Source of the DNA: Actinomycetota bacterium
GTDB taxonomy: Bacteria; Actinomycetota; Actinomycetes; Mycobacteriales; Mycobacteriaceae
NCBI GenBank assembly: GCA_018268465.1
Contig: JAFDWN010000015.1
Location: 263,314-327,313, forward strand
Length of the DNA: 64,000 bases
Direction of reading: 5' to 3'
Below the pieces are notes generated by a model. It worked only from the letters and a program-made list of their open reading frames with translations. It did not search any database and was not told the DNA's origin. Positions 1 to 64,000 of this stretch are shown here, piece after piece (the first letter of the stretch is position 1; every line of letters begins with the position of its first letter). The translations under genes were made by a program, and so were the position numbers.

Positions 1-116
1 CAGGCGCACCGGGGTGCTCGGCCGCAGGCGGTCGGGTCTGCTGCGCTGACCCTGGCACCCCCTCGCGATCCCGGCTGGCCGCCACCAGCCGGGATCGTTC
101 ATGTCGACGGGCCCCC
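1..116. other. Left-edge intergenic stretch with a strong stem-loop
   Basis: Bases 67-78 and 85-96 form a perfect 12-bp inverted repeat (GATCCCGGCTGG / CCAGCCGGGATC) with a 6-nt loop, 20 bases past the rarA stop on the minus strand. It looks like a terminator for rarA and possibly also for a plus-strand gene entering from the left; there is no U-tract, which is common in mycobacteria. One plus-strand frame is open from base 2 to a TGA at 47-49 and is rich in Arg and Gly. It could be the tail of an upstream gene, but 15 codons are too few to be sure. Confidence 0.5.
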
Positions 117-1448
117 TCAGCGCCGCCTGCGGATGATGGCCCGCAACCGCTCGAGCCGGCCCGTGATGTCGCGCTCGGCGCCGCGGCCCGCCGGCCGATA
201 GTAGTCGACCCCGACCAGGTCGTCGGGTGGATACTGTTGCGGCACAACACCGTCGGGGTGGTCATGGGAGTACACGTAGCCCACGGCATTACCGAGCTTC
301 GCCGCCCCGGCATAGTGCCCGTCGCGCAGGTGAGCAGGCACCGGCCCCGCCTTCCCCGCCCTGACGTCGCCCATTGCCGCGGCCAGCGCCGTGGTGACCG
401 CGTTGGACTTGGGCGCCGTGGCTAGGTGGACGGTGGCGTGCGCCAACGTGAGCTGGGCCTCCGGCATCCCGATCAACGCCACGGTCTGCGCGGCGGCCAC
501 CGCGGTCAACAGCGCGGTGGGATCGGCCATACCGATGTCCTCGCTGGCCAGGATCATCAGGCGGCGCGCCACGAACCGGGGATCCTCCCCCGCGACCAGC
601 ATCCTGGCCAGGTAGTGCAGGGCGGCGTCGACGTCGGAGCCACGGACCGATTTGATGAATGCGCTGACGACGTCGTAGTGCTGGTCGCCCTCGCGGTCGT
701 AACGCACCGCGGCCTTGTCCAGCGACTGCTCGATCGTCTCGGCAGTGACCGGCACACCGGGTTCGGCCGCCACTTCGAGTGCGGTCAGGGCACGCCGGGC
801 GTCGCCGGCCGACAGTTGAACCAATAGCTCGACGGCGTCCGCGCTGACCTCGACGCGTCCCGCCAGGCCGCGGGAATCGTCGATGGCGCGCTGCACGACG
901 GCGCGCACGGCGTCGGCGGTCAGCGGCTGCAGCTGCAGAATCAGCGACCGCGACAACAGCGGGGCGACGACCGAGAACGACGGATTCTCCGTGGTGGCCG
1001 CGACCAACAACACGACGCGGTTCTCCACGGCGGCCAGCAGCGCATCCTGCTGGGTTTTGGAGAACCGGTGCACCTCGTCGATGAACAACACCGTCTGTTC
1101 GCCATGGACCGCGGCCCGCCGGGCGGCGTCGATGACCGCGCGGACCTCCTTCACCCCTGCCGAGAGCGCCGAAAGGGCCTCGAACCGACGACCGGTGGCC
1201 CCGGAGATGAGGGACGCCAGGGTGGTCTTCCCGGTGCCGGGCGGCCCGTACAGGATCACCGATGCCGCGCCGGAACCCTCGACCAGACGACGCAACGGCG
1301 ACCCGGGCTGGAGCAGATGGTCCTGGCCGACGACCTCGTCGAGCGTGGCGGGACGCATCCGGACGGCCAGCGGCGACGAGCCCGACACCCGGGGACCGCG
1401 CTCGATCCCGTCGGGCTCACCGGGCAGGTCGAACAGGCCATTGGACAC
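117..1448 (-). CDS. RarA/MgsA-type replication-associated AAA+ ATPase
   Basis: 443-residue AAA+ ATPase of the RarA/MgsA (WRNIP1) family, which acts at stalled replication forks together with SSB and RecA. The N-terminal half has a Walker A motif (GPPGTGKTT, about residues 68-76), a Walker B (LFIDEVHRF) and a sensor-1 region (AATTENPSF). The C-terminal half carries the MgsA tetramerisation region ([10 protein letters not shown] and the downstream [10 protein letters not shown]). Length is normal for the family. It resembles what I remember as Rv2559c of M. tuberculosis. It is transcribed alone, away from the PHP/transporter operon, and its promoter must lie in the 303-bp gap to its right. Confidence 0.95.
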
Positions 1449-1751
1449 GGCTCAGGCTTACCACGAGGCGGGGACGCCGGTCCAAGGCTCGGGGCGCAGG
1501 CCCGTGCCGATCGGCGTCCGACCTGCCGCGGACAGTTAACTGAACGTTCATACAGGCGTTGGGGGGTCCGGCGCCGCGGCGGCGATATGGTGCAGGAAGC
1601 CTGGGCCGAGGGCAGTCGGCCCATGAGCGGGCCGCGCCCTGGAATGTTCCCGAAACGCTTGGCGCTGCGGGGTTTCCACACCACGAGGACGCCATCTCCC
1701 AGGATCGTGACCGCCCGGCGGCCCGCCGGATCCACCCACCAGAAAGGTGAT
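1449..1751. promoter_or_regulatory. Divergent promoter region between rarA and the PHP/ABC operon, with palindromes
   Basis: No credible gene in this 303-bp gap. It holds two abutting perfect palindromes, AGTTAACT (1534-1541) and TGAACGTTCA (1541-1550), within a short AT-richer patch that is the likely regulatory core for rarA and/or the PHP operon. No regulator gene is adjacent, so the protein that might bind here is unknown. The last bases before the PHP start, AGAAAGGTGA, are a good ribosome-binding site. Confidence 0.4.
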
Positions 1752-2726
1752 ATGCCAGTGCTTGAGGGAACCGGCGTGTTCCAGCGTCCCGGCGAATGGC
1801 TCCGGTGCGCGCTGCACGCGCACTCGACCGTGAGCGACGGCGACTTGCCACCGTCGGCGGTCGCCCGCCAATACCTGACGGCCGGGTTCGATGTCCTCGC
1901 GATCACCGATCACTGGCGCTTGACCACCGTGACCGACGTACCCGATCTCGTTCTGCTGCCCGCCGCCGAGCTGACCGCCGACCTCGGTCGAGTCGGGTGG
2001 ACGGCCGACCTGCTCGTCTACGGCATCCACGACATCCCCGAGGATCCCGGTGGCGACCGCCGCAACTGGATGGTCAACACCGCCGAACACTGGGAGCAGC
2101 GCACCTTTCCCTCCGTCGAGGCCGGCGCCCTCTGGGCCCGGGCCCAGGGCGGCGTCGCATACCTGGCGCACCCGTACTGGACCGGTGCGGGCTCCTACGC
2201 ATTCGACGACGCCCCGCACCTCTGCGGTGTCGAAGTGTTCAACGGATCGGCCGAATTCGAAGGCGGCCGCGGGGATTCCTCGGTGCTCTGGGATGAAGCA
2301 CTCGAGCGCGGAATCCGGTTGCACGGCATAGCCACCGACGACTCGCACATGCCGCTGTTCGACATCGAGCTGGCCTGGACATGGGTGAAGGTCACCGAAC
2401 GCACCCCTGAGGCCGTGGTCGCGGCGTTACGGGACGGCCACTCCTATTCGTCGACCGGACCGCGCATCATCGATCTGGAACACCGTTCGTGTGAGATCGA
2501 AATACACTGCAGCCCGGTGCGTTCCGTTCACGTGACAACGAGCCGGGAGCACGGCGCGAGCGTCTCCGCCGGTCGCGGCGGACGACGGTGCGGCCGGATC
2601 CTGGAGACCGACGCCAACGGCCTGATCACCCGCGCCGTCGTCGACTACAGCGGGGCCGACGCCACGTACACGCGAGTACGCATCGTCGACGCCGGAGGTC
2701 AGCAGGCATGGACCAACGTCCTGTGA
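1752..2726 (+). CDS. PHP-domain metallohydrolase (CehA/McbA type)
   Basis: 324-residue PHP-superfamily hydrolase. The metal-binding motifs of the fold are all visible: HAH near residues 22-24, Asp29, ITDHW with Asp53-His54, AHPYW with His140, and TDDSH with His199. The closest subgroup by motif layout is CehA/McbA, which includes carbaryl hydrolase and phosphoesterases; the actual substrate cannot be read from sequence. The ATG at 1752 is chosen because AGAAAGGTGA sits just upstream and the PHP fold begins soon after it; the frame is open further upstream but without family similarity. It overlaps the next gene by 19 bases, so it is the first gene of the importer operon and probably acts on the imported compound. 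Confidence 0.85.
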   Translation: MPVLEGTGVFQRPGEWLRCALHAHSTVSDGDLPPSAVARQYLTAGFDVLAITDHWRLTTVTDVPDLVLLPAAELTADLGRVGWTADLLVYGIHDIPEDPGGDRRNWMVNTAEHWEQRTFPSVEAGALWARAQGGVAYLAHPYWTGAGSYAFDDAPHLCGVEVFNGSAEFEGGRGDSSVLWDEALERGIRLHGIATDDSHMPLFDIELAWTWVKVTERTPEAVVAALRDGHSYSSTGPRIIDLEHRSCEIEIHCSPVRSVHVTTSREHGASVSAGRGGRRCGRILETDANGLITRAVVDYSGADATYTRVRIVDAGGQQAWTNVL

Positions 2727-4390
2727 ACGCGCGCAGCCGAATTGCCCGCCGCGCCATCGCGGCCCTCCTCGCGGTCACCGTCGCCCTCACGGGTTGCTCA
2801 CGCGCCTCCGACGTCGCCGACAATGTCCTGACCGTCGGAACCACCTATTACATCGACTCGCTGAACCCGTTCGTCGGCATCGAGACCCAGACATCCACCG
2901 CCTACACGATGATCTACCCGCAGCTGGTGCAATACGGGCCCGGATTCACCCTGGAGGGCGACTGGGCAGACTCGTGGACCGAGTCGCCCGACGGCACCTC
3001 GATCGCATTCACGCTACGCGACGGCCAGTGGTCCGACGGCACCGCGCTCACCGCCGACGACGCGGTGTGGACGATCGAGACGATTCTGAAGTACGCCGAC
3101 GGCGCAACGGCCTCGATGGCCAACACACTGGCGGGTATCGAGTCGGCGGAAGCGCCCGACCCCCATACGCTGGTGGTGAGGTACTCGCAGCCGATGGGCG
3201 CGGCGCTGGCCAACCTCGGGCAGCTGTTCATCCTGCCCAAGCACGTCTGGGCGCCCCACGCCACCGGTGCGGACGGCTCGGGGCTGACGGCGTTCAAACC
3301 CGACCAGCAGTTACCCGTCGTCGCCGGGGGGCCGTTCACGATCACGAAATTCGAGGAGAAGGGGACCACGGTGTTCGAGCCCAATCCCCACTTCTACGGA
3401 CCGAAACCGCACGCGTCCGCTGTCGCGCTGACCTACTACACCAACCCGACCGCGATGATCGCCGACCTCAAAGCCGGGCGCGTCGCATTCACCGACACCA
3501 TCCCGTACAAGGACGCGGCGCAACTCACGTCGGTACCCGGCGTCGAACTCGGTACGCAGCCCGGAAACGAGGTCACCAACCTCGGTTTCAATTCCAGCGA
3601 CGCCAAGAAACTCAACCGGGAACTGCTCGACCCGCGGCTGCGGGAGGCCTTCGAATACGCGCTGCCCCGTCAGCAGATCGCCGACACGGTATTCGGCGGC
3701 CAGGCCAAGCCCTGGGCCAACATCCTGTCCGGATGGTCGGGTGACTGGCTCGATCCCGAGGTGCAGCCACTGCCCCGCGACGTCGGCAAGGCCAACGCGG
3801 CCCTGGATGCGCTGGGCTACCGGCGCGGTCCGGACGGCATCCGTGTGGTCCCCGCGACCAGCGGCGAACACACCCAGCCCGCACATCCGATGACGTACTC
3901 GGTCATCGTGCCCAACGACACCGACTACGACGGGCACCTGCAGTTCACTTTGCTGCAGACCGCATTCCGGGAGATCGGCGTCGAGTTGACCGAACAGGCA
4001 GGCGGTGACGGCACCCAGGCCTACCAATTGATCACCGGCCCGGACGGCAGCCACCAGGACGCCGATATGTTCACGTGGTATTGGCGACCGTACATCGACC
4101 CCGACTTCAACCTCGGCGTCGTCAGCTCCGGGGAGCTGAACAACAACAGCGACACCGGGTGGAGCAACCCCGACTACGACGCGTTGTACGACAAGCAGCG
4201 GGCCGCCGTCGACCCGCAGGTCCGCAGAGCCCTGGTCTGGCAGGCGGAGCGGATGATCTCCGATGCCAGGCCGTACATCCAGATCGTCGAGACCGACCTC
4301 GTCACCGCGCACTCGACGGACTGGACCGGGTTCGAGCCCACCCTGATGGGATACGGGAAGGCGTATCTCACCAGTCCCCGGCACCAATGA
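2708..4390 (+). CDS. Peptide/nickel-type ABC substrate-binding lipoprotein (SBP family 5)
   Basis: 560-residue extracytoplasmic solute-binding protein of the DppA/OppA family (SBP_bac_5). The N-terminus has a basic region, a hydrophobic stretch and a lipobox LTGC with Cys30 as the predicted lipidated residue. Family landmarks include the opening DSLNPFVG and FTLRDGQWSDGTALTADD. Start is the ATG preceded by GGAGGT at 2695-2700, inside the end of the PHP gene. It shares its stop with the start of the first permease (ATGA). Ligand unknown; family members bind peptides but also many small amides, sugars and metals. Confidence 0.9.
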   Translation: MDQRPVNARSRIARRAIAALLAVTVALTGCSRASDVADNVLTVGTTYYIDSLNPFVGIETQTSTAYTMIYPQLVQYGPGFTLEGDWADSWTESPDGTSIAFTLRDGQWSDGTALTADDAVWTIETILKYADGATASMANTLAGIESAEAPDPHTLVVRYSQPMGAALANLGQLFILPKHVWAPHATGADGSGLTAFKPDQQLPVVAGGPFTITKFEEKGTTVFEPNPHFYGPKPHASAVALTYYTNPTAMIADLKAGRVAFTDTIPYKDAAQLTSVPGVELGTQPGNEVTNLGFNSSDAKKLNRELLDPRLREAFEYALPRQQIADTVFGGQAKPWANILSGWSGDWLDPEVQPLPRDVGKANAALDALGYRRGPDGIRVVPATSGEHTQPAHPMTYSVIVPNDTDYDGHLQFTLLQTAFREIGVELTEQAGGDGTQAYQLITGPDGSHQDADMFTWYWRPYIDPDFNLGVVSSGELNNNSDTGWSNPDYDALYDKQRAAVDPQVRRALVWQAERMISDARPYIQIVETDLVTAHSTDWTGFEPTLMGYGKAYLTSPRHQ

Positions 4391-5370
4391 TGGCGGCGTT
4401 GCCCCGTATCTGGTTCGCCGTCGCCACCACCTTCGTCGCGGCTACCATCAACTTCTTCCTGTTCCGCGTAATGCCGGGAGACGCCGCGTCGGCGTTACGC
4501 TGCCGGGCCTGCACTCCGGAGTTGCGCGAGGCGCTGCAGGCGCGTTACGGGCTCGACGAGCCACTGGCCACCCAGTACGCACGTTATCTGGGCCAGCTGG
4601 CTCGCGGTGACCTCGGAATCAGCATTGCCAGCGGAAAATCCGTGTGGGACAGCATTATCGGTCCGCTGCTCAACACCCTGCCGATGCTCCTCGCCGGTAC
4701 GGTCATCGCATTGACCCTCGGGGTTGCCAGCGGCGTCGTGTCGGCCTGGCGGCGCGGCACCCCGGTGGACGCGGCCTCCCAGTGGACCAGCCTGGCCTGC
4801 TATGCCATGCCCACGCAGTGGATCGGGTTGCTGGTCGTGTTCTACCTCGCCGCGGCAACGGGCCTGCCCGCCGTGGGTATCGGCACCCCGACGCTGGGAG
4901 TGCTCGGCGACCCGACGTGGTGGGAGGTGCTCGCCGACCGTACCGAACATCTGATCCTGCCCGCCCTGACCCTGGGCATCGGAACCTACGGGCAGTACGC
5001 GATCGTCGTGCGGTCCGCGCTGCTCGACACCTTCGGTGAGGATTACATCCTCACGGCCAGAGGAAAAGGCCTCAGCGACTGGATGGTGTTGCGCCACCAC
5101 GCATTCGGAAACGCGATGCTGCCACTGATCACGATCGTGGCGCTCTCGGCCGGGTCGGTGGTGGCCGGCGCGATCGTTGTCGAGGACGTATTCAGTTATC
5201 CGGGAATCGGTTTCGCCGCGGTCGACGCCATCAACAAGCGTGACTATCCGGTGCTGCAGGGCATCTTCCTGCTGCTCACCGTATCGGTGATCGCGGCGAA
5301 CCTGGTCGCCGACCTGCTCTACACCCGCATCGATCCGAGGATCCGCCGTGGTGGCCACGCCTACGCCTGA
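4387..5370 (+). CDS. DppB-type ABC transporter permease
   Basis: 327-residue inner-membrane permease of the binding-protein-dependent transport family (BPD_transp_1), DppB subgroup. It has the typical N-terminal segment with FRVMPGD, a periplasmic loop (YGLDEPLATQY) and several transmembrane helices. The cytoplasmic EAA-type loop (TARGKGLSDWMVLRHHAFGNA) contacts the ATPases. It starts within an ATGA overlap with the binding-protein gene; a second ATG follows immediately and would shorten it by one residue. It should form the membrane channel with the next gene product. Confidence 0.92.
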   Translation: MMAALPRIWFAVATTFVAATINFFLFRVMPGDAASALRCRACTPELREALQARYGLDEPLATQYARYLGQLARGDLGISIASGKSVWDSIIGPLLNTLPMLLAGTVIALTLGVASGVVSAWRRGTPVDAASQWTSLACYAMPTQWIGLLVVFYLAAATGLPAVGIGTPTLGVLGDPTWWEVLADRTEHLILPALTLGIGTYGQYAIVVRSALLDTFGEDYILTARGKGLSDWMVLRHHAFGNAMLPLITIVALSAGSVVAGAIVVEDVFSYPGIGFAAVDAINKRDYPVLQGIFLLLTVSVIAANLVADLLYTRIDPRIRRGGHAYA

Positions 5371-6280
5371 GTCCATCCCGCAGCGCGCCGGTGCGCTCCG
5401 CAGGCTGGTGACCGGCAACCGGCAGACCGTCGTCGGGCTCTGCGCGCTGTCGGCGTTCGCCGCGATCGCCGTGCTGGCACCGCTGATCGCGCCGACCCCT
5501 GTCAACCAGCAGTTCGCGACCGGATTCGCCGCACCGTCGGGGGCCCATCCGCTGGGCCTGGACGGCGGCGGCTTCGACGTGGCCACCCGCCTCGTGCACG
5601 GTGCGCAGACCTCGCTGCTGGTCGGATCGGTGGCCGCGCTGGTCGGCATGGTCATCGGCGGGTCCGTCGGCATCGTGGCGGGCTATTTCGGCGGGCGCAC
5701 CGACGGTGTGCTGATGCGGATCACCGACTACTTCCTGGTGATCCCCGACATCCCGCTGATGATCGTCGCCGCCGCGGTGTTCGGCCAGAGCCTGGTCAAC
5801 ATCGTCATCGTGATCGGCGTCGTCTACTGGGCGTCCACCGCGCGGCTGATCCGCGCGCAGGTGCTGTCGGTACGCCAGCGCACGTTCGTGCGCCGGGTCG
5901 AGGCGATGGGCGCGTCGCCGGCTTCGGTGCTGGCCCGACACGTCGTCCCCCATGTCGCACCCCTGCTCGTCGCCAACACGGTGCTGATGATCGCCAATGC
6001 GATCTTCGCCGAGACCTACATCAGTTTCCTCGGGCTCGGCGATCCGTCGGTGGTGTCCTGGGGCCGGATGATCCAGGACGCTCTCGACCAGGGTGCTGTC
6101 GTGGCCGACGCCTGGTGGGTCGTGCTGCCGCCCGGTATCGCCGTCACCGCCGTCGTTCTGGCGGCCACCGTCGCCGGACAGGGTATGGAGGACACGATGA
6201 ATCCCCGGCTCAAGGTCAGCCATCTGGCCGTCCGGCGTTTCCGGGTGCGACCACTGCACGGCGAACTGGACCGGATATGA
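5348..6280 (+). CDS. DppC-type ABC transporter permease
   Basis: 310-residue second permease of the same importer. The N-terminus has the DppC pattern of one helix followed by a periplasmic segment with GAHPLGLDGGGFDVATRLVHG (usually LGTDxxGRDxxSR), then five more helices. The EAA loop reads VEAMGASPASVLARHVVPH. Start is GTG overlapping the dppB-type gene by 23 bases; a second in-frame GTG follows directly. It ends in an ATGA overlap with the first ATPase gene. Confidence 0.92.
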   Translation: MVATPTPESIPQRAGALRRLVTGNRQTVVGLCALSAFAAIAVLAPLIAPTPVNQQFATGFAAPSGAHPLGLDGGGFDVATRLVHGAQTSLLVGSVAALVGMVIGGSVGIVAGYFGGRTDGVLMRITDYFLVIPDIPLMIVAAAVFGQSLVNIVIVIGVVYWASTARLIRAQVLSVRQRTFVRRVEAMGASPASVLARHVVPHVAPLLVANTVLMIANAIFAETYISFLGLGDPSVVSWGRMIQDALDQGAVVADAWWVVLPPGIAVTAVVLAATVAGQGMEDTMNPRLKVSHLAVRRFRVRPLHGELDRI

Positions 6281-7275
6281 GCCGGCCCGTGCGCGCGGCA
6301 GGAGCAGGCCGGGATGTGCTCGAGGTCGAGGATCTTCACGTGCGCTTCGACCTGGCGGGCGGGCATCTGCACGCGGTACGGGGTGTCTCCTTCGCCCTGG
6401 CCGCCGGGCAACGAACCGGTGTCGTCGGCGAATCGGGGTGCGGCAAATCCACCGCGGCACTCGCGCTCATGGGGCTGTTGCCGCCCAACGCCGAGGTCTC
6501 CGGCCGGGTGCTGCTCGAGGGAACCGACATCCTCGCCGGCGGCGACGAGTCCGTGCGTCCGCACCGGTGGCGCGACATCGCCATGGTGTTCCAGGGCGCC
6601 ATGAACGCATTCAATCCGGTCCGCACCGTCGGCGACCAGATCGCCGAGCCGATTGTGCTGCTGCAGGGCCGATCCCGCCGATATGCCCGCGGGCGGGCCG
6701 GCGAACTCCTCGACCTGGTCGGCATCCCCGCGGCCCGGGCGGGCCGGTATCCGCACGAGTTCTCGGGCGGGATGCGCCAGCGCGCCGCCCTGGCGATGGC
6801 GTTGGCATGCGAGCCGAAGGTGTTGATCGCCGACGAGCCCACCACCGCACTCGACGTGATCGTGCAGGCCGAAATCCTCACGCTGCTGCGCAATGTCACC
6901 GACGAGCTCGGCGTGGCCATCCTGTTCATCAGCCACGACCTGCCTGCCGTCGCACGAGTCACCGAGAGGATCGCGGTGATGTATGCCGGGCGGATCGTCG
7001 AGGAGGCACCCGCGGCAGCGCTGCTCGACGCGCCGCGACATCCATACTCGGCCGCCCTGATCGCGGCGCTGCCTGATCCGTGGTCGGACATCCCGGCTCT
7101 CGCGGGGATCCCGGGCGAACCGCCCCGGCTCGACGTCCCCGTCACCGGATGTGCGTTCGCGCCCCGGTGCACGTGGGCCGCCGGGGTGTGCCGCACCGCC
7201 GAACCGGCGGCCGAGTCGATCGCCGGGAGCACCACCGAATGTCATCTGCTGCCGCTGTCGGGGACTCCGCGGTGA
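6277..7275 (+). CDS. DppD-type ABC transporter ATP-binding protein
   Basis: 332-residue ABC ATPase. Visible motifs: Walker A GESGCGKST, Q-loop region MVFQGAMNAFNP, signature FSGGMRQR, Walker B LIADEPTTALD and H-loop ISHDL. The C-terminal oligopeptide-transporter domain carries the cysteine pattern CAFAPRC followed by AAGVC, seen in Dpp/Opp ATPases. Starts in an ATGA overlap with the dppC-type gene, so the whole importer is probably translated from one message. Confidence 0.93.
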   Translation: MSRPVRAAGAGRDVLEVEDLHVRFDLAGGHLHAVRGVSFALAAGQRTGVVGESGCGKSTAALALMGLLPPNAEVSGRVLLEGTDILAGGDESVRPHRWRDIAMVFQGAMNAFNPVRTVGDQIAEPIVLLQGRSRRYARGRAGELLDLVGIPAARAGRYPHEFSGGMRQRAALAMALACEPKVLIADEPTTALDVIVQAEILTLLRNVTDELGVAILFISHDLPAVARVTERIAVMYAGRIVEEAPAAALLDAPRHPYSAALIAALPDPWSDIPALAGIPGEPPRLDVPVTGCAFAPRCTWAAGVCRTAEPAAESIAGSTTECHLLPLSGTPR

Positions 7276-8264
7276 GCGCGCCGGTGCTGGAACTGGTGGA
7301 CCTGACGGTGCGGTATCCGGTCGGCGGCGGCATCGCGGGCAGGCGTCACGCCACGGTTGTCCACGCCGTCGAACAGGTCTCGTTGACCGTCGGAACCGGC
7401 GAGATCGTGGCGTTGGTGGGCGAATCCGGTTGTGGTAAGAGCACGCTGGCCCGGACTGTTGCGGGCATTCAGCAGCCCGCCGGCGGCCGGGTGATGCTCG
7501 ACGGTGTATCCCTCGCCGAGCTGCGTGGGGCGGCAGCCACCTCCCATCGCCGCCGCATCCAGCTCGTCCACCAGGATCCCTATGACGCTCTCGACCCGCG
7601 TCTGTCGGTGCGGTCGATCGTGACCGAAGGTCTGCGCATCCACCGGGTGCCGCGGGCCGAGCGTGACGCCGCGGTGCGCCGGGCGCTGGAGCGGGCCGGG
7701 CTGGCACCGGCCGGGCGCGTCCTCGACCGCCTTCCCCACGAGCTGTCCGGGGGGCAGCGGCAGCGCGTGGCCATCGCGGCGGCGATCGCGCTGACGCCCC
7801 GCCTGCTCGTCGCCGACGAACCCGTCTCGATGCTCGACGTGTCGATACGGGCCAGTGTGCTGCGGCTGTTCGACGAACTTCGCCGCGACGGTCTCGGCAT
7901 CCTCTTCATCACCCACGACCTGGTCAGCGCGGCGGTGCTGGCCGACCGCGTCGCCGTGATGTACCTCGGGCGAATCGTCGAGGAAGGACCGGCCCGGCGG
8001 GTGCTGCGCCAACCGGAGCACCCCTACACCCGCGCCCTGGTGTCCGCGGTTCCCCGCCGCGACCAGATCTCGCGCACCGGGCCAGATCTGGTGTCCGGCG
8101 AACCTCCCGATGCGGCTGCCCCGCCGCCCGGCTGCGCGTTCTCCCCCCGTTGTCCGGTGGCCGAGACACGCTGCAGCACCGCGGTTCCGGCACTGCGACC
8201 GGTGGCCGACGGACACCGCGCCGCGTGCCTGCGGGTCGGCTCCCCCGCCACCCGGGCGGGTTAG
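7272..8264 (+). CDS. DppF-type ABC transporter ATP-binding protein
   Basis: 330-residue second ATPase of the importer, with Walker A GESGCGKST, signature LSGGQRQR, Walker B LVADEPVSMLD and H-loop ITHDL. It ends with the oligopeptide C-terminal domain (CAFSPRC, then ETRC). I chose the GTG that overlaps the previous stop as GTGA, because every other junction in the operon is of this kind; an ATG 33 bases upstream (7239) is possible. It ends one base before the convergent monooxygenase gene and closes the PHP/importer operon. Confidence 0.9.
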   Translation: MSAPVLELVDLTVRYPVGGGIAGRRHATVVHAVEQVSLTVGTGEIVALVGESGCGKSTLARTVAGIQQPAGGRVMLDGVSLAELRGAAATSHRRRIQLVHQDPYDALDPRLSVRSIVTEGLRIHRVPRAERDAAVRRALERAGLAPAGRVLDRLPHELSGGQRQRVAIAAAIALTPRLLVADEPVSMLDVSIRASVLRLFDELRRDGLGILFITHDLVSAAVLADRVAVMYLGRIVEEGPARRVLRQPEHPYTRALVSAVPRRDQISRTGPDLVSGEPPDAAAPPPGCAFSPRCPVAETRCSTAVPALRPVADGHRAACLRVGSPATRAG

Positions 8265-8265
8265 C

Positions 8266-9759
8266 TCAGTAGCCGGCCGACGCATAGTCGGTCAGCAGGG
8301 TGTCCACCTCTGGCACCCCGTGGTCGGTGGCCGGCGAACCGGGCGAGTCGCGCAGCACCCACATGACGTGGCCATCCGGGCGGATCAGGATGCTGCGCAA
8401 GGAATTCCCGCCGCCGCCAAGCCGGGCGGACGCCGCGTCGTCGATGTGGGCGGTCACGACGGAATCGTCCCGGTCGTGCGTGCGGGTGCCGTCGCGCTCC
8501 AGCAGGACGAACCGGCCGGTGCCGAAAAGGTCGAAGAGCCGGGCGGGGCCGGTGTCGGTGGTGACGTCGAGGTTGGGCGTTCGGGTGCCGACGAGCCGAT
8601 CGGCCCCGTCGCCGGCCGGGTAGCGCACCGACAAGCCCGAGAGTCTGGCCGCCAGGGTCGAACCGAGATCACCGACGTCGCCGAGCAACTCGTTGAGCAG
8701 GCATCGCAGCGCCTGCCCCTCCGCCGAGAACGCGGTGATGATGGCCGTCTGGGCCTGACTGCTGACGAGCAGGTCGGCGCCGACCGGATGCCGTTCGGCG
8801 TGGTAGGTATCGAGCAGCGACGCCGGGGCACGGCGCCGGACGACGGCGGCGAGTTTCCACCCCAGGTTGAAGGCATCCTGCAATCCGACGTTGAGGCCGA
8901 CACCGCCTGCCGGGAAGTGGATGTGCGCGGCGTCCCCGGCCACCAGAACCCGGCCCGCGCGGTACGTGGCCGCCAGGCGTGCGCTGTTGCCGAATCGCGA
9001 CAGCCAGACAGGATCTCGCATCCCGAAATCGGTGCCTGCGATCCGCGTGACGGTGTCGCGCAACTCGCCGAGATCGAGTGCGGCCCCGGGATTCTGCCGG
9101 GCCGGATCGACACCGACGAATCGGAACAGGCCGCCGGGCAGCGGCACGATCATCACCACCCCGGAGCCGCTGTGGTGCGACAACACCCCGCCGGGCGGCG
9201 GATCGTCGAGGACCACGTCGCCGAGGTAACCGAAGGTCGTCGACTCCGAGCCGGGAAAGTCTATGCCGGCCGCGGCGCGCACAATGCTCTGCGCGCCGTC
9301 GCAACCCACCACATAGTCGGCGGTCAGCGCGTAAGTCGAAGCGCCGTCCTGCACCTCCAGGACGACCGTATCGTCGGTCTGCCGCAACGTCCGCACGCGG
9401 TGTCCGAATCGGATCTCCACACCCGCTCGCAGCGCGGCGTCCTCGAGCAACTGCTCGGTGTCACGCTGCGGGACGACGAGCGTGAACGGGAAGTCGGTGT
9501 CGAGCTCGGTGAAATCCAGGCGCTGTTCCAGGACACCGAAATGGCCGCTCGGAATCCGCGGGGCGCTTTCGAGCAGTGCTGCGGCCAGTGCCCGCATCGC
9601 CAGGATCTCCGCCGTGCGCGGGTGCAGCGTCAGCGCCTTCGAGTGGGGCGAGCGCCGCGTCCGGCGTTCCAGGACGACAGTCGACACTCCTGCGATGCGC
9701 AACTCCCTGGCCAGCAGCAATCCGACAGGGCCGGCACCCACGATGACCACGTTCGACAC
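8266..9759 (-). CDS. Class A FAD-dependent aromatic-type monooxygenase (Rox/TetX-like candidate)
   Basis: 497-residue flavoprotein monooxygenase of the PheA/TfdB/RebC class (FAD_binding_3). Motifs: FAD Rossmann GAGPVG near the N-terminus, the DG-type stretch GCDGAQSIVRAA, and the GD motif VAGDAAHIHFPAGGVGLNVG, followed by a thioredoxin-like C-terminal domain. The layout and motif wording resemble rifamycin monooxygenase (Rox) and, more distantly, TetX-type enzymes, so an antibiotic or other aromatic polyketide is one possible substrate; ordinary phenols are another. The GTG start has AAGGAGGG five bases upstream. It is divergent from a TetR regulator across a perfect inverted repeat. Confidence 0.85.
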   Translation of the reverse strand: MSNVVIVGAGPVGLLLARELRIAGVSTVVLERRTRRSPHSKALTLHPRTAEILAMRALAAALLESAPRIPSGHFGVLEQRLDFTELDTDFPFTLVVPQRDTEQLLEDAALRAGVEIRFGHRVRTLRQTDDTVVLEVQDGASTYALTADYVVGCDGAQSIVRAAAGIDFPGSESTTFGYLGDVVLDDPPPGGVLSHHSGSGVVMIVPLPGGLFRFVGVDPARQNPGAALDLGELRDTVTRIAGTDFGMRDPVWLSRFGNSARLAATYRAGRVLVAGDAAHIHFPAGGVGLNVGLQDAFNLGWKLAAVVRRRAPASLLDTYHAERHPVGADLLVSSQAQTAIITAFSAEGQALRCLLNELLGDVGDLGSTLAARLSGLSVRYPAGDGADRLVGTRTPNLDVTTDTGPARLFDLFGTGRFVLLERDGTRTHDRDDSVVTAHIDDAASARLGGGGNSLRSILIRPDGHVMWVLRDSPGSPATDHGVPEVDTLLTDYASAGY

Positions 9760-9777
9760 AAAAACCCTCCTTGGTCG

Positions 9778-9812
9778 CTGTACAAGAGCAACCCTACCGT
9801 ATTCTTGTACAG
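9778..9812. promoter_or_regulatory. Inverted repeat, probable TetR operator
   Basis: CTGTACAAGA (9778-9787) and TCTTGTACAG (9803-9812) are exact reverse complements, separated by 15 bases. Each arm contains the self-complementary core TGTACA. The right arm ends on the first base of the regulator's GTG start and the left arm lies between the promoter region and the ribosome-binding site of the monooxygenase, so a bound repressor would block both genes. Arms this long that are perfect between divergent genes are unlikely by chance. Confidence 0.75.
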
Positions 9813-10450
9813 TGACCAACAACGAGGGCGCCGGATCCGTCGGGGAAGACCGAAGAGAGCAGGTCCTCAGCGCAGCGCTGGACATTCTCAATGACGGTGG
9901 CCTTGAGGCCGTCACCCTCAGGGCGGTCGCCGACCGGATGGGCGTACGCCTGAACACCGTGACATGGCACATCAAAACCAAACAGAGACTCGTCGGACTG
10001 ATGGCCGACCGGATCCTCGCGGGATGCGCGGACGGCGACCTGCCCTCGTCACCCGCAGAGCGCGCGAGGGTACTGATCGGACGGTATCGCGCTGCGCTGG
10101 TCGCCGTTCGCGACGGCGCGCGCCTCGTCGCGGGAACCCATGTCGCGGAGGCCAACACGCTCGGTTTCGCCGACCGGCTCATCCAGGCGCTGCTCGACTG
10201 CGGCGCCCCGCCACGCGAGGCCGCGTGGACCTGCTGGACCCTGATCTACTTCACCCTCGGCCTCACCCAGGAGCAACAGAGCGACACCGAGACGGTCCCC
10301 GCCGAACTGGCCCGGATCGCCCGGCAGGATCACTACCGCGCGCTGGCCATCGTCATCGACGATCTCGGCGTGGAGGACTTCGACGATCGATTCCGTTTCG
10401 GCGTGGATGCGATCCTGGGATCCGCCGGCACGCGGAGCGAACCGGGGTGA
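9812..10450 (+). CDS. TetR-family repressor (true TetR-like type)
   Basis: 212-residue regulator. The N-terminal helix-turn-helix (about residues 14-60; ALDILNDGG, VTLRAVADRMGV, TVTWHIKTKQ) matches the pattern of the tetracycline repressor itself (ALELLNE.G, LTTRKLAQKLGV, TLYWHVKNK) better than the generic TetR pattern. The C-terminal part looks like the all-helical ligand-binding domain of that subgroup. Start is the GTG inside the right arm of the inverted repeat; there is no ribosome-binding site, so the mRNA may be leaderless. It is expected to repress itself and the divergent monooxygenase until a ligand, perhaps the enzyme's substrate, binds. Confidence 0.88.
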   Translation: MTNNEGAGSVGEDRREQVLSAALDILNDGGLEAVTLRAVADRMGVRLNTVTWHIKTKQRLVGLMADRILAGCADGDLPSSPAERARVLIGRYRAALVAVRDGARLVAGTHVAEANTLGFADRLIQALLDCGAPPREAAWTCWTLIYFTLGLTQEQQSDTETVPAELARIARQDHYRALAIVIDDLGVEDFDDRFRFGVDAILGSAGTRSEPG

Positions 10451-10497
10451 TCCGACCGGTGGCGGGGAGATGGGCGCCGGCGCCCGCGGCGGGTCGA

Positions 10498-11178
10498 TCA
10501 GACCGCAACGACCCGCCGGGCCCAGTCCCGCAGCCGGGGATCGGTGAGCGTGGGCAGCGTGACGTCACCCGCGAGGCGCACCCCACCGGTGGTGGCGGAC
10601 ACCGCCACCACGAACGAGCCGGCACGCCGGGCGGCAGCCACGCCGGTCGGCGAATCCTCGATCGCCACACCGCGGTCCGGCGCGGCGCCGATGCGCCCGA
10701 ACGCGCTCAGATAGACGTCGGGGGCGGGTTTGGCCTCGGCAACCTCGTCGGCGGCCACGGTTGCGTCGAAATAGCCTGCCAGTCCGGACGACCCGAGGAT
10801 GTCGTCGAGCATCGTCCGCGGGCTGTTGGTGGCCACCGCGATCGGGATGCGCCCCGATAGCGACTCCACGAGTTCGGCGGCGCCGGGCATCGGCGACACC
10901 CCGGTGCCGAGTTCCTCTTCGACCAGTGGGACGAGCTCGGCCTGCAGTCGGGACTCCGCACCGGGCAGGCCGAAGCGCACCGCCATGGCCGCACAGACCC
11001 CCTCGAGTGTCAAACCGACGAACAGACCCTTCTCGGGCTCGCCGTAGACATGGCCGTACCGCGCGAACAATGCGGCCTCGGCCCGAAACCAACACGACTC
11101 GGTGTCGAGAAGTGTTCCGTCACAATCGAACACGACCCCGCTGACCGCACTCGGCAATTCGCCCACGCTTACCGACAC
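10498..11178 (-). CDS. HAD-superfamily hydrolase, subfamily IA (phosphoglycolate/beta-PGM-like)
   Basis: 226-residue HAD hydrolase. Motif I is FDCDGTLLDT with nucleophile Asp18 and acid/base Asp20; motif II is VATNS; motif III contains the Lys of EAKPAPDVY; motif IV is AIEDSPTGV. A helical cap sits between motifs I and II. Proteins of this layout dephosphorylate small sugar phosphates or phosphoglycolate; the substrate is not predictable. The start has no strong ribosome-binding site. It is followed after 47 bases by the convergent TetR gene and may share a transcript with the DUF3097 gene upstream, 37 bases away. Confidence 0.85.
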   Translation of the reverse strand: MSVSVGELPSAVSGVVFDCDGTLLDTESCWFRAEAALFARYGHVYGEPEKGLFVGLTLEGVCAAMAVRFGLPGAESRLQAELVPLVEEELGTGVSPMPGAAELVESLSGRIPIAVATNSPRTMLDDILGSSGLAGYFDATVAADEVAEAKPAPDVYLSAFGRIGAAPDRGVAIEDSPTGVAAARRAGSFVVAVSATTGGVRLAGDVTLPTLTDPRLRDWARRVVAV

Positions 11179-11215
11179 TAGTAGGCGACCGAGAGCCCGC
11201 CGCCGGATGGGGAAC

Positions 11216-12052
11216 TCACGAGGGCTGCGTGACGAAGTCGATGAGTTCCTCCACCCGACCGATCAGCTCGGGTTCCAGGTCGTTCCAGTCGCGCACCCGC
11301 CCCCGGATCCGCTGCCAGGCCGCCGCGATATCGGCCTGCCCGGCGTGCGGCCACCCCAGCGCCTGGCAGATGCCGTGTTTCCAGTCCTGGCCCCGCGGCA
11401 CCGCAGGCCACACCTTCAGACCCAGCCTGGCCGGTTTGACGGCCTGCCAGATGTCGATGAACGGGTGCCCGACGACCAGAGTGTGCTCCCCGCCGGGACC
11501 GCGGCCGACCCGATCGGCGATACGGGACTCCTTCGACCCGGCGACGAGGTGGTCCACCAGGACCCCGAGCCGCCGACCCGGGGCAGGGCGGAAGTCGGCG
11601 ACGATACCGGCCAGGTCGTCGACACCGCCGAGGTACTCCACCACCACACCCTCGATCCGCAGGTCGTCACCCCAGACCTGCTCGACCAGTTCGGCGTCGT
11701 GCCGGCCCTCCACATAGATGCGGCTGTTCAGAGCAACCCTGGCCCGCGCGGTGGGCACCGCGACCGAACCGGATTTGGTGCGCGCCGCGCCGGTGTCCTG
11801 CCGCGGGGGCGCGGTCAGGCTGACCGGCCTGCCGTCGACGAGAAATCCGGGACCCATCGGGAACGACCGGGTGCGGCCGTTGCGGTCCTCGAGGTCGACG
11901 CGGCCCTTCTCGATCCGCACCACCGCGCCGACGTACCCCGACTGGGCGTCTTCGAGCACCAACCCCAGTTCCGCCGGCCGTTCGGTGGACCGGGTCAGTT
12001 TCGGGGCATGCGGGTTTCGGGCCAGGATGTCGGAGCCGTAGCGATCGTCCAC
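11216..12052 (-). CDS. DUF3097 family protein
   Basis: 278-residue actinobacterial protein of unknown function that I recognise as DUF3097. It has a beta-rich N-terminal part (VGAVVRIEKGRVDLEDRNG) and a Toprim-like C-terminal half (IYVEGRHDAELVEQVWGDDLR, then GVLVDHLVAGSKE). That half carries an acidic Glu and Asp pair as in Toprim nucleic-acid enzymes, which hints at, but does not prove, a DNA/RNA role. I chose the GTG at 12052 because the conserved opening DDRYGSDIL follows it; the open frame further upstream runs into the promoter and the divergent gene. It may be co-transcribed with the HAD gene. Confidence 0.75.
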   Translation of the reverse strand: MDDRYGSDILARNPHAPKLTRSTERPAELGLVLEDAQSGYVGAVVRIEKGRVDLEDRNGRTRSFPMGPGFLVDGRPVSLTAPPRQDTGAARTKSGSVAVPTARARVALNSRIYVEGRHDAELVEQVWGDDLRIEGVVVEYLGGVDDLAGIVADFRPAPGRRLGVLVDHLVAGSKESRIADRVGRGPGGEHTLVVGHPFIDIWQAVKPARLGLKVWPAVPRGQDWKHGICQALGWPHAGQADIAAAWQRIRGRVRDWNDLEPELIGRVEELIDFVTQPS

Positions 12053-12097
12053 CCGAGCGATCCTAGGAACACACCCGGCGAAATCTCGGCTGCGACA

Positions 12098-12110
12098 TAC
12101 GATCGCTTGC
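12098..12110 (+). promoter_or_regulatory. -10 element for a leaderless transcript (ASCH gene)
   Basis: TACGAT at 12098-12103 is followed by 7 bases and then the GTG start at 12111, with no ribosome-binding site between. This is the TANNNT-to-start spacing typical of mycobacterial leaderless mRNAs. The same hexamer precedes the carboxylesterase gene at the opposite end of the window. Confidence 0.6.
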
Positions 12111-12686
12111 GTGTTGATCGACCGTGCGACCGCGGAGGGGATCGCCGCCGGGACCGTCACGCTGGTGCTGCGCCGCTGGGACGCCCCGCGCGCCAGGGCC
12201 GGGGGGACGCAGCGCACACCGGCGGGAACCATCCGCATCGACGGCGTCAGCGCACATCCGGGCACCTACCGGGTCACCGCGGCGCAGGCGCGGGCCGCGG
12301 GGTATCCGGACACACGTACCGCGCAGGCCGAATTGGACCGCCGCGACGCGGCGCACACCTACCTGATCACGGTGTCCTTCCTGGCCCCCGACGAACGCCC
12401 CGGCCTGGCCGCCGCCGACCGCCTGTCACCCGCCGACGTCGAACTCATCGGCGCACGCCTGGACCGCTGGGACGCCGCGACCGGCCCGTGGACCCGGCAG
12501 TATCTCGAGCTCATCGCGGACAACGAGGCGGTGCGCGCACCCGATCTGGCCGCCGAGGTCGGGTGCGACGTGCCCCGGTTCAAACGCCGGGTGCGCCAGC
12601 TCAAAGGACTCGGGCTGACCATCAGCCTCGACGTCGGCTATCGGGTGTCGCCGCGCGGGCGGGCGTTTCTGCGCACCACGACCTAG
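12111..12686 (+). CDS. ASCH/PUA-like domain protein with C-terminal winged-helix region
   Basis: 191-residue protein. The N-terminal part (about residues 1-95; GTVTLVLRRW, GTYRVT, TYLITVSF) matches the small beta-barrel ASCH fold, a PUA relative thought to bind RNA. Residues of about 130-190 (APDLAAEVGCDVPRFKRRVRQL, GYRVSPRGRAFL) look like a winged helix. A role in RNA binding or transcription is inferred from fold only. It is divergent from the DUF3097 gene with 58 bases between and is probably read from a leaderless mRNA. Length and two-part layout look intact. Confidence 0.65.
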   Translation: MLIDRATAEGIAAGTVTLVLRRWDAPRARAGGTQRTPAGTIRIDGVSAHPGTYRVTAAQARAAGYPDTRTAQAELDRRDAAHTYLITVSFLAPDERPGLAAADRLSPADVELIGARLDRWDAATGPWTRQYLELIADNEAVRAPDLAAEVGCDVPRFKRRVRQLKGLGLTISLDVGYRVSPRGRAFLRTTT

Positions 12687-12691
12687 CTCTT

Positions 12692-12759
12692 CCCGCGCGA
12701 ACAGACGCAACGGGCCCGCAAACGGCATGTTATGGGTGAGTTGGCGTCTGCGCGGCGGG
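12692..12759. terminator. Long imperfect stem-loop between convergent genes
   Basis: CCCGCGCGAACAGACGC (12692-12708) can pair with GCGTCTGCGCGGCGGG (12744-12759) with a small bulge. It lies between the stop of the ASCH gene and the stop of the zinc-protease gene, so it probably ends transcription in both directions. No U-tract. Confidence 0.55.
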
Positions 12760-12774
12760 AAATCTCGGGAGATC

Positions 12775-13854
12775 TCAGCCCTGACGCTGCCGCTGGCCGC
12801 CGGTCCCCGCGTCGGCGAGTTTGCTTGAACCAGAGGCGATCTCGTCGACGACGATGTGCACGAAGCGCATCTTCTCCAGCACCGCGGGCGGGAGTACGAA
12901 CGGGTAAAGGTCGGCTTTGCCCATCGAGCGGTTGACCATGTTCAGTCCCCAGGCCAGCGGCAGCCACATCTCGATGATGGTGTCGAATCCGCTGGGCCCC
13001 AGCATCCGTCGTTCGAATGTCGCACCGGCGGGCGCGAAGCCGAACGCGGCCGCGGTGTCGAGGGTGTCGCGGATGTGCAGGTAGTGGGCGTACGTCTCGG
13101 CCCAGTCCTCGGCGGGATGCATGGTCGCGTAGGAGGACACGCAGGTGTCCTCCCAGCCCGGTGGCGCACCCTCGTTGTAGTGGCGGTCGAGCGCGGCCTG
13201 GTAGTCGGCGTCGGGATCGCCGAACAGCTCCCGGAATCGCTGCAGGTACTGCGCCGACGGTTCGATGAGGCGGTAGAAGTAGTAGTGCCCGATCTCATGC
13301 CGGAAGTGGCCGAGCAGGGTGCGGTACGGCTCGTCCATCTCGACGCGCAACTGCTCGCGATGGACGTCGTCACCCTCGGCCAGGTCGAGGGTGATGACGC
13401 CGTTGTCGTGTCCGGTGAACACCTTCTCGTACCCGCTGGACAGCAGGTCGAACGCCAGGCCGTACTGCGGGTCCTGCGCGCGGCCGACGATCGGCAGCTT
13501 GAGTTCGTGCAACTCGGCGATCAGCCTGCGCTTGGCACCCTCGGCATCGGCGAACGCGGCCATGGCCTTGGTGTCGGAGTCGTTGGGCCGGGTACGCGTC
13601 AACGCGCACGACGTGCACAACGCTTCGAACGGAGCCTTTTCTACCAGCCAATTGCATTGGGCCAGGTGAAGATTCGCGCACAGCTGGTACTGGCCGGAGT
13701 CTACGGTACCGCCGTGGCCGCCCTGTTCGGGCGGAGCGATCACCAGCAGCGCCATATCGTCGAGCGAGAAGCCCAGCGGGCTCCCGCAGTTCAGGCATAC
13801 CGAGTTCTCGAACGCCAGATGCTGACCGCAGTTGGGACAGGTGAAATCACGCAC
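12775..13854 (-). CDS. Zinc-ribbon putative metallopeptidase (DUF2248-like)
   Basis: 359-residue protein with an N-terminal zinc ribbon (Cys6, Cys9, Cys20, Cys23), a further CTSC pair at residues 80-83 and a metallopeptidase motif HEIGH at 186-190, followed by a region rich in conserved Trp, Tyr and Glu (PAEDWAETYAHYLH) likely to hold the third ligand. This is the 'putative zinc-binding metallopeptidase' family. The GTG at 13854 is chosen over one at 13863 because the purine-rich GAGGGGGG lies at the right distance only from the former. It overlaps the transglutaminase stop by 8 bases and is the last gene of the amidoligase operon, suggesting it trims or hydrolyses the product made there. Confidence 0.8.
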   Translation of the reverse strand: MRDFTCPNCGQHLAFENSVCLNCGSPLGFSLDDMALLVIAPPEQGGHGGTVDSGQYQLCANLHLAQCNWLVEKAPFEALCTSCALTRTRPNDSDTKAMAAFADAEGAKRRLIAELHELKLPIVGRAQDPQYGLAFDLLSSGYEKVFTGHDNGVITLDLAEGDDVHREQLRVEMDEPYRTLLGHFRHEIGHYYFYRLIEPSAQYLQRFRELFGDPDADYQAALDRHYNEGAPPGWEDTCVSSYATMHPAEDWAETYAHYLHIRDTLDTAAAFGFAPAGATFERRMLGPSGFDTIIEMWLPLAWGLNMVNRSMGKADLYPFVLPPAVLEKMRFVHIVVDEIASGSSKLADAGTGGQRQRQG

Positions 13855-14800
13855 GCAGCACACCCCCCTCGAATGGCGCCACGTCGACCGCCACGTCGAT
13901 CACACTACTCTCCGAGTCGGTGTAGATGATCCCGCGCAGCGGCGGCACATCGGCGTAATCGCGCCCGAATCCGACGGTGATGTAACGCTCGTCGACCATC
14001 TGGTCGTTGGTGGGATCCAATCCCAGCCACTGGTTCTGCGGTGTCCAGACCGACGCCCATGCGTGGGTCGCATCCACTCCGACCATACGTTCCTTCCCCG
14101 GGGGCGGGTCGGTGGCCAGGTAACCGGACACGTAGCTGGCAGCCAACCCGTTGGCACGCAGGCAGGCGATCGCGAGCCGCGCGAAGTCCTGACATACCCC
14201 TTCCCGGGCCGCCAAAACCTCGCTCACCTTCGTCGACACCGTCGTCGAACCCGACCGGTAGGTGAAGTCGCGGTAGATCCGGGACGTCAGATCCCGCAAC
14301 ACCTCCACCAGCGGGCGGCCCGGCACGAAACTGGGCTGCGCGTAGGCGCGGATCGCGTCGGTGATCTCGGGCGGTTCCAGGTCGAGGGTGAACTCGGTGG
14401 CGATCGCGCCGTCGAGACCGACGGGCCTGGCGATCTCCCATGGCGCCCTTGCAGATCCGCCGCCGTAGAGCTCCGGCGGGGGCGGATCGACCTCGACCAC
14501 CGAGGTGCTGACGATGCTCAGCGTCTCGTGGCGCTCGGTGACATGGAAGTACGAACTGATGTTGCCGTAGATGTCGCGGCTGGTGGAGCTGTCAGCCGCC
14601 GCCGGCTCGATCGCGAGCTCATGGGTCAGGCAGCGCTGCCGCGACGAATCGCGCGGGGTCAGGAAACCCCGGCCGTAGGAGCTGGTGACCACGTCGGAGT
14701 AGCGGTACACCGTACGGTGGCTGATCTGGTAGCAGCGGCTGCCGCCGGACGCGGTGGGACCGTCGGGGAAGGCCATCCCGGGGCCGTACGCGCCGGTCAC
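13847..14800 (-). CDS. Transglutaminase-like cysteine protease family protein
   Basis: 317-residue cytoplasmic protein with an N-terminal bacterial transglutaminase-like beta domain (YQISHRTVYRYSDVV) and a catalytic core with the triad Cys203 (GVCQDF), His246 (ATHAWASVW) and Asp262 (LDPTND). Prokaryotic members of this fold act mostly as peptidases or amide-transfer enzymes. Start is the GTG in a GTGA overlap with the ATP-grasp gene. It is a shorter paralogue of the N-terminal part of the first gene of the operon, so two transglutaminase cores are made from one message. I recall the M. tuberculosis counterpart as Rv2569c. Confidence 0.88.
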   Translation of the reverse strand: MTGAYGPGMAFPDGPTASGGSRCYQISHRTVYRYSDVVTSSYGRGFLTPRDSSRQRCLTHELAIEPAAADSSTSRDIYGNISSYFHVTERHETLSIVSTSVVEVDPPPPELYGGGSARAPWEIARPVGLDGAIATEFTLDLEPPEITDAIRAYAQPSFVPGRPLVEVLRDLTSRIYRDFTYRSGSTTVSTKVSEVLAAREGVCQDFARLAIACLRANGLAASYVSGYLATDPPPGKERMVGVDATHAWASVWTPQNQWLGLDPTNDQMVDERYITVGFGRDYADVPPLRGIIYTDSESSVIDVAVDVAPFEGGVLRA

Positions 14801-17475
14801 GGCACGACCCTGCGCTCGTCGGGTCCCCACAGCGGCTGCATACCGCCGGGCAGCGACAGTTGCGTCGCGGTGATGACGACCGACAGCTCACGCAGGTCCC
14901 GCTGCATCCCGTCGAGCAGATCGATGAGCTCCTCGCGCCTGCCGTCGTCGGTGACCTCTTCCAGATCGGCCGGGTCCAGCCTGCGCAGCCGGGTGGCCAA
15001 CTCGTCGACGAGACGCTCCGGGCGCGACGACCCCGACGAGCCGGGCAGCGCCTTCAGGCCGGCACGCAGCCGCCCGAACTGGTAGACGAGCGACCGGGGG
15101 TTCTCGGCGTCGAACAACACCAGGTCGGCCACAGCGGCAACACTAACCGTGCCCGGATTGCGTCGCCGGTAGATGACCGAGGACTCACACGCCACCAGCA
15201 CCGACTCGATGATGGTCTGCTCGGCGCCCGGATTGCGCACCGTCGAGAGGGTGGCGCGCAGCAACGCCGTCAAGCCCAGGCCGCGCTCGATCCGTTTGCC
15301 GATGTCCATCATCGACCAGCCGACGTCCTGCACCATCGACTCGGCCGCCACCCCCGACAGTGCCAACATGCCCGACAGGGTCAGGTTGTTCGCCGAGGCC
15401 AGGTAGGCGTCACCTTCGGTCTGCGACTCCGGCGGCATATCCGAGGGGCGTAGCACCGCACGCTCGACCGCGGCCAGCACCATCCAGGTGTCGTTGGACA
15501 TCTGGTCGCGCACCGACCGGGCGGCCAGCCCGAGCCGCTCGATCGACTGGGCCAGCGATCCGGGCCGGTGCCGGTCGGAGGTCACCGACCACAGCGTCGT
15601 CGGCGCGATCGCGATCATCTCGTGGTCGTCGCCGCCCGCCCCGGTATCGGTCCCGGTGATCTGCCCGATCGCGGTGAGCAGCACCGGCACACACTCGCTG
15701 CCCTCCATATCCTGGCGATACCGGTACTCGTGATAGCGCTCTCGCGTCACGGTCAGCAGACGGGCCATCCCCTCGGCCCGTTCGGCGTAGCGGCCCATCC
15801 AGAACAGATCCGACAGCACGCGCGGCGAACTGACCGCGCGCGTCGGGCTCGGTGTCATCGCGGGCAGCTCCACCGCGGGGACGGTGGGCAGCCGCTCGGC
15901 CTTCACCCGGGTCGGGCTGCGCACCCAGACGTCCTTGGCCGCGACGGTGTTCAGTTTGTAGGCGGCGTCGCCGGGGGCGACGAGATAGCCGAGCCCCCCG
16001 ATCATCGGCGCATAGCCGCTGCGCTGCGCGACGGTGAACAGCCGCATCCCGACGCTGGCCGCCGACAATCCGGCCGCGTAGTAGTCGGTGGGCGCCGTGG
16101 AGAACTGCGGCATCTCCTGGCCGACCCACTGCCACGGGGTGGCCTCGATCCGCGCGGCCAGCGCCTCGCGGTCAGCCGCCGACAACCCCGCCCCGACGAT
16201 CGTCTCGCCGCCGTTGACCGGTTTGATCAGCAACGACGACAGGTGAGTCAGCAGGTGGGAGCGCTCCACGTGGATACCGCCCCAGTAGATCGGGGCGGTA
16301 TCGAGCAGCGGCGTCTCACCGAGTAGCGCCTCGGCCAGCGCCGGCAGGAACCGCAGCAGCCCGGGACTCTCCAGGATCCCGCTGCCCAGCGTGTTGACGA
16401 CGGTGACCGCGCCGCGGCGCAGCACCTCGACCAGGCCCACCACGCCCAGACGGGAGTCGGCGCGCAGATCCAGCGGGTCGGCGTAGTCGGCGTCGACGCG
16501 GCGCAGCACCACGTCGACGCGTTTGAGGGTGCCCAGCGAACGCATCCACAGCTTGCCGTCACGCACCACCAGATCGGCGCTCTCCACCAGCGGGAAGCCG
16601 AGCACACTGGCCAGGTAGGCCTGGTCGAACGCGGTCTCGGAATGGATACCCGGGCTGAGGACGACCACCACGGGTTCCTCGGCGGATTCGGGCGCGGCGT
16701 CGATCAGGGCCAGCCGCAGCGCCTGCGCCCACGGGGAGGCCGGGCGCGGACTGATCCGCTCGTAGAGTTCGGGGAACGCATGTGCCGCCACCCGCCGGTC
16801 GGCCAGCGCGTATCCCGCACCCGACGGCGCCTGGGTCCAGTCGGCGTTGACGCGGAACGCGCCGTCCGCGCCGCGGCTGACGTCACAGCCGTGCAGGAAC
16901 AGCTGGTGGCGGCCCGGCACCTCGATACCGCGGGCGGCGCGCACGTAACCGGGATGGGCGAACAGCAGCTGCGGCGGCAGCACCCCGCTGGTGACCGAGC
17001 GGCGCGGGCCGTACAGGTCGGTCAGCACCGCATCCAGCAACCGGGACCGCTGCACAAGCCCGGATTCCAGGACGTCCCAGTCACGCGCCGAGAGCAAAAG
17101 GGGAAGCGCGTCGAGATGCCACGGGCCGGGCACCGCCGTCCCGTCGCCGTTGGTGACCGCCTCGCCGTTGCGGTCCACCTGGACGTAGGTGATGCCGTCG
17201 TTGTCGACGAGGCCGCGCACGATCGAGCGGAGCCGGTTGAGCCCGTCGTGACCGCGTTCGCCGACGCATTCGGCGAGTTCGCGCCAGGCCGGGCGCACCT
17301 CGCCCGCCGCGTCGACGAATTCGTCGTAGCTGGTGCCCGCGCGGCCGCGCAGGTCGAACAGCGCCTGCTGCGCGCGGTTGGCGCGATACCCGTCCAGCAA
17401 ACGGTCGATGTCGTGGGTGCCGATGTCGCCGCCGGCACCGGGCGGCTCTGGCGAGCCGCTTGCGCGAAGAACCAT
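14797..17475 (-). CDS. Circularly permuted ATP-grasp (DUF404/DUF407) fused to alpha-E (DUF403)
   Basis: 892-residue fusion. Residues of about 60-540 form the circularly permuted ATP-grasp ligase (PLLLSARDWDVLESGLVQR, LSPGIHSETAFDQAYLA, VVNTLGSGILESPGLL), predicted to use ATP to make amide or peptide bonds. From about residue 570 the alpha-helical alpha-E domain begins (LSDLFWMGRYAERAEGMARL). In many bacteria these are two separate genes; fusion is usual in mycobacteria. The ATG overlaps the previous stop as TAATG. The open frame continues far upstream on this strand, but only as a shadow of the preceding gene. M. tuberculosis counterpart, from memory: Rv2567. Confidence 0.9.
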   Translation of the reverse strand: MVLRASGSPEPPGAGGDIGTHDIDRLLDGYRANRAQQALFDLRGRAGTSYDEFVDAAGEVRPAWRELAECVGERGHDGLNRLRSIVRGLVDNDGITYVQVDRNGEAVTNGDGTAVPGPWHLDALPLLLSARDWDVLESGLVQRSRLLDAVLTDLYGPRRSVTSGVLPPQLLFAHPGYVRAARGIEVPGRHQLFLHGCDVSRGADGAFRVNADWTQAPSGAGYALADRRVAAHAFPELYERISPRPASPWAQALRLALIDAAPESAEEPVVVVLSPGIHSETAFDQAYLASVLGFPLVESADLVVRDGKLWMRSLGTLKRVDVVLRRVDADYADPLDLRADSRLGVVGLVEVLRRGAVTVVNTLGSGILESPGLLRFLPALAEALLGETPLLDTAPIYWGGIHVERSHLLTHLSSLLIKPVNGGETIVGAGLSAADREALAARIEATPWQWVGQEMPQFSTAPTDYYAAGLSAASVGMRLFTVAQRSGYAPMIGGLGYLVAPGDAAYKLNTVAAKDVWVRSPTRVKAERLPTVPAVELPAMTPSPTRAVSSPRVLSDLFWMGRYAERAEGMARLLTVTRERYHEYRYRQDMEGSECVPVLLTAIGQITGTDTGAGGDDHEMIAIAPTTLWSVTSDRHRPGSLAQSIERLGLAARSVRDQMSNDTWMVLAAVERAVLRPSDMPPESQTEGDAYLASANNLTLSGMLALSGVAAESMVQDVGWSMMDIGKRIERGLGLTALLRATLSTVRNPGAEQTIIESVLVACESSVIYRRRNPGTVSVAAVADLVLFDAENPRSLVYQFGRLRAGLKALPGSSGSSRPERLVDELATRLRRLDPADLEEVTDDGRREELIDLLDGMQRDLRELSVVITATQLSLPGGMQPLWGPDERRVVP

Positions 17476-20400
17476 TACCGCAGAACGGTACGCACCCGGC
17501 GCAGATCCAAGATGCCCGGCGCGCCCACGTCGGTCGATTGGCGGGCTTGTTTCTCCCGAATGTCGGACATGTCCACCTTGCCCGGGGTGAACCCGGTCGC
17601 CTCGAACCGGCGACCCCGGCGGGATTCGGCCTCCACCGCGTTGACCGGCGGGGTGTCGTAGGAGCGGCCGCCGGGATGGGACACGTGGTAGGTGCAGCCG
17701 CCGCGGGACATCCCGGTGGCGGTGTCGACCAGTTCGAACCGCAGCGGACCGTCGACGGTGATCGTGGGGTGCAGCGCGCTGGGCGGCTGCCAGGCGCGGT
17801 AGCGCACCCCGCCGACCTGGATGTCGGGGTTGTCGGTGGCGAGCATCGGGATCGGGTAACCGTTGCAGGTGACGACGTAGCGCCTGCGGTCGGCGCCGAT
17901 CAGGCGGACCTGGATGCGCTCGACCGACGAGTCCACGTAGCGCGCGGTGCCGCCGGCGGTGGATTCCTCCCCCAGCACGTTCCACGGTTCGATGGCGCCG
18001 CGCAGCTCCACCTCCACCCCGTCGAATACCGCGGTGCCGATCCGCGGGAAGCGGAACTCGGTGAACGGGTCCAGCCAGCTGGTGTCGAATTCGACGTCGT
18101 GGGCGCGCAGGTCGGCGGCCACGTCGGCGATGTCGTGGATGAGGAAATGCGGCAACAGGTACCGGCCGTGCAGATTCGCGCCGTGGCGGATCAGCGGCGC
18201 GCGCAGCGGTTGATCCCAGAACCACGCCACCAGCGAACGCACCAGCAGCGACTGCACCATCGCCATCTGGAAGTGCGGGGGCATCTCGAAACCGCGCAGT
18301 TCGAGCAGTCCGAGCCGGCCGCGGGCGCTGTCGGGGCTGTACAGCTTGTCGATGCAGAACTCGGCGCGGTGGGTGTTGCCGGTGATGTCGGTGAGCAGAT
18401 GACGCAGCGCCCGGTCGGTGACCCACGGCTGAGGGGGCCGCGAACCCGCCGACGACGATGACAGCCGCGCGATCTCGGCGAACGCGATCTCCAGCTCGTA
18501 GAGCGACTCCGGCCGGCCCTCGTCGACTCGCGGCGCCTGCGAGGTCGTGCCGATGAACCTGCCGGCGAACAGATACGACAGTGACGGGTGGCGCTGCCAG
18601 TACGTCAGCATCGAGACCAGCAGGTCGGGGCGGCGCAGCAGGGGTGAATCGGCCGGGGTGATGCCGCCCAGGGTGATGTGATTGCCGCCGCCGGTGCCGC
18701 CGTGGGTGCCGTCGACGTCGAACGACTCGGTGGACAATCGCGACAGCCGCGCCTGCTCGTAGAGCGCCTCGAGCTGGTCGCGCTGTTCGGCGAAACTGCG
18801 CGTCGGCGCGACGTTGACCTCGATCACCCCGGGATCCGGCGTGATCGTCATCGACTCCAGCCGCGGATCGGACGGCGGACCGTAACCCTCGATGACCACG
18901 GGGCAGCCGGTCGCCGCCGCGGCGGCCTCCACGCGGGCGATCAGGTCGAGGAACGCCTCGAGGTCCTCGGTCGGCGGCATGAACACGTACAGCAGGCCGT
19001 CCCGGATCTCGGCGACCATCGCGGTGGTGGGCGCATCCTCGGCATCCTCGACCTCGGCGGCGGCCACCTCGGCACCGGGCTCGAGCGGACCGCGCTGCAG
19101 CAGCGGATCGGCGGGATAGGTGGTGCGCGGCGGCTTCCAGTTGATCGAGTTCAGTGGCAGCCGCAGACCGGCCGGGGAGTCACCTTCGAGCAGCACGATG
19201 CGGCCCCGGCGCAACCGCCAGTCGGCACTGGCCCAGCCCTCGTCGTCCTCACGGCGGTGCAGCGGCAGCACGAAGGCCGACGGTTCGGTCACCGCGGCGT
19301 CGAGGCGGGCGATCAGGGCGGCACGGGCGTCCGCCGCGTCGGTCTCCAGGTCGTCGCCGGTGGCAATGGGGTCCCCGGCGGGCAGCCGCGTCGCGGTCGC
19401 CAACCGGCCCAGCGCATCCTCGTAGGCCGCGCGCACCTGGCTGGACGGTAGCCCCAGCCCGGCGGCGATGGCGGTGAGCAGCTGCGCCCCGGCATCGGGT
19501 GCCAGCGCCTGCTTGCCCGGACTCTCCGGCCACGGGTCGGCCAGCAGGGTCTCGTCCCGCCACACGGGCGCGCCGTCCGCGCGCCAGAACACGCCGATCT
19601 GCCAGCGCGGCAGCGGTTCACCCGGATACCACTTGCCCTGACTGCGCTGGACCAGACCCTGCGGGGCCCACACCTTCTTCAGGCGCGCGGCCAGGGCCGA
19701 GGCCCGTTGCCGTTTGTGCGGTCCGTCGGCGTCGGTGGTCCACTCCGGGTCGACCTGGTTGTCGATCGAGACGAAGGTCGGCTCGCCGCCGACGGTCAGG
19801 CGGACGTCGCCGTCACGCAGGCGCTCGTCGACGCTGGCGCCGAGTGCGCAGATGGTCTGCCACGCGTTCTCGGTGTACGGCAGCGTCACCCGTGGGTCCT
19901 CATGGACCCGGGTGACGACATTGGCGAAGTCCAGCGTCGTCTCGCAGGGCTCGGTGGCGCCGGTGATCGGCGCCGAGGACGCCGGGTGCGGGGTGGCCGA
20001 GAGCGGGATGTGGCCCTCCCCGGCGAACAGGCCCGACGTCGGATCCAGCCCGATCCAGCCCGCGCCGGGAATGTAGACCTCGGTCCAGGCGTGCAGGTCG
20101 GTGAAGTCGGCCGCGGGGCCGGACGGGCCGTCGAGCGCCTCGACGTCGGAGGTCAGCTGCACCAGATACCCCGACACGAAACGGGCGGCCAGGCCGAGCT
20201 GACGCAGGATCGACACCAGCAGCCACGCGGAGTCACGACACGAGCCGATGGCGGTGCGTAGGGTGTGGTCGGGGGTCTGCACCCCGGGTTCCATCCGGAC
20301 GCTGTAACCGACGTCGGAGTTGACGGCGTGGTTGAGCGCCACCAGGAAGTCGATGGTGCGGATGCCGCCGCCGAATCCGGGAGCACTGCGGTCCAGCCCC

Positions 20401-20837
20401 CCGAACGGCTTCATGAAGTTCTTCACCCATTCGCGGGAGATCTCACCGGGCCCGGAGTCTTCGCCCTGCTCGTCGACGGGCCGCAGGTAGGGCTTGAGGT
20501 CCTCGGCCAGCGCCTTGGGGTAGTCGAAGCCGATCTGTTCGGCGTAGTCCTCGATGAAGAAGTCGAACGGGTTGATCACCTTCAGGTCGGCGATGAGACC
20601 CACGGTGATGGTCAGCCGGCGCATCCGATTGGGGAACACCAGCCGGGCCACGAAGTTGCCGAACGCGTCCTGCTGCCAGTTCACGAAATGCTCGCCGGGC
20701 TCGATCGTCAGCGAATACGCCTCGATCGGAGTGCGCGAGTGCGGTGCCGGCCGCAGCCGGACGACATGCGGGTACACCTCCACCAGCCGGTCGAACGTGT
20801 AGCTGGTGCGGTGCTCCAGCGCCACCTTGATGCCCAT
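17475..20837 (-). CDS. Transglutaminase core fused to DUF2126 (putative amidoligase)
   Basis: 1120-residue protein and first gene of the operon. Residues 1-300 are a transglutaminase-like module with Cys200 (GSCRDSAW), His249 (LHAWTEVY) and Asp265 (LDPTSG). The rest is DUF2126, a family proposed to be a glutamine-synthetase-like amidoligase; recognisable stretches are [22 protein letters not shown] and [16 protein letters not shown]. The ATG start lies after GGGATCAAACA, a modest ribosome-binding site. It therefore joins a predicted amide-forming ligase to a predicted amide-cleaving or transferring domain in one chain. I recall the M. tuberculosis counterpart as the 'long conserved protein' Rv2566. 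Confidence 0.88.
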
Positions 20838-21094
20838 TGTTTGATCCCATCACAACCGTTTGTCGCTCGCATCGCACGTGGCCGGCGCGATGCATCATCG
20901 CTGCGCCGGGCGCGGAATCGGCGTCCCGCGCGGACGCAACACGAGCACCATCACATCGGGCAAGACGATACCCACAGGATCGGCCGCGGGCTGGGTGGAG
21001 GATGTTCGCGTCGCGCGTCGGCCGGTGTGAGAAAGGCCGCGCTGTGCCATCCCTCGCCGGTCCCGGCGGCGTCACGGTGGCCCGCAATCGTCGG
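20838..21094. other. Intergenic region upstream of the amidoligase operon
   Basis: About 260 bp without a credible gene, on the upstream side of the minus-strand amidoligase operon, so its promoter should be here. I see no clear TANNNT plus spacing that I would commit to, no long repeat and no obvious structured RNA. Confidence 0.4.
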
Positions 21095-21172
21095 ATGGCC
21101 ACGCGGGAGGACGTCGCCGCGCTTGCCGGCACACTGCCCCAGACCACGGAGTTTCTGCAGAACCGCGAATAG
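21095..21172 (+). pseudogene. N-terminal remnant of an MmcQ/YjbR-like gene
   Basis: A 25-codon frame opens with MATREDVAALAGTLPQTTE, which reads like the conserved N-terminus of MmcQ/YjbR double-wing proteins (usual form MAT..DVR.LA..LPGT.E). It then stops at TAG after six more codons, where intact members run for about 110 residues. It ends 28 bases before the selenium-binding protein gene. It may be the stump of a gene lost by deletion; such a short match can also arise by chance. Confidence 0.4.
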
Positions 21173-21200
21173 GGATCTGCGTGCGGAGGATCATCGGAGC

Positions 21201-22613
21201 ATGGCTGCACCTGATCCCACCTTCTATCGCAGCCCGGACGCCGCCGCCACGGCGGCGCCCGAGCAGCTTGCCTACGTCGTCGCCTACGACCCCGCCGGGC
21301 GGCAGCGCGACGCGCTCGCGGTGCTCGACTGTGACCCCGATTCGGCCGGCTACGGCCGCGTCACGGGCTGGACGGAGTTCCCCAGCGCCGGTAACGAACT
21401 GCACCATTTCGGCTGGAACGCGTGTTCGAGCGCGCTATGCCACGACCACTCCGGTCACGACCACGACGGTCCGCGGCGTCGTTATCTGCTGGTGCCGGGG
21501 CTGCGGTCGTCGGCAACCTACGTCCTCGATACGGCCACCGACCCGCGAAACCCGGTGCTGGCGCACACGATCGAGGCGGCCGAGCTGGCGGCCAAGGCGG
21601 GGTACTCCCGTCCGCACACGGTGCATTGCGGACCCGGCGGCATCTTCATGTCCGCGCTGGGCGGCGCCGACGGTGCCGACGGTCCCGGCGGCGTCGCACT
21701 GATCGACCACGACACGTTCGAGGTGGTGGGTCCGTGGGAGCGCGACCGCGGCGAGCAGTTCCTCGCCTACGACGTGTGGTGGCATCTGCGCCACGACACC
21801 GTGGTCACCTCCGAGTGGGCCACCCCGTCGATGATCGAGAACGGTCTGGACCCCGAGGATCTGCTGGGCCGCAAGTTCGGCCATCACCTCAACTTCTGGA
21901 GTATGTCGCAGCGGGCTCTGACCCAGCGCATCGACCTCGGCGACCAGCATCAGATGGTGCTCGAGCTGCGCCCCGCCCACGACCCCGCACAGGCGTGGGG
22001 GTTCGTCGGGGTGGTGATCAGTGTCGAAGATCTCTCCTCGTCGATCTGGCTGTGGCACCGCGCCGATGACCGCTGGGCCGTCGAGAAGGTGATCACGGTT
22101 CCCGCCGAGCCCGCCGAAGCCGGTGATCTGCCGCCCGCGCTGCGGCCGTTCGCCGCGGTGCCGCCCCTGGTCTCCGATATCGACCTTTCGGTGGACGACC
22201 AGTGGCTCTACGTATCCTGCTGGGGCACGGGCGAACTCAAACAGTACGACGTGAGCGATCCGTTCCGCCCGCGCTACACCGGGTCGGTGCGCCTTGGCGG
22301 GGTGGTGGGCCGCCACCCACACCCGGGCGCACCCGACGAACCCCTCTCGGGCGGGCCCCAGATGGTCGAGGTGAGCCGCGACGGGCGCCGCGTCTACGTC
22401 ACCAACTCGCTCTACGCCGCCTGGGACGACGTGTTCTACCCCGATGGCGTGGGAGCCTGGATGGCCAAGCTGGACGCCGACGTCACCGCGGGCGGCCTCT
22501 CCCTCGACGCCCGCTTCTTCCCCCGCGGCGAAGACTTCCGCGGCCTACGGGTCCACCAGACGCGGCTGCAGGGCGGCGACGCGTCCAGCGATTCCTACTG
22601 CTTCACCAGCTGA
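21201..22613 (+). CDS. Selenium-binding protein 56 family / methanethiol oxidase
   Basis: 470-residue seven-bladed beta-propeller of the SBP56 family. Bacterial and human members have been shown to be copper-dependent methanethiol oxidases (methanethiol to formaldehyde, sulfide and peroxide). Visible landmarks: HHFGWNACSSALC near residues 68-80, a His-rich CHDHSGHDHDG stretch, RPHTVHCGPGG, and LYVSCWGTGELKQYDVSDP. The ATG start follows GGAGGATCATCGGAGC. It stands alone and ends directly against the convergent amidase gene. Substrate in this organism is inferred from family only. Confidence 0.9.
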   Translation: MAAPDPTFYRSPDAAATAAPEQLAYVVAYDPAGRQRDALAVLDCDPDSAGYGRVTGWTEFPSAGNELHHFGWNACSSALCHDHSGHDHDGPRRRYLLVPGLRSSATYVLDTATDPRNPVLAHTIEAAELAAKAGYSRPHTVHCGPGGIFMSALGGADGADGPGGVALIDHDTFEVVGPWERDRGEQFLAYDVWWHLRHDTVVTSEWATPSMIENGLDPEDLLGRKFGHHLNFWSMSQRALTQRIDLGDQHQMVLELRPAHDPAQAWGFVGVVISVEDLSSSIWLWHRADDRWAVEKVITVPAEPAEAGDLPPALRPFAAVPPLVSDIDLSVDDQWLYVSCWGTGELKQYDVSDPFRPRYTGSVRLGGVVGRHPHPGAPDEPLSGGPQMVEVSRDGRRVYVTNSLYAAWDDVFYPDGVGAWMAKLDADVTAGGLSLDARFFPRGEDFRGLRVHQTRLQGGDASSDSYCFTS

Positions 22614-24047
22614 TTACGGACCCCGCCGGGGCGCAATGTCGGGTTCGGTCTGCGCGAAGCCGGTGGCCGCCTCGAAGGCCCTGGCGATGCGCAGCAGGCC
22701 GTCCTCGTCGCGGTAGCGGCCGACCAGCTGTAACCCCACCGGCAGCCCGGCGGAGGTGAATCCGGCCGGCACGGAGATCGCCGGATGCGCGGTCACGGTG
22801 ATCCGCGAACACGACCTCAGCCAGGCGACGTAGTGCGGCATCACGTGGTCGCCGATCGCACGCACCCATTGCACCTCGGCGGGAAACGGGGCCACCTGGC
22901 TCACCGGCAGCGCCAGCACGTCGTAGGAGCCCAGAAAACCACGCATCCGATGGTAGGACCGGGTGCGCAGCGTCTGGGCGCGGGCGACGTCGCGCGCGGT
23001 CAGCTGCGCGGCACGTTCGGCGTTCCACCGCACGGTGTCCTTGATCCGGCCGGATTGGCGCTCCACCAGATCGCCGAAGGCGGCCGCGAACGCGACGGCG
23101 CGCAGCACGTCGAAAGCCTCGTCCGCGATGGCCAGCCCCGGCGCGGCGTCCACCACCTCCCATCCCATACTGCGCATCGTTTCACGATGCGGCGCAAGGA
23201 CTTCGGTGATCTCGGGGTCAACCGGCAGATCACCCAGATCGTCGGTCCAGGCCACCCGGATCCGGTCACGTGTCGCGGCCGCCGGTGCGGCGGCGTGCCC
23301 GCCGGGCAGCGAGATCGGATAGCGATCGTCGCGCCCCGTCAAGGCGTGGTAGAGCAGTGACACGTCGTCGACCGACCGTGCGATGGGCCCCAGCACCGAC
23401 ATGGGATCCCAGGCATCGCCGCGGGTCACCAGATCCGGCCACCGCCCCGGCGACGGCCGCAGTCCCACCACGTTGCAGAACGCGGCCGGATTGCGCACGC
23501 TGGCAGCGAGATCCGAGCCGTCGGCGAACGGGAGCATCCGCGCGGCCACCGCCGCGGCCGCTCCCCCGCTGCTGCCCCCGGCCGTGCGCCGCAGATCGTA
23601 GGGATTGCGGGTCACCCCGAACACCTCGTTGAACGTCTGGGAACCGGCGCCGAACTCGGGGGTGTTCGTCTTGCCGACCACGATGGCCCCCGCCGCGCGC
23701 AGCCGCTCGACCATGGGCGAATCCCGTTGCGGCACATGGTCGGCGTAGAGCGGTGAACCGTAGGTCGTGCGCATCCCCGCGGTGTCTTCGAGATCCTTGA
23801 CCGCGATGGGCATACCGTGCAGCGGGCCCGGCGCCGCACCGGCGCGCAACAGCGCGTCGGCGTCGCGGGCCTGGGCCGCCGCACCGTCCTCGTCGAGGGT
23901 CACGATCGCGTTCACCGCGCCGTTGACCCGGCCGATCTGCGCCAGATGCGCCTCGAGCACCTCGACCGCCGAGACCTCGCCGGTGCGCAACGCGGCGGCC
24001 AGCGCGGTCGCCGGCCACCGGTGCAGCTCCCCGCCTGCGCCATTCAT
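22614..24047 (-). CDS. Amidase-signature family amidase
   Basis: 477-residue amidase-signature hydrolase. The Ser-cisSer-Lys triad is visible: Lys in [10 protein letters not shown], the cis-Ser in GGSSGG, and the nucleophile Ser in [11 protein letters not shown]. Family members hydrolyse amides (or Glu-tRNA-linked, urea-derived and aryl-acylamide bonds) to acid and amine or ammonia. The ATG overlaps the LacI stop as ATGA, making this the last of eight coupled genes in the amide operon. Length is normal. With formamidase and the dimethylformamidase-like protein it gives the operon three unrelated amide-cleaving folds. Confidence 0.92.
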
Positions 24048-25051
24048 GTCCGGGCCGTGGATGCGCGGACCTCCAGCCGGGTCGGCAGGATCCGGCTGGC
24101 GGGCGGGGTGTCGGCGGTGAGTCGCGCGACGAGGAGGTCGATCGCGGCCACCGCGAGATTTCCCGGGTCGACGCTCAGGGTGGTCAGGTCGATCCCGAAC
24201 CCGGCGAAATCGGTCCGGTCCGAACCGGCCACCAGCATCAGGTCTTCGGGGATCCGCAGGCCCATCTCGGCCGCGCAGTGCACCACCGACCGGCTCAGTG
24301 CGTCGTCGTTGGCGTACACGCCCAGCGGCCGGCCGCGCCCGGCCAGCGACTCCAGGGCGGCGGTCACGCTGGCCCGGTTCTGCGGCAGCAACGCATGCGA
24401 CGACACGGCGACACCGTGCGCGGCGCACCACTTCTCGTAGGCGCTTTGGCAGTCGGCGGTGTACGAGTCGCGCAGGTCGGCCACGAACAGCGCCGGCTCG
24501 GGGGCACCCACCGCGACCAGATGGTCCAGGACGCGGGTCGTCCCTTCCACATGGTCGTTGTCGACGTAGGTGAGATCGTCGCCGCCGTCGAGGACGCGGC
24601 CCACCGTGACGATGGGCGGCATGCGCCGGGGGTCCCCGGTGAGCGGCTCGTCACGGACGGGGTCGAAGACCACGACCCCGTCCAGCGGCATCCGCGCGAC
24701 CAGCGACGCCTCCTGCCCCGGGGGGATGATGATCAACGAATAGCTCAGTCCCAGAGCATGTTTGGTCGCAGCACGGATTGCCCGGTCGAAATAGTCGATC
24801 TCGGTCAGCCCGAAGGGCGGCGTATAGGCCCGCGGGAAGGCCAGCGCCAGGATGTTCGATCGGCCGGTTGCCAGCGCGATGGCGGCGGCGCTGGGCCGGT
24901 AGCCGAGGCGGTCGGCGATGGCCAGGACGTTGGCGCGGGTCGCCTCGGAGATCCGGCCCTTGCCGTTCATGATGAACGACACCGTGGTGGGCGAGATTCC
25001 GGCCTCGTCGGCGACCTGCTGAATGCTGACCTTGCGGTGTTTGCGGGTCAC
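24044..25051 (-). CDS. LacI-family transcriptional regulator
   Basis: 335-residue LacI-type regulator. The N-terminal helix-turn-helix and hinge read VSIQQVADEAGISPTTVSFIMNGKG and ADRLGYRPSAAAIALATG. The rest is a periplasmic-binding-like sensor domain (VVVFDPVRDEPL, YVDNDHVEG, GVYANDDALSRSV). Its start GTG overlaps the formamidase stop (GTGA). Being embedded in the operon, it probably controls the operon promoter in front of the dimethylformamidase-like gene in response to an amide or a breakdown product; LacI proteins usually sense sugars, so this would be less usual. Confidence 0.9.
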   Translation of the reverse strand: MTRKHRKVSIQQVADEAGISPTTVSFIMNGKGRISEATRANVLAIADRLGYRPSAAAIALATGRSNILALAFPRAYTPPFGLTEIDYFDRAIRAATKHALGLSYSLIIIPPGQEASLVARMPLDGVVVFDPVRDEPLTGDPRRMPPIVTVGRVLDGGDDLTYVDNDHVEGTTRVLDHLVAVGAPEPALFVADLRDSYTADCQSAYEKWCAAHGVAVSSHALLPQNRASVTAALESLAGRGRPLGVYANDDALSRSVVHCAAEMGLRIPEDLMLVAGSDRTDFAGFGIDLTTLSVDPGNLAVAAIDLLVARLTADTPPASRILPTRLEVRASTART

Positions 25052-26022
25052 AGGCACGACTTCGGGAAGGAGACGCCGCAGGTATAGAGTCCGTCGCAGG
25101 CCTGGAAGATCGAGGCGCGCACCAGGGAATTGGCCGTCATGTGCAGGTAGGCCTCGCGCCGGGACATCCCGTAATCGTCGGTCAGCCAACCCATCAGGTG
25201 AAGGTAACAGCTGTCGATGGCCCGTTCGAGGGTGCCCGCGTTGCGGGCCGAGTCGAGCTGGATGAGATCGGTGGCGGTTTCGATGCGGCACACGCCCGGC
25301 ACGGCGCGCTCCGGCAGCGCGGTGCACCGCATCCGTACGTGACCGGCGGTTTCGTCCGCTGTGCCGGTGAGTTCGCCGTCGCCCTGGCTGGCGTGGATGT
25401 CACCGAGGAACAGCAGCCCGCCGTCGTGGGCCGCGTTGAGGTAGACCGTTGCGCCCGGAGCGATCTCGCGACAGTCCAGGTTCCCTCCCCAGGGCCCCTG
25501 TCCGAGCACCGTGTTCTCCGAACCACGTTCGGGTGCCGTGACGATGGTTCCGATGAACGGAGCCAGTGGCCAACGGTGTTCACGTTTGAGCCGCATCACC
25601 ACCTCGCCGTCCCGCAGGGTTCCCGAGGGGCCCGGCTCGTGCTCGAGGCGGGTGGCGGTCGCACCGTGCACCTCCTCCCAGCCGACCAGACCGTCGACGA
25701 TGCCAGAACCGGGATAGGTGATCGTCCACCCGTGATCGCGTACGTCGATCGATTCGATCTCAACGCACAGCGTGTCGCCGGCGCGGACACCGTCGACGTA
25801 GACCGGCCCGGCGACGGGGTTGGAACGGACGCACTGGCTGGCCGCCAACCGCGGGTGGTGGATGACGGAGCCGATCGCGTCCTCATCCTCGACGAGGTCG
25901 TGGAAGAAGTCCTTGGTCTCGACGACGAACGACTCCCCTGCCGCGACGCGCAGTTCCGGCTCCAGGTGGGCGCCGTACTCGGTGTGCACGGCGCGTTCGG
26001 CGGGGATGCGGGGCACAGTCAT
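25048..26022 (-). CDS. Acetamidase/formamidase (FmdA_AmdA family)
   Basis: 324-residue member of the acetamidase/formamidase family, which splits formamide or short amides into acid and ammonia. Characteristic stretches include HHPRLAASQC, GDTLCVEIESIDV, GPWGGNLDCREIAPGATVYLNA and FLGDIHASQGDGE. It starts from an ATG after CAGGAGC and overlaps the permease stop as ATGA. In this operon it could remove the one-carbon part as formate and ammonia after uptake. Length is within the family range (about 310-420); the shorter forms predominate in actinobacteria. Confidence 0.92.
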   Translation of the reverse strand: MTVPRIPAERAVHTEYGAHLEPELRVAAGESFVVETKDFFHDLVEDEDAIGSVIHHPRLAASQCVRSNPVAGPVYVDGVRAGDTLCVEIESIDVRDHGWTITYPGSGIVDGLVGWEEVHGATATRLEHEPGPSGTLRDGEVVMRLKREHRWPLAPFIGTIVTAPERGSENTVLGQGPWGGNLDCREIAPGATVYLNAAHDGGLLFLGDIHASQGDGELTGTADETAGHVRMRCTALPERAVPGVCRIETATDLIQLDSARNAGTLERAIDSCYLHLMGWLTDDYGMSRREAYLHMTANSLVRASIFQACDGLYTCGVSFPKSCL

Positions 26023-26918
26023 GGCTGCTCCTGTCGGTGGTGTGGAGGGATCAGCGCGGCGTCGGGGGCGGGGTCGAGCCCCCGGGCGGCGCTGCGGCCG
26101 GCAGCGGCAGCGACGGTGTCGCCGACGAGGTTCATGCCGACCACCAGAAGCGCCAGCGGTACCGCGGGGGCCGCGACGGCCCACGGATTGAGCGCCAGGA
26201 TGGAGCGGTTTTCCGAGATCATCAGCCCCCAGTCGGCGGCGGGCGGCTGCAGGCCCAGGTTGAGGAAGTTCATGCTTGCCACCAGGACGACGGCGTAGCC
26301 GAACCGGACGCCGATGTCGGCGAAGATCACCGAGACGAGGTTGGGCAGGATCTCCCGCACGCAGATCACCAGCGGCCGCTCGCCGCGCAGCCGCGCCGAT
26401 TCGACGAACGGCAGCACCGAGAGTTCCTGGGTCGCGGTGCGCACCACCCGGGCGATCCCGGGCACCTGCACCAGCACCACGCCGAGGAGCAACACGGGAA
26501 TGGCACTGCCCAGGCCGCCGACGAGGACCAGCATCAGCAGCAGCGCCGGGAACGCCAGCAGCACGTCGATCCCGCGCATCAGCAGCGGGTCGATCCAGGT
26601 GCGCCGCAGACCCGCCAGCATGCCGATGGACACGCCGGCCAGGTAGGCCAACAGGGTCGCGCACACGCTGATGGCGATGACCGACACACCGCCGTCGAGA
26701 AACCGGCTGAGCACGTCGCGGCCGAGGGCGTCGGTGCCCAGTGGGATGCCAGGCCCCGGCGGTGAACCGGGCACCCCGACGGGGGTGTCGATCGGATGCG
26801 GCGCGACCAGCGGTCCGACCAGGGCGACGAGGGCCACCGCGACGATCATGATCGCCCCGATCCGGCCGCCCGGGGTGGCGCCCACCGACCGCAGCACCGC
26901 GGGAACCGCCATCCTCAC
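26019..26918 (-). CDS. DppC-type ABC transporter permease
   Basis: 299-residue permease with the DppC N-terminal pattern PLGTDALGRDVLSRFLDGG after the first helix, five further helices and an EAA loop (ARLRGERPLVICVREILPN). The GTG at 26918 gives a GTGA overlap with the upstream permease gene; an ATG two codons later is an alternative. It pairs with the DppB-type protein of this operon. The C-terminus is longer and more basic than usual (PAPDAALIPPHHRQEQP). Confidence 0.9.
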   Translation of the reverse strand: MRMAVPAVLRSVGATPGGRIGAIMIVAVALVALVGPLVAPHPIDTPVGVPGSPPGPGIPLGTDALGRDVLSRFLDGGVSVIAISVCATLLAYLAGVSIGMLAGLRRTWIDPLLMRGIDVLLAFPALLLMLVLVGGLGSAIPVLLLGVVLVQVPGIARVVRTATQELSVLPFVESARLRGERPLVICVREILPNLVSVIFADIGVRFGYAVVLVASMNFLNLGLQPPAADWGLMISENRSILALNPWAVAAPAVPLALLVVGMNLVGDTVAAAAGRSAARGLDPAPDAALIPPHHRQEQP

Positions 26919-27940
26919 GCCTCCGTCCGCAGCGCCGGGACCAACCACACGGTGACGAGGTCGGCGACGATGTTCACCGCGACGTACACCGCGGCCAGGA
27001 TCAGCGCGATATCGCAGATCACCTGCACGTCGCGTGTCGACACCGCCTGCACGAGTTCCTTGCCGATGCCCGGATAGTTGAAGACGTTCTCCACCACGAT
27101 CACCCCGCCGACCAGGTACAGGCCGGCTTGGGCCAGCACCTGCACGCTGGGGCCCAGCGCGTTGCGCACCCCGTAACGCCACAGCACACGGCGCTCGGGA
27201 ATGCCGTTGAGCCGGGCCATGGTGACGTACTCGCGCCGCAGCACGTCGGCGGTTCCGGCCCGCACCATGCGGGTGGCGCCCGACAGCGTGACCAGCAGCA
27301 GGGAGAGCACCGGCAGGATCAGCGCCGTCGGGTCGTCCAACGGTGTCTGCCCCGGCCCGATCGACGAAACCGGGGGCAGCAGCCCGAATCCGGTGAAGAA
27401 CACCAGCACGAGCACCGTGGCGACGAGGAATTCCGGCAGCGCACCGAACACCAGCGCCACCACCGACACCGCGTGGTCGACGGGCCGGCCGGCGTGCACG
27501 GCGGCCAGCGCACCCAGCGCCAGGGCCAGCGGCACCAGCAGCAGCACACAGGTGACGGCGAGGATCGCCGAGTTCAGCAGCGGGCCCGAGATCGCATCCC
27601 ACACCGCGGGGTGGGGGTCGCCCTGGGCGACCGCCACCGAGGAGTTGCCCAGGTCGCCACGGACTACACCCGTGAGCCAGCGCAGGTAGCGGACCGGCAG
27701 TGGATCGTCGAGGCGCAGGTCGGCGCGCAACGCGGCCAGCGATTCCGGTGTCGCGTTGCGTCCCAGCACCGACGCCGCGACGTCGCCGCGCAACGCCTGC
27801 ACGGCGGCGAAGATCAGCGCGGACGCGACCAGCAGGACCGCGATGCCGGCGAGCAGCCTGCGGATCAGGAACGCCAGGAAGGGATGCCGGGCGCGGGTGG
27901 CGGACGGCGGTGCGGCTGGGAACGGGGCTGTGACGGTCAT
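26915..27940 (-). CDS. DppB-type ABC transporter permease
   Basis: 341-residue permease with an N-terminal helix at about residues 25-50, the loop LRLDDPLPVRYLRWL and EAA motif MARLNGIPERRVLWRYGVRNA, ending NIVADLVTVWLVPAL. It starts in an ATGA overlap with the fused ATPase gene. It is the first membrane subunit of the second peptide-type importer in this window and is not closely similar in wording to the DppB-type protein at 4.4-5.4 kb. Confidence 0.9.
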   Translation of the reverse strand: MTVTAPFPAAPPSATRARHPFLAFLIRRLLAGIAVLLVASALIFAAVQALRGDVAASVLGRNATPESLAALRADLRLDDPLPVRYLRWLTGVVRGDLGNSSVAVAQGDPHPAVWDAISGPLLNSAILAVTCVLLLVPLALALGALAAVHAGRPVDHAVSVVALVFGALPEFLVATVLVLVFFTGFGLLPPVSSIGPGQTPLDDPTALILPVLSLLLVTLSGATRMVRAGTADVLRREYVTMARLNGIPERRVLWRYGVRNALGPSVQVLAQAGLYLVGGVIVVENVFNYPGIGKELVQAVSTRDVQVICDIALILAAVYVAVNIVADLVTVWLVPALRTEA

Positions 27941-29724
27941 GCGCTGGCCACTTCGCGTCCGGTGTCGACGACGGGCGCCGCGGCGATGAGCTCGCGGGTG
28001 TAGTCCTCGCGGGGGTCGGACAGGACCTGCGCGACCGGTCCGCGCTCGCAGATGCCGCCCCGGTCGAGGACGAGGACGGTGTCGGCGATCGCGGCCACGA
28101 CACCGAGGTCGTGGGTGATGAACAGCAACGCCAGGTTCATCTCATCGCGGATCTCGGCGAGGGTGGCCAGCACCGCCGCCTGCACCGAAACGTCCAACGC
28201 CGAGGTGATCTCGTCGCACACCAGCACGCGGGGGCGCGCGGCGAGCGCGCAGGCGATGGCCACACGCTGGCGTTCTCCGCCGGACAGTTCGGCCGGGTAC
28301 CGTCGCGCCGTCCCTGCCGGCAGGCGCACCGCGTCCATGAGCCGCGTCGCCTCGGCCCTGGCCGCGCCGCGGTCCAGCCGGCGCAGCACGATCGCGGGCC
28401 GCATCACGGCGCCCAGCACCGCGCGGCGCGGGTTCAGCGCCGCCTCGGGTTGCTGGAAGATCATCTGGACGGCGCGCAGTTGTTCGCGCGAACGCCGGCC
28501 CACGCTCGCGCCGAGGGCCGCGCCGTCGAGCCGGATCTCACCGGCACTGGGCGTGTGCAGTCCCGCCACCGCCCGCGCGATGGTGGTCTTGCCGCTGCCG
28601 GACTGCCCGACGAGTGCCACGCACTCGCCCGCGCGGATGTCGAAGTCGATGTCGCGGGCCACCACCGCCGCGTCGCGTCCCGACCCGTGCCTGGCGGCGA
28701 GTCCGGTGACCGACAGCACCGGCGCTCCCGTGGGCGCGGGCCGAGATGTCCGCGTCTGCACCGGCTCCCGCGTCAAGGCACCATCGGTGTCGGTGGTGCG
28801 CAGGCAGCGCGCCTCGTGCCGCGGCCCGACCGGCACGGGGGCAGGGTCGTCGCGCAGGCAGGCGTCCTCGGCCAGCGGGCACCGTGGCGCGAACGCGCAA
28901 CCGCGCACGACGCTGCCCGTCCGCGGCGCCGACCCGGCCATGGCGCGCGGCATGCCGCCGCGGCGGTGGTCGGGAGTCGAGCGCACCAGACCGACGGTGT
29001 AGGGGTGGCGCGGGTTGGTGAGGATCTCGCCGACCGGTCCCTGCTCGACGATTCGCCCGGCGTAGAGGACCGCGACCCGGTCGGCGATCGAACTGACGAC
29101 GGCCAGATCGTGGGTGATGTACACCGCGGCCACGCCGTCTTCGGCCCGCAGCCGCGCCAACTCCTCGATGATCTGCGCCTGGGTGATGACGTCCAGGCCG
29201 GTGGTCGGCTCGTCGAGCACGACCACCGGCGGCCCGCCGGTCAGGGCCACGCCGATGCACACCCGCTGCTGCTGGCCGCCGGAGAGCTGGTGGGGGAACC
29301 GGGCGGCGAATCCCGCGTCCGCGGGCAAACCGACCTTGCGCAGGGTGGCGCGGACGGAATCGTCACGGCCGGAATGCATCTCGGCGATGACATCGCGGAC
29401 GCGCATGGACGGGTTGAGCGCCGCACCGGGGTTCTGGGGCACGTAGGAGATCAGTCGGCCCCGGATCGCGCGGCAGGCCCGCTCGTCGCGCAGGTCGACG
29501 TCGCGACCGGCGATCCGCAGCGTCCCGCCGCGGATCGACACCCCGGCCCTGGCGAAACCCAGAAGGCCCAGCGCCAGCGTCGATTTGCCGGCACCCGACT
29601 CGCCGACGACACCGAGGATCTCACCGGCGGCCACGGACAGCGACACGTCGCGCACGATGTCGCCGCCGTCGCCGGCGGCGACGAATCCGCACATGTCGAT
29701 CACGCTCGCGCGTGCCGGGTTCAC
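27937..29724 (-). CDS. Fused DppD-DppF ABC ATP-binding protein (two nucleotide-binding domains)
   Basis: 595-residue protein holding both ATPases of the importer in one chain. Domain 1: Walker A GESGAGKST, signature LSGGQQQR, Walker B VLDEPTTGLD, H-loop ITHDL, then the Cys-rich oligopeptide domain (CAFAPRC, EDAC). A linker of about 40 residues follows. Domain 2: Walker A GQSGSGKTT, signature LSGGERQR, Walker B VCDEITSALD, H-loop ITHDL. I use the GTG that overlaps the binding-protein stop (GTGA); a GTG 12 bases upstream (29736) is also possible. Such fusions guarantee a 1:1 pair of domains. Confidence 0.88.
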   Translation of the reverse strand: MNPARASVIDMCGFVAAGDGGDIVRDVSLSVAAGEILGVVGESGAGKSTLALGLLGFARAGVSIRGGTLRIAGRDVDLRDERACRAIRGRLISYVPQNPGAALNPSMRVRDVIAEMHSGRDDSVRATLRKVGLPADAGFAARFPHQLSGGQQQRVCIGVALTGGPPVVVLDEPTTGLDVITQAQIIEELARLRAEDGVAAVYITHDLAVVSSIADRVAVLYAGRIVEQGPVGEILTNPRHPYTVGLVRSTPDHRRGGMPRAMAGSAPRTGSVVRGCAFAPRCPLAEDACLRDDPAPVPVGPRHEARCLRTTDTDGALTREPVQTRTSRPAPTGAPVLSVTGLAARHGSGRDAAVVARDIDFDIRAGECVALVGQSGSGKTTIARAVAGLHTPSAGEIRLDGAALGASVGRRSREQLRAVQMIFQQPEAALNPRRAVLGAVMRPAIVLRRLDRGAARAEATRLMDAVRLPAGTARRYPAELSGGERQRVAIACALAARPRVLVCDEITSALDVSVQAAVLATLAEIRDEMNLALLFITHDLGVVAAIADTVLVLDRGGICERGPVAQVLSDPREDYTRELIAAAPVVDTGREVASA

Positions 29725-31313
29725 TGGGTCAGCCACGCGCTCTTGAAGTCGTAGTTGTTGGCAAATCCTGACGGCGTGGCCTCGATGCCCTGCACGGCGT
29801 TACGGTAGCCGTCGATGTAGGGCTGGGCCGACCAGATGATGTAACCGCCCTCGTCGAACTGCGCCTGCTGCACGTCGCGCCAGCGGTCGGCGGCGCGCAC
29901 CGGGTCCGTCTCGGCGATCGCCGCCCGCACCTGGCCGTCCGCGGCCGCGCCGCCCCAGTGGGTGACGTTGTACGGGGCATCGGTCACCAGGCCCTGCAGG
30001 TAGAACGCGGTCAGCGACGGGATCAGCGTCCAGTAGTCCTGGCTGAAGGTGTTGCGCATGTATCCCCCGGCGTCGGTGAAGAACACCGACGGATCCTGGC
30101 GGGTGATGTCCACGGTGACCCCGCCCTCGGCGGCCTGCTGTTTGAGCAGCGTCGCCGATTCCACGAAGCCGGCGGTGATGGGCGAGGTGATGAGCTCGAT
30201 CCGCAGATCCTGCTGGCCGGCGGCGCGCAGCAGCGACCGGGCCTGGTCGACGTCGCGCGAGCGGGTGAGATCGCCGGCGAAGTACTCCAGCCCGTAGCCG
30301 GGCAGGTCGTTGCCCAGTTCGCCGAAACCGGCCAGGACGTTCTGGATCATCGCGTCGCGGTCGACGAGCAGCCGCATCGCCTGTCGCACCCGGACATCGC
30401 GGGCCGGACCCTCGTCGACGCGCATGTAGAACATCTGGCACTGCGGGCCGTTGCCCACGCTGACCCGGAACTGGTTGCCGCCGGAATACTGGCGGGCCTG
30501 GGTGAACGGCAGCTGGGGAGCAACGTCGATCTGTTGGGCCAGCAACGCGTTGAGACGGGCCTCGTCGTCGCTGAACGACGAATTGATGACCAGTTCGTCG
30601 ACGTAGGGCTTGCCCTCCTGCCAGTAGTTCTTGTTGGCGCTGAACACACTTCGTGTGCCCGGCTGGAAGGACTCGTAGACGAACGGCCCGGTGCCGACGG
30701 GGGTGTCGAAGTCGGTGAACCCGTCGGGGATGACGCCGGCGGTGTAGTACGCCAGCAGCGACGGCAGTTCGGCTATGCCGCTGTGCAACGGCACCTCGAC
30801 GGTCATCGGGTCGCGGGTGCGCAGAGCCGCGAAGTCGATGAGCGGCCCGACGACCGGGTTGAAGTAGGACTCCTCGGAGGCCCAGGAGCGGATCGTGTAC
30901 AGCACGTCCTCGGCGGTCAGCGGTTTGCCGTTGTGGAACTGCACACCGTCACGGATCCGGAAGGTCCATAGCGTGGCCTCGGCGTTGTGTTCGCCGGAGG
31001 CGGCCAGGGCCGGCACCGGCTTGTTATTGCTGTCGAGCGCGTACAGCCCCTCGTAGAGCTGATAGTTGCGCGCGGTGTCGGGAAGGGTGAAACCCTTTCG
31101 TACGTCCAGTGTTTCGGTGCGCCCCGCGGTGATCATCCCGACGGTGAGCCGGCCGCCGCGACGGACTTCGCCCGGTGCGCCGGCACTGCCCGGGGAGCCG
31201 CCGTTGCCGCCGCACGCGGCCAGCAGGGGAATCCCCAGCAGTGCCGCACCGCCCCATCGGAGAAGCTCGCGCCGATCGACACCCTGCCGGACTGGATACA
31301 CACCCTCGGTCAT
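29721..31313 (-). CDS. SBP family 5 substrate-binding lipoprotein, Tat-type signal
   Basis: 530-residue extracytoplasmic solute-binding protein of the DppA class. The signal reads DRRELLRWGG (twin-Arg followed by E-L-L, close to the Tat consensus) and ends in a lipobox LAAC with Cys34, so it is probably a Tat-exported lipoprotein. Landmarks: FRIRDGVQFHNGKPLTAEDV, GTGPFVYESFQPG. It starts in an ATGA overlap with the dimethylformamidase-like gene. Ligand is unknown but should be the substrate or a relative of the substrate of the co-encoded amide hydrolases. Confidence 0.9.
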   Translation of the reverse strand: MTEGVYPVRQGVDRRELLRWGGAALLGIPLLAACGGNGGSPGSAGAPGEVRRGGRLTVGMITAGRTETLDVRKGFTLPDTARNYQLYEGLYALDSNNKPVPALAASGEHNAEATLWTFRIRDGVQFHNGKPLTAEDVLYTIRSWASEESYFNPVVGPLIDFAALRTRDPMTVEVPLHSGIAELPSLLAYYTAGVIPDGFTDFDTPVGTGPFVYESFQPGTRSVFSANKNYWQEGKPYVDELVINSSFSDDEARLNALLAQQIDVAPQLPFTQARQYSGGNQFRVSVGNGPQCQMFYMRVDEGPARDVRVRQAMRLLVDRDAMIQNVLAGFGELGNDLPGYGLEYFAGDLTRSRDVDQARSLLRAAGQQDLRIELITSPITAGFVESATLLKQQAAEGGVTVDITRQDPSVFFTDAGGYMRNTFSQDYWTLIPSLTAFYLQGLVTDAPYNVTHWGGAAADGQVRAAIAETDPVRAADRWRDVQQAQFDEGGYIIWSAQPYIDGYRNAVQGIEATPSGFANNYDFKSAWLTQ

Positions 31314-33517
31314 GTCGTTCCGTCCTGTCGGTCGCGGCCGTCCTCGAGCCGCGGGAGTTGGGGTATCGCAGCGCGCAGGAATCGGCGCAATGCGTTGGTG
31401 GTCATCCGAGCGACCGGGTTGCGGAAGTCGTCGACGGGCATGGCGGTGGCCCAGCACATCGACGGCGCCGCGAACACGCCTCCCCCACAGGGGTTCTCGT
31501 AGATCGCGATCTCGCTGCTCGGCGCCCGGCGGCCACCCGCCAGGCCGTCGTGGTGGCTGTGGCCCCCGGAGACGGCCACGACAGCGGTCACCGGAGGGGT
31601 GCCGTACCGCGGGTCGGTGCGGTCGTACTCGTCACCGGCCGCGCCGCCGAGCGCCAGACCGTCAGTGCCGATCGGCCCGTCTCCGACACCGTCGTAGAGC
31701 GCGTCGGCGATATCCCCGGGCAGGTCGGGCGCCCGGTGGTACGGGACCGCATGGCGCCAGCCCTCCGCGGCGAACGTGGTGGCCAGGATGGACGCGGCGT
31801 CACGCCCGCGGCCCCGCCAGGTGCCGCCCTGCTCGCCGGTGGTGCTCAGTCTCAGTTCGGCGCCGTCGACACCCCAGCGGGGTTCGGTGTGCGTCAGATC
31901 CTCCTTGCGCACCTCGATGACATACGGCCGCTCCGGATGGACGCCGACAACCCACCACATCTGGTTCCCGCCGATGTTGAGGACCCGTCCGCCCCCGGCG
32001 ACGTAGCGCTCCAGCGCGGTGCGCATGGGTGCGCTCCAGTACTCGTGGTGGCTGCCGAGGACGACGACCCGGTACCCGGCCAGCAGCCCGGCACCGCGGT
32101 GGTGCAGGTCGTCGTCGGTGAGGACGTCGTGGGGGACGCCGAGGCGGCGCAGCCAGGCCACCCGGTACATGTCGGCCACGAAGTGGCGCGGCGCGCCGGT
32201 CCAGTACTGGCGCTGGCGGGGGCGCAGGTTGAGGATCGGCCGGCGCGCCGAGGAGTAGCAGACGGGTCCGCTGCCGTCGTCATGGAGGTCGTAAAGCGAT
32301 TTACCAAACTCGGGATGGGCGGCGATCAGCGCGTCGTGCGGCTGCAGCGCGGGTTCTGCCCCGGTGTCGTCGCGCCAGTCCACCAGCGGTGAGGCCCAGT
32401 ACCGTTCGTTGGCGTACGCGAGGTAGGTGAACGTCGGGAACACCACCGCCACGTCGGCCGTCGCAGCCGCCGGGGTGACGAACAGCGGTACCTCCTCGCG
32501 TTCGCCCTCGTCATCGGTGAGCTCGCAGGCATAGACCCCGCTGGGCAGGTCGCCGGGAATGGCGAGTTCGAAATCGGCCGACCAGCCCGCGTCCTCGATA
32601 TCGTCGGCGTGGAAGCCGATCGCGTCATAGGTGTCGGCCGCCAGCAGCCGATTCGGCTCCCCGCCGTCCCATCGCGGCCCGGTGAGGCCGCGGGCGGGCA
32701 TGTTGAGCAGCGTCGCATGCGCAGCGTGGGGGCCGCGATCGACGACCGTCACGGACTCGGGCGCCGCGGCGAAATCCCATGCCGCGATCACCGGCGCGGA
32801 GTGCTCCCGATAGCCGACCGGATCTCCGATGCCGTTGCCTGCGAACAGCATCGGCGCCGCGATACGCCCGTCGAACTGCTCGGTCCAAGATCGCTGGACC
32901 GTCAGCGAGCCGGCCATGCCGAGGGGGAGGGAGCGCTGGGGCTCCATGCCGGCCGGCTCGCTGACGGTGGACTGGAGGGTCGGAGGTGCCGGATCCCACG
33001 GCGCGGGCGCCCCCCGGTATGAGACCACGGTACGGCCGCTGCGGGCGTCGTGCGCAGCGACGCACGCCCACCACCGGTCCGGGGTGACAGGATCGTCCGC
33101 GACGACGCTGACCACGCCCGCGCCGTCGCCGAGCCAGAACTCCAGGCGTCCGTCCGGATGCAACCGCACGCCGTAGCCCGCGCGCTCGGCGCGACAACCG
33201 GCACCGATCAGGGTGGCCACACTCCTCGGCGCCCGGCTGAAGCGCACCCACAGCGCGACGCTGAAGGCGGCGGGCAGCGGCGGCGGGCGCTCGACGACGG
33301 CACGCGAACCACACGCGGTGGTCTGCTCCCGGCCGGGCCAGCGGCCCGCGCCGACACCGTCGACGGCGTCGACCTCCTCGGGCAGGCCGGCGGCACCGCC
33401 GTCGGCGAGCCAGTGCCTGGTCAGCCGCGACCGGTACCACGGACGGTCGGTGCTCACCCGCACCGGCACCTGCTGCCCGGGCGACACCGACAACCTGTCC
33501 AAGTACGCGATCAACAC
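31310..33517 (-). CDS. N,N-dimethylformamidase large-subunit-like mononuclear iron amidohydrolase
   Basis: 735-residue homologue of the large subunit of N,N-dimethylformamidase (DMFase), which splits DMF into dimethylamine and formate. The characterised Paracoccus enzyme, from memory, binds iron through Tyr399, Tyr440 and Glu521, with His519 and Asn547 nearby. Here Tyr368 (LAYAN), Tyr409 (LYDLH), His490/Glu492 (SHHEYW) and Asn518 (GGNQMWW) have matching spacings: 41 residues between the Tyr pair, 26 from Glu to Asn, and one 2-residue offset between the two groups. A LamG-like insert lies at about 80-230. GTG start, GGAG upstream; first gene of the operon. No DMFase small-subunit gene is next to it, so the partner is missing or not needed. 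Confidence 0.85.
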   Translation of the reverse strand: MLIAYLDRLSVSPGQQVPVRVSTDRPWYRSRLTRHWLADGGAAGLPEEVDAVDGVGAGRWPGREQTTACGSRAVVERPPPLPAAFSVALWVRFSRAPRSVATLIGAGCRAERAGYGVRLHPDGRLEFWLGDGAGVVSVVADDPVTPDRWWACVAAHDARSGRTVVSYRGAPAPWDPAPPTLQSTVSEPAGMEPQRSLPLGMAGSLTVQRSWTEQFDGRIAAPMLFAGNGIGDPVGYREHSAPVIAAWDFAAAPESVTVVDRGPHAAHATLLNMPARGLTGPRWDGGEPNRLLAADTYDAIGFHADDIEDAGWSADFELAIPGDLPSGVYACELTDDEGEREEVPLFVTPAAATADVAVVFPTFTYLAYANERYWASPLVDWRDDTGAEPALQPHDALIAAHPEFGKSLYDLHDDGSGPVCYSSARRPILNLRPRQRQYWTGAPRHFVADMYRVAWLRRLGVPHDVLTDDDLHHRGAGLLAGYRVVVLGSHHEYWSAPMRTALERYVAGGGRVLNIGGNQMWWVVGVHPERPYVIEVRKEDLTHTEPRWGVDGAELRLSTTGEQGGTWRGRGRDAASILATTFAAEGWRHAVPYHRAPDLPGDIADALYDGVGDGPIGTDGLALGGAAGDEYDRTDPRYGTPPVTAVVAVSGGHSHHDGLAGGRRAPSSEIAIYENPCGGGVFAAPSMCWATAMPVDDFRNPVARMTTNALRRFLRAAIPQLPRLEDGRDRQDGTT

Positions 33518-33662
33518 ACCTGCTCCGTAGGGTGGTAAAGGGCTTCACCTAAGCTCTCACCGGCATGTCACGCTGTCAACCGCAGACGGACAACCCGTTG
33601 CCTGCCGGTCGGCGCGGGCCGTCGTGCACGTCGAGGCACGCCGCCCAGGACGGAGGTTTGTC
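33518..33662. promoter_or_regulatory. Divergent promoter region of the amide operon and the C45 hydrolase gene
   Basis: A TTGACA hexamer on the minus strand (33579-33574) is a possible -35 for the amide operon. GGTAAAGGGCTTCACC (33534-33549) is an imperfect dyad (12 of 16 positions symmetric) just before the operon's first start codon, a sensible place for the operon's LacI regulator. Neither is proven. The plus-strand gene has GGAGG at 33652-33656. Confidence 0.35.
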
Positions 33663-34805
33663 GTGGACACCACAGCCGGTCACCCACTGCCGGTCGTCGC
33701 CGTCGCGGGCGCCGCCCGCGACCGCGGCACCCAGTACGGTGCGCAGGCCCGCGCGGCGGTACGCCGGACCCGGGACGCGTACGAGGCGGTCTTCGCCCAC
33801 TACGCGCTGTGGGACTGGGAGCGGGTGCGTGACGAGTCGATGGCTTTCGTCGACCCGATCACCGCATTCCATCCCGCGTCGGTCGAGGAGATGCACGGCA
33901 TCGCCGACGGCAGCGGGCTGACGTTCCCCGATGTGCTGGCCATGAACCTGCGTACGGAGATTTTGTTCGCCGCCAAGGTCCGCACCGCCGGAGCGACCAT
34001 CCCGCCCGTGCTGGAGTGCACGTCGTTCTCGGGTCTGGACGCCCGGGGCAGACGCCTGATCGGACAGAACTGGGACTGGCTGACCTTCGCCGCGGACACC
34101 GTCGTCATCCTGGAGTCCACCCCCGACACCGGACCGCGGTGGATGACCGTGGTCGAGGCTGGACTGCTGGCCAAGTTCGGGATGAACTCCTGCGGGCTGG
34201 CGTTCACGACCAACGCGCTGGCCTCGTCGGCAGATACCGGCGCGCCGGGTGTCCCCTACCACGTGATGCTGCGCGCACTGCTGGACTGCCGCACCCCGAC
34301 CGACGCCGCCACGCTGCTGCAGTCGGCGCACCGCTCGTCGTCGGCGAACTACATGTTCGCCAGCGGCGACGGCCTGGCGGTGGATGCCGAGACCAGCCCG
34401 GGCGGGTTCGAACGGATCACCTGGGAGCTGCCCGACGACACCGGGATCCTGTTGCACGCCAACCATTTCTCGGTGAGTCCGGCCCGCGACGGCGGCCTGG
34501 CCGACGTCGGCATCAAGCTGATGGCCGACTCACTGTTCCGGTTGCAGCGCATCCGTCACCTGACCCGGTCCACACCGGCCGCCGGCGTCGAGGACTGGAA
34601 GCGCATCATGGGCGACCATGCCGGCCATCCGTCGGGCCTGTGCTGCCATCCCGACCCGCATGCGGACGCGGCCGACCGCTGGCTGACGGCCAGCGGCGTG
34701 GTGTTCGAGCCCGCCGCACTGCGGGCCCACGTGTGTGCGGGCAATCCGTGCGAGGCCCGGTGGACGGTGCGCGACTACGCGCAGGAGTGGGCAGGCGCGA
34801 GCTAG
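33663..34805 (+). CDS. C45-family Ntn hydrolase (acyl-CoA:6-APA acyltransferase / carcinine hydrolase-like)
   Basis: 380-residue protein of the AAT/peptidase C45 family, made as a precursor that cuts itself to expose an N-terminal Cys nucleophile. The predicted nucleophile is Cys119 in VLECTSFSG (usually GCTS), followed by GQNWDW, typical of the family. Relatives hydrolyse amide bonds of acyl-amines such as beta-alanyl-amines or swap acyl groups on penicillin nuclei. The GTG at 33663 is chosen because GGAGG lies 6 bases upstream; a GTG 39 bases earlier lacks one. Divergent from the amide operon with only 145 bp between, so co-control is likely. It overlaps the HxlR stop by 4 bases tail to tail. 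Confidence 0.85.
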   Translation: MDTTAGHPLPVVAVAGAARDRGTQYGAQARAAVRRTRDAYEAVFAHYALWDWERVRDESMAFVDPITAFHPASVEEMHGIADGSGLTFPDVLAMNLRTEILFAAKVRTAGATIPPVLECTSFSGLDARGRRLIGQNWDWLTFAADTVVILESTPDTGPRWMTVVEAGLLAKFGMNSCGLAFTTNALASSADTGAPGVPYHVMLRALLDCRTPTDAATLLQSAHRSSSANYMFASGDGLAVDAETSPGGFERITWELPDDTGILLHANHFSVSPARDGGLADVGIKLMADSLFRLQRIRHLTRSTPAAGVEDWKRIMGDHAGHPSGLCCHPDPHADAADRWLTASGVVFEPAALRAHVCAGNPCEARWTVRDYAQEWAGAS

Positions 34806-35311
34806 GAGTGGTCGGCGTCCTGGGTGTGCCCCGCCTCGAGGGATTGACCCGCGGCCATCCGCACGCCCAGTTCGTCGGCGGGCACGTCGTGCCCTTCGGC
34901 ACAACGGATATGCACGGTGGCCTCGGCCCCGCAGCCCAGGTGTGTGAGCCGCAGCCTGCTGTCGCCGAGGTGTTTGCGGCCCCACTCGAACATCGACCAC
35001 ACCACCGGCATGAAGTCGATCCCGGCCTGGGTCAGCACATACTCGTCACGGCTGCGCTGACCAGGCTCCCGGTAGGGGCGGCGCTGAAGCAGCCCGGCCT
35101 CGACCAGGTCGGCCAGCCGCGCGGATGTCGCCGCCTTGGTGATACCGACGCGGCGCACGAAGTCGTCGAATCTGGTGGTGCCGTAGTAGGCCTCACGCAT
35201 GACGAGCATCGTCGATTTCGAGCCCAGCGCGCCCATCGTCTTCTCGATCGGGCACCGGCCCACGGCCGACCAGGACTCACGATCACTGAGCGCGCCTTGG
35301 AGCACTGCCAC
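34802..35311 (-). CDS. HxlR-family transcriptional regulator
   Basis: 169-residue MarR-like winged-helix regulator of the HxlR type. The DNA-binding part covers about residues 15-105: CPIEKTMGALGSKSTMLVMREAYYGTTRFDDF, then GITKAATSARLADLVEAGLLQRRPY. The C-terminal 60 residues have two Cys residues in LGCGAEATVHIRCAEG, which could bind metal or sense redox state. GTG start. It is divergent from the thiolase gene with a 94-bp gap holding repeated CTGAGTT motifs, so it probably controls itself and the thiolase. Confidence 0.88.
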   Translation of the reverse strand: MAVLQGALSDRESWSAVGRCPIEKTMGALGSKSTMLVMREAYYGTTRFDDFVRRVGITKAATSARLADLVEAGLLQRRPYREPGQRSRDEYVLTQAGIDFMPVVWSMFEWGRKHLGDSRLRLTHLGCGAEATVHIRCAEGHDVPADELGVRMAAGQSLEAGHTQDADHS

Positions 35312-35327
35312 GGAATTCCCCTCACCC

Positions 35328-35392
35328 CTGAGTTGTTTTAACTATACCCAGATATGGGTCTGGGTGTGAACGAAAGTACTCAGTGCTGAGTT
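35328..35392. promoter_or_regulatory. Candidate HxlR operators between the HxlR and thiolase genes
   Basis: ACTCAGTGCTGAGT (35378-35391) is a perfect 6-bp inverted repeat with a 2-base spacer, 14 bases before the thiolase start. The half-site CTGAGTT occurs there and again at 35328-35334 near the HxlR start. ACCCAGATATGGGT (35346-35359) is a second dyad. TATAGT on the minus strand (35346-35341) is a plausible -10 for the HxlR gene. Confidence 0.5.
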
Positions 35393-35405
35393 ACAGGAGG
35401 TAGAG

Positions 35406-36599
35406 ATGGTCCTGGACGTCGGATACTCCGATCGCGACGCGGTCATCGTCGATGCGGTGCGCACGCCGATCGGCAAGGGCAAACCCGGCGGGGCGCTGCA
35501 CGGCATCCTGCCCGCCGACTTACTCGCCCACAGCCTGCGCGAACTGGTCGCGCGCACGGGCGTGGACCCCGCCGAGATCGACGACGTCATCGCCGGCGCC
35601 GTCACCCAGGTCGGCGACCAGTCGGTGAACATCGCCCGCAACGCACTGCTCGGCGCCGGCTTCCCCGAGACGGTGCCCGGCACCACCGTGGACCGCCAAT
35701 GCGGCAGCAGCCAGCAGGCCATCCACTTCGCCGCCCAAGGGGTGATCGCCGGCGCGTACGACGTCGTGGTGGCCGCCGGTGTGGAATCGATGTCGCGGGT
35801 GCCGATGGGCTCCAACGTGCTGCCCGGCAGCAACCCGTTCGGCGAGTCGATGGCCGGGAGGTATCCGGAAGGGCTTGTGCCGCAGGGCATCAGCGCCGAA
35901 CTAATCGCGGCGAAGTGGGGTCTGTCCCGAGCACAGCTCGACGAGTTCGCCGCCGGCAGCCACGAGAAGGCCGCCGCGGCCACCAAGGAGGGCCGATTCG
36001 ACAACGAACTCGTCCCCATCGCCGGACTGAGCACCGACGAGATCATCCGGCCCGGCACCACCGTGGACACCCTGGCGGGGTTGCGTCCCGCGTTCTACAA
36101 CGACGGCTACGGTGCCCGCTTCCCCCAGATCGGCTGGCACGTCACGCCCGGCAACTCCTCGCCGTTGTCCGACGGCAGCGCGGCCGTACTCATCACCAGC
36201 GGCGCGGCGGCGCAGCGGCTCGGGTTGCGCCCGCTGGCGCGCGTGCACACCATGTCGGTGGTTGGCTCCGATCCGCTGTACATGCTGACCGGCATCATCC
36301 CCGCCACCGAGAAGGTGCTGCGCCGTGCCGGTTTGACGCTGGCCGACATCGACCTGTTCGAGGTCAACGAGGCGTTCGCGTCGGTGGTGCTGGCGTGGGC
36401 CGCCGAGACGGGGGCCGATCTGTCCAGGACGAACGTCAACGGTGGCGCGATCGCCATCGGACACCCGTTGGGCGCCAGCGGCGCCCGCATCATGACGACA
36501 CTGGTCAACGCGCTGGAGCAACGCGGCGGCCGCTACGGCCTGCAGACCATGTGTGAGGGCGGCGGCATGGCCAACGCCACTCTCATCGAGCGTCTGTAG
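35406..36599 (+). CDS. Thiolase (acetyl-CoA C-acyltransferase)
   Basis: 397-residue thiolase. Nucleophile Cys99 is in TVDRQCGSSQQA, the catalytic His in GHPLGASGAR and the second Cys in CEGGGMANA. Such enzymes cleave 3-ketoacyl-CoA with CoA in beta-oxidation, or run in reverse. A strong AGGAGGT precedes the ATG. Next to the monooxygenase and hydrolase genes it would take the last step of feeding an oxidised ketone product into acetyl-CoA. It is probably regulated by the divergent HxlR protein. Confidence 0.93.
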   Translation: MVLDVGYSDRDAVIVDAVRTPIGKGKPGGALHGILPADLLAHSLRELVARTGVDPAEIDDVIAGAVTQVGDQSVNIARNALLGAGFPETVPGTTVDRQCGSSQQAIHFAAQGVIAGAYDVVVAAGVESMSRVPMGSNVLPGSNPFGESMAGRYPEGLVPQGISAELIAAKWGLSRAQLDEFAAGSHEKAAAATKEGRFDNELVPIAGLSTDEIIRPGTTVDTLAGLRPAFYNDGYGARFPQIGWHVTPGNSSPLSDGSAAVLITSGAAAQRLGLRPLARVHTMSVVGSDPLYMLTGIIPATEKVLRRAGLTLADIDLFEVNEAFASVVLAWAAETGADLSRTNVNGGAIAIGHPLGASGARIMTTLVNALEQRGGRYGLQTMCEGGGMANATLIERL

Positions 36600-36601
36600 T
36601 C

Positions 36602-36657
36602 AGCGATTCCGGTGCGCTTGCCTACCGATCCGCGCAGGCAAGCGCACCGGCGTCGCT
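36602..36657. terminator. Strong bidirectional stem-loop terminator
   Basis: GGTGCGCTTGCCT (36611-36623) and AGGCAAGCGCACC (36636-36648) pair perfectly over 13 bp with a 12-base loop; AGCGA/TCGCT (36602-36606, 36653-36657) extend the stem after an internal loop. It fills the whole gap between the convergent thiolase and monooxygenase genes. Confidence 0.8.
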
Positions 36658-38305
36658 ATCCGACGGGCTGGGCCGTGCGGGTGTGCGCCTGCAGCGACGC
36701 GTAGCCGCTGTCCTCCACCTCCCGGCAATGCTGCTGGTAGACCTGACCGCCGCCCATGTACACCAGGAATTCCTCGGGCTTGCCCGGCACGTTCTCGCCG
36801 AGGAACCAGGCCTTCGCCTTCTTACCCTCGGTGTACATCACCGTCGCCTTGCCGGTGCGTTCGGTCTCGGCGGCCCACCACACCTCCGACTCGGGGGTGG
36901 CCTCGAACCGCTCGACACCGTTGTCGCGCGCCCACTTCAGTGCCCGCTGCAGCCATTGGGCGCCCAACTGGATCGGCACCACCAGGTTGGAGTAGGGCGT
37001 CTGCGGCCCCAGCGACATGAAGAAGTTCGGGAAGCCGTGCACGCCGATACCCAGGTTGGAACTCAGCCCGTCACGGACCCACTTGTCGCGCAGTGTGATT
37101 CCTTCGCGACCCACGATGTCGATATTGGTCAGCGTGCCGGTCATCGCGTCGAAGCCGGTCGCGAAGATCAGCACGTCCAGCTCGTACTCCGTCTCGCCCA
37201 CCACCACACCGCGGGGGGTCACCGCGGTGATCGGTTCGGCAGCCGCGTCGATCAGATGCACGTGGTCTAGGTTGAACGCGTCGTAGTAGCCGTGCCCGGT
37301 GGGCACCCGCTTACCGTTGAACGAATACGTGGTGGGGCACAACAGATCGGCGGTGGCAGGGTCCTTGACGATCTCGCGGATCTTGGACCGGATGAACTCC
37401 GACGCCAGTTCGCTGGCATCGTGATTGGTGGCCAGGTCGTTGAAGCACTCGTTGGCGAAGTGGAAGCCGCCCTCGTTCCACTTGCTTTCGAAGATGCGCC
37501 GGCGTTCCTCCGCCGACACCTCAAGAGCGCTGTACTGCGCCGGCTCCATCGCCACCCCGAACGGATGGTTGGCGGCCTTCTCGTAGATCGCGTCGTAATT
37601 GTCACGGACCCACTGCATCTCCGCTGCGCTGACCGCTTCGTTGGTCGTCTCCACGACGAAGTTGGGGGTGCGCTGGAAGACGTAGAACTCGCCGACCTGC
37701 GGGGCGACCGTGGGGACGAGTTGGATACCCGACGCCCCGAGCCCGATCAGGCCGACCTTCTTACCGGTGAGGTCCACTCCGTCCCGCGGCCAGTGCGCGG
37801 TGTGGTACTTCTGCCCGGCGAATGAGTCGACGCCGGGGATGTCGGGGTAGATCGCCTGGGACAGCACGCCCATACCGCTGATCAGATAGGTCGCCGACAG
37901 CGACTGGCCGTCGGCGGTGATCACCGTCCAGGTGTTGGCATCCTCGTCGTAGCGGGCGGAGTCGACGTAGACGCCCAGCCGGATGTCGCGGCGCAGGTCG
38001 AGACGGTCGGCGACGAAGTTCAGATACTCCAGCACCTCCTCGCCGGCGGGGTAGCGCTGCGACCACGACCACTCCTCACGTACCTCCTTGGAAAAGGAGA
38101 ACGAGTAGTAACTGAATTCGCTGTCGGTGCGTACACCGGGGTAGCGATTGGCCCACCAGGTGCCGCCGACGCCGTCCTGGGCGTCGAGCACCACCGTCCG
38201 AAGCCCGATATCGCGCAGGTGGTGCAGGATGGCCAGGCCGGAGAAGCCGGCGCCGATGACGATCGCGTCGAACTCGGGGGCCTGCCGGGGGGTGTGTGTG
38301 CTCAT
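36656..38305 (-). CDS. Baeyer-Villiger (flavin-containing) monooxygenase
   Basis: 549-residue class B flavoprotein monooxygenase. Two Rossmann motifs are visible, GAGFSGL (FAD) and GLGASGI (NADPH), and between them the Baeyer-Villiger fingerprint FAGQKYHTAHWP (FxGxxxHxxxWP). Wording elsewhere (GGTWWANRYPGVRTDSE, FATGFDAMTG, GANVPGK-like GENVPGKPEE) matches the cyclohexanone/phenylacetone monooxygenase class, so it should insert oxygen next to a ketone to give an ester or lactone. It sits 31 bases downstream of an alpha/beta hydrolase gene on the same strand that could open that ester. Confidence 0.92.
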   Translation of the reverse strand: MSTHTPRQAPEFDAIVIGAGFSGLAILHHLRDIGLRTVVLDAQDGVGGTWWANRYPGVRTDSEFSYYSFSFSKEVREEWSWSQRYPAGEEVLEYLNFVADRLDLRRDIRLGVYVDSARYDEDANTWTVITADGQSLSATYLISGMGVLSQAIYPDIPGVDSFAGQKYHTAHWPRDGVDLTGKKVGLIGLGASGIQLVPTVAPQVGEFYVFQRTPNFVVETTNEAVSAAEMQWVRDNYDAIYEKAANHPFGVAMEPAQYSALEVSAEERRRIFESKWNEGGFHFANECFNDLATNHDASELASEFIRSKIREIVKDPATADLLCPTTYSFNGKRVPTGHGYYDAFNLDHVHLIDAAAEPITAVTPRGVVVGETEYELDVLIFATGFDAMTGTLTNIDIVGREGITLRDKWVRDGLSSNLGIGVHGFPNFFMSLGPQTPYSNLVVPIQLGAQWLQRALKWARDNGVERFEATPESEVWWAAETERTGKATVMYTEGKKAKAWFLGENVPGKPEEFLVYMGGGQVYQQHCREVEDSGYASLQAHTRTAQPVG

Positions 38306-38336
38306 GGTCGATCTCCTGTGAGTGGTCGGATGATGC

Positions 38337-39290
38337 TCAGGCGGAAGCGGATTGGAGGGTGGCGGGGAGCGCGGCGGCGCGGCCTGTGCGATACCACGCG
38401 GCCATCGCGGTGATGGCGGCGTCGGCGTCGGGCAGCCGGCCCGCCTGCAGCGGGAACACGTGCTGATGGCCCGCCGCGATATCGACCGTGACGTCCACCC
38501 CGGCGGCCCGCACCCGGTCCTCGAGCCGGGTGGCGTCGGCGTACAGCGACTCGACGTCCGAGGCGGTGATGTAGAGCCGGGGGAAGCCGGTGAAGTCCGC
38601 GTAGAGCGGGTTGACCAGCGGGTCGGAGGGGCTCGCCCCGCCGGATAGATAGCGGTCGATGTTGCCCTGCAACCCTTCCCGCGTGATGAGGAAGTCGGTG
38701 TCGTTGTTGGTTTCGATCGTCGTCCCGGAGTTCTCCATGTCCAGCCACGGCGAGATCGCGATCACCTGGCCGGGCGCCGAACGCCGGGCCGCCAGCAGGC
38801 GCAGTGTGGTGGCGATGGCGATGTTCGATCCGGCACTGTCGCCGACGAACGTGATGTCCTGCGCTCGGTGGCCCTGTGCGAGCAGTGCGTCGAACACCGC
38901 GGTGGCATCGTCGAGTTGCGCGGGATAGGGATGTTCGGGCGCCAGCCGGAAATCCGCGACGAAGGCGTACGCGCCGCAGGCCCGCGCCAGGTGCCCGGCC
39001 ATCTTGCGGTGGCTTGCCGAGGATCCCAGAGCGAATCCGCCGCCGTGCAGCACGAGCAGAATCTGGCCCGGATCGGCATCCAGCGGTTTCACGAGAATAC
39101 CTGGCACCGAACCGATCTCGGTCGAAGCGTAGGTCACGTCCTCGGGTTCGGCAGTGGCGCGATGCCAATCCTCGAACACCCAGCGCATGAGCCGAAGCGA
39201 CATGCCGGGGTTGGCGACGAACTCCTCGGTCCATTCCGCGTAGAGCGCACCCAGCGGATCGGTCGGTTGGCGGCTGGCTGAAGCTGACAT
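38337..39290 (-). CDS. Alpha/beta hydrolase, hormone-sensitive-lipase family
   Basis: 317-residue esterase/lactonase of the HSL family. It has the oxyanion-hole motif HGGGF, the nucleophile elbow GDSAG, the Asp region SDVESLY and the His in GHQHVFPL. The ATG has AGGAGAAG upstream. Genes of this family next to Baeyer-Villiger monooxygenases act as ester or lactone hydrolases (for example caprolactone hydrolase). First gene of a two-gene unit with the monooxygenase; divergent from the SDR gene across 212 bp. Confidence 0.9.
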   Translation of the reverse strand: MSASASRQPTDPLGALYAEWTEEFVANPGMSLRLMRWVFEDWHRATAEPEDVTYASTEIGSVPGILVKPLDADPGQILLVLHGGGFALGSSASHRKMAGHLARACGAYAFVADFRLAPEHPYPAQLDDATAVFDALLAQGHRAQDITFVGDSAGSNIAIATTLRLLAARRSAPGQVIAISPWLDMENSGTTIETNNDTDFLITREGLQGNIDRYLSGGASPSDPLVNPLYADFTGFPRLYITASDVESLYADATRLEDRVRAAGVDVTVDIAAGHQHVFPLQAGRLPDADAAITAMAAWYRTGRAAALPATLQSASA

Positions 39291-39502
39291 GGCTGGTCTT
39301 CTCCTGGAGAACTCGGGGCTTGACGGTGCGCCGGCCGGTGTGGCGAATCGCACGCCGACAGTCTGTGAGCGACCCGGGTCATGCCCGCCGAGGTGTCGCA
39401 AATTGACGCACGACTGTCTCAGCGTGGTCCAGATCACGCATGCGGCGATGCGACACGTTTGTCTCGATACGTCCCCTCGACATCACCAGGAAGGCCCCAC
39501 CC
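39291..39502. promoter_or_regulatory. Divergent promoter region with TGTCTC motifs
   Basis: 212 bp between the hydrolase and SDR genes, no gene seen. ACTGTCTCA (39413-39421) recurs exactly in front of the aldehyde dehydrogenase gene (42090-42098). A variant TTTGTCTCG (39458-39466) is part of a GACA-CGTT-TGTC dyad. These could be binding sites of the AcoR-like regulator encoded between the two promoters. Confidence 0.4.
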
Positions 39503-40234
39503 ATGAACCGTCTGGACGGCAAGGTCGCACTCGTCACCGGCGCCAGCCGCGGCATCGGCCACGCGATCGCCGAAGCATTCGCGCGGGAAGGCGCCGTCAC
39601 CGTCGCCACCGGGCGCGCCAAAACCGACGAGTCCTTCGGGCCCCGCTCCCCCGGCATCGAGTACCGCCAGCTCGACGTCGCGCAGGAAGAGGACTGGGAG
39701 TCGGTCGTCGCCGATGTGGTGACGCGGCACGGCCGCATCGACGTGCTGGCCAACAATGCGGGGATCATCGCCTACCAGTCGCTGCACGAGCTGACGCTGG
39801 CCGACTGGGAGCGGGTGGTGGCCACCAATCAGACCGGAACCTGGCTGGGGATGCGCGCGGTGGTCCCCCATATGCTCGCCCGGCGGGGCGGCTCGATCAT
39901 CAACATCTCGTCGATCTGGGGATCGGCGGCGGTCGCCGGCGCACACGCCTACCACGCCACCAAAGGTGCGGTCCGCAACATGTCCAAGAGCGCCGCGATC
40001 AGCTACGCGAAGGACAACATCCGCGTCAACTCGGTGCATCCCGGCTTCATCCGCACCCCGCTGACCGAGGCGCAGGACCCGGCGATCAACGAGTTCGTCG
40101 TCGGCCAGACGCCCATGGGCCGTGCGGGTACCCCCGAAGAGATCGCCAACGGCGTGGTGTTTCTGGCCTCCGACGAGTCCAGCTTCATGACCGGATCCGA
40201 GCTGGTGATCGACGGCGGCTACCTGGCCCAGTAA
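39503..40234 (+). CDS. SDR-family oxidoreductase (alcohol/ketone dehydrogenase)
   Basis: 243-residue classical short-chain dehydrogenase. Cofactor motif GASRGIGHA near residues 13-21, NNAG structural motif, catalytic Ser in SIINISSIW, YxxxK as YHATKGA, and the C-terminal IDGGYLAQ. The acidic residue typical of NAD-binders is not obvious after the second strand (ATGRAKTDE), so cofactor choice is open. A good candidate for making the ketone used by the neighbouring Baeyer-Villiger enzyme. The ATG follows AGGAAGG. Confidence 0.9.
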   Translation: MNRLDGKVALVTGASRGIGHAIAEAFAREGAVTVATGRAKTDESFGPRSPGIEYRQLDVAQEEDWESVVADVVTRHGRIDVLANNAGIIAYQSLHELTLADWERVVATNQTGTWLGMRAVVPHMLARRGGSIINISSIWGSAAVAGAHAYHATKGAVRNMSKSAAISYAKDNIRVNSVHPGFIRTPLTEAQDPAINEFVVGQTPMGRAGTPEEIANGVVFLASDESSFMTGSELVIDGGYLAQ

Positions 40235-40248
40235 CCGGGCCCGGCCCG

Positions 40249-41970
40249 TCAGCCCGACAGGTGGTAGGTCTTCATCTTGCGGTGGATGGTGGCGCGCGAG
40301 ACACCGAGCAGTTCCGCTGCGCGAGAACGGTTCCCACCTGATTCCTGCAACGCCCGGCGGATCGTCTCCATCTCGGTGCGTTCGATCATCGACCACGCCC
40401 GCTGACCGCGTGCCGAGTCGGGCAGATCCTCGACGCGCACCACCCCGCGGCGGCCCGAGGCCACCACGTGGTCGACCACCGCGCGCAGCTCGGCGAGGTT
40501 GCCCGGCCACGGGCTGGCCTCCAGTGCCCGACGCGCCTCCTCGCCGAGTACCAGGCGAAGGCCCGGCGCCCGGCGTGCGGCGAATGCGTGCCACAGCACC
40601 GCGATGTCGGCGGCGCGTTCCCGCAACGGCGGCACCCACTGCACCGCGACGCCGAGCCGGGCGGCGACGTCCTGCGCCTCCGCGGGCGTCGCCGCAGTCA
40701 ACGTCAGCAGCAGCGGCGACCGTCCGGCATGTGCCTCGACCAGCGTGCGCAGCGCGGCCAGGTGCCCGTCGAGGTTCTCCACACCGCGAACGACGACCGG
40801 CGCCGAACCGCCCACCGCCTCCGCCAGTCGCTGCAGCCACGCCCGGTCGCCGGTGATCTCCCGCTCGGCCGCGTGCATGATCACCACGCCGTCGACGCCG
40901 ACAGCCGGCGCGTACGGCCGGCCGAGCGCCAACGACGTTTTTCCGCTACCGGACTCGCCGGCGATGAGCAACGCCTGGCGGGCCGCGATACGCCTGCTCA
41001 CGTGGTGGGCGATCGACTGCCACGACTTCGACTGGCCCACCAGCCCGGCGGGTGCCGGCGCGGTCCGCACCCCCGAGGACCGTGACACCGGCCGCAGGGC
41101 GGCGACCACTCCGGCGCCGCCGTCGAGTGCGGACACGTCGACCAGGACCGTGCCGATGGACAGTTCGGCGCTCACCTGTGCGCTGCGGCGCATCCCCGCG
41201 CACAGATGACCGATCATGTCCACATCGGTCTGGGTGAGGTCGCCCGCACGCTGACTGCGCATGGTCAGCCCGTCGGGGCCGAAGGCGACCACCGGGCCGG
41301 CGTGACGCGCCGAGGTCTCCAGGAACGCCGCCAGCATGGCCCTGGCACCGGGTTGGGCGACGTCGAGGACGTGCTGCTCCAGTTGGGTCGCCACCGAGTT
41401 GGTCAGCGGCAGCAGCAGTCCGCTGCTCTCACTGGTGGTTGCGGACACCGTCACCACAGCGACGAGCTTGCCGGTGATCGGATGCCACACGGGTGCCCCC
41501 GTGCACAGCGCCGTCTGGTAGAAATCGGCGAAATGCTCGGCGCCGGCGATCTGAACGGATTTGCCCGTGGCGATCGCCGTGCCCACCCCGTTAGTGCCGA
41601 CCGCATCTTCGGACAGCACCGCGCCGCGCACCGTGCCCAGCCGGTCCAGATAGCTCATCGCGGCCGTGTCGTGTGACCATCGCTGCAGGATGCGGCCCTG
41701 CGCATCGGCCAGCAACAGGCCCATCCCCGAGCCGTGCAGGTCCTCGGAGACCCGGGCCATCGGTGCCTGAAACATCTCCAGCAGATGGCTGTCGAGCAGG
41801 TCCTCGTCCACCCGCGGCACATCACGGACATTTGCCGGAACCCCGAGCGCCTCTTTGGAGCGCAGCCACGACTGCAGCAAGTGGGCGGGCACGGCCTGCC
41901 CAGGATCGGCCGCGGTCAAGAACTGCGCTCGCATGTCCTCGATACGCGGCGCACCACGCCGTGTGGACAA
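40249..41970 (-). CDS. AcoR/MimR-like GAF-AAA-Fis regulator lacking the sigma54 loop
   Basis: 573-residue regulator: a conserved N-terminal region (RIEDMRAQFL, LLQSWLRSKEALGVP), a GAF sensor (about residues 60-230), an AAA+-like part with Walker A GESGSGKTS, and a C-terminal Fis-type helix-turn-helix (GGNRSRAAELLGVSRATIHRKM). The GAFTGA loop used to contact sigma54 is absent, in line with mycobacteria having no sigma54; such proteins must activate the normal polymerase. I prefer the TTG at 41970, which has GGAGG 9 bases upstream; ATG at 42018 or 41934 are alternatives. Relatives control alcohol, acetoin and propane oxidation genes. Confidence 0.82.
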   Translation of the reverse strand: MSTRRGAPRIEDMRAQFLTAADPGQAVPAHLLQSWLRSKEALGVPANVRDVPRVDEDLLDSHLLEMFQAPMARVSEDLHGSGMGLLLADAQGRILQRWSHDTAAMSYLDRLGTVRGAVLSEDAVGTNGVGTAIATGKSVQIAGAEHFADFYQTALCTGAPVWHPITGKLVAVVTVSATTSESSGLLLPLTNSVATQLEQHVLDVAQPGARAMLAAFLETSARHAGPVVAFGPDGLTMRSQRAGDLTQTDVDMIGHLCAGMRRSAQVSAELSIGTVLVDVSALDGGAGVVAALRPVSRSSGVRTAPAPAGLVGQSKSWQSIAHHVSRRIAARQALLIAGESGSGKTSLALGRPYAPAVGVDGVVIMHAAEREITGDRAWLQRLAEAVGGSAPVVVRGVENLDGHLAALRTLVEAHAGRSPLLLTLTAATPAEAQDVAARLGVAVQWVPPLRERAADIAVLWHAFAARRAPGLRLVLGEEARRALEASPWPGNLAELRAVVDHVVASGRRGVVRVEDLPDSARGQRAWSMIERTEMETIRRALQESGGNRSRAAELLGVSRATIHRKMKTYHLSG

Positions 41971-42193
41971 ACCCCTACACCTCCGGGATTTCGGGACCTC
42001 CGATCCGGAACCTGACATGCGATCCGGATCACAGTCACTGTAACCCCGCCCGATCACCACATCGCCCGAATGCCGCCGCGGCGAGGTGAACTGTCTCAAA
42101 AAGAAGCACCGGGGTGACACGCGGTGGACGGGTCCTAGCGTGGCGCCCAGATCACCCACGATCTTCCCCGCCGTCACCCGTCACGAGGACACC
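41971..42193. promoter_or_regulatory. Regulatory region between the AcoR-like regulator and aldehyde dehydrogenase genes
   Basis: Two adjoining perfect palindromes, GATCCGGATC (42021-42030) and ACAGTCACTGT (42031-42041), lie in the middle, and ACTGTCTCA (42090-42098) is shared with the SDR promoter region. The regulator's ribosome-binding site is at its left end. No gene seen. Confidence 0.45.
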
Positions 42194-43690
42194 ATGACCA
42201 TCACCCTGCCCACCCGGACACCCACCACAGAGATACGCGGCCACACCGTCCCCACCGGGTTGTTCATCGACGGGCACTGGCGTGCAACGGAATCCGTGTT
42301 CAGCGTGGTGGATCCGGCGACCGGGGACGACATCGCGCAGGTCTCCGACGCCACCCCGGGCGACGCGCTGGCGGCGCTGGACGCGGCCCATGCCGCGCGC
42401 ACGCCGTGGCGCCGTGTCGCACCGCGGGCGCGCGCCACGCTGTTCGCCGAGGCCCACCGCCTGTTGCAGTCGCGGGCGGAGACGTTCGCCGCGGTCATGA
42501 CCGCCGAAAGCGGTAAACCGCTGGCCGAATCGCGCGCCGAGTTCGCCCTCTCGGCCGAATTCTTCCTCTGGTACACCGAGCAGATCGCCCATCTGCACGG
42601 CACCTACGCACCCGCGTCACACGGCGGGTACCGGGTGGTCACCACACATCAGCCGGTCGGCCCCGCGCTGCTGATCACCCCGTGGAACTTCCCCATGCTG
42701 ATGATCGCCCGCAAGGCGGGCGCCGCGCTGGCCGCCGGTTGCCCGGTGGTGGTCAAATCCGCCAAGGAGACACCCTTGACGTGCGCGCTGTTCGTCGAGA
42801 CGCTGCGCGAGGCGGGCTTTCCCGACGGTGTGGTGAACCTGGTGCACACCACGGCCTCGGCGGCGGTGTCGGCGGCGCTGATGGCCGATCCGCGGCTGCG
42901 CAAGATCAGTTTCACCGGATCCACCGGTGTCGGATCGACCCTGCTGGCTCAGGCTGCCCCCGGAATCGTCAACGCGTCAATGGAACTGGGCGGTGACGGC
43001 CCGTTCATCGTGCTCGAGGACGCCGACGTCGAACACGCCGCCCAGCAGGCCGTGCTGTGCAAGTTCCGCAACGCCGGGCAGGCGTGCGTGGCGGCCAACC
43101 GCATCATCGTGCACAGCGCAGTCGCCGACCGGTTCACCGACAGGTTCGTGCAGCTCACCGAGAAGCTCACCGTCGGAAACGGTTTCGACGACGCCACCGA
43201 TATCGGGCCGATGATCTCGGACCGCCAGCGCCGGGGGGTGGTGGACCTGGTGGCACAGCTCGGCGACCTGGGTGCCGAACTGCTGACCGGCGGCTCGGCG
43301 CTTCCGGGTCCCGGATACTTCTTCGCACCCACGGTTTTCCGCATGCTCGCACGGCCTGCCGAACTGTGCGGACGCGAGCTGTTCGCCCCGGTGGCCACCG
43401 TCTACGAGGCCGCATCCACCGCCGACGCGATCGCATTCGCCAACGACACCCGGTACGGTCTGGCGGCCTACGTGTTCACCCGCGACCTGTCCCGCGCGAT
43501 GACCGTGGGCGAACACCTCGAATTCGGCATGGTCGGTGTGAACCGGGGCATCATGGCCGACCCCGCCGCCGCATTCGGCGGGATCAAGGAATCCGGACTC
43601 GGACGCGAAGGTGGGCACGACGCCATCTACGACTACCTCGAACCGAAGTACCTCGCCGTCACCGTCAACGAGGAAGAAGGGTTGGCATGA
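42194..43690 (+). CDS. NAD(P)-dependent aldehyde dehydrogenase (succinate-semialdehyde type)
   Basis: 498-residue aldehyde dehydrogenase. Motifs: ITPWNFP, the cofactor region VVVKSAKETPL, FTGSTGVG, catalytic Glu in MELGGDGPF and catalytic Cys in FRNAGQACVA. The wording is nearest to semialdehyde dehydrogenases such as GabD, which fits oxidation of an omega-oxo acid to a dicarboxylate. First gene of a three-gene unit with an iron alcohol dehydrogenase and a hydroxyacyl-CoA-type dehydrogenase, joined by ATGA and GTGA overlaps. Confidence 0.92.
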   Translation: MTITLPTRTPTTEIRGHTVPTGLFIDGHWRATESVFSVVDPATGDDIAQVSDATPGDALAALDAAHAARTPWRRVAPRARATLFAEAHRLLQSRAETFAAVMTAESGKPLAESRAEFALSAEFFLWYTEQIAHLHGTYAPASHGGYRVVTTHQPVGPALLITPWNFPMLMIARKAGAALAAGCPVVVKSAKETPLTCALFVETLREAGFPDGVVNLVHTTASAAVSAALMADPRLRKISFTGSTGVGSTLLAQAAPGIVNASMELGGDGPFIVLEDADVEHAAQQAVLCKFRNAGQACVAANRIIVHSAVADRFTDRFVQLTEKLTVGNGFDDATDIGPMISDRQRRGVVDLVAQLGDLGAELLTGGSALPGPGYFFAPTVFRMLARPAELCGRELFAPVATVYEAASTADAIAFANDTRYGLAAYVFTRDLSRAMTVGEHLEFGMVGVNRGIMADPAAAFGGIKESGLGREGGHDAIYDYLEPKYLAVTVNEEEGLA

Positions 43691-44964
43691 CCACCACCGA
43701 AACCGCGGCCGTGCCGCGGCCGCAGCGCACCCGCAACGACCTCGGCCTGGGACTGCTGCGCCAGCCTGGCACCGTGCTGTTCGGTCCCGGGCAGCGCCGC
43801 CAGATCCCCCGGGTGGTCGCCGAGATCGCCGAACAGGTCCTCATCGTCACCGATGCCCGGATGGCCACCAGCGCCGAGTTCGCCGAGATCGTCGAGGGCA
43901 TCACCGCCCGCGGTGTGTCCGTGCTGACCTACAGCGGCACCGAACCCGACCTGCCCCGGCGCAACGTCGTGGAGATCACCCGGCTCTTCGACGAGACGAG
44001 GATCGACGCGATCGTCGGCATCGGGGGTGGGTCCTGCCTGGATCTGGCCAAGGTGGCGTCGGTGGTGCTCACCAACGGCGGCGATGTGCGCGACTACTAC
44101 GGCGAGTTCGCGGTGCCCGCACCTGGGTGCCCGGTGATCACGGTGCCCACCACGGGCGGCACCGGCGCCGAAGTCACCTGCATCTCGGTGGTGTTCGACG
44201 AGGACAAGGGGATGAAGGTCGGCGTGGCCAGCCCCCACCTGGAGGCGCACTGCGCGGTGATCGACCCCGAGCTCACACTGACCTGCCCGCCCGGACTGAC
44301 GGCCGCCGCGGGCGCCGACGCGCTGTCTCACCTTATCGAGGCGTTCACCGGCCGGGCGAAGAACCCCGGCGCCGAGGCCATCGCGACCACGCTGTATGCC
44401 GGGAAGAACCTGCTGGCCGACACCTTCGCCCGCACCGGGCTGGCCCTGCTCAACACCTCGCTGCCCGCAGTCGCCGTCCGCCCCGGCGACCTGCAGGCCC
44501 GCTCGGACACCCTCTTCGGCGCGTACTGCGCGGGAATGGCGATCAACACCGCCGGCACCGCGGGGGCGCACGCGATCCAGTCGCCGATCGGGAACCTGAC
44601 CCACACCGCGCACGGTTTCGGCATCAGCGCGCTGCTGCCCTACGTCATGCGATACAACCTGCCCACCCGAATCCCGGAGTTCGCCGAGATCGGCCGGATT
44701 CTCGGTGTCGCCGAACCCTCGGATCCCGAACTCGCCCAGGCACACTGCGCGATCGAACGCATCGAGACGATCCTGGCGGACCTCGGCGCACCCCTGGACC
44801 TGCGCACGCTCGGCCTCGCGCCGCGTGATTTCGTGTTCGTGGCCGAGCAGGCGATGCTGGCCACACGGCTCACCGCGAACAATCCTCGCGAACTCAGCGT
44901 CGAGGCGATCGTGGCGATCCTCGAACGCGGATACGCCGGCGACCGCTCCTGGTGGCTGCTGTGA
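43687..44964 (+). CDS. Iron-containing alcohol dehydrogenase
   Basis: 425-residue group III (iron) alcohol dehydrogenase. NAD-binding stretch GGGSCLDLAK, then PTTGGTGAEVT. The metal site is formed by Asp in CAVIDPELTLTCP and the histidines of ADALSHLIEAF and THTAHGFGI. Relatives oxidise 1,3-propanediol, 4-hydroxybutyrate and other omega-hydroxy compounds. Placed directly after the aldehyde dehydrogenase (ATGA overlap), it should produce that enzyme's aldehyde. Typical family length is about 385; the extra residues are a Thr/Arg-rich N-terminus. Confidence 0.92.
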   Translation: MTTTETAAVPRPQRTRNDLGLGLLRQPGTVLFGPGQRRQIPRVVAEIAEQVLIVTDARMATSAEFAEIVEGITARGVSVLTYSGTEPDLPRRNVVEITRLFDETRIDAIVGIGGGSCLDLAKVASVVLTNGGDVRDYYGEFAVPAPGCPVITVPTTGGTGAEVTCISVVFDEDKGMKVGVASPHLEAHCAVIDPELTLTCPPGLTAAAGADALSHLIEAFTGRAKNPGAEAIATTLYAGKNLLADTFARTGLALLNTSLPAVAVRPGDLQARSDTLFGAYCAGMAINTAGTAGAHAIQSPIGNLTHTAHGFGISALLPYVMRYNLPTRIPEFAEIGRILGVAEPSDPELAQAHCAIERIETILADLGAPLDLRTLGLAPRDFVFVAEQAMLATRLTANNPRELSVEAIVAILERGYAGDRSWWLL

Positions 44965-45902
44965 CGACCGCCCCACGGTCGGTCGCGGTGCTCGGGGCGG
45001 GATCGATCGGTGTCGCATTCGCCGTGTTGTTCGCGGGCAAGGGTTTTCAGGTGCGCCTCTACGATCCCGTCGACGGCGCGCCTGCGCGCGCCGGCGCCGA
45101 GCTGACCGCGCGACTGGACGCGCTGGCGGCGCGCGGGCTGTTGGGCGAGGACGCGGCGACCGTCGCCGCGCGCGTGCGGTTCACTGCTGACCTGGTCGAG
45201 GCGGTGTCACCGGCCTGCTTCGTGCAGGAATGCGCGCCCGAACGCGTCGAGATCAAGCGAGAGTTGTTGCGGCAGAGTGGTTTGCACACATCGGCCGATG
45301 TGCCGCTGGCCAGCTCCACGTCCGCGATCGTGCCGGGCGCACTGGCCGCCGACCTGGGCGACGTCGCCGAGCGCATCCTGGTGGGCCACCCGGGTAACCC
45401 GCCGTACCTGCTGCCGGTGATCGAAGTGGTGCCCTCGAGCCGCACCGCGGCGCCGATCGTCGAGACGACGATGGGCATCTACCGTGCCAGCGACCTGCGC
45501 CCGGTCCTGGTGCGCCGTGAGGTCGAAGGATTCGTCTTCAACCGGTTGCAGGGCGCCCTGCTGCGGGAGGCCTACTGCCTGGTGCGCGACGGCGTGGCCG
45601 ACGTCGACGATATCGACGAGGTCGTGCGCAGCGGACTGGGCCGCCGGTGGAGCGTCATCGGGCCGTTCGAAACCGCCGACCTCAACACCCGCGGCGGGCT
45701 GGCGTCGCACGCCGAGAAGATGGGCCCCGCCTACGAACGGATGGGTGCCGAACGCGGACAACACGACCCGTGGACACCCGAACTCGTGGCCACCGCCACC
45801 GAACAGCGCCGCAAACTGCTCGACCTCGCCGACTGGGAGGCGCGGGTGGCCTGGCGCGACGAACAGCTGATGGGTCTGCGCGCCGTCCTGGACCAGCCCT
45901 GA
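44961..45902 (+). CDS. 3-hydroxyacyl-CoA dehydrogenase-like NAD-binding protein (lambda-crystallin type)
   Basis: 313-residue dehydrogenase with the NAD motif GAGSIGVAFA, the conserved FVQECAPERVEIKRELL, the catalytic-His region LVGHPGNPPYLLPVIEVVP and FVFNRLQGALLREAY. Similar length and motifs occur in L-carnitine dehydrogenase, gulonate dehydrogenase/lambda-crystallin and short 3-hydroxyacyl-CoA dehydrogenases, so the exact hydroxy-acid substrate is uncertain. The GTG start overlaps the alcohol dehydrogenase stop (GTGA). Last gene of the unit. Confidence 0.85.
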   Translation: MTTAPRSVAVLGAGSIGVAFAVLFAGKGFQVRLYDPVDGAPARAGAELTARLDALAARGLLGEDAATVAARVRFTADLVEAVSPACFVQECAPERVEIKRELLRQSGLHTSADVPLASSTSAIVPGALAADLGDVAERILVGHPGNPPYLLPVIEVVPSSRTAAPIVETTMGIYRASDLRPVLVRREVEGFVFNRLQGALLREAYCLVRDGVADVDDIDEVVRSGLGRRWSVIGPFETADLNTRGGLASHAEKMGPAYERMGAERGQHDPWTPELVATATEQRRKLLDLADWEARVAWRDEQLMGLRAVLDQP

Positions 45903-45907
45903 CCCCC

Positions 45908-45960
45908 GCGATTCCGGCGCTCTCCGCTACGCCACGCGCACCTGGGCGCGCCGAAATCGC
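45908..45960. terminator. Stem-loop between convergent genes
   Basis: GCGATTCCGGCGC (45908-45920) pairs with most of GCGCGCCGAAATCGC (45946-45960). It closes the dehydrogenase unit and the aspS unit. The arm GCGATTCCGG is also the start of the terminator at 36.6 kb. Confidence 0.6.
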
Positions 45961-46412
45961 TACGAGACGCGGGTCAGCTCGAACAGTGGGATGGCCCGGT
46001 CGGTGTTCTTCTGGTATTCGCCGAACACCGGCTGCTGAGCGGCCACCTTCGCGAACGCCCGGTCGCGCTCGTCGCGGGGCAGCTCACGGGCCATCACGTC
46101 GTACGAGTCGGCGCCGACCTCGACGTGCACCTGCGGATTGGCGCGAAGATTGTGCACCCATGCGGGATTCTTCGGCGCCCCCGCGTATGACCCGACGATG
46201 AGCATCTTCCCGTCGACGGTCAAGTACGCCAGAGGTGAAACGCGCGGAGTACCCGACTTGGCGCCGACCGTGTGCAACAGCAGCAGCGTGCCACCCTCGA
46301 ACGGCCCACCGACCTTGCCGCCATTGGCCCGGAACTCCTCGACGACGTTGCGATTGAAATCGTCCAGCGCCGCGCTGTCGGCGAGCAGCTTGTCCTTGTC
46401 GAAATCACTCAT
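45960..46412 (-). CDS. Deazaflavin (F420)-dependent nitroreductase family protein (Ddn-like)
   Basis: 150-residue member of the split beta-barrel FDOR family. Landmarks: [42 protein letters not shown] and [13 protein letters not shown], typical of Ddn-like FDOR-A proteins that use F420H2 to reduce quinones or nitroaromatics. Its ATG overlaps the aspS stop (ATGA), so it is translated from the aspS message. The gene to its left is convergent. Native substrate unknown. Confidence 0.88.
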
Positions 46413-48196
46413 GCCTGCTCCAGCTTCTTGGGCTTGGCATCTATTCCCGATTCCTTGCGCTGCTGGGCGGTGATGGGCGCGGGCGCATCGGTCAGCGGGT
46501 CGACACCGCCGCCGGTCTTGGGGAACGCGATCACCTCGCGGATCGAGTCCTCGCCGGCCAGCAACGCCGTGATCCGATCCCACCCGAATGCGATGCCGCC
46601 GTGCGGTGGCGCCCCGAATGTGAAGGCGTCCAACAGGAATCCGAACTTGTCCTGGGCCTCGTCGTGATCTATACCCATCATCGCGAAGACCCGTTCCTGA
46701 ACGTCGCGGCGGTGGATACGGATCGACCCGCCGCCGATCTCATTGCCGTTGCACACGATGTCGTACGCGTCGGCCAGCGCGGTACCCGGATCGCTGTCGA
46801 AGGTGGCCTCCGACTCGGGCTTGGGTGAGGTGAACGCGTGGTGCACCGCCGTCCACGCCCCGGAGCCGACCGCCACGTCACCGGAGGCAGTCGCCTCGTC
46901 GGCGGCCTCGAACAGCGGCCAGTCCACCACCCAGGTGAACGCCCACGCAGCCGGGTCGATCAGGTCGAGGCGCTTGGCGATCTCGATGCGGGTGGCCCCC
47001 AGCAGCGCGCGCGCCGTCTTGGCGGGCCCGGCCGAGAAGAACACACAGTCGCCCGGCTGGGCGCCGACGAACGCGGCCAGCCCGTCGCGTTCGGCGTCGG
47101 ACAGGTTCTTGGCCACCGGGCCGCCCAGAGAACCGTCCTCACCCACCAGGACGTACGCCAGCCCCCTGTGCCCACGTTGTTTGGCGAAATCCTGCCAGCC
47201 GTCCAGTGTGCGCCGCGGCTGCGACGCCCCGCCGGGCATGACGACCGCCCCGACGTAGGGCGCCTGGAACACCCGGAAGGTGGTGTCGGCGAAGTAGCCG
47301 GTGCATTCCACCAGTTCCAGCCCGAACCTCATATCGGGTTTGTCGGAGCCGAACCGGCGCATCGCGTCGGCGTAGCTGATCCGCGGCAGCGGCAGCGGCA
47401 GGTCGTAGCCGATCAGCGCCCACAGCGCGCGCAGCACCTCCTCGGACACCGCCATCACGTCGTCGGCGTCGACGAAGCTCATCTCCATGTCCAGCTGGGT
47501 GAACTCCGGTTGCCGGTCGGCACGGAAGTCCTCGTCGCGGTAGCACCGCGCGATCTGGTAGTAGCGCTCCATCCCCGCGACCATGAGCAACTGTTTGAAC
47601 AGCTGCGGGCTCTGCGGCAGGGCGTAGAACGAACCCGGCTGCAGCCGGGCCGGCACCAGGAAGTCGCGGGCGCCCTCGGGGGTCGACCGGGTCAGCGTCG
47701 GTGTCTCGATCTCGACGAAATCGTGTCCGGCGAGCACTCCGCGCGCGGCGGCATTGACCTGGGACCGCAGCCGGATCGCGTGGGCGGGTCCGCCCCGGCG
47801 CAGGTCCAGGTAGCGGTACTTCAGGCGGGCTTCTTCACCCGCGGTCTCGTCGAGCTGGAACGGCAGCGGCGCGCACTCGCCCAGCACGGTCAGCGACGTC
47901 GCGTTCACCTCGATGGCCCCGGTGGCGATGTCGGCGTTGGCGTTGCCCTCCGGACGGATCTCGACCACCCCCTCGACGGCGACGCAGAACTCCGCGCGCA
48001 ACCGGTGCGCCTGCGCCAGCACCTGCCCCTCCTCCAAGGCGTCACGGAACACCACCTGGCTGACTCCCGACGCGTCGCGCAGGTCGATGAAAATGACTCC
48101 GCCGTGGTCCCGGCGGCGCGCCACCCAGCCGGCAAGGGTCACCTTCTGACCGGCGTCGGCGCTCCGCAACGAACCGGCGGCATGACTGCGCAGCAC
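46409..48196 (-). CDS. Aspartyl-tRNA synthetase
   Basis: 595-residue class II aspartyl-tRNA synthetase, bacterial type with the GAD insert. OB-fold anticodon-binding domain at the N-terminus ([19 protein letters not shown]), motif 1 around [23 protein letters not shown], motif 2 as [20 protein letters not shown] and motif 3 as [13 protein letters not shown]. Mycobacteria lack AsnRS, and their AspRS is known to be non-discriminating, charging tRNA-Asn as well for GatCAB. GTG start with AAGGAGA upstream; TACACT on the minus strand (48242-48237) is a plausible -10. Confidence 0.97.
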
Positions 48197-48284
48197 AAAA
48201 TCTCCTTGTGAAAAGGCCTGACGAGAGGACTGCAACAGTGTAGAGGGGGCCGTTCGCGCCGAACCGCGGCGATCACGCGAACCG
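48197..48284 (-). promoter_or_regulatory. aspS promoter/leader region
   Basis: 88 bp between aspS and the carboxylesterase stop. TACACT (48242-48237, minus strand) is a likely -10 and would give a leader of about 40 bases with AAGGAGA before the GTG. No T-box or other long structured leader fits in this space. Confidence 0.45.
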
Positions 48285-49802
48285 TCAGTACATCCCCGCC
48301 CACGCCTCGCGGCGGGCGGCGTCGGGATCGTCGACCACCGCGTCGCGCGTCGTGCGGATGATGCGGGTGCGCCGCCGCACGGCGTCGTAGGGCGGCCAGT
48401 CGTCGTGCCACATCCCCGGCGCGCCCGGGTCCGGAGACCACGTCGTGTCCCCGGTGGAGGCGAAGTCCAGCCACGTCCGTTGCATCCGCCGGCCCACCGC
48501 GGGCTGCACGTGGCGTCCCAGCGGATGCAGCTTGCGTCCTAGATACGACGAGTAGCTGTGCTGGATGTGCACGATCTCGCTGCCGTGCGTGGCACCCAGC
48601 CCCAGCGCGCGCAGTGTCCAGGTCGCGTGGTCGAACCGGTAGGCGAAGGTCGGCGCATGCGCACTGTAGGCATCGGTGAACGCCCAGGTGGGCGCCCCGA
48701 ACATGACATCGGAGCCGAATGCGATGAGCGCGCGCCTGCGCGGAAAGTCGGGGTAGGCGCCCAGCAACGCGTCCCTGGTGTGCGGCGCGACCCGGTTGAG
48801 ATACGCCTCGGCGCCATCCGGAGTGGTCGGGAGCATCGGTGGCTTGCCCCACGCGAACATCGACGCCTCGTGGCTGTTGGTGCCGATGATCAACGGCACC
48901 GGCAGCACCGCACCGCTGCGCGCGGCCTCGATGGGATGCTGCGGCAGCAGATCGACGCCATAGGTCAGCCCGTAGGCCAGCGTGGGAGTGTCGTCGGCAC
49001 TGTCGCGCTGCAGCATCCCCGCCGCCCGGCGCAGCGGCCGCTGGGGCAGCGACTTGACCTCGTCGACCCCGACACCGAGCCGCTCCAGGAATCGGCGGGA
49101 CCGCTCGGCGCGGGTCTGGCGGTCGGCGATCAGCGGCAGCGCCGGACTCTGGGCGATCGCCCGGGTGAACAGCCCCCCGGCGGCCGGGCTGGACAACAGC
49201 GCCAGCACCGAGGTGGCGCCCGCGGATTCGCCGAACACCGTCACCCGGTCCGGGTCGCCGCCGAACGCGGCGATGTTGTCGCGCACCCAGCGCAGCGCGG
49301 CGATCTGATCACGTAGGCACAGGTTGTCGTCGAAACCCTCACCCAGATCGCCGAGTTCGAATCCGCCGAACACCCCGAGGCGATAGGTGACGTTGACGAC
49401 GACGACGTCGCCGTTGAGCGCCAGCCGCGAGCCGTTGTACAGCTGCAGCTGACCGGCGCCGTACACGAACGCCCCGCCCGGTATCCACACCATGACGGGC
49501 AACGAGCCCGCCGTATCCGGCGACCACACGGTCAGCGTCAGACATGCCTCGTCGCGCATCTTGGGATCGTCGCGGCCACCGCCGACGAAGGACCGGCCCT
49601 GCGGCGGCAGGGGGCCGTGTTCGACGGCGTCGCGGATGCCGCTCCACGGCTCCGGCGGCGCGGGTGCCAGAAACCTGCGGTCGCCCAGCGGCTGACGGGC
49701 GTAGGGGATGCCACGCCAGACGCTGACGCCGCCTTCGGTGGTGCCGCGCAGCCGACCCAGCGACGTGTGCGCGATGACCGAAAGTTCCGTAACGACGGAC
49801 AC
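48285..49802 (-). CDS. Type B carboxylesterase
   Basis: 505-residue carboxylesterase/para-nitrobenzyl-esterase family protein. Motifs: [15 protein letters not shown], oxyanion stretch [11 protein letters not shown], nucleophile elbow FGESAGATS and the His region [12 protein letters not shown]. No signal peptide. The GTG at 49802 is chosen because TACGAT lies 6 bases before it, the spacing of a mycobacterial leaderless transcript; a GTG 30 bases upstream would overlap that promoter. Substrate esters unknown. Divergent from the metallopeptidase gene. Confidence 0.9.
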
Positions 49803-49814
49803 GTCTGAATCGTA
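49803..49814 (-). promoter_or_regulatory. -10 element for a leaderless transcript (carboxylesterase gene)
   Basis: TACGAT on the minus strand (49814-49809), then 6 bases, then the GTG start at 49802. Same hexamer and nearly the same spacing as in front of the ASCH gene at 12.1 kb. Confidence 0.6.
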
Positions 49815-49885
49815 GTGTGGGAAGCTGGGCACCGGCGTGAACGCCGAACGGAGAGCGGCCTCACGAGCGGATACGGAGCGGTGCG

Positions 49886-50779
49886 ATGACCTTCAACGAG
49901 GGGATGCGGATCGACACGAGCACCACGTCGACGAGCGGCGGGGGTGGCGGTGGCGGCAAACGCATCGCGATCGGCGGCGGTGTCGGCGGGTTGCTGATCC
50001 TCGTGGTCGCCCTGCTGCTCGGGGTGGACCCGGGCTCGGTGATGCCCCAACAGCAGGAGATCGGCAGCACCCAGGGTGTCGAGGCCCCCGGATTCGACCT
50101 GAGCCAGTGCCAGACGGGCGAGGACGCCAACAACATCGTGCAATGCCGCGTGGTGGCCACCGGGAACTCCGTCGACGCCGTGTGGCAGCAGCTGATGCCG
50201 GGCTACACCCGCCCGCAGGTGCGGCTGTTCACCGGCCAGGTCGACACCGGTTGCGGCCCCGCCACCAGCGATGTCGGGCCGTTCTACTGCCCGGCCGATC
50301 AGACCGCCTATTTCGACACCGACTTCTTCCAGGTGCTCGTCGACCAGTTCGGTTCCAGCGGCGGCCCGCTCGCACAGGAGTATGTGGTGGCACACGAATT
50401 CGGCCATCACGTCCAGAATCTGCAAGGAGTGCTGGGACGCGCACAGCGCGACCCGCAGGGCGCCCAGGGCGCGGGCGTGCGCACGGAGCTGCAGGCCGAC
50501 TGCTACGCGGGGGTGTGGGCGCACTACGCGGCCGTCACCAAACAGGAGAGCACCGGCGTCCCGTTCCTGGAACCCTTGAGCGACAAGGACATCGCCGATG
50601 CGCTGTCGGCCGCGTCGTCCGTCGGCGACGACCGGATCCAGTCGGCGGCCACCGGCCGGGTCAATCCGGAGTCCTGGACGCACGGATCCTCCGAGCAGCG
50701 CCAGAAGTGGTTCACCACCGGCTACCGCACCGGTGACCCCAACCAGTGCGATACGTTCGCCACCAACAGTCTTGGCTAG
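49886..50779 (+). CDS. Membrane-anchored neutral zinc metallopeptidase (YpfJ/KPN_02809 family)
   Basis: 297-residue protein: short cytoplasmic N-terminus with a Gly-rich run, one transmembrane helix at about residues 28-46, then an extracytoplasmic protease domain. Zinc motif HEFGHHVQ near residue 170, and ELQADCYAGVW gives the third ligand (Glu). Paired Cys residues (C...C in QCQTGEDANNIVQC; CGPATSDVGPFYC) suggest disulfides outside the cell. I recall the M. tuberculosis counterpart as Rv2575. Physiological substrate unknown. The following DUF885 gene begins inside its last codons. Confidence 0.9.
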   Translation: MTFNEGMRIDTSTTSTSGGGGGGGKRIAIGGGVGGLLILVVALLLGVDPGSVMPQQQEIGSTQGVEAPGFDLSQCQTGEDANNIVQCRVVATGNSVDAVWQQLMPGYTRPQVRLFTGQVDTGCGPATSDVGPFYCPADQTAYFDTDFFQVLVDQFGSSGGPLAQEYVVAHEFGHHVQNLQGVLGRAQRDPQGAQGAGVRTELQADCYAGVWAHYAAVTKQESTGVPFLEPLSDKDIADALSAASSVGDDRIQSAATGRVNPESWTHGSSEQRQKWFTTGYRTGDPNQCDTFATNSLG

Positions 50780-52413
50780 GGCGCTGACCGCCGTCGACGC
50801 GGTCGCCGAACGCTATCTCGACACATTCGCGACGCTGGACCCTTGCACGGCAACCGAACTCGGCATCACCGGCCATGACGACGAGATGACCGACTACTCC
50901 CCCGCCGGTGTCACCGCACGCGCCGAGGCGGCCCGCGGCGCGCTGCGCGAACTGGAGCGGGCCGAGCCCGTCGACGACGCCGACCGAGTGACCGCGGCGG
51001 CCATGCGCGAACGTCTCGGTCTGCAGCTGGAGCTGCACGACGCGGGACTCGACCTCGGCGAACTCAACGTGATCGCCTCACCGTTGCAGACCATGCGCGA
51101 CGTGTTCGACCTGATGATCCCCGACGATGCGCACGACGGCGCCCAGGACTGGTCGACGATCGCGCGGCGCCTGGCGAAGGTTCCCGACGGCGTCGCGGGC
51201 TACGCCGAGGCGCTGCGGGCAACCACCGCCGCCGGACGCCCGCCCGCGGCTCGCCAGGTGAGCCGCGGCAGCGCGCAGGCCCAGCAGATCGAGCAGTTGT
51301 TCATCGACATGGTGGCCACCGCGGCGCCGGACGACCCGGTGCTGCACAACGAGTTGCGGCGCGCCGCCGGCGCGGCCGCCGCCGCCTACCGGGAACTGGG
51401 CGCCGTGCTGCGCGACGAGATCGGCCCCCACGCGCGGGAGCGGGACGCCGTCGGCCGCGACGCATACCGCTTGTTGTCCAGATCGTTCCTCGGCGCGGCG
51501 GTCGACCTCGACGAAACCTACGCTTGGGGACTGGATCAGCTCGACTCGATCGTCGCCGAGCAGGTCCAGGTGGCCGGTGCGTTGTATCCGGGCGCCTCGG
51601 TCAGCGAGGCTCTGGGCCGGCTCGACGACGAGCCGCGCTACCTCGTGACGGGCACCGCCGCACTGCAGAACTGGATGCAGGATCTGTCTGACCGCGCCGT
51701 GGCGTCCCTGGCCGGAACGCATTTCGACATCGAGGCCCCGTTGCGCCGCCTCGAGTGCCGGATCGCACCGACGCAGACCGGGTATCTACTACACCGGCCC
51801 GTCGGAGGACCTGAGCAGGCCCGGCCGGATGTGGTGGTCGGTGCCGCCCGGCGTCGAGACGTTTCACACCTGGCAGGAGACCACCACGGTCTTCCACGAA
51901 GGCGTGCCCGGCCACCATCTACAGATCGGGCGCGCGGTGGTGCTCGCCGACCGGTTGAACCGGTGGCGCCGGCTGGGATGCTGGGTGTCGGGCCACGGCG
52001 AGGGCTGGGCACTGTACGCCGAGCGGCTGATGGCCGAGCTGGGCTGGCTCGACGATGCGGGCGACCGGATGGGCATGCTCGACGCGCAGCGCTTCCGCGC
52101 CGCCCGCGTCGTCATCGACATCGGGGTGCACTGCGGAATCACCGCACCCGACGGCGCGGTCTGGGATGCGCAGCGGGCCTGGGATTTCCTGCGCGCGCAC
52201 TGCGCGCAGACCGAGGAGACACTGCGTTTCGAACTCGACCGCTACCTCGGCTGGCCCGGTCAGGCTCCGTCCTACGCTGTGGGACAGCGGATCTGGCAGC
52301 AGCTACGCGACCAGGTGCTGAATCGGGGCGTCGGCCTGAAGGAATTCCACAGCCGCGCACTGGATCTCGGCGGGTTGCCACTGGACGTGCTTCGCATGGC
52401 GCTGCTGGGTTGA
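50772..52413 (+). pseudogene. DUF885 family putative metallopeptidase, frameshifted
   Basis: Two adjoining frames together encode one DUF885 protein of about 545 residues. The first (from a TTG at 50772) runs through ALQNWMQDLSD to RIAPTQTG at about 51790 and then turns into nonsense; the second continues in the +1 frame with IYYTGPSEDLSRPGRMWW and keeps the zinc-type motif VFHEGVPGHHLQ to the end at 52413. The switch lies at 51788-51793, where intact relatives read TGGIYYTG, so two bases seem to be missing (GGnGGT to GGGT). Without correction the catalytic motif is lost. Either a recent pseudogene or a sequencing error. Confidence 0.85.
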
Positions 52414-52420
52414 CAACGGG

Positions 52421-53437
52421 CTAGAACAGCGTCGGCTGGGCGACTCCCACCGCGACGGCCGGCGTGCCCGCCTGCGGCCGCATGGCGCGTTCACCGCGGC
52501 CCAATCCGTGCTTGGCCACCAGCGGCGCCACCCGGCGATGCAGCAATGCACGATATTCGGACGGCAGATACGCTCCGCGCCGGTATAATTCGCGATACCG
52601 TCCCACAAGTTCGGGATGACTGCGCGCCAGCCACGCCATGAACCAGCCCCGCGTGGAGCCGCGCAGGTGCAGACCGAACACCGTCACGCCGCTGGCGCCT
52701 GCCGCGGCGATCCGGCCCAGCAGGTCGTCGAGGTGGGCCACCGAGTCCGTCAGGTACGGCAGCACCGGCGCGACCATCACATGGCAGCCAAGGCCCGCCT
52801 CGGCGATGGCCGCGATCAGCCCCAGCCGCGCGTCCGGCGACGGCGTACCCGGCTCGACATCCTTGTGCAGCAACGGATCACCAACGGCCAGCGACACCGC
52901 GACGCTGACATCGACCCGTTCGGCAGCCGCCGCGATGATCGCCAGATCCCGGCGCAGTAGCGTGCCCTTGGTCAAGATGGAGAACGGCGTACCCGAATCA
53001 GACAGTGCGGCGATGATTCCCGGCATCAGGGCGTAACGGCCTTCGGCACGTTGATAGGGATCGGTGTTGGTGCCGAGCGCGACCGTCTCACCGGCCCAGG
53101 AGGGGCGGCGCAACTCCCGGCGCAGAACGTCGGCGACGTTCGTCTTCACCACGACCTGCGTGTCGAAATCCCGGCCACTGTCGAAATCCAGGTACTCGTG
53201 GGTGGGACGGGCGAAACAGTACCGGCAGGCGTGCGAGCAGCCGCGATAGCCGTTCACGGTGAACCGGAACGGCAGCATGGCACCTTCGGGCACCTTGTTC
53301 AGCGCCGACTTGCACAGCACCTCGTGAAAGGTGATGCCCTCGAACTGTGGGGTGCGGACGCTTCGCACGAACCCCAGCCGCGCCAGGCCGGGCAATGCGC
53401 CGTCGTCGACGCCGACCCCCTGCTCGTCCCACCGCAC
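52421..53437 (-). CDS. Radical SAM protein, SplB-like (Rv2578c type), SOS-controlled
   Basis: 338-residue radical SAM enzyme. The iron-sulfur motif CSHACRYC lies at about residues 67-74, preceded by FTVNGYRG; GTNTDPYQRAEG and SILTKGTLLRRD follow as in the Rv2578c/SplB-like family. It is related to, but not the same as, spore photoproduct lyase. The function is unproven. The GTG start lies 9 bases from a perfect LexA box, and I recall Rv2578c being listed among LexA-regulated genes, so a DNA-damage role is likely. Convergent with the DUF885 gene. Confidence 0.88.
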   Translation of the reverse strand: MRWDEQGVGVDDGALPGLARLGFVRSVRTPQFEGITFHEVLCKSALNKVPEGAMLPFRFTVNGYRGCSHACRYCFARPTHEYLDFDSGRDFDTQVVVKTNVADVLRRELRRPSWAGETVALGTNTDPYQRAEGRYALMPGIIAALSDSGTPFSILTKGTLLRRDLAIIAAAAERVDVSVAVSLAVGDPLLHKDVEPGTPSPDARLGLIAAIAEAGLGCHVMVAPVLPYLTDSVAHLDDLLGRIAAAGASGVTVFGLHLRGSTRGWFMAWLARSHPELVGRYRELYRRGAYLPSEYRALLHRRVAPLVAKHGLGRGERAMRPQAGTPAVAVGVAQPTLF

Positions 53438-53445
53438 ACCACTAT

Positions 53446-53461
53446 TCGAACATCAGTTCGA
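53446..53461. promoter_or_regulatory. Perfect LexA/SOS box
   Basis: TCGAACATCAGTTCGA matches the mycobacterial SOS box TCGAAC-N4-GTTCGA at every defined base. A TTGACT hexamer on the minus strand (53472-53467) overlaps the area as a possible -35, so bound LexA would block the radical SAM gene. The box is 50 bases before the start of the plus-strand cyclotransferase-like gene and could control that too. Confidence 0.9.
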
Positions 53462-53511
53462 TATACAGTCAAGCGCGGCGGCGGACGCATCCGGATGTTT
53501 GACTGATCCGC

Positions 53512-53850
53512 GTGAGCGAACTGCTGTTCTCCTACGGCACCCTGCAGCAGCGCGACGTGCAGCGCAGCACGTTCGGGCGCGAACTGGACGGCAGGCCGGA
53601 CGCGATCGTCGGCTACCGGCTGAGCCACGTGACGATCAACGACGCACACGTCATCGCCGCCAGCGGCAGCGACACCCATCCCATCCTGATACCGACGGAT
53701 CGTCCCGGCGCCGCCGTGGAGGGCACCGTATTCACGGTCAGTGCCGACGAACTCGCCGCCGCCGACGAGTACGAGGTCGACGACTACCGCCGCGTGAACG
53801 TCCCGCTGCGTTCGGGGGCGCACGCCTGGGTGTACGTGTACGCGGACTGA
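53512..53850 (+). CDS. Gamma-glutamylcyclotransferase-like (AIG2/GGCT) protein
   Basis: 112-residue protein of the small GGCT/AIG2 fold. Start reads LLFSYGTLQQRDVQ with the conserved YGTL substrate-binding motif, and the likely catalytic Glu is in ADEYEVDDYRRV. Such proteins release 5-oxoproline from gamma-glutamyl amines or act on related amides; bacterial substrates are mostly unknown. GTG start without a clear ribosome-binding site. Divergent from the radical SAM gene and possibly under the same LexA box. Confidence 0.82.
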   Translation: MSELLFSYGTLQQRDVQRSTFGRELDGRPDAIVGYRLSHVTINDAHVIAASGSDTHPILIPTDRPGAAVEGTVFTVSADELAAADEYEVDDYRRVNVPLRSGAHAWVYVYAD

Positions 53851-53857
53851 CCGCGCC

Positions 53858-54400
53858 TCACCACGCCTTCAACTGGCACTGCAGGTTGTACGGTGCGTCC
53901 TGCTGCACGAGGACCTGACCGTCGACCGCGATCTCACAGTGCGGATTCGGGGCGGCCTGCCCGCCGCGAGTCGTGCTGCTCACGGTCAGGATCGCCCACT
54001 GCGGGTCGTCCAGAGTCGTTTCGAACACCCACGGCACCCCGGGTGCCAGCGTCACCGACTCCTTCTTCAGGTACGCGTAGGGGTCCGCGTCATACGCGGC
54101 CTTGTCCGGCGGCTGAGTGGTCAGGTAGTAGAGGTCGAACGGCGCGGCGCCGCCCGCCGTCAGCGAGTACCGCACCTGATGGGTCCCCGGCGCCGGCGCC
54201 GTGGTCGCCTCCGGTTCGGCCGGCGCGCCCGATTCGGTGGGTGGCGCGGGCTGGATCGTCATCGTTGATTCGGTGACCGGGGCGGGTTCGGGGGTCGGTG
54301 CCGGCTGCGCACCGGCCACCGGGGTGAGCGCGACACCGGCGGCCGCCACAAGCGCACCCACGGCAGCCGCAATCCCGACTCTGCTCGTCGCTGTTCGCAT
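53858..54400 (-). CDS. Small secreted protein, Pro/Ala-rich linker (Rv2576c-like)
   Basis: 180-residue exported protein. Signal peptide of about 31 residues ending VAGA-QP, then a Pro/Ala/Glu/Thr-rich linker (about residues 32-72), then a compact domain of about 105 residues (HQVRYSLTAGGAAPFDLYYLT, HCEIAVDGQVLVQQDAPYNLQCQLKAW) with two Cys that may pair. The domain resembles the MmpS-like extracellular fold; function unknown. It matches in position and size what I recall as Rv2576c. ATG at 54400 preferred; a GTG three codons upstream is possible. Confidence 0.7.
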   Translation of the reverse strand: MRTATSRVGIAAAVGALVAAAGVALTPVAGAQPAPTPEPAPVTESTMTIQPAPPTESGAPAEPEATTAPAPGTHQVRYSLTAGGAAPFDLYYLTTQPPDKAAYDADPYAYLKKESVTLAPGVPWVFETTLDDPQWAILTVSSTTRGGQAAPNPHCEIAVDGQVLVQQDAPYNLQCQLKAW

Positions 54401-54646
54401 GTTCGTCACATCGCCGCACGCTACCCGATCGTTACACACCCCCCGGTCACGCTCGAACGCGCGGCGAAACGGCACACCAACACCAACCCATCTGCAGGTT
54501 AATTTGATCGTGACACACAGACATTGCACAGAAACACGGGCGCTCTAACGTGCCGATTCGACACCCGATCGGTGTCTTCTCTTTCGTTCTCCGCCGCGGT
54601 ACGCCGGGGCCGCAATTGATGCTGATGACATGACGAAAGGTTGTTC
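54401..54646. promoter_or_regulatory. Divergent region upstream of the urea importer; possible GlnR site
   Basis: 246 bp without a gene. The AT-rich stretch around 54499-54535 (GGTTAATTTGATCGTGACAC and on) contains AC-n9-AC at 54517-54529, preceded by GTGAC and followed by GAAAC, as in GlnR-binding regions. Urea uptake is a known GlnR target in actinobacteria, so this is reasonable but the motif is short. GAAAGG before the ATG serves as ribosome-binding site. Confidence 0.4.
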
Positions 54647-55912
54647 ATGCGACTTTCACGACGCTCCTCCCTAGCGCGGTCGGCACTCGTCGCGGGAAGC
54701 GTGGTCGCCGCAACCAGCCTGGTGCTGGCCGGCTGCGGCAGCAAAGCCACCGACGAAGAAGCCGCTGGTGGCCAATCCTGCGTCGACACCTCCGGCGACA
54801 CCATCAAGGTGGGTTCGCTGAACTCCCTGTCGGGCACGATGGCGATCTCCGAGGTGACGGTGCGCGATGCCATCAAACTCGCCGTCGACGAGATCAACGC
54901 CGACGGCGGCGTGCTCGACAAGCAGATCCAGCTGATCGGCGAAGACGGCGCGTCCGAGCCGACGGTGTTCGCGGAGAAGGCACAGAAGCTGATCAGCAGC
55001 GACTGCGTGGCTGCGGTGTTCGGCGGCTGGACGTCCTCGAGCCGCAAGGCCATGCTGCCGGTCTTCGAAAGCAACAACGCCCTGCTGTACTACCCGGTGC
55101 AGTACGAGGGCCTGGAGTCGTCGCCGAACATCTTCTACACCGGCGCGACCACCAATCAGCAGATCGTGCCCGCGCTGGACTACCTCAAGGAGAAGGGCGT
55201 CAAATCGCTCTACCTGGTCGGCAGCGACTACGTCTTCCCCCAGACCGCCAACCGCATCATCAAGGCCTACGCCGAGGCCAACGGGATCGAGATCAAGGGT
55301 GAGGACTACACCCCGCTGGGTTCGACCGACTTCTCCACGATCGTCAACAAGGTCCGCACCGCCGGCGCCGACGCCGTGTTCAACACCCTCAACGGCGATT
55401 CGAACGTCGCGTTCTTCCGCGAGTACAAGAACGTGGGTCTGACCCCGCAGCAGATGCCGGTGGTGTCGGTGTCGATCGCCGAGGAGGAGGTCGGCGGCAT
55501 CGGGGTGCAGAACATCGACGGCCAGCTCACCGCGTGGAACTACTACCAGACGGTCGACAACCCGGTGAACAAGGAGTTCGTCAAGAACTACAAGGCGGCG
55601 TTCGGCGAGAACAAGCCGACCTCCGATCCGATGGAGGCCGCGTACGTGTCGGTCTACCTGTGGAAGAACACCGTCGAGAAGGCAAACTCGTTCGACGTCA
55701 AGGCAATCCAGGACAACGCCGGCGGCGTCACGTTCGACGCCCCCGAAGGCCTGGTGACCATTGACGGCGAAAACCACCACATCACCAAGACCGCCCGCAT
55801 CGGCGAGATCCGTCCCGACGGCCTGATCTACACCATCTGGGAGTCGCCCGGCCCGATCGAGCCGGATCCCTACCTGAAGTCCTACCCGTGGGCTGCCGGG
55901 CTCTCCGGCTGA
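54647..55912 (+). CDS. Urea ABC transporter substrate-binding lipoprotein UrtA
   Basis: 421-residue binding protein of the amide/urea class (Peripla_BP_5). Lipobox LAGC with Cys30. The stretches [37 protein letters not shown] and [12 protein letters not shown] are typical of UrtA rather than of branched-chain amino-acid receptors. It captures urea outside the membrane for UrtBC. The ATG at 54647 is favoured over a TTG 6 bases upstream by the position of GAAAGG. First of five genes in urtABCDE order. Confidence 0.93.
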
Positions 55913-55922
55913 CGGACGCTCG

Positions 55923-56807
55923 ATGGATGTCCTGATCGGGCAGCTGACAACGGGATTGAGCCTCGGCTCGATCCTGTTGTTGGCCGCCCTCGGCCTTGCG
56001 CTGACCTTCGGTCAGATGGGCGTCATCAACATGGCGCACGGCGAGTTCATCATGGCCGGCTGCTACACCGCGTACGTGGTGCAGCAGATCGTCACCAGCG
56101 CGGGCGTATCCCTGTTCGTCTCGCTGATCGTGGGCTTCCTGGTGGGGGGCCTGCTCGGCGTCCTGCTGGAGACCACGCTGATCCAGCGGATGTACCACCG
56201 CCCGCTGGACACCCTGCTGGTGACCTTCGGGGTGGGCCTGGTGCTGCAGCAGGTGGCCCGCGACATCTTCGGGGCTCCCGCGGTCAACGTCGTTGCGCCG
56301 TCGTGGCTGTCGGGCGGGGTCGAGATCCTCGGCGCCGTGGTGCCCAAGACCCGGATCTTCATCCTGGTGCTGGCCATCCTGTGCGTCAGCGTGCTGGCGA
56401 TCGTGCTCAAGGTGAGCCCGATGGGACGACGTATCCGCGCCGTCGTGCAGAACCGCGATCTGGCTGAGACCAGCGGGATCTCGTCGCGCCGGACCGACCT
56501 CACGACGTTCTTCATCGGATCGGGCCTGGCCGCCGTCGCCGGTGTGGCGCTGACGCTGATCGGATCGACGAGTCCGACCATCGGGCAGAGCTATCTCATC
56601 GACGCGTTCCTCGTCGTGGTGGTTGGCGGACTGGGACAGATCAAGGGCACCGTCATCGCCGCATTCGCGCTGGGCTTCCTGAACTCGTTCATCGAGTACA
56701 ACACCACCGCGTCGCTGGCGAAGGTGATCGTGTTCGTGCTGATCGTGATCTTCCTGCAAGTCCGCCCGCAAGGCCTGTTCACGGTCCGGACAAGGAGTCT
56801 CGTATGA
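55923..56807 (+). CDS. Urea ABC transporter permease UrtB
   Basis: 294-residue LivH-type permease with multiple helices; the conserved FGQMGVINMAHGEFIMAGCY near residues 29-48 is characteristic of UrtB/LivH. It lies 10 bases after urtA and forms the channel with UrtC. Typical UrtB proteins of proteobacteria carry a long N-terminal extension; this one, like other actinobacterial forms, does not. Confidence 0.93.
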   Translation: MDVLIGQLTTGLSLGSILLLAALGLALTFGQMGVINMAHGEFIMAGCYTAYVVQQIVTSAGVSLFVSLIVGFLVGGLLGVLLETTLIQRMYHRPLDTLLVTFGVGLVLQQVARDIFGAPAVNVVAPSWLSGGVEILGAVVPKTRIFILVLAILCVSVLAIVLKVSPMGRRIRAVVQNRDLAETSGISSRRTDLTTFFIGSGLAAVAGVALTLIGSTSPTIGQSYLIDAFLVVVVGGLGQIKGTVIAAFALGFLNSFIEYNTTASLAKVIVFVLIVIFLQVRPQGLFTVRTRSLV

Positions 56808-56832
56808 GAAGGCCTCCGACGCGAGGAGCGCG

Positions 56833-57939
56833 ATGAAGACGATGGTGGGACGCTGGCAGACCTGGGCCGGCTTCGCCCTGGCGGCGGCACTGCTGTTCGG
56901 GGTGGCTCCCGCGGTGCTCTCGACCTTCCGGCTGGGGCTGCTCGGCCAGTTCCTGTGCTATGCGATCGTGGCCGTCGGCATCGGATTGGCCTGGGGCCGT
57001 GGCGGAATGCTCGTTCTCGGCCAGGGCGTGTTCTTCGGGCTCGGCGGCTACATGATGGGTATGCACCTCAAGATCGCCGACGCCCAGATCGCCGGCCAGA
57101 GCGTTCCCGACTTCATGCAGATCGCCGGGGTGCGTGAACTGCCCGCGTACTGGGCGCCGTTCGCCTCGCCACTGGTGACGCTGCTGGCGATCGTGCTGAT
57201 CCCCACGGGTATCGCCGCGGCGCTGGGCCTGGGGGTCTTCAAACGCCGGGTCAAGGGCGCCTACTTCGCGATCCTGTCGCAGGCGCTGGCCGCCGCGATG
57301 GCGATCCTGCTGGTGGGTCAGACCGGGCTCGGCGGCTCCAACGGGCTCAACGGGTTCCGCACATTCTTCGGGTTCCGGCTGTCGGATCCGGTGAACAAAC
57401 AGATGCTCTACTTCATCGCCGCGGGCACGCTGCTGGTGGTGGTGGCCGTAGTGCGCCAACTGATGCAGAGCCGGTACGGCGAACTGCTCGTGGCAGTGCG
57501 CGACGGCGAGGAGCGGGTGCGATTCCTGGGCTACGACCCCGCCAACGTCAAAGTCGTCGCCTACGCCGTGGCCGCGTTGTTCGCCAGCATCGCCGGGGCA
57601 CTGTTCGCCCCCATCGTCGGATTCATCAGCCCCTCCCAGGTCGGCATCCTGCCCTCCATCGCGTTCCTCATCGGTGTCGCCATCGGTGGGCGCACAACCC
57701 TGTTGGGTCCGGTCCTGGGTGCGATCGGCGTGGCGTGGGCGCAGACCCTGTTCTCCGAACGCTTCCCCTCGGAGTGGATCTACGCCCAGGGCCTGCTGTT
57801 CATCGTGGTCGTCGGCTTCTTCCCGGCCGGTCTGGCCGGGCTTGCGGTGGTGTTCACGCGGTGGCGGCGCGCGAAAGAGCCCCCCGCGCCGGATCCTGAT
57901 CCCGATCCGGCGCCCGAGAAGGTGGGGGCGGCGACATGA
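56833..57939 (+). CDS. Urea ABC transporter permease UrtC
   Basis: 368-residue LivM-type permease. Landmarks: AWGRGGMLVLGQGVFFGLGGYMMGMHL, GQTGLGGSNGLNGF, and the ATPase-contact loop RDGEERVRFLGYDPANVKV. The C-terminal tail is Pro/Asp-rich (DPDPDPAPEK). GCGAGGAG precedes its ATG, 25 bases after urtB. It overlaps urtD by 4 bases. Confidence 0.93.
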   Translation: MKTMVGRWQTWAGFALAAALLFGVAPAVLSTFRLGLLGQFLCYAIVAVGIGLAWGRGGMLVLGQGVFFGLGGYMMGMHLKIADAQIAGQSVPDFMQIAGVRELPAYWAPFASPLVTLLAIVLIPTGIAAALGLGVFKRRVKGAYFAILSQALAAAMAILLVGQTGLGGSNGLNGFRTFFGFRLSDPVNKQMLYFIAAGTLLVVVAVVRQLMQSRYGELLVAVRDGEERVRFLGYDPANVKVVAYAVAALFASIAGALFAPIVGFISPSQVGILPSIAFLIGVAIGGRTTLLGPVLGAIGVAWAQTLFSERFPSEWIYAQGLLFIVVVGFFPAGLAGLAVVFTRWRRAKEPPAPDPDPDPAPEKVGAAT

Positions 57940-58760
57940 CGGAGACCGACAAGGCTCCGATCGCCGGCGGGAACGCCGGCATGGGTACCGAGTACCTCGA
58001 AGTGCGCGGCCTGACCGTGGATTTCGACGGTTTCAAGGCCGTGAGCGGGGTCGACCTCACCCTCTTCCAGGGCGATCTGCGCTTTCTCATCGGGCCAAAC
58101 GGTGCGGGCAAGACCACCGTCATCGACGCGATCACGGGTCTGGTGCCGGCCACCGGGTCGGTCAACAAGTCCGGCGCCGAATTGCTCGGCAAGAAGGTGC
58201 ACCAGATCGCCAGAAGCGGAGTGGGACGGACATTCCAGACCGCGAGCGTGTTCGAGCAGTTGACGGTGCTGCAGAACCTCGACATCGCCGCGGGCGCCGG
58301 ACGCTCGATATGGACGCTGCTGCGCCGCAGGCCGGGTGTGTCGCCGGCGATCGAGGAGGCACTGGACACGATCGGGCTGACCGACCTGGCCGACAAGCCC
58401 GCCGGTGTACTGGCGCACGGCCAGAAGCAATGGCTGGAGATCGGCATGCTGCTCGTGCAGAACGCCGACGTGCTGCTACTCGACGAACCGGTGGCGGGGA
58501 TGAGCCACGAGGAACGCGAGGAGACGGGAAATCTGTTGCGCCGCATCGGCGGTGAGCGCACCGTCGTCGTCGTCGAACACGATATGGACTTCATGCGCGC
58601 CTTCGCCACCTCGGTGACGGTGCTGGCCCGCGGCCAGGTGATCGCCGAGGGGTCGGTGGCCGAGGTGCAGGCGAATCCGAAGGTGCAGGAGGTCTACCTG
58701 GGCACCGCGGCGGCCGGCGCCGACGACATCCCCGCCGAGCTGATCGAGGAGAACACCTGA
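57936..58760 (+). CDS. Urea ABC transporter ATP-binding protein UrtD
   Basis: 274-residue LivG-type ATPase with Walker A GPNGAGKTT, the Walker B region LLLDEPVAGMSHEE (typical of UrtD), and H-loop VEHDM. The signature motif is degenerate (LAHGQKQWLEIG in place of LSGGQ), which is normal for UrtD. ATGA overlap with urtC. Confidence 0.93.
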   Translation: MTETDKAPIAGGNAGMGTEYLEVRGLTVDFDGFKAVSGVDLTLFQGDLRFLIGPNGAGKTTVIDAITGLVPATGSVNKSGAELLGKKVHQIARSGVGRTFQTASVFEQLTVLQNLDIAAGAGRSIWTLLRRRPGVSPAIEEALDTIGLTDLADKPAGVLAHGQKQWLEIGMLLVQNADVLLLDEPVAGMSHEEREETGNLLRRIGGERTVVVVEHDMDFMRAFATSVTVLARGQVIAEGSVAEVQANPKVQEVYLGTAAAGADDIPAELIEENT

Positions 58761-59452
58761 TGCTTCAGCTGGTCGACGTGCGCACCGGCTACGGCCGTTC
58801 GGAAGTCATCCACGGCGCCACCGTCGAGGTGCCCTCCGACGGGGTCGCCGCGGTGATGGGACACAACGGGGCCGGGAAGACGACGCTGCTGCGCGCCGCG
58901 GTGGGCCTGCTCAAGTGCAGCGCGGGCAAGGTCGTCCTCAACGGCGACGACGTCACCAAGCTGCGCCCGTCGGCGCGGGTGGCCCGCGGCCTGGCCTACG
59001 TGCCGCAGGGCCAGCAGTCGTTCGGCCAGCTCACCACCGCGGAGAATCTGCAAGTGGTCGCCGACGGGCGCAAGAACGGCAAACAACTCATCGACGAGCA
59101 GCTCGATCTGTTCCCCGCACTCAAGGAACTGTTGACCCGCCGCGCCGGGCTGCTCTCGGGTGGTCAGCGCCAGCAACTGGCCATCGCCCGCGCGTTGATC
59201 ACCGCACCCAAGATCCTGATTCTCGACGAGCCGACCGAGGGGATCCAGCCGTCGGTGGTGGCCGAGATCGAAGCCGCGATCACCGCGCTGACGAACCGGG
59301 GCGATCTGGGCGTGCTGCTCGTCGAGCAGCACATCGGCTTCGCGCTCGAATCCGCCCAGCAGTACTACATCCTGGAGTCGGGCCGCGTCACCTCCAGCGG
59401 TAGCGGCGGCTCGGCGTCGGAAGCCGACGTGCGTGCCGCGATGGCCATCTGA
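58760..59452 (+). CDS. Urea ABC transporter ATP-binding protein UrtE
   Basis: 230-residue LivF-type ATPase. Walker A GHNGAGKTT, signature LSGGQRQQL, and Walker B LDEPTEGIQPSVV, where TEGIQPS is diagnostic for UrtE. TGATG overlap with urtD. No urease gene is in the window, so urea use depends on genes elsewhere. It ends 8 bases before the convergent CoA-transferase gene. Confidence 0.93.
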   Translation: MLQLVDVRTGYGRSEVIHGATVEVPSDGVAAVMGHNGAGKTTLLRAAVGLLKCSAGKVVLNGDDVTKLRPSARVARGLAYVPQGQQSFGQLTTAENLQVVADGRKNGKQLIDEQLDLFPALKELLTRRAGLLSGGQRQQLAIARALITAPKILILDEPTEGIQPSVVAEIEAAITALTNRGDLGVLLVEQHIGFALESAQQYYILESGRVTSSGSGGSASEADVRAAMAI

Positions 59453-59460
59453 GCATGCGC

Positions 59461-60696
59461 TCAGATCGCTGCGGCACTGCGTAATTCGGCGATCTCGGCG
59501 GCGCTGAATCCCGCCTCGGACAGCACCTCCTCGGTGTGCTGGCCGTGCAGCGGCGGCGGGGTGCGGACACTGGCGGGGGTCTCGTCGAGTTTGTAGGGCA
59601 CGCCGAGGAACTTCAGCGGACCCGCGGGAGTGTCGAGTTCGACGACCATGTCGGCGTCGGCCACCGCGGGGTCGGCGAACGCATCGGCCATCGACCGAAC
59701 GGGTGCGGCGAAGATGTCCTGCGCCTCCATGAGCTCCAGCCACTCGGCCGTCGTCCTGGCTGCCAGCGCCTCTTCGACGACAGCGGCGAACTCCGCACGG
59801 TTGTCGAAACGCGCCCAGTAGGTGGCGAACCGTTCATCGGTGGCGAGATCCTCGATGCCGAGAATCCGCGACAGCAGCGCGATCTGACGCCCGCTGGACA
59901 ACGCGATGTGCCCGTCCTTGGTCGCGTAGAACCCGTACGGCGGCGGCGTGTAGGGACTGGCGTGCCCCGGTTGCGGCCGAACCGGCTCGCCGACGGGCGC
60001 GTTGAGGAAGTGAAATCCCCACTCCGCCATGCCCGCGATCGCGCTCTCGTACAGGCTGGTGCGAACCCGCTGCCCCTCCCCCGTTCGCACCGCATGGACG
60101 ATTGCGCACACCGCGCCGAATGCGCCGTTCATGGCGCCGAGAGTGTCGGCGATGGCGGTGGCCACCGGGACCGGTTGTCCATCGACCGCGTTGAGGTACC
60201 CCCACCCGGTGCTCGCCTCGACGAGCACGTCCTGACCCGGCTTGGACACGTGCGGTCCGCGGGGTCCGTAGCCGGTGGCGGAAACGTAGACGATGCCCGG
60301 GTTGAGTTCCCGGCAACGCCGGTAGCCCAGCCCGAGACGGTCCATCACCCCCGGCCGGAAGTTCTCGTACACCACGTGGAACTGCGGCACCAGCCGTTCG
60401 ACAGTCGCGATGCCCGCCGCGGACTTGAGGTCGACGGTGATGCTGCGCTTATTGCGGTTGTTGGCAAGGAAGCCGGCGGCATAGATGGTCGAGTCGTCGT
60501 GATCGGTTCCGTAGCGGCCGTTCTCGCCGTACCGGTCGTCGCTGCGACCGTCGGCGGTCACCGCGGCGCGGCGCTCCACCTTGACCACGTCGGCGCCCAT
60601 ATCCGCGAGCATCTGCGTCGCATAGGGCCCCTGCATGCGCTCGGTGAAATCCAGGACGCGGATCCCGGCCAGCGGGCCTGGCCGTGGCTCGGCCAT
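59461..60696 (-). CDS. CaiB/BaiF (class III) CoA-transferase, second copy
   Basis: 411-residue family III CoA-transferase. Conserved opening VLDFTERMQGPYATQMLADMGADVVKVE, YENFRPGVMDRLGLGY, and the region GQDVLVEAS holding the expected catalytic Asp. These enzymes move CoA between carboxylic acids. It overlaps the preceding paralogue by one base (TGATG) and is clearly related to it, so the two may act as unlike subunits of one enzyme. Last gene of the minus-strand unit. Confidence 0.9.
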   Translation of the reverse strand: MAEPRPGPLAGIRVLDFTERMQGPYATQMLADMGADVVKVERRAAVTADGRSDDRYGENGRYGTDHDDSTIYAAGFLANNRNKRSITVDLKSAAGIATVERLVPQFHVVYENFRPGVMDRLGLGYRRCRELNPGIVYVSATGYGPRGPHVSKPGQDVLVEASTGWGYLNAVDGQPVPVATAIADTLGAMNGAFGAVCAIVHAVRTGEGQRVRTSLYESAIAGMAEWGFHFLNAPVGEPVRPQPGHASPYTPPPYGFYATKDGHIALSSGRQIALLSRILGIEDLATDERFATYWARFDNRAEFAAVVEEALAARTTAEWLELMEAQDIFAAPVRSMADAFADPAVADADMVVELDTPAGPLKFLGVPYKLDETPASVRTPPPLHGQHTEEVLSEAGFSAAEIAELRSAAAI

Positions 60697-61937
60697 CAGA
60701 TCACCTCGCGCTTCCGCAGTTCGGTGATTTCCTCTGGGCTGAAGCCGGCCGATTCGAGCACCTGGTCGGTGTGCTCGCCGTGTCGCGGTGGCGCCGACCG
60801 CACCGAGGCCGGCGTCCGTGACAGCCGGTATGGCGGTGCGGGAAGCCGTAACTCGCCTACCGGCGAGTCGATCGTGGCGATCATGCCCTGGTGCGCGACC
60901 TGGGCGTCGGCGAACGCTTCGGCGAAGGACTTCACCGGAGCGGCGAACAGTCCCGCGGGCTCCATCAGATCCATCCACTGCGCGGTGGTCTTCTGCCGCA
61001 GCGCCTCCTCCAGCAAGGCCTCGAACTCGAGGCGGTGCTCGTTGCGCGCCGCCGGGGTGCAGAACCGCGGATCCGCTGACAGGTCGGGTATACCGAGGAT
61101 CCGGCACAGTTCGGGGATCTGCCTGCCGCTGGACAGTGCGAGATACCCGTCTCTGGTCGCGTAGAAGCCGTACGGGGCGGCGATGTAGGGGTGCGCATGC
61201 ATGACCGTGCCGCGCACCGGCTCGCCGACGTCGGTGTTCATGAAGTGCACGGCCTGCTCGGACTGTGCGGCGATCGCGCTCGCCAGCAGGTTCACCTCGA
61301 CCCGCTGGCCCTCACCGGTGCGGTCCCGGTGCCGCAGCGCCGCCAGCACGGCGATGGCGCCGTTCATCCCGCCCAACAGATCCGTGATCGACATGCCGAC
61401 GGGAGTCGGGCGGCCATCGGCCGCGACGTTCATCGCGCCGAAGCCGCCCACGGCCTGGGCCAGGACATCCTGCCCGGGCCGCCGCTCGTAGGGACCCTCT
61501 GACCCGTAGCCGTACGCGGACGCGTAGATCACCGCGGGGTTGAGGGCCCGGCAGTCGTCGTACCCCAACCCAAGGCGGGACATCACCCCAGGGCGGAAGT
61601 TCTCGTAGACGATGTCGCACATCCCCACCAGTCGTTCGGCCACGGCCTTGGCCGCCGCATTCTTCAGGTCGAGCGTGACGCTCTTCTTGTTGCGGTTGGC
61701 AGCCAGGAAACCGGCGGCATAGAACGTCGTGTCTTCCGGATCCTGGCCGTACCGGCCGTTTGGTCCGTATCTCTCATCGGGCCTGCCGTCGACGGTCAGC
61801 GAGATACGACGCTCGACCTTGATCACTTCGGCACCGAGGTCGGCGAGAATCTGTGTGCCGTAGGGACCTTGCATCCGCTCGGTGAAATCGAGCACGCGGA
61901 CATCGGATAGCGGCCCCGGCGGGTTCCCCTGGGTCAT
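60696..61937 (-). CDS. CaiB/BaiF (class III) CoA-transferase, first copy
   Basis: 413-residue paralogue of the following gene: same opening (VLDFTERMQGPYGTQILADLGAEVIKVE), NFRPGVMSRLGLGYDD, catalytic-Asp region RRPGQDVLAQAVGG and C-terminal GFSPEEI. The ATG follows GAGGAGACGA. It starts 28 bases after the permease stop. Pairs of this kind form heteromers in, for example, benzylsuccinate or succinyl-CoA:malate CoA-transferases. Donor and acceptor acids are not predictable. Confidence 0.9.
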   Translation of the reverse strand: MTQGNPPGPLSDVRVLDFTERMQGPYGTQILADLGAEVIKVERRISLTVDGRPDERYGPNGRYGQDPEDTTFYAAGFLAANRNKKSVTLDLKNAAAKAVAERLVGMCDIVYENFRPGVMSRLGLGYDDCRALNPAVIYASAYGYGSEGPYERRPGQDVLAQAVGGFGAMNVAADGRPTPVGMSITDLLGGMNGAIAVLAALRHRDRTGEGQRVEVNLLASAIAAQSEQAVHFMNTDVGEPVRGTVMHAHPYIAAPYGFYATRDGYLALSSGRQIPELCRILGIPDLSADPRFCTPAARNEHRLEFEALLEEALRQKTTAQWMDLMEPAGLFAAPVKSFAEAFADAQVAHQGMIATIDSPVGELRLPAPPYRLSRTPASVRSAPPRHGEHTDQVLESAGFSPEEITELRKREVI

Positions 61938-61965
61938 TCGTCTCCTCTCATGGGTTCGGCAGCGG

Positions 61966-63024
61966 TCACGTCGGCGACGGGCTGAGCGACGTCGGCGATC
62001 GCCCGACGTCGCCGCCGGGAACCGCCTGCCCATCGCTGCTCACCGGGCCCGACGAGGTCGACGGGGTCACCGGCGGGTGCCCGCGCCTGCGCCGCCGGGT
62101 ATCGACGATGAGCGAAGCACGCGGATCGATCCACGCGTAGGTCAGATCGATCACGAGATTCACGATGATCACCAGCATGGCAATGACGAACACGCAGGCC
62201 AGGACGAGCGGGAGATCACGCCGCTCGATGGCCTGGATGAACAGGCTGCCGATACCCGGCCACGCGAAGATCGTCTCGATCACGACCGCACCGTTGAGGA
62301 AACTGGCCAGCTCGTCGCCACCCACCGTGATGATCGGGATGAGACTGTTCTTCAGCGCATGCCTGCGCACGATCCGACCCTCCGACATGCCCTGGGCACG
62401 CAGAGCGATGATGTAGGGCTTCTGCATCTCCTCCACCAGCGCCGACCGGGCCACTTGCGCCAGGCGCCCCACCGGCCGGAACGCGAGCGTCAGCGCGGGC
62501 AGGATGACGAATTCCAGCCCGCCGTAGCCGGATGTGGGCAACAGGTGCAACTGCACCCCGAACACCAGGATCAGCATGAGGCCCAGCCAGAAGTCGGCGA
62601 TCGACACGCCGGCCAGCGACACCGCCGTGAGCGTCCGATCCAGCAGCCCGTCGGGACGCAATGCCGACAGCACTCCCAGCGCGAACGCGACCGGCAACGC
62701 GACCGTGAATGTGGCGAGGGTCAACAGCAACGTCGCCGGCACCCGTTCCAGCACGAGCGGCAGCGCGGGTACCTTCTGCCACAACGAGTTTCCGAAGTCG
62801 GCGTGCAGCCAACCCGAAAACGACCGCCAGAACTGTTCCCACAGTGGGTCGTCGAGGCCCATCGCGGCGCGGGTGTCCAGATAGAGCTGGTGGCTGGCCG
62901 AGGGCGGCAGGATCAGCCGCGCCGGGTCACCGATCTGGTTCACCAGAATCCACACCACCACGAGGACCGCCAGCAGTACGAGAACCGCGTGGAGCACCCG
63001 CTTCAGGAAGTAACGCGCGTACAT
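61966..63024 (-). CDS. DppB-type ABC transporter permease (no partner permease nearby)
   Basis: 352-residue permease with the DppB N-terminus (ARYFLKRVLHAVLVLLAV), loop AMGLDDPLWEQFWRSF, EAA loop ALRAQGMSEGRIVRRHALKNS and the usual end AWIDPRASL. After that comes a 45-residue polar, Pro/Ser-rich tail (about residues 307-352) that is unusual for the family. In other operons a dppC gene follows here; instead two CoA-transferase genes follow, so the second permease and the ATPases must be encoded elsewhere or have been lost. Confidence 0.88.
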   Translation of the reverse strand: MYARYFLKRVLHAVLVLLAVLVVVWILVNQIGDPARLILPPSASHQLYLDTRAAMGLDDPLWEQFWRSFSGWLHADFGNSLWQKVPALPLVLERVPATLLLTLATFTVALPVAFALGVLSALRPDGLLDRTLTAVSLAGVSIADFWLGLMLILVFGVQLHLLPTSGYGGLEFVILPALTLAFRPVGRLAQVARSALVEEMQKPYIIALRAQGMSEGRIVRRHALKNSLIPIITVGGDELASFLNGAVVIETIFAWPGIGSLFIQAIERRDLPLVLACVFVIAMLVIIVNLVIDLTYAWIDPRASLIVDTRRRRRGHPPVTPSTSSGPVSSDGQAVPGGDVGRSPTSLSPSPT

Positions 63025-63038
63025 GTCGGGCTTCCTTC

Positions 63039-63827
63039 TTAATAGGTTGCCGCGCCGTCGGCGGCCCTGCGCGACCCGGAGACGGCGACGCTCAGTTGCT
63101 CGCGTGCCGCGCCGGCGATCAGGCCGGCATCGGAGAACACGGTGACGAAGTCGAATCCCTTGTCCACGTAGCTCTTCGCGACGGCACCGGACGACGTGTG
63201 CATACCAACGGCGACGCCGTGCCTGCGGCAGGTGTCGGCGATGAGCTGGATGGTCTGCGCGAGGATCGGCGCCGTCGAACCCGGCTTCTCGCCAATCGCA
63301 AGCGCGAGGTCGCTGGGACCGATGTACACACCGTCGACCCCGGGTGTGGACACAATCGAGTCCAGGTCATCAAGGGCCGCCGCTGTTTCGATCATGATGA
63401 TGCAGGCGACGTCCGCAAGCACGTCGGGGTCGGTGCTGCCCATGACGTCACGAGCTCGGATGGGGCCGTAGGAGCGCTGCCCGTGCGGCGGGTACCGGCA
63501 CGCCCGTACCGCGGCGAGGGCGTCGCTGCGGGTTTCGATCATCGGGACGACGACGCCCAGTGCACCGGCATCCAGTGCGGACATGATCGACGCCGGATCA
63601 TTCCACCGGGTACGCACGACCGGCGCCGCGGGTGTGGCCGAAATCGCCTGGATCATGGGAAAGGCCGTGGAATCGTCGATCATGCCGTGCTGCTGGTCGA
63701 CGGTCACGTAGTGGTAGCCCTGGCGCCCGAAAATCTCCGCGGCGAACGGATCAGGCAGCGTGCACCACGCCCCCACTACGGGCTGGCCCCGCCGCCAGGC
63801 GGTGAGCAGCGGGTTCTCGTATGTCAT
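63039..63827 (-). CDS. HpcH/HpaI-family aldolase
   Basis: 262-residue aldolase of the HpaI type, a metal-dependent TIM barrel that cleaves or forms 4-hydroxy-2-oxo acids to pyruvate (or glyoxylate) plus an aldehyde. Landmarks: GAWCTLPDPFAAEIFG, YVTVDQQHGMID, metal-binding Glu in IIMIETAAALDD and the YIGPSDLALAIG motif. It lies between a binding-protein gene and a permease gene on the same strand, suggesting that it acts on the imported compound. Confidence 0.9.
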   Translation of the reverse strand: MTYENPLLTAWRRGQPVVGAWCTLPDPFAAEIFGRQGYHYVTVDQQHGMIDDSTAFPMIQAISATPAAPVVRTRWNDPASIMSALDAGALGVVVPMIETRSDALAAVRACRYPPHGQRSYGPIRARDVMGSTDPDVLADVACIIMIETAAALDDLDSIVSTPGVDGVYIGPSDLALAIGEKPGSTAPILAQTIQLIADTCRRHGVAVGMHTSSGAVAKSYVDKGFDFVTVFSDAGLIAGAAREQLSVAVSGSRRAADGAATY

Positions 63828-63850
63828 ACCGGCGTCCTTCTGTGTCCGCC

Positions 63851-63877
63851 GCCGGGCAGGTGGATCACCTGCCCGGC
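63851..63877. terminator. Perfect hairpin between binding-protein and aldolase genes
   Basis: GCCGGGCAGGTG, GAT loop, CACCTGCCCGGC: a 12-bp perfect stem with a 3-base loop. It sits inside the minus-strand cluster, after the binding-protein stop and before the aldolase start. It may partly terminate or stabilise the binding-protein message, giving more binding protein than enzyme. Confidence 0.65.
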
Positions 63878-63888
63878 AACGTATTCGG

Positions 63889-64000
63889 TCAACTGTTGAA
63901 GGTCATTTCCTTGAGCAGGATGAACCCGTCGATGCGCGGCTTCCAATTCAGGCGTTCGGTGAGCCCGAAGTTGAAGTTGGGCTGTCCGATCGGCACGACG
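63889..64000 (-). CDS. C-terminal end of an SBP family 5 substrate-binding protein (partial)
   Basis: The last 36 codons plus TGA of a minus-strand gene that enters from the right edge. The readable end includes GQPNFNFGLTERLNWKP and DGFILLKEMTF, the usual C-terminus of DppA/OppA-type binding proteins that span about 500-600 residues. It is the likely receptor for the lone DppB-type permease to its left. Start, signal and ligand part lie outside the window. Confidence 0.75.
   Translation of the reverse strand, partial: VVPIGQPNFNFGLTERLNWKPRIDGFILLKEMTFNS

Follow-up and report, generated by a model that had tools for sequence, protein, structure and literature searches.

Two enzymes with solved structures are met here in the family of DMFA2-type mononuclear-iron amidohydrolases: namely, the Paracoccus DMFase DmfA1A2 (6lvb), in which the numbering of the iron-site residues was defined and whose large subunit is inactive without the small subunit (PMC7686228), and an N-acetyl-(R)-beta-phenylalanine acylase (8huy), the entries of which list one molecule only. 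The regulator of the DMFase system, according to the accessible part of the literature, is the LuxR-type DmfR. In Rhizobium leguminosarum (CP050565), dmfA1 and dmfA2 are followed by a solute-binding protein (SBP), DppB, DppC and a fused ATPase. Furthermore, fmdA/amiE-urtABCDE amide operons, as far as the available text goes, combine an ABC importer with short-chain amide hydrolases in one cluster (PMC13209695).

The gene block described here, located in a stretch of 64,000 nucleotides (hereafter, the window), combines known parts in a new way. Its amidohydrolase, which we call DMFL, is like DmfA1A2 in the large-subunit family, the Fe ligands, His519 and Asn547, but no small subunit was found, 12 residues of the gate loop are lost, and the operon has a peptide-type importer and a LacI-family instead of a LuxR-type regulator. 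DMFL also belongs to the same family as 8huy and adjoins a family-5 binding protein, as relatives of 8huy do; nonetheless, it stands outside the 8huy clade, though on a long branch, and the operon has no aminotransferase. The R. leguminosarum locus shares with the window the row of amidohydrolase, binding protein and Dpp-type importer, whereas its small subunit is present, its ATPase comes last and not before the permeases, its importer is not sister to that of the window, and no FmdA, LacI or amidase is annotated in the stretch. The urtABCDE operons resemble the window in their pairing of importer and hydrolases but differ in the urea-type importer and the annotated formamidase, and no DMFA2 enzyme is mentioned in the available text. 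Within the same genus, a cassette (locus L082 of genome G878) encodes an SBP, DppB, DppC, fused ATPase and amidase that are 33, 43, 39, 51–52 and 29% identical to those of the window, respectively, and no match to DMFL, FmdA or LacI was obtained in that stretch. The initial annotation of the window knew of no described operon of this make-up, and we likewise found none in the accessible literature.

Gene organization of the operon

The operon consists of eight minus-strand genes (22614–33517; Table 1). Each of the eight reading frames is present, as is the C45 frame opposite, and 4-bp start/stop overlaps occur at 7/7 junctions (ATGA, GTGA, ATGA, GTGA, ATGA, GTGA and ATGA), just as had been annotated. 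The families named initially were also recovered with Pfam (PF20254, SBP_bac_5, ABC_tran, BPD_transp_1, FmdA_AmdA, LacI, Amidase and AAT), and the members of the operon are, without exception, amide hydrolases, importer parts or a regulator. A complete Dpp/Opp-type importer set (SBP_bac_5, two BPD_transp_1 and two ABC_tran) is contained in the one operon; overlaps and family matches support a dedicated importer and regulator within a single tight gene string. The binding protein begins with MTEGVYPVRQGVDRRELLRWGGAALLGIPLLAAC, in which a twin-arginine signal and a lipobox can be read by eye, in agreement with its annotation as a Tat-type lipoprotein, and no obvious signal peptides were seen on the hydrolases. 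DMFL starts with GTG at 33517 and the C45 gene, preceded by GGAGG, at 33663, so that the two face each other across 145 bp as first described. The DppC-type permease starts at GTG 26918 or ATG 26912, and the LacI-family regulator at GTG 25051, with GTG 25057 possible too. The operon is probably transcribed as a single unit.

Table 1. Features of the operon and its surroundings in the window
Feature	Position	Strand	Remarks
DMFL, DMFA2-type mononuclear-iron amidohydrolase, 735 aa	31310..33517	-	first operon gene; PF20254 252 bits, Laminin_G_3
Family-5 (SBP_bac_5) solute-binding lipoprotein, Tat signal, 530 aa	29721..31313	-	PF00496 222 bits; ATGA overlap
Fused DppD-DppF-type double ATPase, 595 aa	27937..29724	-	two ABC_tran stretches, oligo_HPY; GTGA overlap
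DppB-type permease, 341 aa	26915..27940	-	BPD_transp_1 and its N-terminal domain; ATGA overlap
DppC-type permease, 297-299 aa	26019..26918	-	BPD_transp_1 (protein from 26912); GTGA overlap
Acetamidase/formamidase-fold hydrolase, 324 aa	25048..26022	-	PF03069 76.9 bits; below FmdA cut-off
LacI-family regulator	24044..25051	-	PF00356, PF13377 (protein from 25057); GTGA overlap
Amidase-signature enzyme, 477 aa	22614..24047	-	PF01425 333 bits; NF005686 466.5 (cut-off 465)
C45 (AAT) Ntn hydrolase, 380 aa, candidate nucleophile Cys119	33663..34805	+	NF040521; Pfam AAT
Divergent intergenic region, 145 bp	33518..33662	
Inserted block (approximate), missing from five syntenic relatives	20856..34852		homology breakpoints, gene order

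DMFL and the other hydrolases

DMFL matches PF20254 with 252.3 bits (gathering cut-off, 27) and, among solved structures, DMFase (6lvb; E 1.6e-95) and the acylase (8huy; E 8.2e-74). In the alignment, it carries the equivalents of Y399, Y440, E521, H519 and N547 of Paracoccus DMFase; namely, the 2-Tyr-1-Glu iron site (399, 440 and 521) and the adjacent His (519) are present. Indeed, the expected catalytic residues were found in all three hydrolases checked (DMFL, the amidase and the C45 protein). In DMFase, Phe693 narrows the substrate pocket, but its loop is deleted in DMFL; the equivalent segment is 16 residues long, compared with 27–31 in 42 other rows of the alignment, and has a gap at 693. 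This loss would leave the pocket of DMFL open. Thr at position 395 and the lack of Phe at 693 are common to DMFL and 8huy. With a small-subunit model, furthermore, no DMFase small subunit was detected in window frames of at least 60 codons or, at E ≤ 1, in the genome carrying the window, while as a positive control the same model found strong matches in 11 of the 21 other genomes with a DMFA2 gene. Judging from its sequence, DMFL looks unlike the iron enzyme that degrades solvent DMF.

The product annotated as a formamidase does have the FmdA_AmdA fold (PF03069, 76.9 bits; cut-off, 27), but that label is too specific, since it scores 58.5 bits against a cut-off of 500 for the FmdA equivalog NF045496; its best solved relative is 5ubu (E 8e-31). 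The amidase is related to 6-aminohexanoate-cyclic-dimer hydrolase (3a2p; E 4.9e-52), with which its KD, GGSSGG and SDLAASVR motifs align by eye; the residues in these motifs are presumably the Lys and two Ser of the amidase-signature triad, all of which are present. The C45 protein reaches 257.7 bits with C45_proenzyme (cut-off, 85), confirming its assignment, and its Cys119 is aligned in 5/5 orthologues of the genus, which sit in the separate setting of another importer module.

Insertion of the block and its distribution

Five related genomes have the locus without the operon, the C45 gene and one more gene, corresponding to a ~14-kb insertion between conserved genes. Homology to these relatives ends at 20854–20988 of the window and restarts at 34853–34869. 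The extent assigned initially (22614–34805) is right for the operon with its C45 gene, but the inserted unit is larger (~20856–34852) and additionally carries a methanethiol-oxidase-like gene. In the five relatives used for comparison, the cargo at the insertion site differs. While the contamination of the assembly is 5.86%, the sequence on either side of the block is syntenic with the genus. The five PPE-domain genes seen may point to Mycobacterium. In no other genome examined was the complete operon found; when searched as DNA, it gave single-gene matches at most in 247 other genomes of the genus. The co-occurrence in related genomes, the absence of which the initial annotation had named as refuting its reading, was seen in 0/247, with no conserved eight-gene order in relatives. 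The block would have been gained by transfer rather than lost elsewhere.

DMFA2 genes beside importers

DMFA2 relatives often adjoin importers of varied families, and one of them is a known N-acyl-beta-amino-acid acylase; because of this frequent neighborhood, the window operon looks like another import-and-hydrolyse cassette. The pairing of a DMFA2 gene and a family-5/Dpp importer recurs in other phyla, and no FmdA or C45 matches were found in 24 other DMFA2 loci. In the tree, 8huy forms a clade (96/100) with three proteins that lack a small-subunit gene, each of which adjoins a family-5 binding protein, and DMFL lies outside on a long branch with unsure placement. At least 3 of 22 actinobacterial genomes, the window included, have a family-5 binding protein no more than 8 kb from a DMFA2 gene (1.07 expected), and this over-representation is not significant (P = 0.08 for at least three). 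Adding G501, where Dpp permeases occur without a family-5 binding protein nearby, gives 4/22 (P = 0.016 for at least four). A single ancestral DMFL-plus-importer operon common with Rhizobium is unsupported: the two ATPases are separated by a 99/98 branch, and neither binding protein is placed by the SBP tree, for which 27 of the 31 rows found were kept. As a separate observation, the loci of five relatives, Aminobacter among them, encode an importer permease whose C-terminus carries the DMFase small-subunit domain as a fusion; this count leaves out L042 and L045, where the small subunit appears to have a separate gene that was read in a long frame.

Possible function of the operon

With a probability of roughly 0.55, we consider the locus to be an acquired, LacI-controlled catabolic operon that imports and hydrolyses a medium-sized amide. 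The Tat-exported lipoprotein would bind an extracellular amide of medium size, either peptide-like or N-acylated, and the Dpp-type ABC importer would carry it inside, where DMFL would cut first, at a substituted amide bond. The FmdA-fold protein and the amidase-signature enzyme would then hydrolyse the remaining amide bonds in the cytoplasm to give acids, amine and ammonia, and the C45 hydrolase encoded opposite is probably part of this pathway too. We infer the joint pathway, the order of the cuts and the repression by the LacI protein; the substrate is probably bulkier than formamides, such as an N-acyl or peptide-like amide. In favor of this explanation are the seven overlaps, the family matches, the iron-site residues, the small subunit not being found, the shortened Phe693 loop, the 8huy clade beside family-5 binding proteins, the R. 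leguminosarum locus and the insertion as a block. Against it, none of the searches found the full gene set elsewhere, the L082 cassette pairs importer and amidase without DMFL, the association with binding proteins in Actinobacteria (at least 3/22) has P = 0.08, the importer trees do not join the window and Rhizobium, and the C45 orthologues belong to another module.

A special case of this explanation is the scavenging of N-acyl-beta-amino acids or other N-acyl amino acids, with DMFL as an N-acylase and the other enzymes trimming amides of the released compound. The 8huy match, together with Thr395, no Phe at 693 and no small subunit found, all as in 8huy, and the family-5 binding proteins next to 8huy relatives (in Roseomonas also a class-III aminotransferase) make it a candidate, but the long branch outside the 8huy clade and the operon without an aminotransferase leave it tentative. 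Alternatively, DMFL, the FmdA homologue and LacI might have been inserted into an importer-amidase cassette without acting on one substrate, and the C45 and methanethiol-oxidase-like genes would owe their position only to insertion at a site that varies. The L082 cassette, having no DMFL, indeed implies that the importer need not serve DMFL, and the genus C45 orthologues in another importer module and the variable cargo of the site point in the same direction; the seven translational overlaps, that of DMFL at the head included, and the uniform content of amide hydrolases, importer parts and regulator nonetheless speak against such a loose assembly, which is about as tentative as the N-acylase reading. 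It is more speculative still that DMFA2-type enzymes are importer-coupled in general, the small subunit having originally been a docking part that tied the hydrolase to the permease, and that DMFL is a derived, untethered, open-pocket form, without docking subunit and gate loop, that cleaves a large amide brought in by a peptide-type importer.

The initial interpretation as a formamide-type system, in which DMFL would release amine and formate from DMF-like substrates and the FmdA homologue would split formamide, is improbable despite the closeness of DMFL to Paracoccus DMFase with conserved Fe ligands and despite the FmdA/AmdA-fold gene, given that the small subunit needed by the Paracoccus enzyme was not found, the Phe693 loop is deleted and the FmdA homologue resembles formamidases only distantly. 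Uptake of DMF should require no peptide-type importer. Also, a dmfA1-dmfA2 paralogue on pAMI5 is not linked to DMF use in the accessible part of its description (PMC4543880). The observations made at first are confirmed, and their interpretation is partly supported. With no small subunit found, the gating loop gone, and an importer and a regulator of its own, DMFL opens a concrete way to a new class of substrates for an unusual iron site, and the binding protein is a direct way to identify the substrate.

Regulatory signals and other features

No convincing operator or sigma-70 promoter was found in the 145-bp divergent region. The best near-palindrome there, GGTAAAGGGCTTCACC (33534–33549), was rejected as a LacI operator because it is at chance level (686 of 1000 shuffles reach it). 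It has two further matches in the window at 3 mismatches (0.25 expected), inside DMFL and at 60921; since neither is at a promoter of the operon, no operator is claimed for the LacI protein. The promoter and terminator scan yielded two terminator-like sites, compared with 2.4 expected, and one promoter-like site, upstream of HxlR.

Operon layout

The evidence supports the reading of the gene set as a cassette that imports and hydrolyses an amide, a general model to which we assign a probability of about 0.55; the substrate is most likely a bulkier N-acyl or peptide-like amide, and the evidence speaks against the formamides proposed in the initial annotation. In the source assembly (6.88 Mb, with five PPE genes that hint at Mycobacterium), the eight minus-strand genes indeed overlap by 4 bp (ATGA or GTGA) at all seven junctions, as first described, and encode in order the DMFA2-type iron amidohydrolase (DMFL), a binding lipoprotein, a fused double ATPase, two permeases, an FmdA/AmdA-fold protein, a LacI regulator and an amidase-signature enzyme. 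The facing Ntn hydrolase gene (C45) and an HxlR-type regulator gene overlap at their stops. By eye, no signal peptide was recognized in the first 60 residues of DMFL, the FmdA homologue, the amidase and C45, and a twin-arginine signal and a lipobox were found on the binding protein; DMFL also has no long hydrophobic segment. The hydrolases should therefore be cytoplasmic and their substrate imported. In the titles and opening parts of abstracts of the open-access papers listed by our searches, we met no description of an operon of this make-up.

Coordinates of the features discussed
Feature	Record	Position	Remark
Operon	window	33517 down to 22614 (-)	eight genes
DMFL	window	31310..33517 (-)	735 aa
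C45	window	33663..34805 (+)	
Large gene beyond HxlR	window	17478-20837	
Variable integration site	window	20837-34802	between large gene and HxlR-thiolase
Selenium-binding-protein/methanethiol-oxidase-like gene	window	21195-22613	inside inserted block
Second Dpp-type importer cluster	window	2588-8261	apart from operon
Permease-small-subunit fusion	L087, Aminobacter plasmid	8257-9909	
Permease-small-subunit fusion	L089, Agrobacterium plasmid	8278-9930	
Permease-small-subunit fusion	L099, Rhizobium plasmid	8275-9930	permease from annotation
Permease-small-subunit fusion	L048	7331-8899	
Permease-small-subunit fusion	L037	11225-12814	
Second large-subunit copy	L087, Aminobacter pMDW2	12363-14726	Ala at Glu521 position
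LuxR-type/Peripla_BP_6 frame	L072	10540-12339	600 aa

The hydrolases of the operon

DMFL aligns along its length with the N,N-dimethylformamidase (DMFase) of Paracoccus (6lvb) and N-acetyl-(R)-beta-phenylalanine acylase (8huy). According to PMC7686228, Tyr399, Tyr440 and Glu521 bind the iron of DMFase, the H519A substitution leaves the enzyme inactive, and the pocket is constricted by Phe693 of the neighbouring subunit. In our alignment of 43 rows, window included and some being near-copies, the equivalents of Tyr399, Tyr440 and His519 are present in every row and Glu521 in 42, with DMFL retaining all of them. The segment bearing Phe693 (678-705), in turn, comprises 16 residues in DMFL versus 27-31 in each of the 42 other rows, leaving a gap at position 693, a loss unique among the aligned rows. 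Separately, Aminobacter pMDW2 has a large-subunit copy with Ala at the iron-ligand position, adjoining an intact copy.

The FmdA-fold protein exceeds the Pfam cut-off, yet scores 58.5 of 500 bits on the formamidase model, and its closest plasmid relative is haloarchaeal (41%). The amidase-signature enzyme narrowly passes the general amidase model; its top PDB match is 6-aminohexanoate-cyclic-dimer hydrolase, followed by GatA subunits and urethanases. Elsewhere, fmdA and amiE occur with urtABCDE (PMC13209695).

Small subunit

PMC7686228 also reports that the DMFase large subunit produced without the small subunit is not active. To obtain a small-subunit model, we took 11 small annotated genes that lie upstream of DMFA2 genes and iterated the resulting model; no window frame of at least 60 codons matched the iterated model at E<=10, and nothing in the own genome matched a model of 11 rows (A3) at E<=1. 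As a control, model A3 was run on 21 further genomes that carry DMFA2 genes: it matched 11 of them at E<=5.4e-12, gave weak matches (E 4e-4 to 0.08) not adjoining the DMFA2 gene in three, and none in seven; absence of the small subunit is therefore common in the DMFA2 family. In a tree of 42 rows, 8huy groups with three Rhodospirillales proteins lacking a small-subunit gene (96/100), and DMFL forms a long branch of unsure placement. Activity of 8huy with no small subunit is indicated solely by the single molecule listed for its entries. A PDB search with a small-subunit query returned no relevant chain and missed even that of DMFase, so this search is insensitive.

At five loci, the large-subunit gene directly follows a gene for a LIV-type ABC permease whose C-terminal ~90 residues are the DMFase small-subunit domain, an arrangement in which the importer covalently bears one subunit of the enzyme presumed to process its cargo; titles and abstract openings of the open-access papers listed by our searches yielded no description of such a fusion. 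For a second dmfA1-dmfA2 locus (small- and large-subunit genes) on pAMI5, PMC4543880 states that no link to DMF use has been found.

Distribution and insertion

Conserved co-occurrence in related genomes, which the initial annotation had proposed to search for, was not found: among 247 further genomes of the genus, none matched the operon as DNA, and in 17 the matches were limited to single genes, in five of these the C45 gene (71-77%). At protein level, DMFL was detected in four of 300 further genomes of the family, all from other genera (E<=1e-20), and at E<=1e-40 in 17 of 393 further genomes of the class, with 33-43% identity; the FmdA homologue was detected at E<=1e-50 in none of 295 other genomes. 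A screen sensitive to close relatives only, run across 84,980 species genomes, gave two relatives (32-33%). The samples partly overlap across the DMFL, operon-DNA, FmdA, binding-protein and HxlR-block searches.

The methanethiol-oxidase-like gene, the operon and C45 together form an inserted island of ~14 kb. The adjacent HxlR-thiolase-BVMO block occurs widely across the genus, some part of a 3.5-kb query matching in 154 of 178 genomes, own included. In five of eight HxlR neighbourhoods fetched, the large gene lies beyond HxlR just as it does here; it was not seen in the other three. In these five relatives, homology to the window ends at 20854-20988 and restarts at 34853-34869, with other cargo of 1.3 to 9.2 kb in between, whose sole match to the window block is one 76-bp piece of an ATPase gene. 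In one relative (L149), both flanks keep their gene order across most of an 18-kb stretch. The block has a G+C content of 70.9%, the remainder of the window 68.8%; none of the other same-size stretches scanned exceeds 70.2%. The gap, with different cargo in each of the five relatives compared, is a variable integration site. The methanethiol-oxidase-like gene converges on the amidase with zero gap and is weak against the MtoX model (103.8 bits vs 650).

Neighbours of DMFA2 genes elsewhere

At set homology thresholds, 24 fetched DMFA2 loci (L028-L051) were surveyed. Dpp-type permeases or family-5 binding proteins are near in five (L028, L029, L040, L050 and L051, with only the binding protein in L029 and only permeases in L051), an amidase (46% identity) in two (L044, L047), a LacI homologue in one (L041), and FmdA or C45 homologues in none. 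We also surveyed 15 plasmid loci of 83 DMFL-matching records, many of the rest being Agrobacterium near-copies. Nearby were family-5 binding proteins in four (L090, L092, L096 and L097, the first two from one strain), LIV-type importers in three (L087, L089, L099), polyamine-type or similar importers in two (L093, L098), AmiS/UreI channels in two (L085, L088) and MFS/DMT carriers in one (L086), with no carrier or importer so close in three (L091, L094, L095).

A Rhizobium leguminosarum locus, reached via the binding-protein search, has the order small subunit, large subunit (31% identity to the window), binding protein (35%), DppB (45%), DppC (38%) and fused ATPase (44%). In trees its importer is not sister to that of the window, and hence the pairing of DMFA2 with a family-5/Dpp importer appears to have multiple origins. 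A family-5 binding protein lies within 8 kb of the DMFA2 gene in at least three of 22 actinobacterial genomes, window included, with 1.07 expected, which is not clearly above background (P for three or more, 0.08); adding one genome with Dpp permeases only (G501) gives four of 22 (P for four or more, 0.016). Thirteen further genomes, whose binding proteins are the closest (E<=1e-90), have the importer, and the 13-20 kb fetched held no match to DMFL, FmdA, C45 or the amidase.

The C45 hydrolase

Cys119 of C45 is common to the window protein and five genus orthologues. One genus locus comprises a polysaccharide-deacetylase-like gene, two SDRs, C45, a LuxR-type-DNA-binding/Peripla_BP_6 frame, a binding protein and a LIV importer; of the other four, two have the order SDR-SDR-C45-ATPase, one is ended by the contig end, and one is different. 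In Streptomyces cadmiisoli, a LacI regulator, a polyamine-type importer, an SDR, a VOC protein and a polysaccharide deacetylase precede C45. C45 genes thus tend to adjoin importers too, and its membership in the pathway of the operon is therefore plausible; C45 has a history of its own, separate from the operon. In the same-genus C45/LIV module of L072, the frame joining a LuxR-type DNA-binding domain to a Peripla_BP_6 domain, the family of the amide sensor AmiC, might instead represent two genes that share a reading frame.
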